A stretch of DNA of 40,786 bases from Clostridia bacterium (GTDB lineage: Bacteria; Bacillota; Clostridia; Oscillospirales; CAG-272). A program made the position numbers and the translations under genes. The stretch is from the NCBI GenBank assembly GCA_017472305.1, contig JAFUQP010000002.1:66143-106928 (forward strand), given 5' to 3'. Positions 1 through 40,786 of this stretch are shown piece after piece. Under the pieces are notes generated by a model. It was not told the DNA's origin. It did not search any database and saw nothing but the letters and a program-made list of their open reading frames with translations. Every line of letters begins with the position of its first letter. The first letter of the stretch is position 1.

Positions 1-303
1 GTCCTTTGCGCCTATAGCACCGCTCTTAAGCTTGTCGGAGTCAAGCTCCTCAGCGTTAGCAAAGAGCTTCTTCGCAAATGCCTCGTATATCTTATCGTTG
101 ATGTAGTCCTGACGCTCACCCTCGGTAGAGCCGAACTCACCGTCCTCAATCTCGATTTCGCCAAGTGCCTTAACAAGCTTATCGTAATCAACCGTTACGT
201 AGCTCGAGAGGTCCTCCTCGGAGAAATCGTACGCGCCGCAGCTCGCAAGCGAAAGCACGAGCATTACGACGACAAGAATTGCAGAAATAATTCTCTTTTT
301 CAT
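1..303 (-). CDS. Lipoprotein, N-terminal part (runs off the window)
   Basis: The first 101 residues of a minus-strand gene are visible; the rest lies beyond base 1. The start is an ATG at 303. The N-terminus is a typical lipoprotein signal: basic MKKR, a hydrophobic stretch, then lipobox LASC followed by GAYDFSEEDL, so the mature protein should be lipid-anchored on the outer face of the membrane. The mature N-terminus is acidic, with DLSSYVTVDYDKLVKAL followed by a helical-looking segment. A similar opening occurs in clostridial trigger-factor/FKBP-like peptidyl-prolyl isomerase lipoproteins, but no catalytic domain is in view, so that identity is only a suggestion. It has its own promoter (348-376) and is separate from the ABC operon that ends upstream at 467. 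Confidence 0.75.
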   Translation of the reverse strand, partial: MKKRIISAILVVVMLVLSLASCGAYDFSEEDLSSYVTVDYDKLVKALGEIEIEDGEFGSTEGERQDYINDKIYEAFAKKLFANAEELDSDKLKSGAIGAKD

Positions 304-347
304 ATCTGTCTTCTCTGTCTTCCTTAAATATTTATTAATTAATCACT

Positions 348-376
348 ATTATAGCACACCGCACGGGAAAATGCAA
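348..376 (-). promoter_or_regulatory. Sigma-A-type promoter of the lipoprotein gene at 303
   Basis: On the minus strand TTGCAT (376-371) is followed after 17 bp by TATAAT (353-348), about 45 bp before the ATG at 303. Confidence 0.65.
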
Positions 377-422
377 ATGTTTTTTAGTAATTTTTTCTAT
401 ATTTAATAAATTTGTGTTTTTT

Positions 423-459
423 CTGCCCCGAGACTGTAAAATTTGTTCCTTCGGGGCAG
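423..459. other. Inverted repeat between the DUF4340 gene and the lipoprotein gene
   Basis: CTGCCCCGA (423-431) pairs perfectly with TCGGGGCAG (451-459) across a 19-nt loop. It sits just after the last gene of the ABC operon, where a terminator is expected. Read in the operon direction, however, the stem is followed by an A-run rather than a T-run, so it is not a canonical intrinsic terminator. It may protect an mRNA 3' end or be a degenerate terminator. Confidence 0.35.
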
Positions 460-466
460 CCGCACG

Positions 467-3400
467 CTATCCTTCGGTATCGTAACCGATGTCCGCGTCA
501 ACTATTTTAGCGTTAAGCATATCGTCGAAGGCTCTCGCTATCTTCTTGAAGGCGAAGTCGGAGATATACATTGCGTTAGCGCGGAGAGTTGACGACGAGC
601 CGTCGCGCGCCTCCTTGAAGAAGGATACCATAACACGCCTGTCGTCAAGCCTGTAAAACTCGTAGACGTAGCGGCTCGTTGTTGAGGACTCGTCAACGTA
701 GAAGGCAATTCTCATTACCGCCTCGCCGAGAAGCGCCTCAGCCTGCTCCTCTTCTGTCAGAGAGCCGACGTAGTAGGTGGTATACATCATCTTAAGCGTT
801 TCCTTGAAGCAGTCGGTAGCAAGGCTGTCGTGTCCCGAAAGCGCCATATTTGTCACAGAGCCATTATGAACGATATTGTAAATATCGTGAAGCGCGAGCG
901 GCTGTCTGTACTGCGACTGATAGTAGGAGAACAGCGTCTTATCATAGACGCCCGCGACCGTGTCTGAGCCCTGAACGTAGCCGTCGATTGTCGGATAAAC
1001 CGTAATCCAGTCGTACTCGGTAGTGCCCTCCTCCTTTTCAAAGACGTGCACGCCGTCTGCGCGGATATAATGGGTCGTGTGGTCAAAGCGGAAGCTGTAC
1101 TTACCGACCTTGTCGGTCATATTGAACTGAACGTCAATTGAGTCAATATCCTCAGACGAAACCATTGCAAGGTTACGCCTTGCCCAGAAGTCGGGGAAGG
1201 AATAATTTACGAAGTTAAAGGTCGAAGCGTCCATCTTTACGACTATGTCGTACATATCAGAGCCGACGTACACGAACTGCTCGCCGTCCTGTCTTTGAAC
1301 GGGGCTGATATACAGATGGAAGCCAAGCGTTGCCGCCCACTTATAGTCGGAGCTTCCCTCTGACGCCTCCTCAATTCCTCTCGGAAGCTCGAAGTAGACG
1401 GTTGTGCCCTCATAGAGGTAGTAGCGGTTCATAACCTCGGGTGTAAGTCCCACGGCAACCGTTTCGTTGCCGACGAGTCCCTCGGAAACCGCGTTGGTTG
1501 TAGTTCCTGAAATACCGCCGAGAAGTCTTGCAATCCTTATGCAGTTATCGTCGTTGAGGGCGTATATCGCATAGGGGCTTGTCGGGTCGTGCTTTGCTAT
1601 ATTGTTCTGGAAGGTAGCCTCGCCGTAGAAGGGGTCGCGCTCACTCATGTTGAGATAGCTGAAGGCGACGACGATTTCAGAGGTAACGAAGCCCTCTATT
1701 CTGTCAATCTCGTAGCATACGAAGTCATCGAATGCCTGGAAGCAGATTTCTCCGAGCTTTACCGAAACGTTACAGCCGCCGACCGCTCTGCCGAGAAGCG
1801 CTGCCTTGATTGAATAGAGCGCGTCGCTCTCCTTCATTGCCGAGAGGTCATAGTAGCCCTCGCCCTCCTCAACGGTCTCCTTTGAGCCGTCCTCCTTGGT
1901 CATTTCGGTTTCGTACTTGATATATACTATCGCATCCTCGGTAACCTTGTCGAGCTTTACGGGCTCGCCGCCCTCGCCGAGCTTAATAATCTCGGATATC
2001 TCGGTAACCCTGTAGGTAAGGCTTCTCTTTGCTGAGTTTTCCTCGGTGTACCTTATCTCAAGCGAGATAGGTGAGGAAAGCGTGCCGACGGTCGCCGAGG
2101 TGAGCGCCGACTTAACCGAGGCGAAATGAGCGTCGTTAATATCAATTACCGCGTGACAGCCGTCCTCGCCGCGCTCGTTAAGGGCACCGCCCTCGCCACT
2201 CTCGGTAACGGTGTAATTGTAGGTCACCTTAAGAAGGCTGTAGCCGAGTGTCGGCGTTCCCTCAGTGAATATCTCATCGGTATCGGATAGCACCGAGTCG
2301 ATAGCGGTTATCTCGTATTTATACACTCCCGCTCCGCTCTCGGAGTCATATAGCTCGGCAATATTCATACCGTTAATTACGGTTGCCTTGCCGAAATTCT
2401 CTCCGTCGGAGTCAACGGCAGCCCCGATAAGCGCAGCCTTGACCCTCGAATAAATGCTGCCCGAAAGCTCTTTTAGGGGAATTTCAAGCTTCGCCTTTCC
2501 GTCACGGCCGTAGCCGTCAGAGGGGAATGCTTCTCCCTCCGCCGCGGAATAGACCGGGTATGCAACGTCTGTATAGATAATTACCGTCGAATTCTCGGGA
2601 ACGGTTGCGCCGTCCTCGGAAACGTAGGTGTTCTTCCACTGCTGGAAGTCGGTTGTAAGATAGGGCTCGAAGGTCTTGTCCTTAGTAAGTCCCTTTGCAA
2701 CAACCCTCGAGTGAATGAAGCTCTCGAAGCCGCCAAGCGCCAGCTCAAGGCGCGAGCTTGCGACAGAGGAGTATATTCTGTCCCTGCCCTCAATCATAAA
2801 GTAGTAGCCGCTGCCCGAAACGAGCTTATTTCCGATGAGAACGGTATAGCTCTTCTGGCTTCCGTCGGAATCGGTGTATTTTACGGTAATAGCCTCACGC
2901 TCGTCCTCTGTGAGCCCGTATATCTTAAGCTGCGCCTCGCGCTCGTTGACCTCTGTCGCAGCATCGTCCTGCCGAAGGTCTACGTAGTAGTCGAAGATAA
3001 GCGTGCCTATGCCGTAGGAGAACTTCGTCAGCTTCGTCTGCATAAAGCTGTCGGTAGGGTCAACGGCGTAAAGGCTCGTGTAATCGAAGTTGTTTTCAAC
3101 CGAGGCTATCTCGGGAATATACGGAACGGTTTTTCCGTCGCGCTCATACCAGAAAATGTAATAATCCTCACCCGACTGTCTTGTCATTCCGTACTTGCCG
3201 CCGTGGCAGTCAACGGTGATAGAGGTCATTTTATCGACGTCAACCATAGGAACGGCAAGTGCGCTTGAGCCGTAGTAGGACTCGCCTATCGAGGCGTCGT
3301 ATTCGGGAGTCGCCGAGCCCTGCCCGCCCGAGCCCTGCGTGCCGTCGCCTGCGGTGGCGTTAAGCACCGCGCCAATTATCACGTAAGCGGCAATAAGAAC

Positions 3401-3472
3401 TGCAAGCGTGAGGGCGGTTATAATGATGGCAAGATTTCTTTTGCCGATTTTCTTTATGTTAAAGCTAATCAA
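467..3472 (-). CDS. DUF4340-domain membrane-anchored protein of a Gld-like ABC operon
   Basis: A 1001-aa protein with one N-terminal membrane segment (about residues 13-36), a Gly/Ser-rich linker (about 40-53) and a very long extracytoplasmic part rich in beta-strand-like sequence. This architecture and its place after GldG-like genes match DUF4340 proteins, which are encoded with Gld-type ABC exporters; their biochemical role is unknown. The start codon is TTG at 3472. It is supported by AAGGAG ending 7 nt upstream, and the reading MISFNIKKIGKR leads directly into the membrane helix. The gene begins 11 bp after the stop of the upstream GldG-like gene, so it is the distal gene of the operon. 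At about 1000 residues it is long, and internal repetition of a DUF4340 unit is possible but was not demonstrated. Confidence 0.75.
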   Translation of the reverse strand: MISFNIKKIGKRNLAIIITALTLAVLIAAYVIIGAVLNATAGDGTQGSGGQGSATPEYDASIGESYYGSSALAVPMVDVDKMTSITVDCHGGKYGMTRQSGEDYYIFWYERDGKTVPYIPEIASVENNFDYTSLYAVDPTDSFMQTKLTKFSYGIGTLIFDYYVDLRQDDAATEVNEREAQLKIYGLTEDEREAITVKYTDSDGSQKSYTVLIGNKLVSGSGYYFMIEGRDRIYSSVASSRLELALGGFESFIHSRVVAKGLTKDKTFEPYLTTDFQQWKNTYVSEDGATVPENSTVIIYTDVAYPVYSAAEGEAFPSDGYGRDGKAKLEIPLKELSGSIYSRVKAALIGAAVDSDGENFGKATVINGMNIAELYDSESGAGVYKYEITAIDSVLSDTDEIFTEGTPTLGYSLLKVTYNYTVTESGEGGALNERGEDGCHAVIDINDAHFASVKSALTSATVGTLSSPISLEIRYTEENSAKRSLTYRVTEISEIIKLGEGGEPVKLDKVTEDAIVYIKYETEMTKEDGSKETVEEGEGYYDLSAMKESDALYSIKAALLGRAVGGCNVSVKLGEICFQAFDDFVCYEIDRIEGFVTSEIVVAFSYLNMSERDPFYGEATFQNNIAKHDPTSPYAIYALNDDNCIRIARLLGGISGTTTNAVSEGLVGNETVAVGLTPEVMNRYYLYEGTTVYFELPRGIEEASEGSSDYKWAATLGFHLYISPVQRQDGEQFVYVGSDMYDIVVKMDASTFNFVNYSFPDFWARRNLAMVSSEDIDSIDVQFNMTDKVGKYSFRFDHTTHYIRADGVHVFEKEEGTTEYDWITVYPTIDGYVQGSDTVAGVYDKTLFSYYQSQYRQPLALHDIYNIVHNGSVTNMALSGHDSLATDCFKETLKMMYTTYYVGSLTEEEQAEALLGEAVMRIAFYVDESSTTSRYVYEFYRLDDRRVMVSFFKEARDGSSSTLRANAMYISDFAFKKIARAFDDMLNAKIVDADIGYDTEG

Positions 3473-3483
3473 TTCCGCACTCC

Positions 3484-5121
3484 TTACTTGAATTTTCTCT
3501 TAACGCATACGAATATGCCAAGACCCGCTACGGTAACCGGCACTGCCATTATCATAACGGTAAACCAGACGGCAACGTCAGTCGAGAAGGTTTTCTTTTC
3601 ATACGACGAAAGCTCCTGGCTCGTCGAGAAGTCGCTGACGGTATAAAGCTTCTGGTCGGACAGCTCCTTACCGCCGACAGAGTCGGAGTTGAATGAAACT
3701 CCGCCAAGTGTTATAGAGGCGTACTCGTCGCTTCTCGAAATATTCTCAACGAGAGCCGATACAACGTCAAAGTTTGCATAGGAGCCGTTGCCGATAAGCT
3801 CGTTTGAGAAGAAGTCGGCGCTTGCCGCACAGAACAGATACGAGTAGCGGTACTCAGCGGTGTACTGGTCAAGGTCAAGCCTCGTGCATACCGCCGCAAC
3901 GTCAAGAGCCTTGTCGGTTTCGGCAAGAGAGCCGTCGGGCTCGTACGCCTTGACTAGGCTGTTCGTTCTGAACAGGTGCGCGTAGTTTCTGGTTACGGCA
4001 TAGGTGCCGTGCTCGGGAGTGCTCGTTCCCTCTCCGTAGGAGCAGGTGATATATCCCGTATTCTTGAACACGAATCTCGGTGCGCTCGAGAGCGCGGCGT
4101 AATTGCCGTAGATGCGGTAGGCATATTCGTTCTCGTCGGTTTCATACCTGCCGATTACGGTATCGCCGCCCGCCTCCTTAACGCTCGCGGTGCTGAAGGA
4201 GAAGCCCCATTCGCGAAGGAACGCCTCAAATACAGGAAGTGTTACGTCGGGGCTCTTTGTAACCATCAGAGAGCCGTGGTCTGTGACAAGATACCTGTCG
4301 AGAAGCTCGGTTTCGGTCTTGTCGTAGAAGCTGTCAAGGCTGTTGCCGGCCGAGGTAAGGTCGCTTTGGGGATTGTTTATAATGAGAAGAACGCAGTCGT
4401 CGGGTATCTCCTCGTCGCGCGCCGCATAATCCGAGAGGCTTATATTTTTAACCTCAAGTCCACGCTCCGAAAGAAGCCCAACGAATGCCGCAAGCTCCTC
4501 GTTCTCTACTCTTGAGGGCTCGTCGGGGTTGAAGTAAGAGCAGCCGAAGTCGGTAACGAAGTATGCCTTCGGCAGATTTTTAGCAGTAACAGACTTTAAT
4601 ACCGAAGCGAATTTATATTCGCCGTTGTACGCCCACACGTTACCCTCGGAGTCCGCGGTCCAGAAGTTGTTCGCGTTGATAATTCTGTACCTGTCGCCGT
4701 AGGATACAATAATATCCGTAGGGTTAATCTCGGTGAGCGAGGTCGCCTTGTACTTCGATACGAGGGTCGGGTTGTAGATAACGTTCTCGGCAGAGGTTTC
4801 TATTCTGTCGTATCTCTTGTCAAGCTCCAGCGCCATAACGTAGTTAAGGGCGGTGGTCTGGTTATCAAGAAGCGTATCGGGGTCGGCGCAGAAGAGTATT
4901 TCAACCTTATCCTCTCCGGGAAGGTCGTCAATGAAGTCGCACTCCTTCTTCATTGCGTCGGTGAGGGTATAAAGCCCCTCGGGAGTCGTATCGACAAAGA
5001 TATTGTACCTTTGTCCAAGATAGGTAAGAAGCAGGTTGAGAAGGAAGAGCACAGCTATCGACACGGCGCCGATGAGCGCCACAAGCCTTCTTCCGTTGCC
5101 TTTATTCAAATTCGTTTTCAT
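3484..5121 (-). CDS. GldG-like ABC transport auxiliary protein (second copy)
   Basis: A 545-aa protein with an N-terminal membrane helix (about residues 13-34), a large extracytoplasmic domain, and a C-terminal helix followed by basic CVKRKFK. This two-anchor layout is typical of GldG/ABC-type uncharacterised transport proteins. The central part has a Rossmann-like character (KAYFVTDFGCSY..., then CVLLIINNPQSDL), as in the GldG family. A GTG at 5124 or an ATG at 5121 could start it; the ATG is preferred because AGGAGG lies 8 nt before it. It overlaps the stop of the preceding gene in a TGATG arrangement, implying translational coupling. Its neighbour at 5121-6683 has the same plan, so the two look like diverged tandem paralogues. 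Substrate unknown. Confidence 0.75.
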   Translation of the reverse strand: MKTNLNKGNGRRLVALIGAVSIAVLFLLNLLLTYLGQRYNIFVDTTPEGLYTLTDAMKKECDFIDDLPGEDKVEILFCADPDTLLDNQTTALNYVMALELDKRYDRIETSAENVIYNPTLVSKYKATSLTEINPTDIIVSYGDRYRIINANNFWTADSEGNVWAYNGEYKFASVLKSVTAKNLPKAYFVTDFGCSYFNPDEPSRVENEELAAFVGLLSERGLEVKNISLSDYAARDEEIPDDCVLLIINNPQSDLTSAGNSLDSFYDKTETELLDRYLVTDHGSLMVTKSPDVTLPVFEAFLREWGFSFSTASVKEAGGDTVIGRYETDENEYAYRIYGNYAALSSAPRFVFKNTGYITCSYGEGTSTPEHGTYAVTRNYAHLFRTNSLVKAYEPDGSLAETDKALDVAAVCTRLDLDQYTAEYRYSYLFCAASADFFSNELIGNGSYANFDVVSALVENISRSDEYASITLGGVSFNSDSVGGKELSDQKLYTVSDFSTSQELSSYEKKTFSTDVAVWFTVMIMAVPVTVAGLGIFVCVKRKFK

Positions 5122-6683
5122 CACCTGTTCCTCCTTCTTACAAGCACTACCGTGCCTACTGCGGCAAGGAGCACGGGTATCGCCAGCATAGCCGCCGTAA
5201 AGGCGGTTGCAGTACCCATAGTAAGGTTTTCAAGCAGTGTGTTTTCGTAAACCACACTGCGGCAGCCGTAGGGCATATTGCCCTTCTCAAAGAACACGTC
5301 GAAGAGAGAATAAAGGAAGCTCTTGTTGGAGTATCCCTCGGTTATCATATTGTCCGAGGACGTAAGATATATACCTGCGGAGAGGAAAAGCTTTGACTCC
5401 GAGCCGTCCCTGTTTTCATAGGTGGAAATCGCAGCGAGAGGATAGCTTCCCGCAGTGTCTACGGTAGCACCCGCGCGGTGAAGCACCGCCGCCGACGAGG
5501 AGTAAAGCAGCGCCTGTGCGCCCTTTGATTTATCAACCGTTATAGGCGAGAGCGCGCGAAGAAGAACTCCGCCGCCGTCAGACTCGCTCTTTGCCTTCAT
5601 ATCAGCGGCAGTGCCGTCCTTAGCGTAGCTTGCAATTAGAGTAAAGCCGTCGCCGGGAATTCCCGATACGGTATCCTTGACGAGCGCGCGCTCGCCGTCC
5701 GCCTCGTTATATTCAACCGAAAGTCCGTAGCCCGAGAGGAAGCCCTCAAGGTTTACGAGCTTATCGGCAAGCGGGTCTAGGGTGACGTAGAAGCTGCCGC
5801 CTCTGTTTCTGTAGCTCTCGAGCCGCTCAAGCTCGGTATCCGTACCCGACGCGCCGCGCTCAAAATCGTGACGCGGGTTGGATATTACCACAAGCTCGGC
5901 ATCGGTGGGCACGTCCTCTTCCTTAAGGTCAAGGTATTTCACGTAGTATCCCGCCGAGGTAAGAGCCGAGGAGAGCGAGGGGTCTGCTATCTCGCCGTGG
6001 CCGACGGTAACGTACGCCGTACCGTGCTCCTTAGTCATAACCCAGTGAACCATAGAGGCAAACACCTCTTCTCCGTTGTAAGAGGTTTCCGTTATGCTGC
6101 TGCCGTCGCTCGCAAGGGTGGAAAAGCTTCCGAATCCCACAGAGGTATACGCGTCTGTTACAACCTTGTAGTCCTGCCATACGACGCTTGCGCCGTCGGT
6201 CTGCTTGCACTCGAAGATTACCGAGGTAGGCAAAATAATATTATCGTACTCGGTGCCGTCGGGATAAGTACCCTTCGCATACGCGTCGGGGTTGAAGGGC
6301 GTACGCTCGAGGTCGTCATACACGCGTGTGTAGATATTTGCATATTTCAGCTTGATTAAATCGGGATAGCGCTCGGCAAACTGGAGCGCGGTCTTGTATA
6401 CGAAGCTGCCCGTCGAGTGCTCCTTTAATTCCGACTCAAACATGCAGAAGGTCACCGTGACCTCCATTCCCGACTCAGCATCGGCAAAGAGTGCATCGGA
6501 CGAGTCGGTTATCGACAGGTCAAGCTCCTCGGGAGAATAAAGATACCACCCAAAGGCGCTCGTCAGCATATACAGTATCATATTCAGGAAAACCACGGCA
6601 CAAATCACAATCGAAACAAGCACCAGCGAGGTGAAGTTCCGACCGCGAAAATACGCCGAAAGCTTCTGTTTAAACTTATTCAT
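5121..6683 (-). CDS. GldG-like ABC transport auxiliary protein (first copy)
   Basis: A 520-aa protein with an N-terminal membrane helix (about residues 18-42), a large extracytoplasmic region and a C-terminal helix ending in VRRRNR. It contains GTAYVTVGHGEIADPSLSSA followed by AELVVISNPRHDFERG, the same pattern of glycine-rich turn and buried strand seen in the neighbouring gene and in GldG-family proteins. In that family these proteins join an ATPase (GldA-like) and a permease (GldF-like) to form an ABC exporter of unknown substrate. The ribosome binding site is weak (AAGGA, about 15 nt upstream). The start is 31 bp after the permease stop. Confidence 0.75.
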   Translation of the reverse strand: MNKFKQKLSAYFRGRNFTSLVLVSIVICAVVFLNMILYMLTSAFGWYLYSPEELDLSITDSSDALFADAESGMEVTVTFCMFESELKEHSTGSFVYKTALQFAERYPDLIKLKYANIYTRVYDDLERTPFNPDAYAKGTYPDGTEYDNIILPTSVIFECKQTDGASVVWQDYKVVTDAYTSVGFGSFSTLASDGSSITETSYNGEEVFASMVHWVMTKEHGTAYVTVGHGEIADPSLSSALTSAGYYVKYLDLKEEDVPTDAELVVISNPRHDFERGASGTDTELERLESYRNRGGSFYVTLDPLADKLVNLEGFLSGYGLSVEYNEADGERALVKDTVSGIPGDGFTLIASYAKDGTAADMKAKSESDGGGVLLRALSPITVDKSKGAQALLYSSSAAVLHRAGATVDTAGSYPLAAISTYENRDGSESKLFLSAGIYLTSSDNMITEGYSNKSFLYSLFDVFFEKGNMPYGCRSVVYENTLLENLTMGTATAFTAAMLAIPVLLAAVGTVVLVRRRNR

Positions 6684-6714
6684 ATTAACAAACGAACCGT
6701 TCCTTTTTCTGTAA

Positions 6715-7422
6715 TCAGTTGTATCTTCTTCTGTCGTAAACTCTCACCGTAAGATAGAGGAACACGGCAGATACCGACAGATAGTAAACCACAGAGGCTA
6801 TATCAAAGTAGCCCGCAGTAAAGTTCTGGAATCTCGTGAAGATGGATACAGCGTCGAATACGAATCTTAACCAATAGGTCGTAGGTAGGAAGAGTCCTAT
6901 AAGTCCGACCGCGAGAAGCAGGAGAATAATCGCGATAGTGCCAACCGCCGCCGCAAGCTGGTTTTCGGTAAGCGAGGACACGAACAGTCCCACCGAAACG
7001 AACACCATACCGACAAGCAGAAGCGCAAGCATATTTCCGAGCATTACCGCCGCCTTAAGGTTTCCGTAAGGAAGAAGCAAGAGGCAGTAGAGCGAGGAGA
7101 ACACGTGAGCCATAGCGAACATCGAATAAGCCGCAAGGAACTTTCCTGCTACCATAGAGAATATGGAAACGGGAGCGGTGAGCACAAGCTGCTCGGTTTT
7201 CGTCTTTCTCTCCTCTGAGAAGGACTTCATTGTAAGTATCGGCAGCATTACCGCCGAGAAAATGAGCATAAGCGTGAAGAATGCCGTCACGTCGGCAGAC
7301 ATCGAGAAGAGCGTGGTATAGCTGAACACGATTCCCGCAGCGGCAAGATAAATCACGAGGAAGGCATATCCTATTGCGCCCGTGAAATAGGAGCGCATTT
7401 CTCTTTTATAAATCGCAAGCAT
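6715..7422 (-). CDS. ABC-2-type permease, GldF-like
   Basis: A 235-aa integral membrane protein with about six hydrophobic segments, beginning MLAIYKREMRSYFTGAIGYAF, a typical ABC-2 permease opening in which the short basic N-terminus precedes the first helix. The cytoplasmic loop contains LTMKSFSEERKTKTEQLVLTAPVS, the family's usual motif (MRxFAEERRxGTxExLLTxPV in relatives). It follows the ATPase gene after 16 bp and should form the transmembrane pore with it. Substrate cannot be read from sequence; relatives outside Bacteroidetes occur in non-gliding bacteria, so the Gld name does not imply motility. Confidence 0.88.
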   Translation of the reverse strand: MLAIYKREMRSYFTGAIGYAFLVIYLAAAGIVFSYTTLFSMSADVTAFFTLMLIFSAVMLPILTMKSFSEERKTKTEQLVLTAPVSIFSMVAGKFLAAYSMFAMAHVFSSLYCLLLLPYGNLKAAVMLGNMLALLLVGMVFVSVGLFVSSLTENQLAAAVGTIAIILLLLAVGLIGLFLPTTYWLRFVFDAVSIFTRFQNFTAGYFDIASVVYYLSVSAVFLYLTVRVYDRRRYN

Positions 7423-7438
7423 ACTTTTCGTCCTTTCC

Positions 7439-8410
7439 TTAGTTCCTCTTTAATCCTCTGCGCGAGCTGTCGGGCCGCTCCGAGCGGTCAACCAGCCTGA
7501 TAAATACAGACTCAAGGTCTGTGCCTACGGGCATAAGACCTATAAGCGCCCAGTTGTTCTGCACGCAAAGTCGGAACAGCGCGCGCCTTATATCGCTGCC
7601 GCCGACCGTTTCGATATTGATAACCGCGGCGTCGCCGTCACGCACGCCTGCCTCGTCAACCGAGCGTACTCCGTTTATGCGCTTGACTGCCGATATCACC
7701 TCGCGGGTGGGACCGCAAATCCTTGCCTCGTAGCAGTAGCCGTCCTCAATCGTCCTGACTATGTCCTCGGTTCTTGCGTCGGCAATTATCTTGCCCTTAT
7801 TTATAATGATAACTCTTTCGCAAACCGCCTGCACCTCTGCAAGTATGTGAGTCGAGAGGATTACGGTATGACGCTTTCCGAGGGTTCTTATCAGGTTTCT
7901 GACCTCGAGTATCTGCTTCGGGTCAAGACCTACCGTCGGCTCGTCAAAGATTATTACCTTGGGGTCGCCGACAAGCGCCTGAGCAATGCCGACTCTCTGC
8001 TTATAGCCCTTCGAGAGGTTTTTTATAAGCCTGTCCTTCACGTCGGTGAGCTTGACCACCGAGAGAATTTCGCCTATATGCTCGCCCCTCGGGAACTCGC
8101 AGCCCTTAAGCTCGTACACGAAATTAAGGTACTCGAGAACAGTCATCTCGGGATATATCGGAGGCTGCTCGGGAAGGAAGCCTATAAGCCTCTTTGCCTC
8201 GATAGGATTTTCGAGAATGCTGATGCCGTTTATCGTCGCCTCTCCCGAGCTTGAGGAAAGATATCCCGTAAGGATATTCATTGCCGTACTCTTGCCCGCG
8301 CCGTTAGGGCCGAGAAGGCCGACAATCTCGCCCTCTCCAATCTCGAAGGAAACGTCGTTTAATGCGTAATTTGAACCGTACCTTTTCACAAGGTTTTTCG
8401 CTTTTACCAT
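7439..8410 (-). CDS. ABC transporter ATP-binding protein, GldA-like
   Basis: A 323-aa ATPase with all the hallmarks: Walker A GPNGAGKS (34-41), Q-loop region around FLPEQPPIYPEMTV, signature LSKGYKQR (132-139), Walker B VIIFDEPT (152-159), D-loop GLDP and switch His188 in LSTHIL. After about residue 220 there is a C-terminal extension of about 100 residues, as in GldA/CcmA/NatA-type exporter ATPases. It is the first gene of a five-gene minus-strand operon with the permease, two GldG-like proteins and the DUF4340 protein. It should power export or extraction of an unknown substrate at the inner face of the membrane. Confidence 0.93.
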   Translation of the reverse strand: MVKAKNLVKRYGSNYALNDVSFEIGEGEIVGLLGPNGAGKSTAMNILTGYLSSSSGEATINGISILENPIEAKRLIGFLPEQPPIYPEMTVLEYLNFVYELKGCEFPRGEHIGEILSVVKLTDVKDRLIKNLSKGYKQRVGIAQALVGDPKVIIFDEPTVGLDPKQILEVRNLIRTLGKRHTVILSTHILAEVQAVCERVIIINKGKIIADARTEDIVRTIEDGYCYEARICGPTREVISAVKRINGVRSVDEAGVRDGDAAVINIETVGGSDIRRALFRLCVQNNWALIGLMPVGTDLESVFIRLVDRSERPDSSRRGLKRN

Positions 8411-8472
8411 TTTTATCTCCCGTTCGCCGCCGTCAAGGCGGCAGTTGATTTAACAAAATACCGAATAATTAT

Positions 8473-8502
8473 ATCATATAATTATAAATAAATTATGAAC
8501 AA
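8473..8502 (-). promoter_or_regulatory. Possible promoter of the ABC operon
   Basis: In an AT-rich stretch upstream of the ATPase gene the minus strand reads TTGTTC, an 18-bp spacer and TATGAT. A TATAAT overlaps slightly downstream (8473-8468) but lacks a good -35. The choice between them is uncertain. Confidence 0.35.
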
Positions 8503-8566
8503 CTCGCAAAGAAAGGCAAATTTATTATAAAAAATCCTTGAAATTTTGGCAAAAAATTTCTAAACC

Positions 8567-8595
8567 TTGACAAAACCGATTTTCGGCAGTATAAT
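8567..8595 (+). promoter_or_regulatory. Consensus promoter of trpS
   Basis: TTGACA (8567-8572), a 17-bp spacer and TATAAT (8590-8595) match the sigma-A consensus exactly. The leader of about 75 nt holds only a small hairpin (TCGGGC/GCCCGA near 8638-8655) and is too short for a T-box. Confidence 0.85.
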
Positions 8596-8675
8596 ATTCT
8601 AGTAAAATCCGATAAACCAACCGATTTGGAAGGCTCGCTCGGGCACAGACGCCCGACGACGAAAGGTGTGACGTT

Positions 8676-9671
8676 ATGCTTCAGGACAAGAAAATAGTTT
8701 TCTCGGGAGTTCAGCCCTCGGGAAACCTCACGATAGGAAATTACCTCGGCGCGATTAAGAACTTCTCGCGCTTCTCAGAGGATTACAAAACCTTCTACTG
8801 CGTGGTTGACCTTCACGCGATAACCGTAAGGCAGGTGCCCGCTGAGCTTCGCAGAAGAACCTACGAAACCCTCGCGCTTTATATGGCGTGCGGACTTGAC
8901 GAAACGAAGAACACCCTCTTTGTGCAGTCCCACGTGCCGGCGCACGCAGAGCTTGGCTGGGTGCTTGATTGCTACACTATGTTCGGTGAGCTCTCGAGAA
9001 TGACGCAGTTCAAGGACAAGAGCTCAAAGAACGCGCAGAATATCAACGCAGGTCTCTTTACATATCCCTCGCTTATGGCGGCGGATATCCTTCTCTATCA
9101 GACCGACCTCGTTCCCGTCGGCATAGACCAGAAGCAGCACCTCGAGCTTGCTCGCGATATCGCAATCCGCTTCAACCAGATTTACGGTGATACCTTCACC
9201 GTGCCCGACGGATATATTCCCACAGACACAATGAAGATTATGTCGCTTGCAGAGCCAACCTCTAAAATGTCAAAATCCGACAAGAACCCCAACGCGGTCG
9301 TATATATTCTCGACTCGAAGGACGACGTGCTTCGCAAGTTCAAGAAGGCTGTTACCGACTCCGAGGCGGTTGTAAGATACTCCGAGGACAAGCCCGGTGT
9401 GTCCAACCTTATGACGGTTTACCGCGCCTTCACGGGCAAGAGCTTTGAGGAGATTGAGCGCGAGTTTGACGGCAAGGGATACGGTGACTTCAAGCTTGCT
9501 GTCGGTGAGGTATGCGCCGACGGTCTTGCACCCGTAAGAGATGAGTTTGCCCGCCTTATGGCAGACAAGGCACACCTTGAAGACGTTATGAAGCGCGGCG
9601 CGGACGAAGCCGCCTACTACGCGAGAAAGACGATGTCAAAGGTAAGAAGAAAGATTGGTTTTGTAAACTAA
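8676..9671 (+). CDS. trpS: Tryptophan--tRNA ligase
   Basis: A 331-aa class I aminoacyl-tRNA synthetase that charges tRNA-Trp. The N-terminus carries FSGVQPSGNLTIGNYLGAI, in which TIGN (19-22) is the HIGH-motif equivalent of TrpRS. The KMSKS loop is EPTSKMSKSDKN near residue 197. Other family motifs are MTQFKDKS, PVGIDQKQHLELARDIA and the C-terminal helical segment. Length is normal for bacterial TrpRS. A GAAAGGTG ribosome site precedes the ATG. The gene is monocistronic, between a consensus promoter and a strong terminator at 9703-9746. Confidence 0.97.
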   Translation: MLQDKKIVFSGVQPSGNLTIGNYLGAIKNFSRFSEDYKTFYCVVDLHAITVRQVPAELRRRTYETLALYMACGLDETKNTLFVQSHVPAHAELGWVLDCYTMFGELSRMTQFKDKSSKNAQNINAGLFTYPSLMAADILLYQTDLVPVGIDQKQHLELARDIAIRFNQIYGDTFTVPDGYIPTDTMKIMSLAEPTSKMSKSDKNPNAVVYILDSKDDVLRKFKKAVTDSEAVVRYSEDKPGVSNLMTVYRAFTGKSFEEIEREFDGKGYGDFKLAVGEVCADGLAPVRDEFARLMADKAHLEDVMKRGADEAAYYARKTMSKVRRKIGFVN

Positions 9672-9702
9672 TATTTGCAAAACAGGCACAAATAAGTATA
9701 AA

Positions 9703-9746
9703 AGAGAGAACATGACGGTTATAAAGCCGAAACGTTCTCTCTTTTT
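9703..9746 (+). terminator. Intrinsic terminator of trpS
   Basis: AGAGAGAAC (9703-9711) pairs with GTTCTCTCT (9734-9742), followed by a T-run. The A/T-rich flank on the other side may let it also end the converging metH transcript. Confidence 0.9.
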
Positions 9747-9771
9747 GTTTGGAATTATATGATTTATAATA

Positions 9772-12177
9772 TTACGGTTTAAGGTTTTGCGCTTTTAATT
9801 CCGCGTTTATCTTCACTGCGCCCATTGCGTCCTTTGCATAGTAGTCTGCACCGATTTCTCTTGCATAGTCTTCGGTCAAGACCGCTCCGCCAACCATAAC
9901 CTTAACGTCGGGTAGGTTTTCGTGAATAAGCGCAACCGTTTTCTCCATCATAGGCACAGTCGTGGTCATAAGCGCCGACAGTCCGACGAGCCTTGCACCG
10001 CTCTCCCGCGCCGCCCTTACAATTTCCTCGGGGTCTACGTCACGGCCGAGGTCTATAACCCTTGCGCCGTGGCTTTCAAGCAGAAGCTTGACTATGTTTT
10101 TTCCAATATCGTGCACATCTCCCTTGACGGTTGCAAGCACAATCGGCACACCCTCAGACTCTTTTTTCGGGAGTCTATTCTTGATTACCGAGAATGCCGC
10201 CGACGCCGCCTCGGCACTCATAAGAAGCGCGGGAAGATAGATTTTTCCCGATTCAAAGTCGCGGCCAACCCCGTCAAGCGCGGGAATAATTTCTTCATTT
10301 ATTATATCAAGAGGCTCTCTCTCGCGAAGGAGCGACTCGCAAAGCGCCACCGCAGCCTCGGAGAGTCCCGTAATTACAGCGTCCGAAAGGCTCTCTGCCG
10401 TTTTAGCCCTATCGGTCCTTCCCACAGATACCGAGCCGCCGCCCTGCGGATTTGCCTCTGCATAGGAAATATAGTCGGCAAAGCCATCGTCTTTACCCGA
10501 AAGAGCCGTGAAGGCGCGAATGATGTCGTTCATTGCCGCCGAGTGTGGATTGATTATCGCCGCGTCAAGCCCCTTTGAGAGCGCCAGAGCAAGGAATGTC
10601 GAATTCAGCTTCTCTCTTGCAGGCAGACCGAAGGAAACGTTTGATACTCCAAGAGAGGTCAGATATCCGCGCTTGTGCAGCTCCGACACACACTGCAAGG
10701 TGACCTTGGCGGCATTCTTGTCCGACGACACCGCCATACAAAGCGGGTCGAAGATTATATCCCTGTCGGATATGCCGTACTCTCTTGCCGCCGCGAGAAT
10801 TTTCATAGCAATCTCAATTCTTCCCTCGACGGTTTCGGGAATTCCGTTCTCGTCCATAGTAAGCGCAACGACAACACCACCGTACTTTTTCACGAGCGGT
10901 AGTACCGAGTCAATAGACTCGCGCTTGCCGCTTACAGAGTTTACAAGCGGCTTTCCGTTGTAAATTCTCATAGCCGCCTCAAGAGCCTCGGGATTTCCCG
11001 TATCTATCTGAAGCGGAAGCGGGGTAATCGCCTGAATCTCGGCAACAGCGCGCTTCATCATAAGCACCTCGGGGGTCCCGGGAACACCGACGTTCACGTC
11101 GAGCACGTCAGCGCCGGAATTCTCCTCGGCAATCGCCTCTGACAGAATATAGGAAAGCTCGCCTGCCTTGATAGCCTCGCGAAGCTTCGGCTTACCCGTC
11201 GGATTTATACGCTCTCCGATTACCGTCGGGCGCTTACCGAGCGTGACGGCTCGTGAATATGAGGTCACAACCGAGGAAAGCTTTCTTTTAGGCTCCGAAT
11301 AGGGCAGCCCCACGGTCTTTTCGTAGGTTCTTTTAATATATTCGGGAGTAGTACCGCAGCAGCCGCCTATAAGAGATGCGCCAAGCTCGGCAGCACGCTT
11401 CATAAGCGAGGAGAATTTCTCAGCGTCTATATCAAAGCCGCCCGAAATACTCGGCAGCCCCGCGTTGGGCTTGAAGATAACAGGCACCGAAGCACAAGAA
11501 ACAAGCCTCTCGAGTGTCGGGAGAAGCCTGTCGGGGCCGAGCGAGCAGTTCGCGCCTATCGCATCAACCCCAAGTCCTTCAAGCAGAGCGACCATAACCT
11601 CGGGAGTCGCACCCGTCATAAGCTTACCCGAGCCGTCGTAAACGTTGGATACAAAAACGGGGAGCGAGGAGTTCTCCTTCGCGGCAAGCACCGCCGCCTT
11701 CGTTTCGTAGGAGTCGGTCATAGTTTCGATAAAGATTAAGTCGCAGCCTGCGCGCACACCCTCGCGAACGGTGTCGGCAAACACCTCGACACACCTCTCG
11801 AATTCAAGCTCGCCAAGAGGCTTTAACATCTTGCCGGTCGGGCCGATATCAAGGGCTATGAATTTCTCGCCCTCGCCTCCCTCGGCATAATAGCGCTCAC
11901 GCGCCCGCCTTGCACACTCGACTGCGGCGCTGATATATTCGGAATAATTTTCATATTTCAAGGAGTTGACACCGAAGCTATTCGCGGAAATAATATCCGA
12001 GCCCGAGCGAAGATATTCAAGGTGGATTTCCTCTATTACCTCAGGGTGAGAAAGGCTCCAGCTCTCGGAGCTCTCTCCTGCCGAAAGCCCTCGGGAAATC
12101 AGGACAGTTCCCATTCCGCCGTCAAGCATAAGGCGGCGCTTTCCAAGCATATTTTGCAGTTTTTGACTACTTAACAT
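9772..12177 (-). CDS. metH: Cobalamin-dependent methionine synthase lacking the activation domain
   Basis: An 801-aa MetH. The N-terminal homocysteine methyltransferase domain (1-285) has zinc ligands Cys211 (GANCSLGP) and Cys273/Cys274 (GGCCGTTPEY). The methyl-tetrahydrofolate domain starts around 316 with VIGERINPTGK. A helical cap domain (about 590-670) precedes the B12-binding domain with DVHDIG (687-692), where His689 is the lower cobalt ligand. The roughly 330-residue SAM-binding reactivation domain of enteric MetH is absent; the protein ends right after the B12 domain. The missing function is encoded separately by the gene ending at 12177, which overlaps this ATG in a TAATG junction. 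The enzyme makes methionine from homocysteine using methyl-THF supplied by the MetF encoded in the same operon. Confidence 0.95.
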   Translation of the reverse strand: MLSSQKLQNMLGKRRLMLDGGMGTVLISRGLSAGESSESWSLSHPEVIEEIHLEYLRSGSDIISANSFGVNSLKYENYSEYISAAVECARRARERYYAEGGEGEKFIALDIGPTGKMLKPLGELEFERCVEVFADTVREGVRAGCDLIFIETMTDSYETKAAVLAAKENSSLPVFVSNVYDGSGKLMTGATPEVMVALLEGLGVDAIGANCSLGPDRLLPTLERLVSCASVPVIFKPNAGLPSISGGFDIDAEKFSSLMKRAAELGASLIGGCCGTTPEYIKRTYEKTVGLPYSEPKRKLSSVVTSYSRAVTLGKRPTVIGERINPTGKPKLREAIKAGELSYILSEAIAEENSGADVLDVNVGVPGTPEVLMMKRAVAEIQAITPLPLQIDTGNPEALEAAMRIYNGKPLVNSVSGKRESIDSVLPLVKKYGGVVVALTMDENGIPETVEGRIEIAMKILAAAREYGISDRDIIFDPLCMAVSSDKNAAKVTLQCVSELHKRGYLTSLGVSNVSFGLPAREKLNSTFLALALSKGLDAAIINPHSAAMNDIIRAFTALSGKDDGFADYISYAEANPQGGGSVSVGRTDRAKTAESLSDAVITGLSEAAVALCESLLREREPLDIINEEIIPALDGVGRDFESGKIYLPALLMSAEAASAAFSVIKNRLPKKESEGVPIVLATVKGDVHDIGKNIVKLLLESHGARVIDLGRDVDPEEIVRAARESGARLVGLSALMTTTVPMMEKTVALIHENLPDVKVMVGGAVLTEDYAREIGADYYAKDAMGAVKINAELKAQNLKP

Positions 12178-12758
12178 TACATTATCCCCATAATTGCAGT
12201 AATTGATTTGGAAGGAAGCATAAAGCTCGTATCGGTAAGACGTATGCCGAGCAGGCTCTCGCCATTGACTCGCTCAAGCAGCACCTCTTGATATGAAAGC
12301 GGCAAATCTCCGTAGCCCGGGCTGAAGCGCGGGCGGCAGTCAAGGCTGCATGACAGCTCTCTGTCGGCAAGACATACGAGTGCCTCGGCAAGAGCCGAGG
12401 CGACGGCATCTGCGGCAAAGCGCCGAGCGCCCGACAGAAATCCCAGTCTGTGTAAATAGGTGTCAACCTCTGTGCCGAGAGTCACGGCAATAAGATACGC
12501 CTCGGCAGCGCCCGAAAGGTTTTTCATCAGCCCCTCGCTCTCTATTCGGTATCCGTCAATAAGCACCGCAGAGTCCTCGTAGCTGACGGGCACTCGCACG
12601 GCAGAATACCGAGGGCGCATTATCTCATAAAGTTCCTCGAGCGACTCGTCTGCCGAGAGCATCATACAGCCGCCGCCAAGCCTCGCGGCAAGCTCCCTTT
12701 CATCGGGTACGAGCCTTTTAGGCTCAATCTCTCTGTAAAGAACGTCGGTATGGTTCAT
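12177..12758 (-). CDS. Stand-alone methionine synthase reactivation-domain protein
   Basis: A 193-aa protein related to the activation domain of MetH. Its key motif is RPRFSPGYGDLPLSYQ, matching the SAM-binding RxSPGYG loop of MetH activation domains. The preceding region (AVTLGTEVDTYLHRL, then ADAVASALAEALV) matches the helical part of that domain. In full-length MetH this domain binds SAM and reductively remethylates oxidised cob(II)alamin. It should do so in trans for the truncated MetH encoded immediately downstream. The gene overlaps both neighbours by one to a few bases (TGATG with metF, TAATG with metH), which implies balanced, coupled translation. At 193 aa it is shorter than the roughly 330-aa domain of E. 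coli MetH but usual for clostridial stand-alone versions. Confidence 0.88.
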   Translation of the reverse strand: MNHTDVLYREIEPKRLVPDERELAARLGGGCMMLSADESLEELYEIMRPRYSAVRVPVSYEDSAVLIDGYRIESEGLMKNLSGAAEAYLIAVTLGTEVDTYLHRLGFLSGARRFAADAVASALAEALVCLADRELSCSLDCRPRFSPGYGDLPLSYQEVLLERVNGESLLGIRLTDTSFMLPSKSITAIMGIM

Positions 12759-13618
12759 CAGGCTATTATCTCCGACAGATTTGCACGTATCGCCGCGGCA
12801 ACGTCGGGCTTATTCATAGAGTATACGTGAACGGCGTTAATTCCGTTGGCATAGAGGTCTATTATCTGCTCTGTCGCGTAGGCAATTCCCGCCTGCTTCA
12901 TAGCAAGGGGGCTGTCGCCGTAGCGGTCGATAAGTCTTACAAACCTCTGCGGAAGCACGTTACCGGATATCGATGCAATTCTCTTTATCTGGGCGGCGCT
13001 TGTCACAGGCATAATCCCCGCAACGACAGGCACCGAGATGCCCGCGCGATAGAGTCTGTAAAGGAAATTATACAGAATGCTGTTATCAAAGAACATCTGT
13101 GTTGTAAGGAACTCGCAGCCTGCCAGAACCTTGATTTTCAGAGCCTCGATATCGGCAGTGCCGCTCGGGCTCTCGGGATGTCCCTCGGGATAACACGCCC
13201 CGCCAATGCAGAAGTCGCCCGCGGCACGGATTTCGCTTATCAGCTCCGAGGCGTAGCGGTATTCTGCGCGAGAGATATCAAAATCCGCAGGCGCATCTCC
13301 GCGAAGGGCAAGGATATTCTCTATTCCGCGCTGACGAAGGTCGGAAAGCACGCTTCTCACCTTCTCCCTTGTCGAGGAGTAGCAGGTAAGGTGCGCGAGG
13401 GGGGTTACCCCCGCAGACTTGATTGTCGAGGCAATCTCTGCGGTGTACTGCGACGTACCGCCGCCCGCGCCGTAGGTAACGCTCATATAAGAGGGCGAAA
13501 GCTCGGCGATTTTCAGGGCGTTCTCAATAACCGACTCGTAAGAGTCACTCGTCTTAGGTGGAAAGACCTCAAAGGAGAGGCTCGGCCTTGTGCTGTTTAT
13601 TATTTCCGTAATTTTCAT
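12758..13618 (-). CDS. metF: Methylenetetrahydrofolate reductase
   Basis: A 286-aa flavoprotein that reduces 5,10-methylene-THF to 5-methyl-THF, the methyl donor for the MetH of this operon. Family motifs are LSFEVFPPKTSDS at the N-terminus, YMSVTYGAGGGTS, HLTCYSSTREK, LALRGDAP and FLTTQMFFDN, which line the TIM barrel, FAD and folate sites. The start at 13618 (MKITEIINSTRPS) is chosen because GGAGG lies 4 nt upstream and the family begins here. An upstream in-frame ATG at 13723 would add 35 residues that overlap the structured leader and look non-coding. First gene of the metF-activation domain-metH operon. Confidence 0.95.
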   Translation of the reverse strand: MKITEIINSTRPSLSFEVFPPKTSDSYESVIENALKIAELSPSYMSVTYGAGGGTSQYTAEIASTIKSAGVTPLAHLTCYSSTREKVRSVLSDLRQRGIENILALRGDAPADFDISRAEYRYASELISEIRAAGDFCIGGACYPEGHPESPSGTADIEALKIKVLAGCEFLTTQMFFDNSILYNFLYRLYRAGISVPVVAGIMPVTSAAQIKRIASISGNVLPQRFVRLIDRYGDSPLAMKQAGIAYATEQIIDLYANGINAVHVYSMNKPDVAAAIRANLSEIIA

Positions 13619-13630
13619 TTTTCCTCCGCG

Positions 13631-13723
13631 GTGCGTTAAAGATTGGCAGATGCTCGGATACCTGTTTTCCGTAGCGGAGCGCGAAGCCCCACGCGCCCGG
13701 GCAAGATACCCCTTTGACCGCAC
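13631..13723 (-). promoter_or_regulatory. Structured 5' leader of the metF-metH operon, riboswitch candidate
   Basis: Between the promoter and the ribosome binding site, the RNA can close a long-range stem: bases 13712-13723 pair with 13631-13641 (GTGCG/CGCAC plus AAAG/CTTT with a small internal loop). Inside it lies a 7-bp hairpin, 13677-13683 with 13692-13698, with an 8-nt loop. The closing stem ends only a few bases before the GGAGG of metF. I could not match it to the SAM-I, SAH, cobalamin or THF consensus by eye. The position, before methionine and B12-dependent genes, makes metabolite control plausible. Confidence 0.45.
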
Positions 13724-13742
13724 AAAAGCATTTTACAAGGTA

Positions 13743-13772
13743 ATTTTATCACAACAGCACCCCCTTTTACAA
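13743..13772 (-). promoter_or_regulatory. Promoter of the metF-metH operon
   Basis: On the minus strand TTGTAA (13772-13767), an 18-bp spacer and TAAAAT (13748-13743). It would place transcription start near 13736 and give a leader of about 120 nt. Confidence 0.55.
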
Positions 13773-13853
13773 GTCTATTGACGAAAAAAACAGGCGCCAA
13801 TCGGGAAAATAAGCGAAAAACTTTAAAATTACTTTAATTTTTAATGAATTCTA

Positions 13854-13883
13854 TTGACAAGAGCATATTCTATATAGTATAAT
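13854..13883 (+). promoter_or_regulatory. Promoter of the citrate synthase-gntR-aconitase operon
   Basis: TTGACA (13854-13859), an 18-bp spacer and TATAAT (13878-13883), about 70 bp before the first ATG. Confidence 0.82.
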
Positions 13884-13891
13884 GACATCAA

Positions 13892-13911
13892 ATTGTATAC
13901 AAGAATACAAT
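13892..13911 (+). promoter_or_regulatory. Palindromic operator, probable GntR binding site
   Basis: ATTGTAT (13892-13898) and ATACAAT (13905-13911) are perfect inverted arms. Nested inside is the perfect palindrome TTGTATACAA (13893-13902), a form typical of FCD-type GntR regulators. It begins 9 bp downstream of the -10 box, so a bound protein would block initiation or clearance. The obvious candidate is the GntR protein encoded as the second gene of this operon. Confidence 0.6.
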
Positions 13912-13952
13912 CCGAAACAAGAACCCCCTGCAAAGGAAAGGAGAAAAAATAA

Positions 13953-15332
13953 ATGATTGAAAAGAATAAGCACTCAAACCTACTTGAGCAGGCGCAGTAC
14001 AAATACTCGCTCCAGGACGTAGACGAGCCGAACCTCTACCGTGAGATTTATCCCTACGACGAGGTGCCGAAGGTTGCCTTCAACCACAGACGCGTGCCGC
14101 TATGTATGCCCGACGAGATATGGATGACCGACACCACCTTCCGCGACGGTCAGCAGTCGAGAGCTCCCTACACAGCGCCCCAGATAGTAGACCTCTTTAA
14201 GATGCTTCACCGCCTCGGCGGCCCGAAGGGACTCGTCAGACAGAGCGAGTTCTTCGTATACACGAAAAAGGACCGCGACGCGGTTTACAAGTGCCTCGAG
14301 CTAGGATACGATTTCCCCGAGGTAACGACTTGGATAAGAGCAAAGAAGGAGGATTTCGCCCTCGTTCACGATATAGGAATCAAGGAAACGGGAATTCTCG
14401 TATCCTGCTCCGACTACCACATCTTCAAGAAGCTCGGACTCACAAGACGCCAGGCACTCGACCACTACCTCGGAGTAGTAAAGAGCGCCTTTGATGCAGG
14501 CATTCGCCCCAGGTGTCACCTCGAGGACATCACGAGAGCCGATTTCTACGGCTTCGTCGTTCCCTTCGTTAACGAGCTGACCGAGCTTTCAAAAGAAGCG
14601 GGCATTCCCGTAAAAATCAGAATGTGCGACACTATGGGCTACGGCGTATCCTACCCCGGAGCGGCAATTCCCCGAAGCGTGCCCGGCATCGTATACGGTC
14701 TTCACCACTATGCGGGCGTTCCGTCGGAAATGCTTGAGTGGCACGGACACAACGACTTCTATCACGGAGTTACCAACGCCTCGAGCGCCTGGCTTTACGG
14801 TGCTTCGAGCGTTAACTGCTCGCTCCTCGGCATAGGCGAGAGAACCGGTAATATTCCGCTTGAGGCTATGGTATTCGAGTATGCCGCGCTCCGCGGAACT
14901 CTCGACGGTATGGACCCCACGCTCATCACCGAGATTGCAGAGTACTTCAAGCGCGAGATTGGCTACGATATCCCCCCGATGACTCCCTTCGTCGGCTCGG
15001 CGTTCAACCTCACAAGAGCAGGCGTACACGCAGACGGACTTATGAAGGATATGGAGATATACAACATCTTCGACACCGAGAAGATTCTGAACCGTCCCCC
15101 CGAGGTCGCAATCTCCAATACCTCGGGAACTGCCGGAATTGCCTATTGGATTAACAAGCACTATCCTCTCGAGGGCGGAAAAACCGTCACAAAGCAGGAC
15201 CCCCTCGTTGTGAAAATCAAGGAGGAAATCGACAAGCTCTACGCCGACGGAAGAACAACCCTTATGGGCGACGAGGAGCTCGAGCAGATTATAAACTTCT
15301 ACTATCCCCGTATGAAAGCCGAGGATATGTAA
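13953..15332 (+). CDS. Probable Re-type citrate synthase (isopropylmalate/homocitrate synthase superfamily)
   Basis: A 459-aa HMGL-like TIM-barrel acyltransferase. Near the N-terminus is MTDTTFRDGQQSR with the catalytic Arg64-Asp65 pair, and near residue 264 the metal-binding HGHND. Residues from about 300 form the second, helical subdomain; there is no LeuA allosteric domain as in 2-isopropylmalate synthase. The short length, the lack of a regulatory domain and the location directly upstream of aconitase fit clostridial Re-citrate synthase, which condenses acetyl-CoA and oxaloacetate to citrate. Homocitrate or related synthase activity cannot be excluded from sequence alone. The gene has an AAAGGAAAGGAG ribosome site and is first in the operon, followed without a gap by the gntR gene. 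Confidence 0.75.
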   Translation: MIEKNKHSNLLEQAQYKYSLQDVDEPNLYREIYPYDEVPKVAFNHRRVPLCMPDEIWMTDTTFRDGQQSRAPYTAPQIVDLFKMLHRLGGPKGLVRQSEFFVYTKKDRDAVYKCLELGYDFPEVTTWIRAKKEDFALVHDIGIKETGILVSCSDYHIFKKLGLTRRQALDHYLGVVKSAFDAGIRPRCHLEDITRADFYGFVVPFVNELTELSKEAGIPVKIRMCDTMGYGVSYPGAAIPRSVPGIVYGLHHYAGVPSEMLEWHGHNDFYHGVTNASSAWLYGASSVNCSLLGIGERTGNIPLEAMVFEYAALRGTLDGMDPTLITEIAEYFKREIGYDIPPMTPFVGSAFNLTRAGVHADGLMKDMEIYNIFDTEKILNRPPEVAISNTSGTAGIAYWINKHYPLEGGKTVTKQDPLVVKIKEEIDKLYADGRTTLMGDEELEQIINFYYPRMKAEDM

Positions 15333-15989
15333 ATGATTGTTGACAAAAAAGCCACTTCTCTTGAGGAAAGCGTGTATCTGACGCTCGAGGAAGAAATCCT
15401 TAGCGGAAGCCTTAAGCCGGGTGACACCCTCGCCGAGGTTGCGCTCTCGAGAAGGCTCGGCGTAAGCCGAACACCGCTTCGAGGTGCGCTTATGAGGCTA
15501 TCCGAGGAAGGACTTATAGAGCTGATACCGAACAGAGGTGCTGTCGTTATCGGCGTTAATTCCGAGGACCTCGTTAACATCTATAAAATACGTATGCGCC
15601 TTGAGGGGCTCGCCTCCCGCGAGGCGGCAAGGCTTATAAGCGAGCCTGACAGAGCGCGGCTTACGGAGCTTGTCGAGCTCTCGGAGTTCTATCTTACAAA
15701 AAAGGACGCCGAGCGGATAAAGGAGCTGGACTCGGAGTTCCACAACGTAATCTTCCGCGCCTCGGGCAGCAGGCTTCTTTACAAGACTCTCTCGGAGCTT
15801 CACAGAAGCATAAAGGCGTACAGAAAGCTCTCGCTCACCGTTCCCGACAGGCTTGACAAGTCTATTGCCGAGCACAGAGAAATCCTCGCGGCAATCCTGA
15901 GAGGCGACGGGGACGAGGCAGACAGGCTCACATCTCTTCACGTCGGCGCGGCGCTCGATAACCTTCTTTCGGTTGTCGGCTCTGACTGA
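15333..15989 (+). CDS. GntR family transcriptional regulator with FCD domain
   Basis: A 218-aa regulator. The winged helix is at about 8-75 (YLTLEEEILSGSLKPGDTL, then LGVSRTPLRGALMRLSEEGLIELIPNRGAVV). The all-helical FCD ligand-binding domain follows, with the usual metal/ligand positions in DSEFHNVIFRASG, IAEHREIL and SLHVGAALDN. Its ATG directly follows the stop of the citrate synthase gene, with a GAGGA site inside the end of that gene. Encoded between citrate synthase and aconitase, it very likely autoregulates the operon through the palindrome at 13892-13911. The ligand may be citrate, a C4/C6 acid or glutamate-linked metabolite; this is inference. Confidence 0.92.
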   Translation: MIVDKKATSLEESVYLTLEEEILSGSLKPGDTLAEVALSRRLGVSRTPLRGALMRLSEEGLIELIPNRGAVVIGVNSEDLVNIYKIRMRLEGLASREAARLISEPDRARLTELVELSEFYLTKKDAERIKELDSEFHNVIFRASGSRLLYKTLSELHRSIKAYRKLSLTVPDRLDKSIAEHREILAAILRGDGDEADRLTSLHVGAALDNLLSVVGSD

Positions 15990-16023
15990 AATTCGCAATT
16001 TATTAAATAAGGAAAACAAAAAA

Positions 16024-17961
16024 ATGGGACTTACTATTGTTGAAAAGATTATTAAAAATCACATAGTTGAGGGCGAGATGGTGCGCGGCACCGAAATCGG
16101 ACTCAGAATCGACCAGACTCTCACGCAGGACGCGACCGGAACTATGGCATATCTTCAGCTTGAGGCTATGGAGATTGACAGAGTCAAAACCGAGCTTTCG
16201 GTTGCCTATATCGACCACAACACCCTTCAGTCGGGCTTTGAGAATGCCGACGACCACCGCTACATACAGACTGTAGCGAGAAAGCACGGCCTTCGCTTCT
16301 CCCGTCCCGGCAACGGCATCTGTCATCAGGTGCATCTTGAGCGCTTCGGCAAGCCCGGCAAGACTCTCATAGGCTCGGACAGCCATACTCCCACCGCGGG
16401 CGGTATCGGTATGCTCGGTATGGGTGCCGGCGGTCTTGACGTTGCGGTTGCAATGGGAGGCGGCGCATACTACATCACAATGCCCAGGGTTATCAAGGTT
16501 AACCTTGTCGGCAAGCTCTCCGACTACGTCGGCGCAAAGGACGTAATCCTCGAGGTATTAAGACTCCTCTCGGTCAAGGGCGGCGTCGGCGCGGTTATCG
16601 AATACTCGGGAGAGGGCGTTAAGACGCTTTCGGTTCCCCAGAGAGCTACAATCACGAATATGGGCGCAGAGCTCGGCGCAACAAGCTCTATATTCCCCTC
16701 GGACGCCGAAACCGAGAAGTTCCTTCGCGCGCAGGGCAGAGCCGAGGATTACATTCCTCTCGAGGCAGACCCCGACGCGGTATACGACAAGGAATACACC
16801 GTTGACCTCTCAGCTCTCCGTCCCCTTGCAGCTTGCCCTCACAGCCCCGATAACATCAAGAGTGTCGAGAGCCTTGCGGGCGCGAAGATTGACCAGGTTT
16901 GCATAGGCTCCTGCACCAACTCCTCGCTCTCGGATATGCTCACGGTTGCAAAAATGCTCAAGGGCAAAACCGTTCACCCCGACGTCAGCCTTTCGATTTC
17001 CCCCGGCTCAAAGCAGGTTTATACGATGCTCGCAGAGTGCGGCGCTCTTGCCGACCTTATCGCGGCAGGCGCGAGAATTCTCGAGTGCGCCTGCGGTCCC
17101 TGTATCGGAATGGGCTTCTCGCCGAAATCAAAGGGCGTCAGCCTTCGTACCTTCAACCGTAACTTCCTCGCTCGCTCGGGCACTGCCGATGCAAGCGTTT
17201 ATCTCGTATCCCCCGAAACCGCGGCGGCATCCGCTATTGCAGGTGTGTTCTGCGACCCGACAACCCTCGGCACAGCACCGAAAATCGATATGCCCGAGCG
17301 CTTCTCGATTAACGACAACCTTATAGAGCTCCCCGCAAGCGAGGAGGATGCAAAGGCACTCACCGTCGAGCGCGGACCTAACATCAAGCCTATCCCGAAG
17401 GGCGAGGCACCGAAGGAAAACCTCGAGTGCGAGCTTATCCTTAAGGTTGGCGACAACATTACAACCGACCACATTATGCCCGCGGGAGCAAAGATACTTC
17501 CCTACCGCTCGAACGTTCCGAAGCTCTCGGAGTTCTGCTTCACGGTATGCGACAAGGACTTCCCCGAAAGAGCGAAGGCGAAGGGCGGCGGAGTAATTCT
17601 CGGCGGTCAGAACTACGGACAGGGCTCGTCGCGTGAGCACGCGGCGCTCGTTCCGCTATACCTCGGTGTCAAGGCGGTTGTTGCAAAGAGCTTCGCCCGT
17701 ATCCACCAGGCGAACCTCATTAACTTCGGCATAGTCCCTATGACGCTTAAGTGCGAGGCTGACTACGACAAGATTGCCGAGGGCGAGAAAATTTATATCG
17801 AGGGCTTTGCAGAGGCTATCCGCTCAAAGGACGAGGCAGTCCTCGTTACCGAGCGCGGCGAGAAAATCCCGCTCGTCCTCACCCTCTCCGAGCGTCAGCG
17901 CGAGATACTTCTTGCAGGCGGCACGCTCAACTACACGAAGGCAAAATCAAGCGCAAAGTAA
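16024..17961 (+). CDS. Aconitate hydratase
   Basis: A 645-aa aconitase that isomerises citrate to isocitrate through a [4Fe-4S] cluster. Cluster ligands are Cys297 in CIGSCTNS and Cys357/Cys360 in ECACGPCIG. The substrate-binding ISDSHTPT-like segment is IGSDSHTPTAGGIG (about 117-130), and the swivel domain has GQGSSREHAALVP (about 535). The length, shorter than the 890-aa AcnA or 860-aa AcnB, matches the compact Aquifex-type aconitase of anaerobes. The start at 16024 (MGLTIVEKII) is chosen over an upstream ATG at 15973 that overlaps the gntR end, because AAGGA precedes it and family members start here. No isocitrate dehydrogenase is in the window. Confidence 0.95.
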   Translation: MGLTIVEKIIKNHIVEGEMVRGTEIGLRIDQTLTQDATGTMAYLQLEAMEIDRVKTELSVAYIDHNTLQSGFENADDHRYIQTVARKHGLRFSRPGNGICHQVHLERFGKPGKTLIGSDSHTPTAGGIGMLGMGAGGLDVAVAMGGGAYYITMPRVIKVNLVGKLSDYVGAKDVILEVLRLLSVKGGVGAVIEYSGEGVKTLSVPQRATITNMGAELGATSSIFPSDAETEKFLRAQGRAEDYIPLEADPDAVYDKEYTVDLSALRPLAACPHSPDNIKSVESLAGAKIDQVCIGSCTNSSLSDMLTVAKMLKGKTVHPDVSLSISPGSKQVYTMLAECGALADLIAAGARILECACGPCIGMGFSPKSKGVSLRTFNRNFLARSGTADASVYLVSPETAAASAIAGVFCDPTTLGTAPKIDMPERFSINDNLIELPASEEDAKALTVERGPNIKPIPKGEAPKENLECELILKVGDNITTDHIMPAGAKILPYRSNVPKLSEFCFTVCDKDFPERAKAKGGGVILGGQNYGQGSSREHAALVPLYLGVKAVVAKSFARIHQANLINFGIVPMTLKCEADYDKIAEGEKIYIEGFAEAIRSKDEAVLVTERGEKIPLVLTLSERQREILLAGGTLNYTKAKSSAK

Positions 17962-18087
17962 GCTTTTGGGCGTTTTTTGTAAATCATAATTTGCATTTTC
18001 GACACGTAAAGCGATTTTGTGACTATTTCCGTATCAGACATTTTAAAATCCCAGCGCCTCTTTTGGAACGAACGAAGGAGAAGCCTC

Positions 18088-18116
18088 TTGACCCGTCCTA
18101 TCGCAAGTGATATAAT
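18088..18116 (+). promoter_or_regulatory. Promoter upstream of the GH20 gene (distal)
   Basis: TTGACC (18088-18093), 17 bp, TATAAT (18111-18116). It lies 185 bp before the GH20 start. The region 17962-18301 otherwise holds no convincing gene. Confidence 0.6.
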
Positions 18117-18153
18117 TATGCTTGGCATAAGACGGGCAGGATTAGCATTTTAG

Positions 18154-18206
18154 TGCTATATTTCAGCACGAAAGTAGTTTGACTGCCATCGAATTTATGG
18201 TATAAT
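18154..18206 (+). promoter_or_regulatory. Second promoter of the GH20 gene with a flanking inverted repeat
   Basis: TTGACT (18179-18184), 16 bp, TATAAT (18201-18206). Just upstream, GTGCT and AGCAC form an inverted repeat with a 7-bp spacer, a possible regulator site. Confidence 0.5.
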
Positions 18207-18301
18207 CATAGCGTAATATGTCGCCCGAAGAGGGCGGCATACTTGCCGCAGCGGAGAATAACAGGCTGCGGACTAAAAGAAAAAAGCAAGAGGGGAAAGC
18301 A

Positions 18302-20152
18302 ATGAAACTTAATTTTAACGTATGTCCCTGCCTTGACGAGGGCATTGACAGACTTTCGGGAATACTCGGCTTCGAGAGAGGCGAGGGAATGGCCGTCACC
18401 GCCGTCGAGGGCGACAGAACAGGCGTTTGCCTTAAGGAAGGCAAGGCTACGGTTTACTACAGAAAAAAACACGAATTCTTCCGCGAGCTCGGTATTCTCG
18501 TAGAGCGTGCAAGGACCTCGTCGGAATTCGATATCACAGAGGACGGCTTCTTTGAAACCGTCAGCACTATGATTGACGCCTCGCGCTGTGCTGTTCCCAC
18601 CGTTAAGACCGCGAAAAGGCTTCTCGATTACCTTGCGGTTATGGGCTACGGAATGATGATGCTCTACACCGAGGACGTTGTCGAGCTTGCAGACAAGCCA
18701 TACTTCGGATATATGCGCGGCAGATACACCGTCGCGGATTTACGCGAGATTGACGACTACGCATACGTATACGGCATTGAGGTTATTCCCTGCATCGAGT
18801 GCTACGGCCACATGGAGAAATACCTCATCTGGCCCGAGGCAGCTCCGATAAAGGATACCGCAGGCGTGCTTCTTGCAAGAGAGGAAAAAACCTTCGAGTT
18901 CGTCGAGCTTCTTATTTCCACCGTTTCCTCGGCATTCCGCTCAAAGAGAATACATATCGGTATGGACGAGGCTTGGGATATGGGCCGCGGTGCGTTCCTT
19001 GACAAGCACGGCTACGTTCCCCCCTTCGATATCTTCAACGAGTTTATGGAGCGTCTTATCGGCATTACGAATAAGTACGGCCTCACTCCTATGATGTGGA
19101 GCGATATGTACTTCAGAATAAGCAACAAAAATGGTGACGGCTACTACGAGGAGGATATTGAAATTCCCGATTGGGTTAAGGCAAAAATCCCCGAGGAGGT
19201 AGAGCTTGTATTCTGGCACTACGGCGAGAAGCACGAGTGCGACGACTATATGCTGAGAAAGCACAACGACCTCGGCAGAAAGGTTATCTATGCCGGCGGA
19301 AGTTGGGGTTGGATAGGTCACTTCCCCGAGCACAACTACACAATGAGCACCACACGCTTCTCGCTCAATGCCTGCAGAAATAACAACGTTCGCGAGGCAA
19401 TGCTGACGGTTTGGTGCAACGACAACGCAGAGTGCGACACCTTCGCAAACCTCTTCGACCTCTCCTACTTTGCAGAGCTCTGCTATAATAAGGACGTAAC
19501 CGAGGCGGAGCTGAAGGCTCGCTTCGAGGCTTGCACGGGCGGCTCTTACGATGCCTTCTACGCAATGTCCTACTACCACAACGACTTTGAAAGACAGAAG
19601 GAGCACGAGAGATATTCGACAAGATTCCTCGGCAAGCCGCTCTTCTGGCAGGATATTCTCGAGGGACTCTACGACTCTCACCTCTTCGAAAAGAAGATGT
19701 CCGACCACTACGCATACGCAAGAGAGCTTATGAAGGGCTACTCGGGCGGCGAGTGGGGCTACCTCTACGATTACGCGGTGGCAGTCTTTGACTACCTTGC
19801 GAAGAAAACCGAGATTGCAGAGCTGCTCTACCCCGCTTACAAGGCAGGCGACAGGGCTACACTCAAGAAAATCGCAGATGAGCTTCTTCCAGCGCTCCGC
19901 GAGGCAACAGACAAAGTTCACAAGGAGCATAAGCGCACCTGGCACCATACCTACAAGGCTATCGGCTGGGCAAACCTCGACGTAAGATACGGCGGCGTCA
20001 AGGAGAGATGCGACACCGCTGCATGGATGATTAACTCCTACCTTTCGGGAGAGCTTGACTCTATCGAGGCACTCGAGGAGGACAGACTCAACAAGTCGCT
20101 TTCGGGCTTCGTGCACTACTCGGGAATTGCAACCCCCAACCTCAAGACCTAA
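18302..20152 (+). CDS. Glycoside hydrolase family 20, beta-N-acetylhexosaminidase-like
   Basis: A 616-aa protein with no signal peptide, so probably cytoplasmic. The TIM barrel shows strands LDYLAVMGYGMMMLYTED, VYGIEVIPCIECYGHMEKYLIWPE and KRIHIGMDEAWDMGRG. The Asp222-Glu223 pair in GMDEAWD is the substrate-assisted catalytic pair of GH20, corresponding to GxDE in known enzymes. The N-terminal 100 residues form the preceding alpha/beta domain and the C-terminal 200 are helical. It should release terminal N-acetylglucosamine or N-acetylgalactosamine from imported oligosaccharides. The start at 18302 (MKLNFNVCPC) has GAGGGGAAA upstream and is preferred over an in-frame ATG at 18218, which would overlap the promoter region. 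It is transcribed alone and ends at a bidirectional terminator. Confidence 0.82.
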   Translation: MKLNFNVCPCLDEGIDRLSGILGFERGEGMAVTAVEGDRTGVCLKEGKATVYYRKKHEFFRELGILVERARTSSEFDITEDGFFETVSTMIDASRCAVPTVKTAKRLLDYLAVMGYGMMMLYTEDVVELADKPYFGYMRGRYTVADLREIDDYAYVYGIEVIPCIECYGHMEKYLIWPEAAPIKDTAGVLLAREEKTFEFVELLISTVSSAFRSKRIHIGMDEAWDMGRGAFLDKHGYVPPFDIFNEFMERLIGITNKYGLTPMMWSDMYFRISNKNGDGYYEEDIEIPDWVKAKIPEEVELVFWHYGEKHECDDYMLRKHNDLGRKVIYAGGSWGWIGHFPEHNYTMSTTRFSLNACRNNNVREAMLTVWCNDNAECDTFANLFDLSYFAELCYNKDVTEAELKARFEACTGGSYDAFYAMSYYHNDFERQKEHERYSTRFLGKPLFWQDILEGLYDSHLFEKKMSDHYAYARELMKGYSGGEWGYLYDYAVAVFDYLAKKTEIAELLYPAYKAGDRATLKKIADELLPALREATDKVHKEHKRTWHHTYKAIGWANLDVRYGGVKERCDTAAWMINSYLSGELDSIEALEEDRLNKSLSGFVHYSGIATPNLKT

Positions 20153-20244
20153 ATCCGATGAAGCGAGTCGGCTAAAAAGGCAGAAGCCTTGAAAAGCTTG
20201 AGCAGCAGTCTTGCAATCCTAATAACCATAGACGAATGAACAGA

Positions 20245-20280
20245 AAAAAGAGAGAGCATTTCAAAATGTCCTCTCTTTTT
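20245..20280. terminator. Bidirectional intrinsic terminator between GH20 and the small lipoprotein gene
   Basis: AAAAAGAGAG (20245-20254) pairs with CTCTCTTTTT (20271-20280), with an inner CATT/AATG extension. The flanking A-run and T-run serve both converging transcripts. Confidence 0.9.
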
Positions 20281-20301
20281 GCTTTTAGTAGAGCTTACAG
20301 C

Positions 20302-20703
20302 TTATTTCGCGGTATACGTTGTTTTACCGATTTTTATATATCCGTCGCCCTGCTCAAAATTCTGCTCGTAAAAATACTTGTTACCTGAGCTATCCATAAT
20401 ATAAGCAAAGCCTATGACTCTGGTATCGGCATAGCAGGTTATCTTTCCGTCGGAAAGCTTGTAAGTCATTTCAAGCTCCGTAATGTCGCTGACAACCTTT
20501 TCAAAAGTGCCGTCATTATAGGCGTAGTCATAGGTAGTTGACTTATAGAGTATCTTATTACCCTTGAATGTCAGCTCCACCTTTCCTATATCGCCCTCGG
20601 AAATGTACTCGCCGCTGATTTTTTCGCCGCAGGAAACAAGCAGCATAGCGAGCGTTGCAAACGCAAGCATAAGTACGATGATTTTAGCCAGAATTCTTTT
20701 CAT
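20302..20703 (-). CDS. Small lipoprotein of unknown function
   Basis: A 133-aa protein with a strong lipoprotein signal: MKRILAKIIVLMLAF leads to lipobox LLVSC. The mature part (about 110 residues) looks beta-rich, opening GEKISGEYISEGDIGKVELTF, and resembles small lipocalin- or META-like extracytoplasmic domains, though no family was recognised. Start choice: the upstream ATG at 20709 has GGAGG only 1 nt before it, whereas the ATG at 20703 has a 7-nt spacing, so 20703 is used. It is divergently transcribed from the Xre regulator at 20863, and its consensus promoter is overlain by a palindromic operator, so it is probably that regulator's target. Confidence 0.75.
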   Translation of the reverse strand: MKRILAKIIVLMLAFATLAMLLVSCGEKISGEYISEGDIGKVELTFKGNKILYKSTTYDYAYNDGTFEKVVSDITELEMTYKLSDGKITCYADTRVIGFAYIMDSSGNKYFYEQNFEQGDGYIKIGKTTYTAK

Positions 20704-20754
20704 TTTCATTCCTCCAATGTTTTTTATTGAACGGTGCTGTCCAATATATTACAT

Positions 20755-20809
20755 ATTATAACCTATTTCAGGTTAAATGTCAATACCCTAATTCAGGTTA
20801 TTGTATAAT
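20755..20809. promoter_or_regulatory. Divergent promoters with two 17-bp Xre-type operators
   Basis: Toward the lipoprotein gene: TTGACA (20783-20778), 17 bp, TATAAT (20760-20755), a perfect consensus. Toward xre: a TATAAT at 20804-20809 with a weak -35. Two near-identical 17-bp sites are present, with arms TAACCT and AGGTTA. Site 1 (20759-20775) is a perfect 6-bp-arm palindrome filling the lipoprotein spacer. Site 2 (20784-20800) has one mismatch in the left arm and overlaps the xre promoter. They are exactly 25 bp apart. Confidence 0.75.
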
Positions 20810-20862
20810 TTTTTTCGTAAGCCGTACAACAGACGGAAAGAACGAAGGAAGGAATTTAAAAA

Positions 20863-21075
20863 ATGTATCCTAGATTAAGGGACTTAAGGCAGGACAGAGA
20901 CTTAAATCAGACGGAGCTTGCAAGGGTACTCGGTATGTCGCAGACCGGTTACTCAAAATACGAAACAGGAGAAAACGACGTACCTACCGAGGTTCTCATT
21001 AAGCTTTCCCGTTTTTACAATACAAGCATTGACTATCTTCTGGGGGAAACGAACAACCCAAAAAGGTATCTTTAA
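20863..21075 (+). CDS. Xre family HTH regulator, single-domain
   Basis: A 70-aa protein that is essentially one lambda-repressor-like helix-turn-helix: LRDLRQDRDLNQTELARVLG, then MSQTGYSKYETGENDVPTEV with recognition helix around residues 27-36, and the closing YNTSIDYLLGETNNP. Many clostridial Xre proteins of this size act as small repressors with no sensor domain. GAAGGAAGGAA precedes the ATG. It is divergent from the small lipoprotein gene, and two matched palindromes lie in the shared promoter region, so it probably represses both genes. A terminator follows at 21086. Confidence 0.92.
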   Translation: MYPRLRDLRQDRDLNQTELARVLGMSQTGYSKYETGENDVPTEVLIKLSRFYNTSIDYLLGETNNPKRYL

Positions 21076-21085
21076 TAACCGCAAT

Positions 21086-21117
21086 GGACGGAGAGTCGTT
21101 TTTCTCCGTCCTTTTTT
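21086..21117 (+). terminator. Intrinsic terminator of the xre gene
   Basis: GGACGGAGA (21086-21094) pairs with TCTCCGTCC (21103-21111), followed by six T. Confidence 0.93.
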
Positions 21118-21176
21118 ATTTACGCAACAAAAATTTTCTATTTTTTTAAATATATTCCCAGAGTCTTGGGACAATA

Positions 21177-21205
21177 TTTACAAAATCGTTTTAGGGGTGT
21201 ATAAT
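21177..21205 (+). promoter_or_regulatory. Promoter upstream of the PocR/AraC regulator gene
   Basis: TTTACA (21177-21182), 17 bp, TATAAT (21200-21205). It predicts a long leader of about 175 nt that contains the direct repeats at 21272-21310. Confidence 0.6.
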
Positions 21206-21271
21206 TAAAATCGGAAGGAAGCCCCTTGGATTTAAGTGTTTTTTCAATGTAATAAAGCTGTTTTTATCAAA

Positions 21272-21310
21272 TCAATAAGAGCTTTTTAATTTCAATATGA
21301 GCTTTTTAAT
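21272..21310 (+). repeat. Two 19-bp direct repeats at a 20-bp period, probable AraC-type sites
   Basis: TCAATAAGAGCTTTTTAAT (21272-21290) and TCAATATGAGCTTTTTAAT (21292-21310) differ at one base. Direct repeats set about two helical turns apart are the usual DNA target of AraC-family proteins. They lie upstream of an AraC-family gene, so autoregulation is likely. A weaker related segment lies near 21244-21268. Confidence 0.6.
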
Positions 21311-21388
21311 CAAAGGAGTGTTTTGATAAATCGCTCAAAGAACACCGATTGATTATCACTACAATAAATCTTTAATGCGGAGGTTATT

Positions 21389-22243
21389 ATGTCGTTTACG
21401 TTTGATGCGGAGCGCCTGGAGAAGGTGCTTGCGGATTTTTACCGCGCCACGGGCGCACCTATGGACCTGTTGAAGCCCGACGTAACCTCTGTGTACGTTC
21501 CGCTGCTCGGTACAAAAAAATACTGCGACGTTATCCGCGACACGAGAGTGGGCAGACAGAGATGCGGCGCGGATAACCTCTATCTTGTCGAGCAGTGCAA
21601 CAAGACGAAGGACGCCGCCGTTCAGGTCTGCCACGCGAAGGTCGTGCATCTTATGGTGCCGGTGCTATCGGGCGACGAAATAGTTGCCTATCTTGCAATC
21701 GGCCGCTTCAGAACGGCAGACAGCTTCCCGAAGGACAACAACCCCCTCGCCGACCTTCCGCTTGACGAGGAGGAGATGTGCCTTGCGTGGGACGAGCTGA
21801 CGCATATTGACGATATGCCGCTTGACAGCATAATCTCGCTTGCGAAGATAGTTGCGTCATATCTCGTGTCGGAGAAGATTATCAAGACGGTAAGCAACGA
21901 GAACCTCGAGAGGGTTGAGGAGTTTATCGACGAGCACCTCTCCGAGGACCTCTCAATAGAGCGAATCTCGCGCGAAACAAACATTTCAAAGAGCGTGCTT
22001 TACAGAAACTTCAGCTCGCACCTCGGTATCACCGTCAGCGAGTATATTAACCTCAAGCGTGTCGAGGTGTCTGTCGGACTGCTTATAAAAACCGACCTGT
22101 CGATAGACGAGATAGCGCACAGAGCGGGCTTCTCCTCGTCGGCATACTACGTCAGCGTGTTCAAGAGGTGCAAGGGTATGACTCCCCTGCAATTCAGAAA
22201 GAAGAAGTTTTTGCGAGTCAACAAATGCGACTCATCTTTGTAA
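21389..22243 (+). CDS. AraC family regulator with PocR sensory domain
   Basis: A 284-aa regulator. Residues 1-165 match the PocR ligand-binding fold: a cysteine-rich first half (YCDVIRDTRVGRQRCGADN, then VQVCHAKVVHLMVPVL) followed by DEIVAYLAIGRFR. Residues about 180-275 are the double helix-turn-helix, with LSEDLSIERISRETNISKSVLYRNF and LSIDEIAHRAGFSSSAYYVSVFKR ending at the usual GMTPLQFRKK. PocR domains are thought to bind small organic molecules or redox-sensitive ligands; the ligand here is unknown. GGAGGTTATT precedes the ATG. It sits upstream, in the same direction, of the large lipoprotein gene and is its likely regulator. Confidence 0.9.
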   Translation: MSFTFDAERLEKVLADFYRATGAPMDLLKPDVTSVYVPLLGTKKYCDVIRDTRVGRQRCGADNLYLVEQCNKTKDAAVQVCHAKVVHLMVPVLSGDEIVAYLAIGRFRTADSFPKDNNPLADLPLDEEEMCLAWDELTHIDDMPLDSIISLAKIVASYLVSEKIIKTVSNENLERVEEFIDEHLSEDLSIERISRETNISKSVLYRNFSSHLGITVSEYINLKRVEVSVGLLIKTDLSIDEIAHRAGFSSSAYYVSVFKRCKGMTPLQFRKKKFLRVNKCDSSL

Positions 22244-22261
22244 ATATTAGTTTGCATTTCT

Positions 22262-22281
22262 AGGCGCAATTCCGCCTTTTT
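22262..22281 (+). terminator. Weak intrinsic terminator between regulator and lipoprotein genes
   Basis: AGGCG (22262-22266) and CGCCT (22273-22277) form a 5-bp stem followed by a T-run. The stem is short, so read-through or attenuation is likely. Confidence 0.5.
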
Positions 22282-22325
22282 AAGTGTTTTTCACACTCCA
22301 GCACTTTTACGAAAGGATATTCTCT

Positions 22326-25300
22326 ATGAAAGGAAAGATTATATCGGTTGTTATACTCCTGCTCGCCCTTATATTATCTATAGCGTCCTGCCACGTATCC
22401 GACGGCACGGGCGACTCGGGCAGCTCCTCGGGTAGCGGTCAGACGGGCGGCAGTGGCACAGGCAGCACAAGCCCCGACTCGGGCGACGAAGATAGCGGCG
22501 GAAGCGCCGACTCGCCTCCCACAGGCTACATATATGAGAACGGCTCGGAGCTTAAGATTGTTTTCTCCGACTCTCGCCTCTATGAGCTTGCCTCGGCTCT
22601 TAAGGACAGAATAACCAACTACTCTACGGCAACGGTTACCCTCGTATCCGACACCGAGGAGAAATACGAGCACGAGATTATTCTCGGCGTAACCGACCGA
22701 CCTCTCTCCGGCAAGGCGTACAGAAGGCTCTCGAGAATGGACAAATCCGAGGGCAACACCGCCTATACGCTATATTCCGACGGCTCGTCGGTGGCGGTAG
22801 CCTTCGACGACGATTTCTACGGCTCGGCTATGGCTGACTCGGTAGGCTACCTTTCGGAGAGCATTATAGCGAAGAACTCCTCGCTCTCGCTCCCTGTGGG
22901 AAGAATTGCCGAGCGCGAGTACGACCCTCTCGAGGGTGTGCGAGAGCTTGATAAAAAGAGGCAGGACGAGCAGTTTGCCGCTCTTGCCGAGGAAATAACC
23001 GAAAAATACGGCGAAGGGTATGCAGAGGCAACCGTCGAGGCGCTTCGCGATTACTACTCGCTTTATACCGACAACCTCGTTTTGTGGTTTGCCAACCTCT
23101 ACGACCCCTCAGTCGGCGGCTACTACTATTCAAACTCCGCGCGTGACACCGTAGGCTTCCTTCCCGACGTCGAGAGCACGACGCAGGCGCTCAACTTCAT
23201 TGTCGGCTCGGGAATGGCGCAGTCGGTCGGCGGCAGATACTCCGACGTAATCTCCGACACAATGCGGGAAGAAATCATAGGCTTCGTAAGAGGGCTTCAG
23301 GATAAAAACGGCTACTTCTATCACCCGCAGTGGGGCAAGGAGCTGACCGACGTGAACGTTTCGCGCCGCTCGCGCGACCTCAACTGGGCTACGGGAATTC
23401 TTAAGGCGCTTGGCGCTAATCCGATATACGACACCCCCTCGGGAATGAAGGGTGAGAGCGCCTCGCCCGTATCAATGACGGGTATGCTCGGCTCGAGTGT
23501 CACGGCAGCGGTATCGCGCGCGGTTATTCCGACAGCCTCGTCGGCAACCGTTTCACCACAGCTCCGTACTAAGGAAGCGCTTCTCGAGTACCTTGACGCC
23601 TTCGATATGAAGAACGACTCCTACTTTGCAGGCAACGAGCTCGGCTCGCAGGCAGGTGAGATACTCGAAAGGGATAAGCAGCTCGAGAGCGCGGGCGCAG
23701 ACTGGCGCGCAAGCGAAATAATTATAGATTTCCTCAACCGAAAGCAGATACCCGAAACAGGCACCTGGCACTACGAGAGAAACTATATGGGAGTCAACGG
23801 ACTTCTTAAAATTTCCGGACTGTATAACTCTCTCGGAGTTAAAATGAATTACCCCCTCGTTGCGGCGGAGTCGGCGATAGCGGCAATTACCACCTCGGAA
23901 GAGCCCTTGACGATATGCTATGCATATAACGCGTGGTTCTCGGTGACGAATATTCAGAAAAATCTCCGTGAGTACAGCGACGACAAGGAGGAGGGCGAAA
24001 AGCAAGCGGCAGCTCTCTCTCTTGCCATAATGGAGAACGCGCCCGAGTCGATAAGAGCGACGAAGGAAAAATACCTCAAGTTTTTGAAATACGACGGCTC
24101 ATTCTCCTATAACCAGACCTCAAGCGCGGCAAACGCGCAGGGACTCCCCGTAGCAATCCCTGGCACGAACGAGGGCGACGTTAACGCCACCGAAATAGGC
24201 ACGGCGGGAGTTCTCGGACATATCTACGGTGCGCTTGGACTTCGGAAGGTTCCCTTCTTCGGCGACTCGCACAGGCTTCTTTATCTTTGCACAATCGACT
24301 CGCTCGGTGCGGTTATCAAGGACGTAGAAAACGACGAGGTCGGCTACGTAACCTACGACGAGGACTCCCCGGGAAGAGAGCCGAGCGACGTTACAGGCTC
24401 ACGAACCTCGTCGGGAAGCCTTACCGTAATACGCGACGAGCGCGAGGAAAAGACGGGTAACGTTCTAAAGCTCGTTTCGGTAAACGACGGCGGCGACACT
24501 CTCGTCTATTCCTGCGACAGTATGAGAGCCGACCTTAAGTGCTTCGTCTTTGAAACCGAAATGTGCGTCACCTCGTCCGACGTCAGCGGAAACATAATGC
24601 AGATTTACCTCGGCAACAAGGCTTATATGCTCAACGTCAAGGTAGAAAACGGCAAAATCCGACTTTCCGACGTTTCCTCGGGCTCGAATCCGAGGCTTGA
24701 AAACGATTTTGGTGTCGAGATAGAGCTCGGCAAGTGGTTCCACCTCAAGGCGGAATACTATGCAGCAGACGAGGAGAACGTCAGAGCGAAGGTCTACGTT
24801 GACGGCGAGCTGGTCGGTGTTACCGACAACTATTACGACGCCTCGGCGGCAAGGCTCAACGGAAAGCGCGGAAAGCCAAACCAGCACTACACCGAGGCAT
24901 CGGTATACGCGATGTCCTACCACAATATGGAGGTGCTGTTTGACAACACCGCAAGCTACAAAACAAGAACGCCCTTCCGCGCGGTAACACCGCTTGATAA
25001 GCAGCCTCACGTCAATATCGACGACGAGAAGCATATCCTCGGACCTGCCGACCCCGACACGGGTAACGGCGCGTACTACAACAACGAGGAAATCACCGAC
25101 GCCACGAGATTCCACTACGGAATGATGGGCTATCCTATGCCTGCCCTCTCGGGCTCGCTCTACGCCTCGTCGTCGGTTGAAGGCGGTATGCTCAAATTCA
25201 AGAGAACGGCTGCGGCAGGCTCGGGCGAGAGCTATATTAACTTCAGAGTAATTCCCCCGACAGGCGACTTTGCGAGCCCCGCGACGGTAATAGAGTTCGA

Positions 25301-26570
25301 CTACCGCTTCTCGGGCGGCGATATTTCGGCAGACAACGCGCCTCTCCGCCTTGACGACGGCAACTACGTAAGATTCGTTAAAAACTCAGACGGCGAGTCC
25401 TTCTCGCTCGGCAAAAAGGACACCGCGGAGATTGTCGCGGGCGAGTGGTTTAATATCTGCCTTGAAATCTACTATCTCGGCGAGTTCTGCGAGTACGCAA
25501 AGGTATTCGTTGACGGCGAGTATACGACCACTGTAAGGCTCGTCAATATGTCCCCCTTCAACGAGAGGCTTCTCGTCTACCTTAAGAAGAATATGGAGAA
25601 GGACACCGAAATTAATATCGACAATATGTTCTTCTGGCACACCGAGAAGGAATACGTTCCCGAGAGTGCCGAGTACAAGGCTCCCGATATTAATATAACT
25701 TACACCGACGCGCCCGCGACGGGCGAATACTTCGGCTCACAGATTACCGAGGGAGCGGTGAGATTTGACTACTCCGACGGAGCAGTCCCCTCGCTCTCGG
25801 GCAGTGCCGCGCTCGTGCTTAACAAGAATGAGAGCGCTCTTATGATGAAGATTGACTCGGGTGAGGGTTATATAGGCTATAGCCTGTCGCCGGAGATTAT
25901 GGCACTCCACCCTGCGACGGTCTTTGAGTTCGACTACAAAATGTCGGGACTCGACCCGACCTACGATAACGCTCCGATAAGACTTGACGGCGGAAACCAC
26001 CTGCGCTTCGTGAAGAACACCGACGGTGTCAGCTGGTCTATTGCCGAGAAAGACACGGCAAGAATCACCGCAAACAAGTGGTACAATATAAGACTTGAAA
26101 TTTACTACGTCACCGAGGAAAGCGAGCTTGTCAAGGTGTTCGTTGACGGTGAGCATACCGCCACGGTAAATCTTGCCGAGGCGTCTGCCTTTAACTCGCG
26201 CGTCCTCTTCTATATGAAGAACGGCGCAGCAAAGGACGCTGTAATATTCATCGACAACGTATTCTACTGTCACCTTGATAAGGAATACGTAGCACCCGAC
26301 AGCGGCGAGGGTGAAGGCGGCGGCACAGAGCCCACTCCCCCCGAAGGTGGCGGTAGCGAAGGCGGTGGAAACACCGAAGGCGGCGGCGAAGGAACCGAGC
26401 CTACTCCCCCCGAGGGCGGCGGCAACGAAGGCGGAGGCGATAACGAGGGCAGCGGTGCGGGTAGCATTGGCGGCGGTGCCTCAGGCGACGTTGTCGAGGG
26501 CGCAGGCACAACGCTTCTTCCCGGCCCCGATATGAGCGGCGACGGCTGGTCTACGCCGAATTTACAGTAG
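22326..26570 (+). CDS. Giant multidomain lipoprotein: alpha/alpha-toroid-like domain plus three ConA-like modules
   Basis: A 1414-aa surface lipoprotein. Signal peptide with lipobox IASC near residue 20, a Gly/Ser/Asp linker to about 70, then an alpha/beta domain (about 72-200, ELKIVFSDSRLYELASALKD ... EHEIILGVTDRP) resembling the N-terminal accessory domain of GH20/GH67-type enzymes. Residues about 226-653 align throughout with the next gene and share its motifs (GGYYYSNSARD, YHPQWGK, PETGTW, CYAYNAWFSVTNI). Three jelly-roll/LamG-like modules follow (about 690-880, 924-1117, 1138-1325); the last two are clearly alike (FDYR/KxSG, RFVKNxDG, VFVDGEYT/HT). The C-terminal 90 residues are Gly/Glu/Pro-rich with a 23-residue repeat. 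The ATG at 22326 has AAAGGA upstream; an in-frame ATG at 22284 lies before the signal and is rejected. Glycan binding or processing is likely; activity is unknown. Confidence 0.8.
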   Translation: MKGKIISVVILLLALILSIASCHVSDGTGDSGSSSGSGQTGGSGTGSTSPDSGDEDSGGSADSPPTGYIYENGSELKIVFSDSRLYELASALKDRITNYSTATVTLVSDTEEKYEHEIILGVTDRPLSGKAYRRLSRMDKSEGNTAYTLYSDGSSVAVAFDDDFYGSAMADSVGYLSESIIAKNSSLSLPVGRIAEREYDPLEGVRELDKKRQDEQFAALAEEITEKYGEGYAEATVEALRDYYSLYTDNLVLWFANLYDPSVGGYYYSNSARDTVGFLPDVESTTQALNFIVGSGMAQSVGGRYSDVISDTMREEIIGFVRGLQDKNGYFYHPQWGKELTDVNVSRRSRDLNWATGILKALGANPIYDTPSGMKGESASPVSMTGMLGSSVTAAVSRAVIPTASSATVSPQLRTKEALLEYLDAFDMKNDSYFAGNELGSQAGEILERDKQLESAGADWRASEIIIDFLNRKQIPETGTWHYERNYMGVNGLLKISGLYNSLGVKMNYPLVAAESAIAAITTSEEPLTICYAYNAWFSVTNIQKNLREYSDDKEEGEKQAAALSLAIMENAPESIRATKEKYLKFLKYDGSFSYNQTSSAANAQGLPVAIPGTNEGDVNATEIGTAGVLGHIYGALGLRKVPFFGDSHRLLYLCTIDSLGAVIKDVENDEVGYVTYDEDSPGREPSDVTGSRTSSGSLTVIRDEREEKTGNVLKLVSVNDGGDTLVYSCDSMRADLKCFVFETEMCVTSSDVSGNIMQIYLGNKAYMLNVKVENGKIRLSDVSSGSNPRLENDFGVEIELGKWFHLKAEYYAADEENVRAKVYVDGELVGVTDNYYDASAARLNGKRGKPNQHYTEASVYAMSYHNMEVLFDNTASYKTRTPFRAVTPLDKQPHVNIDDEKHILGPADPDTGNGAYYNNEEITDATRFHYGMMGYPMPALSGSLYASSSVEGGMLKFKRTAAAGSGESYINFRVIPPTGDFASPATVIEFDYRFSGGDISADNAPLRLDDGNYVRFVKNSDGESFSLGKKDTAEIVAGEWFNICLEIYYLGEFCEYAKVFVDGEYTTTVRLVNMSPFNERLLVYLKKNMEKDTEINIDNMFFWHTEKEYVPESAEYKAPDINITYTDAPATGEYFGSQITEGAVRFDYSDGAVPSLSGSAALVLNKNESALMMKIDSGEGYIGYSLSPEIMALHPATVFEFDYKMSGLDPTYDNAPIRLDGGNHLRFVKNTDGVSWSIAEKDTARITANKWYNIRLEIYYVTEESELVKVFVDGEHTATVNLAEASAFNSRVLFYMKNGAAKDAVIFIDNVFYCHLDKEYVAPDSGEGEGGGTEPTPPEGGGSEGGGNTEGGGEGTEPTPPEGGGNEGGGDNEGSGAGSIGGGASGDVVEGAGTTLLPGPDMSGDGWSTPNLQ
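26328..26450 (+). repeat. 69-bp in-frame repeat coding the lipoprotein's C-terminal tail
   Basis: The codons for TEPTPPEGGG recur after 69 bp (starts near 26326 and 26395), giving a 23-residue period in a Gly/Glu/Pro-rich tail. Such tails often cross or attach to the cell wall; slippage could change its length. Confidence 0.65.
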
Positions 26571-26618
26571 ATGCGATTACAAATTTCGATTTTTTAGAAT
26601 TCTACAGAGGAAAAACCA

Positions 26619-27851
26619 ATGAACACTAATAATTTTAAAACTTGGGACGAACTTGAAAAAAAGGTTAACGAGATGGGCGGCGACGGCAAAGAGGTCGTAA
26701 AGGCAATGAAGGAGCACTACGAGCTCTACGGCGAGGAGCTTTATCTATGGCTCGCAGGGCTCTACGACGCGGGAATAGGCGGCTTCTACTACTCCAACTC
26801 GGGAAGGGACAACGAGCCCTTCCTACCGGATATCGAGTCAACCGAGCAGGCAACAAACATTCTTCTCGGCTCGGGACTTATCAGTGACACGGCAGACCTG
26901 CCCGAAAAGATGCGCGAGGGAGTATCTGCCTTCGCAAAAAGCCTTCTGGACCCCGAGGACGGCTACATCTATCACCCCCAGTGGGGCAAGGATATCAACG
27001 ACAGCCGCCGAGGCAGGGACCTCACCTGGGCAAAGCAGCTCGAGGAACAGTACCGCTTCACTCTCCCCTACCCCACAGCGCTTGACAGACTCGCAAAGAC
27101 AGAGCGGACAGAGAGCGAGGAATCGGTGCTCGCGGAGCATCTTCGTTCCCCCGAGGCGCTCGTTAGCTATCTTGACAAGCTTGATTGGCAGGGCGACGCC
27201 TACTACGCAGGAAATATGTTATCGGCTCAGGCGCTTCAGATTGTTGCGGCAGGGCTTACCGACACGGCGGTTAATTATCTCAATGAAAAGCAAAACCCCG
27301 AAACAGGACTCTGGGGCGAGCGTCAGGGCTACTACGCTATAAACGCGCTCCTGAAAATCAGCGGCGCTTACACGACCTTCAAGAGCGTATTCCCGAACGC
27401 AATGAAGGCGGCAAGGTCGGCTATCGAGTGCCTGACGAGCGACGAAAAATGCCTCACCTGCTGCTACCACTACAACGCTTGGTTCTCACTGACGAACATA
27501 AGAGAGCTGCTTAATAGATACGGCGGCGAGGAAGGTAAGCGCGAGGCAGAGGAAATACTCGCGGAGCTTATCAGAACCGCTCCCGAAACCATCAGGGCAA
27601 CGAGGAAAAAGGTTCTTGCCTTCGCAAAGCCCGACGGCGGATTTTCCTATCTTCCCCACTGCTCCACAGGATTTTCACAGAAGATGCCCGTGTCGATACA
27701 CCAGACCGTCGAGAGCGACGTCAACGCAAGCGTAATTTGCTCGACAGGCATCACAAGAAACGTGTTCACAGCCCTTGGTCTTGAGGATTATATCGTACCG
27801 ATGTTCGGCATATCCGACAGAGAGAAATTCCTTAAGGCTCTGAAGCTTTAA
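26619..27851 (+). CDS. Leaderless paralogue of the lipoprotein's toroid domain
   Basis: A 410-aa protein without signal peptide or membrane helix, so cytoplasmic unless exported by an unknown route. It corresponds to residues about 226-653 of the lipoprotein encoded just upstream. Shared blocks are GGFYYSNSGRD (54-64), FLPDIESTEQA, YHPQWGK (118-124), RRGRDLTWA (130-138), QNPETGLWG (225-233), NALLKISGAY, CYHYNAWFSLTNI (282-294), PDGGFSY and ESDVNA. QNPETGLW resembles the QW motif of terpenoid-cyclase/prenyltransferase-type alpha/alpha barrels, a fold also used by polysaccharide lyases and LanC cyclases. Conserved Asp, His, Trp and Asn positions suggest a real active site. AGAGGAAAAA precedes the ATG, 48 bp after the lipoprotein gene. 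No family name was recognised. Confidence 0.8.
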   Translation: MNTNNFKTWDELEKKVNEMGGDGKEVVKAMKEHYELYGEELYLWLAGLYDAGIGGFYYSNSGRDNEPFLPDIESTEQATNILLGSGLISDTADLPEKMREGVSAFAKSLLDPEDGYIYHPQWGKDINDSRRGRDLTWAKQLEEQYRFTLPYPTALDRLAKTERTESEESVLAEHLRSPEALVSYLDKLDWQGDAYYAGNMLSAQALQIVAAGLTDTAVNYLNEKQNPETGLWGERQGYYAINALLKISGAYTTFKSVFPNAMKAARSAIECLTSDEKCLTCCYHYNAWFSLTNIRELLNRYGGEEGKREAEEILAELIRTAPETIRATRKKVLAFAKPDGGFSYLPHCSTGFSQKMPVSIHQTVESDVNASVICSTGITRNVFTALGLEDYIVPMFGISDREKFLKALKL

Positions 27852-27917
27852 CCCCTAAAAAGACGAAAAATACGCAAATATACAAACAATTATTTACAAA
27901 ATGAAAGGAGAAAGTAT

Positions 27918-28076
27918 GTGAAAGAGAAGCTTGTAAAGCTGCCGTATGAGTCGGCAGAGGTAGACGTTTCGCTCTTCTGCGAGCGTGACGTAATAGCGAC
28001 GTCGGGCGTTCTTAACGTTGGCGGAGAGAGTAGCGGAAACCTTCCCTCCGACCAGTGGACACCGCCCAGGTGGTAA
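27918..28076 (+). CDS. 52-aa peptide with GTG start
   Basis: A short gene not starting with ATG: GTG at 27918, preceded by AAAGGAG with 7 nt spacing, the strongest ribosome site in the neighbourhood. The product begins MKEKLVKLPYESAEVDVSLF, has one Cys (FCERDVIATSG), then a Gly/Ser/Pro-rich C-terminal half ending WTPPRW. It has no hydrophobic segment. It resembles short proteins with an ExDVIxTSG core that I recall from gut Clostridia, often next to surface-protein genes; that comparison is from memory. The overlapping ATG two bases earlier meets an immediate stop. It lies 66 bp after the toroid gene and 46 bp before the secreted protein gene and is probably co-transcribed. A structural, signalling or modified peptide are all possible. 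Confidence 0.65.
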   Translation: MKEKLVKLPYESAEVDVSLFCERDVIATSGVLNVGGESSGNLPSDQWTPPRW

Positions 28077-28122
28077 GCCAAAACCATAGCGAAATTTCAA
28101 AATACGAAAGGAAATAAGATTA

Positions 28123-29547
28123 ATGAAAAGAAACTCTAAAATTCTCGTTTTCATTCTTGCCTTCTCCCTGCTTATAGGCTCTGCGTTTTGCTTCGCTGCC
28201 ACAGCAGATGAGGAGCCCGCAAAGAAGCTCACCGTTATAAGCCAGAACGTTGAGTACTCCGACACACTTTATCTCTATTACGCGGTATATCCCGAGAACG
28301 TTGACACCGAGGGCTTGAAGCTCGAGATATACACCTCGAACCCCACAGGCGAGGCAACTCCCGTTGCTACCGTTACAGAGTCCACCGAGGTAACTATCAC
28401 CGACACCGACAGCACCGAGTACGTCTGCCGCGCGTTCAAGTCCCCCGGCATTGCCCTCAAGGATATGTCTGCCCAGCTCTACGTCAAGGCAGTTGCCGCT
28501 GACGGCACCGAGAGCTCGGTAAGAAGGTACAGCGTTGTTGAATACTTCAACGAGATGTCCTTCACCACCGAGGACGAAAGCAGGTCGGCAGCCTACAGAG
28601 ATATGCTCAAGGCAGGCGACGCAGCGCAGCTTATACTTAACCACTATCCAAATGACAACGCAAACGACTACGCATCCAACTACAAGTACGTTACCGTGAC
28701 CGACGACACGCTTGCCGACGGCTTCGACCGCGGCGTATACCTCACCGGCACGAGCGTTACCCTTAATTACACGGGCAGCGACGCAGCAAATACCGGCTGG
28801 ACCGTCGAGAACCTTATGACAGGCGAAACCGAATACGTAGCCTTCGGCTCGGCTATCGTGCTTGATGCTCACGTATCACTTACCCCCACAATCAAGCCTT
28901 ACGAGCGCGGCGAGGGACTGTATTGGACGAATTCCAGCCTTCGCGAGGGTAATTCCCGAGCATATAATTTCAACGGCACTCTTACGGACGGCAAGCTCAA
29001 CGGACAGAACTCCACAACCACAGCAGAGGGCACCTATACCGACGGTGCAGCAATGCTTAAGAAGCTTGATAGCTCCGAGGTTTACTTCTATTACAGCCAC
29101 GGCAATTACGAAACTATGTGTACAAGCGGCGAGCTTGGAGTAGCAAATGCTACCTGTCATATTTACGAGTTTGACTACAAGATTTCCGAAATCGTAGACC
29201 AAACATCTCTCTTCAATCTCGGTAACAATGACCAGATTTACGTTGTTAAAAACTCCGACGGAGAGACATACTCTATCGGTACTAAAGACACCTCCTCCTT
29301 CGTTGCAAACGAGTGGTTCAACATACGCTTTGAGATATACAAGGGAGCAGGCGCAAACGGCGAAAACCTTGTTAAAATATTTATAAACAACGAATATGCT
29401 ACCACAAAAACATTTGCAACGGCAACAACCGACAACAACTATAGCCGCATTAGGTGGTATATCCGCTCCTATTACTCAGTAGATACGACAATCAGTGTTG
29501 ATAATCTCATTCACGCAGCAAGCACAAAGACGTACGTAGCAGAATAA
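28123..29547 (+). CDS. Secreted protein with C-terminal ConA-like module
   Basis: A 474-aa exported protein. Signal peptide MKRNSKILVFILAFSLLIGS with a likely cleavage after AFCFA-A or ATA. Residues about 30-260 form a beta-rich, unassigned region (TVISQNVEYSDTLYLYYAVYPENV..., GVYLTGTSVTLNYTGSD). Residues about 270-474 match the C-terminal modules of the lipoprotein: YEFDYKISEI, VVKNSDGETYSIGTKDT, ANEWFNIRFEIY, VKIFINNEYATTKTF and TISVDNLIHA. There is no lipobox or sorting signal, so it is probably released or bound through its module. AAAGGAAATAAG precedes the ATG. The gene is last in the run and ends at a strong terminator. Function unknown; glycan binding by the module is likely by analogy. 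Confidence 0.8.
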   Translation: MKRNSKILVFILAFSLLIGSAFCFAATADEEPAKKLTVISQNVEYSDTLYLYYAVYPENVDTEGLKLEIYTSNPTGEATPVATVTESTEVTITDTDSTEYVCRAFKSPGIALKDMSAQLYVKAVAADGTESSVRRYSVVEYFNEMSFTTEDESRSAAYRDMLKAGDAAQLILNHYPNDNANDYASNYKYVTVTDDTLADGFDRGVYLTGTSVTLNYTGSDAANTGWTVENLMTGETEYVAFGSAIVLDAHVSLTPTIKPYERGEGLYWTNSSLREGNSRAYNFNGTLTDGKLNGQNSTTTAEGTYTDGAAMLKKLDSSEVYFYYSHGNYETMCTSGELGVANATCHIYEFDYKISEIVDQTSLFNLGNNDQIYVVKNSDGETYSIGTKDTSSFVANEWFNIRFEIYKGAGANGENLVKIFINNEYATTKTFATATTDNNYSRIRWYIRSYYSVDTTISVDNLIHAASTKTYVAE

Positions 29548-29566
29548 TTTCCAAACAACCAACTTT

Positions 29567-29599
29567 GGGGCAGAGAATGTTCGTTTTCTGCCCCTTTTT
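29567..29599 (+). terminator. Intrinsic terminator of the lipoprotein-secreted protein gene run
   Basis: GGGGCAGA (29567-29574) pairs with TCTGCCCC (29587-29594), extended by GAA/TTT, and is followed by five T. Confidence 0.93.
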
Positions 29600-29775
29600 C
29601 TATTCCGGAGAAAAGAGAAAAACAGCCTTTACTTATGCAAAATACAGTCAATACAGTGTATATTCGGTATTTTTAAGCAGGTGGACTTTTTAACGCTGAA
29701 TGTCAATTATTCCAACATCTGTCAGTTTTTTATTTTAATAAAACGAATTAAAATTCAGGGTAACCGTTCAGTTTA

Positions 29776-29796
29776 TTTTTGGAAATTTTCCAAAAA
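29776..29796. promoter_or_regulatory. 21-bp perfect palindrome upstream of the second AraC gene
   Basis: TTTTTGGAAA (29776-29785) and TTTCCAAAAA (29787-29796) flank one central base. It lies 25 bp upstream of the -35 box at 29821, a usual position for a regulator site. GGTAA/TTACC further out could extend it as a hairpin. The rest of 29600-29996 is AT-rich with no gene seen. Confidence 0.45.
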
Positions 29797-29820
29797 ACCG
29801 TGGAATTACCATTATTTAAC

Positions 29821-29849
29821 TTGACAAAGGCACTTTAGCGTGATAAAAT
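29821..29849 (+). promoter_or_regulatory. Promoter of the second AraC regulator gene
   Basis: TTGACA (29821-29826), 17 bp, TAAAAT (29844-29849). A further TTGACA at 29876 and TATAAT boxes at 29919 and 29930 are not well spaced. Confidence 0.7.
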
Positions 29850-29996
29850 AGATACAATATTTGCACGTTTTTTGATTGACACTCAAAAAAGAAAAAGCGC
29901 AAAAGGAATAATTATTCTTATAATAAAGGTATAATTTGGCAATCATTTCGTGCACCGCCGACCAATACTCGGACATATTACATTAAGAGGAAAGAA

Positions 29997-30842
29997 ATGA
30001 AAAAGGCAAAGGAACTAAATCTTATCAACAGACCCACAGTACGCACATTTTTGTACGTTGCCGACACCGACAGTCCCAAAACCGCGCTTCACTATCACAG
30101 CGAGATGGAATTCATTGCCGTTTACGAGGGCAGTGTCAGCTGCACAGTCCGAGGTGAAAAATACGTCGCCAACGAGGGCGAGGTGCTTTTCGTAAACTCC
30201 GGAGTTCCGCACTCGGTGGACAGGCAGAACGGAAGCCGTGTACTACACGTTCAGCTCTCTGAGCTCGACTATACCGATGCCGAGAAGCTTTCCGACCTCT
30301 ACTACGCGACGCTCTACAAAAGCCAGGTAATTGCTCCGGTCAAGATTTTCAATAGCGAAAAGCTGTTTTCCGCAATAGACGAAATTTACAGAGAAACAGA
30401 GGAAAAGCTCCCTGCTTCAAGCGCTTTTATTCGCTCGGGAATTCTTCGCATTCTCGCTCACCTCTACCGTGACGGAACGCTTTATAATGCAGAGGAAATT
30501 TTCAACACACGCGAGCTACAGAAGCTAATCCCTGCTATCCGCTACATAAATGAAAACTACGTTGAGAACATCGCGCTTGAAACGGTAAGCGAGCTTATCG
30601 GCTTCGACCAGAGCTACTTCTGCCGTGTGTTCAAGAGCACCGTTGGAACAACCTTTACCGAGTATCTCAACTTTGTTAAAATCCTAAAAGCAGAGGAAAA
30701 GCTTCTTGACACACGTGACGCTATCTTTGATATATCGCGCTCGGTCGGATTTGCCTCTGTGTCATATTTCAACAGAATTTTCAAAAGATTTAGAAACTGC
30801 TCACCGAGATTTTACCGCTCGGTGGTGTCGCTTAGAGCCTAG
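29997..30842 (+). CDS. AraC family regulator with cupin sensory domain
   Basis: A 281-aa regulator. Residues 15-105 are the cupin-like arm: ALHYHSEMEFIAVYEGSVSC, then GEKYVANEGEVLFVNSGVPHSV, typical of sugar-sensing AraC proteins. Residues about 175-280 hold the two helix-turn-helix units: NIALETVSELIGFDQSYFCRVFK and AIFDISRSVGFASVSYFNRIFKRF with the usual closing CSPRFYRS. AGAGGAAAG precedes the ATG. It follows the surface-protein cluster in the same direction but has its own promoter behind a strong terminator. It may control that cluster or an operon elsewhere. Confidence 0.92.
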   Translation: MKKAKELNLINRPTVRTFLYVADTDSPKTALHYHSEMEFIAVYEGSVSCTVRGEKYVANEGEVLFVNSGVPHSVDRQNGSRVLHVQLSELDYTDAEKLSDLYYATLYKSQVIAPVKIFNSEKLFSAIDEIYRETEEKLPASSAFIRSGILRILAHLYRDGTLYNAEEIFNTRELQKLIPAIRYINENYVENIALETVSELIGFDQSYFCRVFKSTVGTTFTEYLNFVKILKAEEKLLDTRDAIFDISRSVGFASVSYFNRIFKRFRNCSPRFYRSVVSLRA

Positions 30843-31094
30843 GGGAAACGCTTTGTAATCGTATACATCAGTGGTTTCCCCCTGAAATTCTCGCAAAGCG
30901 CATAAAGCAGGCGCTTTGGTGCGTCACCGCACTGCCGAGAATTTTTGATGTCATGAATATCAAAGATGGGAAACGCTTTGTAATCGTATACATCAGTGGT
31001 TTCCCCTTGAAATTCTCGCAAAGCGCATATAGCGGGCGCTTTGGTGCGCTTTGCGCACTTCCGAGAATTTTTGATGTCTTGTATATCAAAGATG
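30843..31094. repeat. Tandem pair of 125-bp structured repeat units
   Basis: Unit 1 (30843-30967) and unit 2 (30968-31094) are about 90 percent alike by eye. Each contains GGGGAAAC/GTTTCCCC arms around a core with CGTATACAT, then a three-way junction. In unit 1 the stems are 30885-30893 with 30936-30944 (AAATTCTCG/CGAGAATTT), 30894-30901 with 30911-30918 (CAAAGCGC/GCGCTTTG), and 30919-30923 with 30928-30932 (GTGCG/CGCAC). In unit 2 the last stem has changed sequence but is still paired (GTGCGC/GCGCAC). The array begins at the araC stop codon. A minus-strand open frame across it looks like a by-product of the repeat. Confidence 0.8.
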
Positions 31095-31096
31095 AA

Positions 31097-31124
31097 AATG
31101 CAGAATGCAGAATGCAAAATGCAG
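31097..31124 (+). repeat. Four tandem copies of the 7-bp unit AATGCAG
   Basis: AATGCAG, AATGCAG, AATGCAA, AATGCAG in a row directly after the 125-bp repeats. A slippage-prone microsatellite with no visible reading-frame role. Confidence 0.8.
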
Positions 31125-31156
31125 AATTATAAGTTGATTATTTAAAAACAAACAGT

Positions 31157-31184
31157 AAGAGCCTCGCTTCACGGTGGGGCTCTT
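31157..31184. repeat. 28-bp hairpin repeat, copy 1
   Basis: AAGAGCC and GGGGCTCTT arms around TCGCTTCACGGT. An identical 28-bp copy is at 31389-31416. Each could work as a terminator-like hairpin. Confidence 0.8.
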
Positions 31185-31198
31185 TGACTTATAAATTA

Positions 31199-31377
31199 GG
31201 CTTCCCTATTGGGGAAGCTGTCACGGAGTGACTGATGAGGTCGTAACCCTTGTTGATAAATCGCAATTAACAAAACAAGTTTAACCTCTATTTACCCATT
31301 CACAAACATTTTAAGCTAGCTTGGTTAGCACCTCATCCGTCGCGCCTCGCGCGCCACCTTCTCCAGCAGAGAAGGCT
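31199..31377. mobile_element. MITE-like interspersed repeat with inverted ends
   Basis: The left end (31199-31241) has hairpin CTTCCCtattGGGGAAG then CACGGAGTGACTGATGAGGT. The right end (31329-31377) has ACCTCATCCGTC then hairpin CCTTCTCcagcaGAGAAGG in inverted order. The ends are imperfect inverted repeats around about 85 bp of unrelated DNA. Palindromic CTTCCCC...TGATGAGGTG elements of this type are abundant in gut Firmicutes as far as I recall. There is no transposase, so any movement would be in trans. Confidence 0.55.
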
Positions 31378-31388
31378 GGGTATATACA

Positions 31389-31416
31389 AAGAGCCTCGCT
31401 TCACGGTGGGGCTCTT
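31389..31416. repeat. 28-bp hairpin repeat, copy 2
   Basis: Identical to 31157-31184. The two copies bracket the MITE-like element, as if it had inserted into or brought the hairpin with it. Confidence 0.8.
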
Positions 31417-31499
31417 GTATTTTATAAGCCTTCGCGCTCCAAGTTAAGATGTTATTGTCATATTTGGCAGATTGTTATTTATTTAACATTAATTTTTTG

Positions 31500-31528
31500 T
31501 TGACATATTACAAATTATATAGTATAAT
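31500..31528 (+). promoter_or_regulatory. Consensus promoter of the rnf operon
   Basis: TTGACA (31500-31505), 17 bp, TATAAT (31523-31528): an exact sigma-A consensus, with a leader of about 150 nt before rnfC. Confidence 0.88.
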
Positions 31529-31547
31529 AAGAGCGTAAAACCAAAAA

Positions 31548-31649
31548 GGAGCGCCCGCTTGAGCGCTCCATTTCGATGAAAAAGGGCTAAAATCCCTCTT
31601 TTTTCGAGTCGCAAGCGGCAAAGGCCGAAAAAAGGTCAAGCGGCTGCGA
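31548..31649 (+). promoter_or_regulatory. rnf leader with three hairpins including an attenuator-like terminator
   Basis: Hairpin 1: GGAGCGC (31548-31554) with GCGCTCC (31563-31569). Hairpin 2: AGGG (31583-31586) with CCCT (31594-31597), with A-run and T-run flanks (T6 at 31599-31604), which looks like an intrinsic terminator inside the leader. Hairpin 3: TCGCA (31609-31613) with TGCGA (31645-31649), with inner GGCC/GGTC and two AAGCGGC segments facing each other. A terminator before the first gene implies attenuation or a riboswitch; no known class was recognised. Confidence 0.5.
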
Positions 31650-31681
31650 TAGGTTAATCAAAAGAGAAAGGCTAAAACACA

Positions 31682-32998
31682 ATGTCGCTTTTTATGCTTG
31701 GACGCGCTAAAGTCCCGCACAGAAAAAATACGGCAAATATGAAGGCGGAGAGAATTCCCGCGCCCACATCGGTCACTCTGCTGACCTCTCAGCACATCGG
31801 CGCACCCGCGACCCCCACCGTTAAGGTCGGAGATAAGGTCAAGGTCGGCACTCTCGTGGCAGAGGCATCGGGCTACGTAAGCTCTCCCGTCTATTCCTCG
31901 GTATCCGGCACGGTAAAGAAGCTTGAGCCGCATCTTATGTATAACGGAAGAAGCTGTCAGGCTATCATAATCGAGTCCGACGGAGAAATGACTCCCGACG
32001 AGAGCATAGCTCCCCCGACTATCAGCTCCTTTGACGAGCTTTCCGCGGCGGTACGCGCCTCGGGACTTGTAGGACTTGGCGGTGCGGGCTTCCCCACCTC
32101 GGTAAAGCTTGATGCCGAGAAGAAGGGACTTATCAAGAAAATTATTCTCAACGGAGCCGAGTGCGAGCCCTATATTACAAGCGATACCCGCACAATGCTC
32201 GACGACGGCGAATACATCAAGGCAGGCGTTGAGCTGCTCCAAAAGTACGTTTCCGCTGACGAGGTTATAGTCGGAATTGAGAGAAACAAGCCCGAATGTA
32301 TCGCAAACCTTACCTCGCTCTTTGCGGGAAATGAGAAGGTGCGCGTGGTTTCGCTCCCCGACACATATCCGCAGGGCGCGGAAAAAATCCTTATACACAA
32401 TACGGCAGGGCTTGACGTGCCCGAGGGCGGACTCCCCGCGGACGTTGGCTGTCTGGTTATGAACGTGACCTCGGTTGCATTCCTTGCAAAATATGCCGAG
32501 AGCGGTATGCCCCTCGTTGAAAAGTGTGTGACGGTTGACGGCTCGGCAATAAAGAGCCCGAAGAACCTCATAGTACCTATAGGAACTCCTATAAAGGACG
32601 TTATCGAGGCGGCAGGCGGCACCTCGTGCGAGGTCGGAAAGATTCTCTACGGCGGTCCTATGATGGGTATGGCGGTTTATTCCGACGAGGAGCCCGTCCT
32701 CAAGAACACCAACGCTATAACCGTAATGAACAAGAAGGATGCGGAGCCGAAGAAGCTCTACCCCTGTATACACTGCGGCAGATGCGCCGAAATCTGTCCT
32801 ATGGGGCTCAATCCCACCCTCTACGCGAAGGCTATGAAGGTATCCGACCCCGCCGACAGACGCGCCCGTCTTAACGATGCAAAGATAAATCTCTGTATGG
32901 AGTGCGGCTGTTGCTCCTTCGTGTGCCCCTCGGCGCGCCCCCTCGTTGAAACCAACAAGCTTGCGAAGGCTGACCTTCGCGCAGCGCAGAATAAGTAA
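31682..32998 (+). CDS. rnfC: Rnf complex subunit RnfC
   Basis: A 438-aa peripheral subunit carrying the NADH/FMN and iron-sulfur sites of the Rnf complex. VGDKVKVGTLVAEASGYVSSPVYSS is the N-terminal barrel-sandwich segment. GLGGAGFPTSVKL and ILNGAECEPYITSDTRTML are the nucleotide/FMN-binding signatures. Two 4Fe-4S motifs are at the C-terminus, CIHCGRCAEICP and CMECGCCSFVCP, as in RnfC. Length is normal for clostridial forms. First gene of rnfCDGEAB, which passes electrons from reduced ferredoxin to NAD+ while exporting Na+ or H+. Confidence 0.97.
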   Translation: MSLFMLGRAKVPHRKNTANMKAERIPAPTSVTLLTSQHIGAPATPTVKVGDKVKVGTLVAEASGYVSSPVYSSVSGTVKKLEPHLMYNGRSCQAIIIESDGEMTPDESIAPPTISSFDELSAAVRASGLVGLGGAGFPTSVKLDAEKKGLIKKIILNGAECEPYITSDTRTMLDDGEYIKAGVELLQKYVSADEVIVGIERNKPECIANLTSLFAGNEKVRVVSLPDTYPQGAEKILIHNTAGLDVPEGGLPADVGCLVMNVTSVAFLAKYAESGMPLVEKCVTVDGSAIKSPKNLIVPIGTPIKDVIEAAGGTSCEVGKILYGGPMMGMAVYSDEEPVLKNTNAITVMNKKDAEPKKLYPCIHCGRCAEICPMGLNPTLYAKAMKVSDPADRRARLNDAKINLCMECGCCSFVCPSARPLVETNKLAKADLRAAQNK

Positions 32999-33016
32999 GA
33001 TTGGAGGATATTAAAG

Positions 33017-33979
33017 GTGAATAAATTAACGGTATCCTCTGCTCCGCATATCCGCTCGAGCTCCGCTACCAACAGAGTAATGCTCGACGTTATTATCGCG
33101 CTTCTCCCGACGGCGATTGCAGGCTCTGTAATCTTCGGCTGGCAGGCGATAGCGACTATTCTTATCTGTGTTCTGTCCTCGGTGCTTGCGGAATTTATCT
33201 ACAACCTTATACTTAAGAAGGAGCAGACTGTCGGCGATTTCTCCGCGGCGGTTACGGGACTTCTTCTCGGTCTTAATATGCCTGCAAACTTCACCGAAAT
33301 CTGGTGGCAGTGCATTATCGGCTCGGCGTTTGCGATAATCGTAGTCAAGTGCCTCTTTGGCGGTCTTGGAGCGAACTTTGCAAACCCTGCAATCACAGGC
33401 CGTATTTTTATGATGATATGCTACACCGGCACGGTTGGCAAGTCGGTATTCCCGATTATCGGCTCAGCAGAGCTTTCGACCGGCGCAACTCCGCTCGTGG
33501 TCCTCGGCTCGGATAATATATCAAGCCTTCCCTCTCTCTTTGATATGCTCCTCGGTCTTCGCGGCGGCGCTATCGGTGAGGTGTGCATACTTGCTCTGCT
33601 CGTCGGCTTCGTTTATCTCGTCGTACGCAAGGTAATCTACTTTGAAACTCCGCTTATTATGATAGGAACGGTGTTTGTTCTCTCGCTTCTCGTATCGAAC
33701 GACCCCGTCTACGCCCTCTATCAGGTTATGTCGGGCGGTCTTATTCTCGGTGCCGTCTTTATGGCAACCGACTACGTAACCACTCCCATAAACCGCACAG
33801 GCAAGATGATATTCGCTCTCGGCGCGGGACTTATCACAGTACTTATCAGACTCTACGGCTCGTATCCCGAGGGTGTATCCTTCGCGATACTTCTTATGAA
33901 CATTCTCTCGCCCTACATTGAAAAATGGACGGCAAAGCGCCCCCTCGGTGCAAAGCGTGTGAAGGGAGGCACTAAATAA
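33017..33979 (+). CDS. rnfD: Rnf complex subunit RnfD
   Basis: A 320-aa membrane protein with about ten helices and covalently bound FMN. Starts at GTG 33017, set by GGAGG 9 nt upstream and the family N-terminus VSSAPHIRSSSATNRVMLDV. GLNMPANFTEIWW and FGGLGANFANPAITGRIF are RnfD/NqrB signatures. MATDYVTTPINRTGK (near residue 255) contains the threonine to which FMN is attached by an ApbE-type transferase. No apbE is present in the window. The stop overlaps the rnfG start in TAATG. Confidence 0.97.
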   Translation: MNKLTVSSAPHIRSSSATNRVMLDVIIALLPTAIAGSVIFGWQAIATILICVLSSVLAEFIYNLILKKEQTVGDFSAAVTGLLLGLNMPANFTEIWWQCIIGSAFAIIVVKCLFGGLGANFANPAITGRIFMMICYTGTVGKSVFPIIGSAELSTGATPLVVLGSDNISSLPSLFDMLLGLRGGAIGEVCILALLVGFVYLVVRKVIYFETPLIMIGTVFVLSLLVSNDPVYALYQVMSGGLILGAVFMATDYVTTPINRTGKMIFALGAGLITVLIRLYGSYPEGVSFAILLMNILSPYIEKWTAKRPLGAKRVKGGTK

Positions 33980-35085
33980 TGAACCTTAAGAATATTTTCA
34001 AAAAGGACAATATAATGCCCGTTGCCGTGCTTGGCATAATCTGCCTTGTCGTTGCGGTACTCGTCGCAGGCATTAACCTTATAACGCGCGACGTTATCAA
34101 GGCAGAGGAGGACAGAAAGATTTCCGAATCGCTCTCGATTGTTATGGAGGGCGGCGAATTCGAAAAGGCAGAGCTTCCCTCTGACGCACCCTCGACTGTC
34201 ACTGCGGTATACCGCGAGAAGAACGGCAAGGGCAACGTCGTAACCCTCACAAAGCAGGGCTACAAGGCTCCTATCAGCATCACGGTCGGAATTGACGCAG
34301 AGGGCAAGATAACCGGCGCTGTCATCACAAGCCAGGCAGAGAGCCACGGCAAGACGGGAATTGACAGCTACGTTTCGGGCTTTATTGGCAGCGATGCGGC
34401 AGGCGTTGAATCGCACTTCTCGGCAAATCACGTAACAGGCGCAACCGTCACCTCTGAGAAAATCAAAGAAGCAATCTACGACGCGTTCGTAGTCCTCGGC
34501 TTAGCCGCGGCAAAGGACACCCCCGACGTGCCCGAGTTTACTCCCGCAGGCGAGGCAAGCCTTACCGAAAGCGAGGCTATCGCAATCGCAAAGGAGCTTA
34601 TGGACGGCAGCTACACGAAGGTAGCTCTTCCCGAGAATATGCCCGAAACCACTCACGCACTCTACAAGCGCCAAGAGGGCGGCTACGCTATCCACCTTGC
34701 AACCCAGAGAATTAAGTGGTCGCCTACCGAGAACGAGGCAATCGTCACAGTTGACGGCCTCGGCAATATCACCGGTATCAAGATGATACAGTGGAACGTA
34801 GGCTACGATAAGGAGCTGCTCTCCGCGGCACCCGTATGTACCGAGGAGTATCTTAACAGCTTTATCGGTAAGAATGCGTCCTCTCTGAACAGAGTTGAGA
34901 TTGTAACAAACGCAACCCTGACAAACAACTTCTTCGGCGAAGCGCTGAAGGGCGCGCTCGACGTGCTCTACCCCGTGCCGATATACAGCATTATAGCGAT
35001 AGTAATTATTGCACTCGCAATAGCGGCACCCGTAGCGGTAGTTATAATAAATAAGGTAAGGAGGAAGAAAAATGAAGCAAAATAA
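33979..35085 (+). CDS. rnfG: Rnf complex subunit RnfG, long form with a second FMN-binding-like domain
   Basis: At 368 aa this is much longer than typical RnfG (about 180-220). Residues 12-34 are the N-terminal anchor. The first FMN-binding domain is at about 85-175, with HVTGATVTSEKI and flavinylation Thr156. A second domain follows at about 230-330 and ends YLNSFIGKNASS ... VEIVTNATLTNNF, where TNAT (310-313) replaces the TGAT motif. A second membrane helix (about 335-358) and basic tail RRKKNEAK close the protein. The second domain keeps the threonine (Thr313) but has lost the glycine, so flavin binding there is doubtful. It overlaps rnfD by one base and rnfE by 14 bases. Confidence 0.93.
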   Translation: MNLKNIFKKDNIMPVAVLGIICLVVAVLVAGINLITRDVIKAEEDRKISESLSIVMEGGEFEKAELPSDAPSTVTAVYREKNGKGNVVTLTKQGYKAPISITVGIDAEGKITGAVITSQAESHGKTGIDSYVSGFIGSDAAGVESHFSANHVTGATVTSEKIKEAIYDAFVVLGLAAAKDTPDVPEFTPAGEASLTESEAIAIAKELMDGSYTKVALPENMPETTHALYKRQEGGYAIHLATQRIKWSPTENEAIVTVDGLGNITGIKMIQWNVGYDKELLSAAPVCTEEYLNSFIGKNASSLNRVEIVTNATLTNNFFGEALKGALDVLYPVPIYSIIAIVIIALAIAAPVAVVIINKVRRKKNEAK

Positions 35086-35830
35086 TAAGCTCTCCATCTT
35101 CCTTCGCGGACTTATCGCCGAGAACCCCGTTCTCGTACTGGTTCTCGGTACCTGCCCCACCCTAGCTCAGACGGGTAGCGTTATCGCCGCTCTCTCTATG
35201 GGTATTGCGGCAACGATAGTTCTTGCCTGCTCGAACGTCGTTATATCGGCACTTCGCAAGGTTATTCCCGACACCGTCAGAATTCCCTGCTATATCGTAG
35301 TTATTGCGGGCTTCGTTACGGCGGTGCAGCTTCTTATGCACGCGTATCTTCCCGACCTTTACGCTATGATGGGCGTTTATCTTGCGCTTATCGTCGTTAA
35401 CTGCATTATTCTCGGCAGAGCCGAGATGTTCGCGAGAAAGAACAATATGCTCGATTCTCTCCTTGACGGACTCGGAATGGGCGTCGGCTTCCTTCTTGCG
35501 CTCCTCGCTATGGCAACGATACGCGAGGTGCTCGGCGCGGGAACGTTTGCGGGAATTGCAATTCCCTTCCTCGTCGGCGAGGGCTACAGCTACACAATAC
35601 CGATACTCACCCAAGCCCCCGGCGGCTTCCTTGTGTTCGGTATCCTTATCGCGATTGTAAACAAGATTGGCCCGAAGAAGGGCGAGAAGAAGCGCAAGGA
35701 GTTCTCCTGCGAGGGCTGCCCCTCGGCGCATCTGTGCGGCAAGGTTTCCTGCGCTGAAAACACAGAGCTCGTGATTACGAGCGAGCCCGAAGTACAGGGA
35801 ACACCCGAAGGAAAGGAGGGTGAGGCGTAA
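35072..35830 (+). CDS. rnfE: Rnf complex subunit RnfE with a cysteine-rich tail
   Basis: A 252-aa membrane protein with about six helices. The conserved Cys28 (LGTCPTLA) and Cys110 (VNCIILGRAE) are RnfE ligands of the membrane [2Fe-2S] cluster shared with RnfA. After the last helix the usual protein would end near residue 205. Here a 47-residue extension carries CEGCPSAHLCGKVSC (Cys213, 216, 222, 227) and an acidic end. GGAGG lies 7 nt before the ATG, which overlaps the rnfG end. Confidence 0.95.
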   Translation: MKQNNKLSIFLRGLIAENPVLVLVLGTCPTLAQTGSVIAALSMGIAATIVLACSNVVISALRKVIPDTVRIPCYIVVIAGFVTAVQLLMHAYLPDLYAMMGVYLALIVVNCIILGRAEMFARKNNMLDSLLDGLGMGVGFLLALLAMATIREVLGAGTFAGIAIPFLVGEGYSYTIPILTQAPGGFLVFGILIAIVNKIGPKKGEKKRKEFSCEGCPSAHLCGKVSCAENTELVITSEPEVQGTPEGKEGEA

Positions 35831-36432
35831 TGGATTTCAAGATGCTTCTTTATATTCTCCTTATGGGAGTGTTCGTAAACAACTACGTTCTAAACAAGTT
35901 CCTCGGCATCTGTCCCTTCCTCGGTGTATCGAAGAAATTCAACCAGGCATCGGGTATGGGCATTGCGGTTATCTTCGTTATGCTCGTAGCAACCGCCGTG
36001 ACCTGGCCTATTCAGATTTACGTGCTTGACCCCGCGGGACTCGGATTCCTTCAGACAATAGTATTCATTCTCGTTATAGCGGCACTCGTTCAGTTCGTTG
36101 AAATCGTGCTTAAGAAGTTTATACCCGCCCTTCACAAGTCGCTTGGCGTATATCTTCCGCTTATAACCACCAACTGCGCCGTTCTCGGCGTAGCAATCAA
36201 CAACATTACCGACGGCTACAACTTTATCGAGTCGATGTTCTCATCTCTCGGCGTTGGACTCGGCTTCCTTCTTGCGATGGTGCTATTCGCGGGCGTGCGC
36301 TCGAGAATTGAGAACTGCCCCTCGCCTAAGGCGGTGCAGGGCTTGCCTATAACGCTTATCGCCGCGTCTATCGTTTCGCTTGCATTCTTCGGCTTCTCGG
36401 GAGTCCTCGAAAATCTTCTCGGTATTGCCTGA
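35830..36432 (+). CDS. rnfA: Rnf complex subunit RnfA
   Basis: A 200-aa six-helix membrane protein. VNNYVLNKFLGICPFLGVSKK and ITTNCAVLGVAINN carry the two cysteines that, with those of RnfE, hold the membrane [2Fe-2S] cluster. The two proteins are inverted paralogues. Start ATG overlaps the rnfE stop in TAATG, with AAGGAGG upstream. Confidence 0.97.
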   Translation: MDFKMLLYILLMGVFVNNYVLNKFLGICPFLGVSKKFNQASGMGIAVIFVMLVATAVTWPIQIYVLDPAGLGFLQTIVFILVIAALVQFVEIVLKKFIPALHKSLGVYLPLITTNCAVLGVAINNITDGYNFIESMFSSLGVGLGFLLAMVLFAGVRSRIENCPSPKAVQGLPITLIAASIVSLAFFGFSGVLENLLGIA

Positions 36433-36451
36433 CGGAAAGGAGATATAATAA

Positions 36452-37276
36452 ATGATAGAAATAATTATTTCCGCTTCCGTGCTTGTCATCATTGCGCTTC
36501 TCTGCGCTGTGCTTCTTACGGTGTCCTCGGTGTTCTTCGGAGTTAAGGAGGACGAGCGCTTCGGGGCAGTCCGTGACTGCCTTCCCGGGGCTAACTGCGG
36601 CGCCTGCGGCTATTCGGGCTGCGACGGCTACGCAAAGGCTCTCGTAGAGGGCAAGACCGACAACCCCAACCTCTGTGTTCCCGGCGGTGACGGCACCGCC
36701 TGTGAGATTGGCTCGATTATGGGCCTTGCCGCGCAGGACGTCGTAGAGCGCGTAGCCTACGTTGCCTGCAACGGCTCCTGCCCAATTGACGAGAGAAAGT
36801 ACGCCTACGAGGGCATCAAGACCTGTGTCGCGGCTAACCTCGCCTACTCGGGCGACCGCTTCTGCACCTTTGCCTGCCTCGGCTACGGCGACTGCGTCAG
36901 AGTTTGTCCGAGAGATGCAATCAGCATCAACGAGGAGAGATGCATTGCCGAAATCAATCCCACAAAATGTATCGGCTGCGGCCTCTGCGCAAAGGAATGT
37001 CCCAACGGAATTATACATCTTATTAACGACACCTCACGCGTTGTGGTCAAGTGTAACAGCCACAACAAGGGCGCACAGGTGCGCAAGGTCTGTATAAACG
37101 GCTGTATCGCCTGCGGCAAGTGTGAAAAATCCTGTCCCGAGGGCGCAATCAAGGTCGTGGACAACCTTGCTACGATAGACTACGAGAAATGCACCGGCTG
37201 CGGCACCTGCCACGACGTATGCCCTGTAAAGTGTATACACGTCGGCAACTTCATCTGCGGCTCGCATTTCGAATAA
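36452..37276 (+). CDS. rnfB: Rnf complex subunit RnfB
   Basis: A 274-aa ferredoxin-like subunit that accepts electrons from soluble ferredoxin. One N-terminal helix (about 5-28) is followed by the 4Fe-4S motif CLPGANCGACGYSGCDGYA. Several ferredoxin motifs come after it, including CIGCGLCAKECP, CIACGKCEKSCP and CTGCGTCHDVCP, plus the FACLGYGDCVRVCP segment. The C-terminus is short, without the extra ferredoxin repeats seen in some acetogens. AAAGGAGATATAATAA precedes the ATG. Confidence 0.97.
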   Translation: MIEIIISASVLVIIALLCAVLLTVSSVFFGVKEDERFGAVRDCLPGANCGACGYSGCDGYAKALVEGKTDNPNLCVPGGDGTACEIGSIMGLAAQDVVERVAYVACNGSCPIDERKYAYEGIKTCVAANLAYSGDRFCTFACLGYGDCVRVCPRDAISINEERCIAEINPTKCIGCGLCAKECPNGIIHLINDTSRVVVKCNSHNKGAQVRKVCINGCIACGKCEKSCPEGAIKVVDNLATIDYEKCTGCGTCHDVCPVKCIHVGNFICGSHFE

Positions 37277-37287
37277 TCAGAGGGAGA

Positions 37288-37366
37288 AAATTCCGAATTA
37301 CTTTGGAAATACCGCTCGCAATATTAATTATATTGCGAACGAGCCGTCCGATGAATTTCGGAATTT
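37288..37366. repeat. Long interrupted inverted repeat between rnfB and the NusG-II gene
   Basis: Outer arms near 37288-37299 and 37354-37366 match with one extra base (AAATTCCGAATT against AATTTCGGAATTT). Inner arms CGCAATAT (37317-37324) and ATATTGCG (37330-37337) are perfect around a 5-nt loop. No T-run follows, so it is not an intrinsic terminator; it may be an mRNA-stability or palindromic repeat element. Confidence 0.55.
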
Positions 37367-37408
37367 ATGCCCGCAAAACACAATAAAACGGAAAGGTTTA
37401 TCCTATCT

Positions 37409-37786
37409 ATGAAGAACTCCTCCACCCCGAAGAAAAAAATCGTATACGATATAATCCTCGGTGCGGCGCTTCTTCTGATAGCCCTTTCCGTTTTTATTTT
37501 CGTCGAATGCACGCGTACGGGCGGCGAGCTTGTCACGGTCGAGCTTGACGGCGAAGAAATCGGCCGATACCCTCTTGACACAGACGTACGCCTTCCATTG
37601 AAGGACGGCAAAAACGTGCTCATTATCGAGGACGGCGCGGCATTTATGGAGAGTGCCGACTGCCCCGACAAGGTATGTGTCAGAACAGGCAAAATTTCAA
37701 GAGTCGGCGAGCAGATTGTGTGTCTGCCCAACCGCGTATTTATAAGAGTTGTCGGCAAGGGTGACGAAATTCTGCCAATAAACTAA
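37409..37786 (+). CDS. NusG domain II-containing membrane protein
   Basis: A 125-aa protein with one N-terminal membrane helix (about 11-32, YDIILGAALLLIALSVFIFV) and a small extracytoplasmic NusG domain II: LVTVELDGEEIGRYPLDTD, NVLIIEDGAAFMESADCPDK, VCVRTGKISRVGEQIVCLPN, then RVFIRVVG. Three cysteines, two in CPDKVC, may form a redox or metal site. Genes of this family commonly stand beside Gx transporter, ApbE and Rnf genes in Firmicutes. The start at 37409 is favoured over an upstream ATG at 37367 by GGAAAGG and because the added residues look non-family; this is a moderate preference. Confidence 0.85.
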   Translation: MKNSSTPKKKIVYDIILGAALLLIALSVFIFVECTRTGGELVTVELDGEEIGRYPLDTDVRLPLKDGKNVLIIEDGAAFMESADCPDKVCVRTGKISRVGEQIVCLPNRVFIRVVGKGDEILPIN

Positions 37787-37831
37787 CAAAAAGCAAACTG
37801 CAGTTTACAAAAACCGAGAAAGGAGAGGAAA

Positions 37832-38335
37832 ATGAAAAGAACCAATACGAAAAGGCTCACAACGCTTGCAATGCTTTTGTCGGTTGCAATGATTCTCTCC
37901 TACGTCGAGTCGCTCATACCGCCGCTCGTAGCAATCCCGGGTGTAAAGCTCGGGCTCTCGAATATCGCTTCCCTATTTGCGCTTCTGACACTCGGGCCGC
38001 TTGCGGCGGTGTCGGTCAGCCTTGTGAGAGTTTTCCTCTCGGCTTTGCTCTTTGGAAACGCTATGGCACTGATTTTCAGCCTCTCGGGAGCGGTGCTTTC
38101 GCTTCTCGTTATGATTGTTTTCTCGCGCCTTTCGGTGTTTTCACCCGTGGGAATTTCAATTCTCGGTGCTGTCGCGCACAACGCGGGGCAGATTATCGCC
38201 GCTTGCATAGTTCTTAGAACCTCGGCAATAATATATTACCTCGCGCCCCTGGTTATCTCGGGCACACTTGCAGGTATCGTTATCGGTACTGTCGCAGGAA
38301 TTCTTGCATCAAGGCTAAAAAAACATATCTTATAA
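37832..38335 (+). CDS. Gx transporter family protein (annotated elsewhere as heptaprenyl diphosphate synthase component I)
   Basis: A 167-aa integral membrane protein with about five helices. AIPGVKLGLSNIASLFALLTLGPLAA and LSGAVLSLLVM are typical of the Gx transporter family, whose members were once labelled heptaprenyl diphosphate synthase component I; the prenyl synthase role is doubtful. Its family is often adjacent to NusG-II and Rnf genes, as here. It may be an ECF-like substrate-binding membrane subunit. GAAAGGAGAGG precedes the ATG, 46 bp after the NusG-II gene. Confidence 0.85.
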   Translation: MKRTNTKRLTTLAMLLSVAMILSYVESLIPPLVAIPGVKLGLSNIASLFALLTLGPLAAVSVSLVRVFLSALLFGNAMALIFSLSGAVLSLLVMIVFSRLSVFSPVGISILGAVAHNAGQIIAACIVLRTSAIIYYLAPLVISGTLAGIVIGTVAGILASRLKKHIL

Positions 38336-38357
38336 TAAATTACAAACTTTAAAATAA

Positions 38358-38386
38358 TTGACAAATCAATATAGATATGTTAAAAT
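38358..38386 (+). promoter_or_regulatory. Promoter of the MFS transporter gene
   Basis: TTGACA (38358-38363), 17 bp, TAAAAT (38381-38386). A small hairpin GTCACC/GGTGAC follows near 38411-38425, just before the ribosome site. Confidence 0.75.
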
Positions 38387-38440
38387 ATTCATAGTTACAT
38401 ATTCAAGACGGTCACCTTCGGTGACGGAATGGAGATTTTT

Positions 38441-39721
38441 ATGAAGCTAAATTACAAGAGAACAATCCTCGTTGGATTCGCATTCTTCCTAATCAGCGCA
38501 TTCTGGCAGGCGTACGATACCATTGTTCCCCTCATTCTGACCAACAAGTTCGAGATGGAGCAGGTCTGGTCGGGCGTTATTATGTCGCTTGACAACGTGT
38601 TTGCTGTATTCCTTCTCCCCGTGTTCGGTACGCTCTCGGACAAGACAAGCACCAAATTCGGAAAGAGAACTCCCTTTATCTTCTTCGGAACGATACTCGC
38701 GGCAATCTTCCTTTCGCTTCTCGGATTTATAAGCAATCTCGTGCTGTTCGTTATAATCCTTCTCCTCTCGCTTCTTTCTATGGCGACCTTCCGCTCACCC
38801 GCGGTAGCTCTTATGCCCGACGTAACACTCAAGCCCCTGCGCTCGAAGGGTAACGCGATTATCAACCTTATGGGTACGGCAGGCGGTATGTTAGTTCTCG
38901 GTCTGTCTATGGTATTCGGCACGAACGAAAAGGGCAAAACCGACTTCTCGGTATATCTTATCTCGGTAAGCCTTCTTATGCTCGGCGCACTCGTGGTATT
39001 CCTCGTTACGGTTAAGGAGCCGCTCTGGGCAAAGGAAGCCGACGAGGCAGGCGCCCTTCTTGAAAAGGATGGGAAGGTGACCGACGAGCCGAAGGCACAG
39101 GGCAAGCTCACAAAGAGCGAGATGACCTCTCTTATCCTCATTCTCGCCTCGGTTGCTCTCTGGTATATAGGCTACAACGCAGTAACCTCGAAGTATTCGG
39201 TATACGCAACAGAGGTTCTTGAGGTTCCCTACAACACAACGCTTCTTCTCGCGCAGGCGGCGGCTATTATTTCCTACATTCCCGTAGGTATCGTAGCCTC
39301 TAAAATCGGAAGAAAGAAAACCATTCTTGCAGGTGTAACGATGCTTACCGTTGCGTTTGCCGCAGCGTCCTTTATTAAGGCAGGCACTCCCGCACCCGTG
39401 ATGTACGTGCTCTTTGCGCTCGCAGGTATTGGCTGGGCAACCATCAACGTTAACTCCTTCCCGATGGTGGTTGAGCTTGCAAAGCACGGCGACGTCGGAA
39501 AGTACACAGGCTTCTATTACACAGCCTCGATGTCGGCACAGATAGTAACTCCCATTCTCTCGGGACTCCTTATAACGCTTATCGGCTGGGAGATATTCTT
39601 CCCCTACGCTGCAATATTCGCAGGTCTTGCATTCGTTACGATGTTCTTCGTTAAGCACGGCGACGCGAAGCCCGAGGCGCAGGGCGCGCTTGAGGCACTC
39701 GCAGGCGGCGACGACGACTGA
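38441..39721 (+). CDS. Major facilitator superfamily transporter, SLC45-like
   Basis: A 426-aa permease with about twelve helices and a cytoplasmic central loop (about 190-225, acidic and lysine-rich). The loop between helices 2 and 3, FGTLSDKTSTKFGKRTPFI, carries the MFS motif A in the form found in sugar:cation symporters of the SLC45/GPH type (GxxSDR...GRRRPFI), suggesting a disaccharide or related substrate. The start at 38441 (MKLNYKRT) has GGAG 7 nt upstream; an in-frame ATG at 38429 lacks a ribosome site. The downstream phosphodiesterase gene follows by 12 bp and is probably co-transcribed. Confidence 0.88.
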   Translation: MKLNYKRTILVGFAFFLISAFWQAYDTIVPLILTNKFEMEQVWSGVIMSLDNVFAVFLLPVFGTLSDKTSTKFGKRTPFIFFGTILAAIFLSLLGFISNLVLFVIILLLSLLSMATFRSPAVALMPDVTLKPLRSKGNAIINLMGTAGGMLVLGLSMVFGTNEKGKTDFSVYLISVSLLMLGALVVFLVTVKEPLWAKEADEAGALLEKDGKVTDEPKAQGKLTKSEMTSLILILASVALWYIGYNAVTSKYSVYATEVLEVPYNTTLLLAQAAAIISYIPVGIVASKIGRKKTILAGVTMLTVAFAAASFIKAGTPAPVMYVLFALAGIGWATINVNSFPMVVELAKHGDVGKYTGFYYTASMSAQIVTPILSGLLITLIGWEIFFPYAAIFAGLAFVTMFFVKHGDAKPEAQGALEALAGGDDD

Positions 39722-39733
39722 TAGGTAAGCGGT

Positions 39734-40570
39734 ATGGAAATAGCACTCATTATAATCGGCATTCTTCTGATAATATTAACGGCTCTATATCTCTTCCTTA
39801 TTGCGCCAGGCGCGCCGAGAGATATAGACAAATTCAAGTCGCTTTACTACGCTCACAGAGGTCTGCACTCCGACACGGTTGCGGAAAACTCTATGACAGC
39901 CTTCCGCCTTGCCGTGGAGGCAGGCTTTGGAATTGAGCTTGACGTCAGGCTCTCCTCTGACAACGTCCTCGTGGTATTCCACGACGATACCCTCGACAGA
40001 GTCGCAGGCGTAGAGGGCAGAGTCGATGCCTTCACGGCAGAGGTGCTCTCAAAAATGAGTCTCTCGGGCACAGAGGACGGTGTTCCCACCTTCCGCGAGG
40101 TGCTGGAGCTTGTTGACGGCAAGGTTCCGCTTCTTGTTGAAATCAAGGAGGACGCGGGTAACTCGGCAGTATCGACCAAAGCAGCCGAGATGCTCGCACA
40201 GTACAAGGGCGACTATATCGTAGAGTCCTTCAACCCTCTTTCTATAGCAAATGTAAAGAAGCATTTACAAAACGTCACCGCAGGTGTGCTTTCGCACCGC
40301 TATATGGACTTTGAAAAGTACAGAAAGCCTCTGTATTTCCTTCTTCAGTGTCTGTTTCTCAACGCGGTGTGCAGACCTGCATTCATAGCCTACGACCATA
40401 GACACTACTCCTCGCTTTCCTTAAGGATTGCAAGGCGGCTCTTTGGCGCGGCAACCGTCGCATGGACTGTGCGCTCCCCCGAGGAGGAGGCAGCGGCTAA
40501 GGCTCACGGCTTCGACGGAATAATCTTTGAAAATTACATTCCCTCGCTCGGAAGCTCCGAGGAGAATTAA
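39734..40570 (+). CDS. Glycerophosphodiester phosphodiesterase
   Basis: A 278-aa GDPD enzyme hydrolysing glycerophosphodiesters to glycerol 3-phosphate and an alcohol. An N-terminal membrane helix (about 1-23) anchors it. The catalytic barrel opens with YYAHRGLHSDTVAENSMTAF (His and Arg of HRG, Glu of AEN), then GIELDVRLSSDNVLVVFHDDTLDR with the metal-binding Glu/Asp and catalytic His, and PLLVEIKE. C-terminal part has AWTVRSPEEEAAAKAHGFDGIIFENY, the normal closing motif. The active site side cannot be fixed from one helix. Ends before a terminator at 40594. Confidence 0.93.
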   Translation: MEIALIIIGILLIILTALYLFLIAPGAPRDIDKFKSLYYAHRGLHSDTVAENSMTAFRLAVEAGFGIELDVRLSSDNVLVVFHDDTLDRVAGVEGRVDAFTAEVLSKMSLSGTEDGVPTFREVLELVDGKVPLLVEIKEDAGNSAVSTKAAEMLAQYKGDYIVESFNPLSIANVKKHLQNVTAGVLSHRYMDFEKYRKPLYFLLQCLFLNAVCRPAFIAYDHRHYSSLSLRIARRLFGAATVAWTVRSPEEEAAAKAHGFDGIIFENYIPSLGSSEEN

Positions 40571-40593
40571 ACATTCAAAATCGCCTTAACATA

Positions 40594-40637
40594 CAAAAAC
40601 GAGATGGACGGTAATTCGCGTCGCCCATCCCGTTTTT
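40594..40637 (+). terminator. Intrinsic terminator after the phosphodiesterase gene
   Basis: AAAACG-A-GATGG pairs with CCATC-C-CGTTTT (one mismatch), followed by a T-run. Confidence 0.85.
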
Positions 40638-40672
40638 TATTTGTTTAGCCGTAGCGGAATCGAACGCACAAG

Positions 40673-40778
40673 GTTTTGAATGGCGGATTTTCCCATATAC
40701 TTCACCGATTTTTTCTTAAATATCCGCATATTCTTCAAAAAAATCGGTTTGTCTATGAAAAAATCCGCTCACTCAAAA
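40673..40778. repeat. Large nested palindrome at the window edge
   Basis: Nested inverted arms: TTTTGA (40673-40678) with TCAAAA (40773-40778); CGGATTTT (40684-40691) with AAAATCCG (40760-40767); ACCGATTTTTT (40704-40714) with AAAAAATCGGT (40738-40748). The loop is 40715-40737. The stretch from 40638 to 40786 holds no gene I can support; the element may be an interspersed palindromic repeat. Confidence 0.6.
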
Positions 40779-40786
40779 CTGCTGTG

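What the first reader, a model, noticed from the sequence alone, without database searches (positions are those of the whole stretch)
21389..29547. Uncharacterised surface system: regulator, giant lipoprotein, cytosolic paralogue, 52-aa peptide and secreted partner
Five consecutive same-strand genes share modules in an unusual way. The toroid domain of the lipoprotein (about 226-653) recurs as a separate leaderless protein. The lipoprotein's C-terminal module recurs in the secreted protein. A 52-aa peptide gene sits between them. A PocR/AraC gene precedes and an AraC gene follows. The module sharing argues that the products act on the same ligand in different compartments: outside on the membrane, inside, and released. 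No standard transporter, SusC/D pair or known glycosidase is included, so it is not an ordinary polysaccharide locus. A glycan-processing or peptide-modifying role are the two simplest hypotheses.
Basis: partly seen in the sequence, partly recalled or inferred. Interest (0 to 1): 0.75.

Follow-up and report, generated by a model that had tools for sequence, protein, structure and literature searches.

The report
Surface cassette with matching peptide tail
A gut-type Clostridia bacterium carries about twenty versions of a gene set for a giant surface lipoprotein, its internal twin, a secreted partner and a roughly 50-residue peptide that looks like the raw material of a modified peptide, and in many versions the peptide and the lipoprotein end in a similar short tail.

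Summary
The window's genome has 20 such clusters: 18 hold the lipoprotein (L) with its leaderless twin (C), 17 hold L, C, peptide (p) and secreted protein (S); L, C and S alone fill about 8% of the assembly. The 52-aa ORF is a real gene: 36 homologues in 41 stretches, 32 directly upstream of S. They share Y..[A/P]...D[VI][IV]..S at near-fixed spacing, then a variable tail with Trp near the end. This pattern, plus one genomic operon (stand-alone RRE, kinase-like, SipW-like peptidase, NTP_transf_5), resembles the linear polyphosphorylated peptide (LPP) RiPPs of 2026. In five other genomes a homologue of that kinase lies within 1 kb of a p gene. So p is most likely an LPP-like precursor matured in trans. 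About a third of L proteins end in a Trp tail; cognate L/p tails beat all 2000 shuffles, though the window's own pair is a weak match. In other lineages toroid genes often lack p and S. The toroid has no curated family. Ligand, toroid chemistry, peptide modification and tail function are inferred.

The parts
21389..22243 (+). PocR-type sensor plus AraC HTH regulator
   Evidence: PF10114 1.3e-21, HTH_18 8.7e-20
22326..26570 (+). L: giant lipoprotein (likely ATG start; longer ORF from GTG 22284)
   Evidence: ORF; ribosome site before ATG 22326; signal stretch with Cys at residue 36 of the longer ORF, codon 22389-22391 (motif by eye)
22515..22958 (+). N-terminal domain of L, weakly like the N-terminal domain of the GH84 enzyme NagJ (approximate borders)
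   Evidence: profile of 18 relatives: NagJ E 0.043; Tet4 variant (9.7e-5) and separin (0.02) score better, wholly or largely on the Gly/Ser-rich stretch
22983..24287 (+). toroid domain of L (residues 234-668)
   Evidence: 39% identity to C, E 9e-92; family profile
25062..26303 (+). two lectin-like (laminin-G/ConA type) modules of L, residues about 927-1127 and 1147-1340
   Evidence: PF13385 1.3e-10, PF14099 4e-7; match to S
26508..26567 (+). C-terminal tail of L with Trp (…SGDGWSTPNLQ)
   Evidence: compared with p (score 26, rank 6 of 16, a weak pair)
26619..27851 (+). C: leaderless toroid protein, 410 aa
   Evidence: start region
27918..28076 (+). p: 52-aa LPP-like peptide precursor (GTG start)
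   Evidence: family of 36; AAAGGAG upstream
28123..29547 (+). S: secreted protein; N-terminal region shared by the S family, C-terminal lectin-like module
29997..30842 (+). AraC-family regulator with cupin-type sensor
   Evidence: HTH_AraC 1.1e-18, Cupin_2 2.1e-10
18218..20152 (+). GH20-type glycosidase, neighbour, possibly part of the locus
   Evidence: PF18088 1.5e-39, PF00728 9.2e-14

Best explanation
The locus is one copy of an amplified surface cassette made of two units: L+C (toroid lipoprotein and internal twin) and p+S (peptide precursor and secreted lectin-type protein), often near AraC-type regulators. Shown here by sequence: the recurrence, the p-before-S order, the family membership of p, the cognate tails on p and many L proteins, and one genomic operon of stand-alone RRE, P-loop (HprK-like) kinase, SipW-like peptidase and NTP transferase. 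Inferred: p is bound by that RRE through its Y..[A/P] motif, phosphorylated on its invariant Ser, cut near that Ser by the peptidase and released as a modified peptide ending in a Trp tail. L sits on the membrane, binds a glycan with its lectin-like modules and acts on it with the toroid; C does related chemistry on material taken up. The tail is an address that one partner recognises on both mature p and L; S, encoded next to p, is my first candidate for that partner.
For: 17 of 20 own clusters hold L, C, p and S. p lies within 199 nt upstream of, or overlapping the called start of, S in 32 of 36 cases and next to S in 27 of 28 p-bearing loci of the collection set. Peptides: Y, D and S in 35 of 35, Trp near the end in at least 90%; Tyr-Ser distance 19 in 32 of 35 and in 50 of 57 of a wider set, against 18 in LppA by the numbering in PMC13381572 (sections 7, 9). 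Own genome has one PqqD/RRE above cut-off in an operon with NTP_transf_5 (3e-41), a P-loop kinase-like and an archaeal-SPase-like protein. Of 226 held loci (2.7 Mb) homologues of the kinase occur, outside the own operon, only in loci fetched because they hold p: five sites in other genomes, with RRE and peptidase homologues at four. Tails: 16 of 49 L end in a Trp tail versus 5 of 269 other proteins, 0 of 41 C, 0 of 38 S; cognate pairs score 640 versus 418 +- 30, 0 of 2000 shuffles reach it; Trp tails go with a nearby p (25 of 28 versus 26 of 67, Fisher 4e-6). Twelve toroid residues identical in 48 of 48 L and C domains. Lectin-type modules; AraC genes 14 of 32 within 5 kb of clusters versus 9.5% of DNA.
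Against: No peptide product, modification or binding is shown. LppA's FET cleavage motif is absent and Ala replaces Pro of the Y..P motif in 12 of 19 own peptides. The kinase and peptidase match NCBIfam models only far below curated cut-offs; Pfam gives neither. I recognised no exporter gene in the 19 kb around the operon (by eye); no C39 exporter in the genome. Whether genomes with p generally have the operon was not surveyed. 26 of 51 L with a nearby p lack a Trp tail. The window's own tail pair is weak, rank 6 of 16. Many toroid loci lack p and S. C and S distances do not covary. No structure or ligand for the toroid.
Confidence: 0.5

Rival explanations
1. An amplified glycan-foraging system, this lineage's counterpart of SusCD-type loci: L binds and cuts glycans outside, C inside, S is a released lectin. 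p is a peptide that merely travels with secreted proteins, and the tail likeness is a by-product.
For: AraC enrichment; GH4, GH43, GH1, GH92 and GH20 genes near some clusters; lectin-like modules; p occurs beside other secreted-looking proteins without toroids.
Against: Tail pairing beats all shuffles and tails depend on p; many clusters lie among housekeeping genes (by eye).
Confidence: 0.2
2. The tail is a substrate signal rather than a dock: one enzyme, for example a C-terminal modifier, acts on the Trp tails of both p and L.
For: A PGA_cap-family gene precedes the kinase in the own operon and matches the lasso C-terminal-Trp epimerase model MslH at 4.6e-15.
Against: The match is far below that model's cut-off (54.9 of 700 bits) and PGA_cap is a broad family; L is a Sec-type lipoprotein, so its tail should meet a cytosolic enzyme only briefly; tails differ from locus to locus.
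Confidence: 0.13
3. Conflict or signalling: mature p is a secreted inhibitor or signal, and S and L are its locus-specific receptor or protection.
For: RiPP-like precursor, many diverging copies, locus-specific tails.
Against: No dedicated export or immunity gene recognised in the cassette; lectin-like modules and glycosidase neighbours point to glycans.
Confidence: 0.1
4. The tail likeness is a fossil: old duplication or gene conversion between the 3' ends of L and p, with no present function.
For: L125 tails are 29 of 33 alike in DNA; a mild excess of shared codons, 55 of 111 versus 43.5 expected, led by L131, L035 and L125.
Against: In most pairs the DNA is no longer alike while the protein is.
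Confidence: 0.07

Closest known systems
Linear polyphosphorylated peptides (LPP), RiPP family of Bacillota (PMC13381572, 2026)
   Same: Discrete RRE and NTP transferase in one operon with kinase-like and SpI-like proteins; short precursors with conserved N-terminal half, Y..P-type motif, Ser at near-fixed distance and variable C-terminus; in other genomes precursor genes beside the operon.
   Different: Own precursors are scattered beside S genes, about twenty per genome, with the operon elsewhere; no FET motif; often Ala for Pro; no exporter recognised; tail shared with a lipoprotein.
Lasso peptides of the paeninodin type
   Same: RRE (lasso_PqqD models 1.6e-7 and 1.4e-6, below cut-off), kinase and NTP transferase type genes; Y/W..P leader motif.
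   Different: No Transglut_core3 (B2) in the own genome; lasso cyclase was not searched for.
Prenyltransferase / terpene-cyclase / TED type alpha-alpha toroids
   Same: Weak Pfam matches of some members: Prenyltrans 8 of 69, TED_complement 1, SQHop_cyclase_C 1.
   Different: The matches are weak; the family has its own invariant polar residues and no Cys among the positions conserved in 90% or more.
Polysaccharide utilisation loci (SusCD-type in Bacteroidota, gram-positive loci in Firmicutes; recalled)
   Same: AraC-type regulation, lectin-like surface proteins, glycosidase genes near some clusters.
   Different: No known catalytic carbohydrate family in L, C, p or S of the window above a curated cut-off except a lectin-like/PL14099-type module; peptide gene present. 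SusC/SusD were not searched for.

Membership tests
LPP RiPP (p plus the own C1 operon) | discrete RRE | tested here: met
   PF05402 3.3e-14, 85 aa, stand-alone
LPP RiPP (p plus the own C1 operon) | NTP transferase in the operon | tested here: met
   PF14907 3e-41 next to the peptidase gene
LPP RiPP (p plus the own C1 operon) | HprK-like kinase | tested here: inconclusive
   P-loop GKSGTGKST type motif by eye; NCBIfam ScmC 1.4e-5, HprK_rel_A 0.011, both below cut-off; no Pfam family
LPP RiPP (p plus the own C1 operon) | SipW/archaeal-type signal peptidase as leader peptidase | tested here: inconclusive
   TIGR02228 1e-4, below cut-off; Ser, His and Asp motifs by eye; no Pfam family
LPP RiPP (p plus the own C1 operon) | MsbA-like transporter in the cluster | tested here: inconclusive
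   none recognised by eye in the 19-kb stretch L220; not searched genome-wide
LPP RiPP (p plus the own C1 operon) | Y..P motif in the leader | tested here: inconclusive
   Tyr in 35 of 35; fourth residue Ala 12, Pro 5, other 2 of 19 own; Pro 34 and Ala 15 of 57 in the wider set
LPP RiPP (p plus the own C1 operon) | Ser acceptor at fixed distance from the Tyr | tested here: met
   distance 19 in 32 of 35; 18 in LppA by the paper's numbering
LPP RiPP (p plus the own C1 operon) | FET cleavage motif before the core | tested here: not met
   D[VI][IV]..S instead; therefore called LPP-like, not filed as LPP
LPP RiPP (p plus the own C1 operon) | precursor gene in the cluster with the enzymes | tested here: inconclusive
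   yes at five sites in other genomes; no clear p found in the own stretch L220
LPP RiPP (p plus the own C1 operon) | phosphorylated Ser and leader removal | not testable with these tools
   needs expression and mass spectrometry
Lasso peptide | B2 leader peptidase (Transglut_core3) | tested here: not met
   0 matches at E 0.01 in the own genome, 86% complete
Lasso peptide | asparagine-synthetase-like cyclase | not tested
Prenyltransferase-type alpha-alpha toroid superfamily | sequence match to a member family | tested here: inconclusive
   8 of 69 at E 10 or better, best 6e-5; PDB profile search best C4A TED 0.79
Prenyltransferase-type alpha-alpha toroid superfamily | alpha-alpha toroid fold | not testable with these tools
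Polysaccharide utilisation locus | carbohydrate enzyme of known catalytic family inside the cassette | tested here: inconclusive
   L matches PF14099 (polysaccharide lyase) 4e-7, just above cut-off, in a lectin-like module; C, p and S none; glycosidase genes beside some clusters
Polysaccharide utilisation locus | glycan transporter (SusCD or ABC) in the locus | not tested
   no targeted search; one search shows only the first 25 of 94 families of the flanks

The most novel reading that the evidence does not exclude
One RiPP pathway matures, in trans, about twenty different peptides, each encoded beside its own secreted lectin-type protein. The mature peptide ends in the same locus-specific Trp tail as the giant surface lipoprotein of that cassette, so a modified peptide and a surface protein share one address read by one partner: a tag-and-dock surface assembly built on RiPP chemistry, which would give LPP/paeninodin-type peptides a cell-surface role.
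Probability: 0.35. Interest if true: 0.92.

Novelty: new variant of a known kind. Interest (0 to 1): 0.8.

Why it matters
[quoted passage not shown] Here a similar kind of precursor is amplified, tied to secreted proteins, and in many copies shares its tail with a surface lipoprotein. That turns an open question into direct tests: is p phosphorylated and cut, does S bind the tail, does a tail-less L behave differently. It also names a large family of toroid proteins without a curated family; in this genome L, C and S take about 8% of the assembly.

Tried and rejected
Rejected readings. Filler ORF for the 52-aa gene: rejected by 36 homologues and fixed place. Lasso peptide: not filed, no B2 family in the genome. 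LanC-type cyclase for the toroid: no Cys among positions conserved in 90% or more (zinc ligands of LanC recalled). Recent copying of L's 3' end into p: DNA of most pairs is not alike. Double-glycine export: no C39 peptidase in the genome. My early impression that toroids are confined to one genus was wrong: a class sample gave strong, near full-length matches in four more genomes of other families.

Led nowhere. Single-protein scans of genome contigs and viral contigs; NCBIfam and Pfam on p; PDB profile searches of S and toroid; Pfam on the N-terminal domain of L. Paper searches. Papers: PMC13381572, abstract and sections 6, 7, 9, 11, 12 read; PMC10406935, passages found by term only; all others seen as search listings only. 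None of those five listings showed this cassette; that is not proof that none is in print.

Rows dropped or weak spots. A 73-aa broken-looking second peptide copy at L052 is among the 36 but was left out of alignment A4 and the tail tests. ORFs were called from the first start codon, so several S starts overlap p. The permutation set uses the L040 lipoprotein twice (two peptides) and the related loci L042 and L136. The Mantel test used 14 of 20 clusters. The secreted-neighbour test is crude and includes some doubtful hits. Two notebook statements were wrong: '33 of 36' for p upstream of S (recount gives 32) and 'best tail match is L in every locus with score 23 or more' (two loci have a non-L protein at exactly 23).
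Full report
Check of the observation. The lipoprotein (L) and the 410-aa protein (C) share the toroid at 39% identity, E 9e-92; L and the 474-aa secreted protein (S) share a C-terminal module, E 7e-20, present twice in L. L most likely starts at ATG 22326. The 52-aa ORF (p) has a clear ribosome site. A GH20-type gene lies upstream at 18218-20152.

The locus is one of many. A profile of the toroid finds 43 domains in the window's genome of 2.03 Mb, 86% complete. Gene calling in the window and 19 fetched stretches of that genome gives 23 L, 20 C and 20 S genes, 8.3% of the assembly. They form 20 clusters, 18 with L and C, 17 with L, C, p and S. Orders vary (L C p S; p S C L; C L p S), but p stands directly before S: of 36 peptides found in 41 stretches of six toroid genomes, 32 lie within 199 nt of S, some overlapping its called start. 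The four exceptions are L042 and L136 (about 1.46 kb away), a broken-looking copy at L052 (513 nt), and a second L040 peptide that lies inside the called S frame start. L-toroid and C distances covary (r 0.49, p 0.009), C and S do not (r -0.03, p 0.54), L and S marginally (r 0.28, p 0.053, 14 of 20 clusters). I read this as two units, L-C and p-S, that are reassorted.

Distribution. Of 69 genomes of the genus 20 have toroids; of 38 genomes from other families of the order in an earlier single-sequence search, none. In 69 loci from the species-genome collection, all from MAGs titled Clostridia, Oscillospiraceae or Ruminococcus, several with ruminant-gut sources in the title, 34 have L+C, 27 have p+S and 24 have all four. 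The 24 come from JAGATD (10), JAFTPV (9), SVUG (3), JAFUPM (1) and JAFURQ (1); other records show toroid genes, some in arrays, without p or S. In a class sample 16 of 391 genomes match, own included; four in other families match strongly and over most of the length, in secreted-looking proteins of about 740-1100 aa.

What the proteins look like. The toroid matches no curated family above cut-off in the scans run. Of 69 members 8 weakly match Prenyltrans (best 6e-5), one TED_complement, one SQHop_cyclase_C; an unrelated DUF5550 also hits 8 of 69, best 0.015. This favours, but does not prove, the terpene-cyclase/prenyltransferase type of toroid. Twelve residues, among them D71, R130, R133, D134, N242, K246 and N286, are identical in 48 of 48 aligned toroids (20 C, 28 L); in a wider set of 69 six columns are invariant, R133, D134 and N286 among them. 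A polar set kept in surface and internal forms suggests an active or binding site (inference). The N-terminal domain of L weakly resembles that of the GH84 enzyme NagJ (E 0.043; two better-scoring hits fall wholly or largely on the Gly/Ser-rich stretch). The C-terminal parts of L match laminin-G/ConA-like models in 6 of 22 and PF14099 in 4 of 22.

Neighbours. Of 75 flanking genes in 11 own stretches, 5 are AraC-type, and one or two each belong to GH4, GH43, GH1 and GH92 (first 25 of 94 families shown). Other neighbours are housekeeping genes. Genome-wide, 14 of 32 AraC-type genes lie within 5 kb of a cluster while that zone is 9.5% of the DNA (binomial 4.5e-7).

The peptide. The family shares Y, D and S in 35 of 35 and a Trp near the end in at least 90%. 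The Tyr-Ser distance is 19 in 32 of 35, and in 50 of 57 scorable peptides of a wider set. It is broader than the toroid: 45 of 69 genomes of the genus and 65 of 295 in an order sample. Of 59 distinct peptides from those searches 38 have a secreted-looking neighbour by a crude test. Looking for an RRE in the own genome gave one hit above cut-off. Its neighbourhood holds, on one strand, a PGA_cap protein, a P-loop kinase-like protein, the 85-aa RRE, a 156-aa SipW/archaeal-SPase-like protein and NTP_transf_5. LPP clusters are defined by SpI peptidase, discrete RRE, HprK-like kinase, NTP transferase and MsbA-like transporter (PMC13381572, section 6); RRE and NTP transferase are clear here, kinase and peptidase are weak matches, and I recognised no transporter. 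LppA is cut after T-1 and phosphorylated on S3 (section 7). An independent check: loci had been fetched only because they hold p; among all 226 held loci, kinase homologues lie, apart from the own operon, only in such loci, at five sites in other genomes (G031, G080, G207, G221, G359), within 1 kb of p, with RRE and peptidase homologues at four of the five; a sixth p site (G017) has an NTP-transferase homologue. I therefore take p as an LPP-like precursor matured in trans. The differences are real: Ala for Pro in 12 of 19 own peptides, no FET motif, no exporter recognised, and in the own genome no clear p beside the operon.

The tails. 16 of 49 complete L proteins end in a Trp tail, against 5 of 269 other proteins, 0 of 41 C and 0 of 38 S. 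For 17 of 35 peptides the best tail match in the locus is an L protein with a score of 23 or more; no other protein scores above 23. Cognate pairs beat all of 2000 shuffles, both in the 16 Trp-tail pairs (640 against 418 +- 30) and in all 33 pairs (889 against 642 +- 31); the cognate tail ranks first in 8 of 16. Examples are GGGYHAGAWS with GGGYHGGAWS (L125) and SDIDNSAWS with SDVDHSAWT (L042). The window's pair (SGDGWSTPNLQ, PSDQWTPPRW) is weak, rank 6 of 16. Trp tails go with p: 25 of 28 L proteins with one have p nearby, against 26 of 67 without. Codon agreement at identical residues is near chance, 55 of 111 versus 43.5 expected. So in most pairs the likeness is old and held at the protein level. 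In two toroid-free genomes of the genus, G057 and G028, 7 of the 8 peptides in the fetched stretches share one tail (PGTETTPKE.[NS]DGIWD type), and a degenerate DNA pattern for DGIWD plus one residue has 24 and 11 matches there.

How it may work. Shown: composition, recurrence, order, peptide family, cognate tails, operon. Inferred: RRE binding, phosphorylation, cleavage, export by an unidentified route, glycan action of L and C, and a common partner for the tail on p and L, with S as first candidate. I put about 0.8 on p being an LPP-like precursor, 0.35 on the tail being a docking address, and 0.5 on the combined statement.

Novelty. Many precursors served by one set of enzymes is known from other RiPPs (prochlorosins, recalled). 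A precursor tail repeated on a neighbouring lipoprotein is not known to me, and the listings of five paper searches showed nothing on it. I file it as a new variant of a known kind because the peptide part works like LPP, without filing p as a member, since the cleavage motif was tested and not met.

Noticed in passing
window 31682-36432: A run of genes that reads like an Rnf electron-transport complex (identified by eye from the translation of the first gene and gene order; no family scan run).
   Followed up: no
window 13953-17961: HMGL-like synthase, GntR/FCD regulator and aconitase-family genes in a row.
   Followed up: no
L220:10691-11803 (own contig C1): PGA_cap-family gene directly before the kinase gene; matches the lasso C-terminal-Trp epimerase model MslH at 4.6e-15, far below its cut-off. 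A lead, given the Trp near the end of the peptides.
   Followed up: partly
L192-L198 (genomes G057, G028): Toroid-free genomes of the genus with 32 and 14 peptide matches; 7 of 8 peptides in the fetched stretches share one tail, and most of them lie beside giant secreted-looking proteins of 1000-2800 aa.
   Followed up: partly
L053, L107, L142: Tandem arrays of three to five toroid L genes without p or S in the stretch.
   Followed up: no
own contig C4:40867-40992 (L213, L222): A weak PqqD match (2.6e-4, below cut-off) about 1.8 kb from a cassette cluster.
   Followed up: no
L221:9006-10394 (own contig C29): SCIFF peptide maturase, TIGR03974 4e-228, found through its RRE part.
   Followed up: yes
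L052:10747-10926 and 11223-11444: Two peptide copies with the same first 35 residues; the second runs into an unrelated 3' part and looks broken.
   Followed up: no
own contig C30:63451-63684: An AraC-type gene with a stop codon inside the matched frame, beside a cluster.
   Followed up: no
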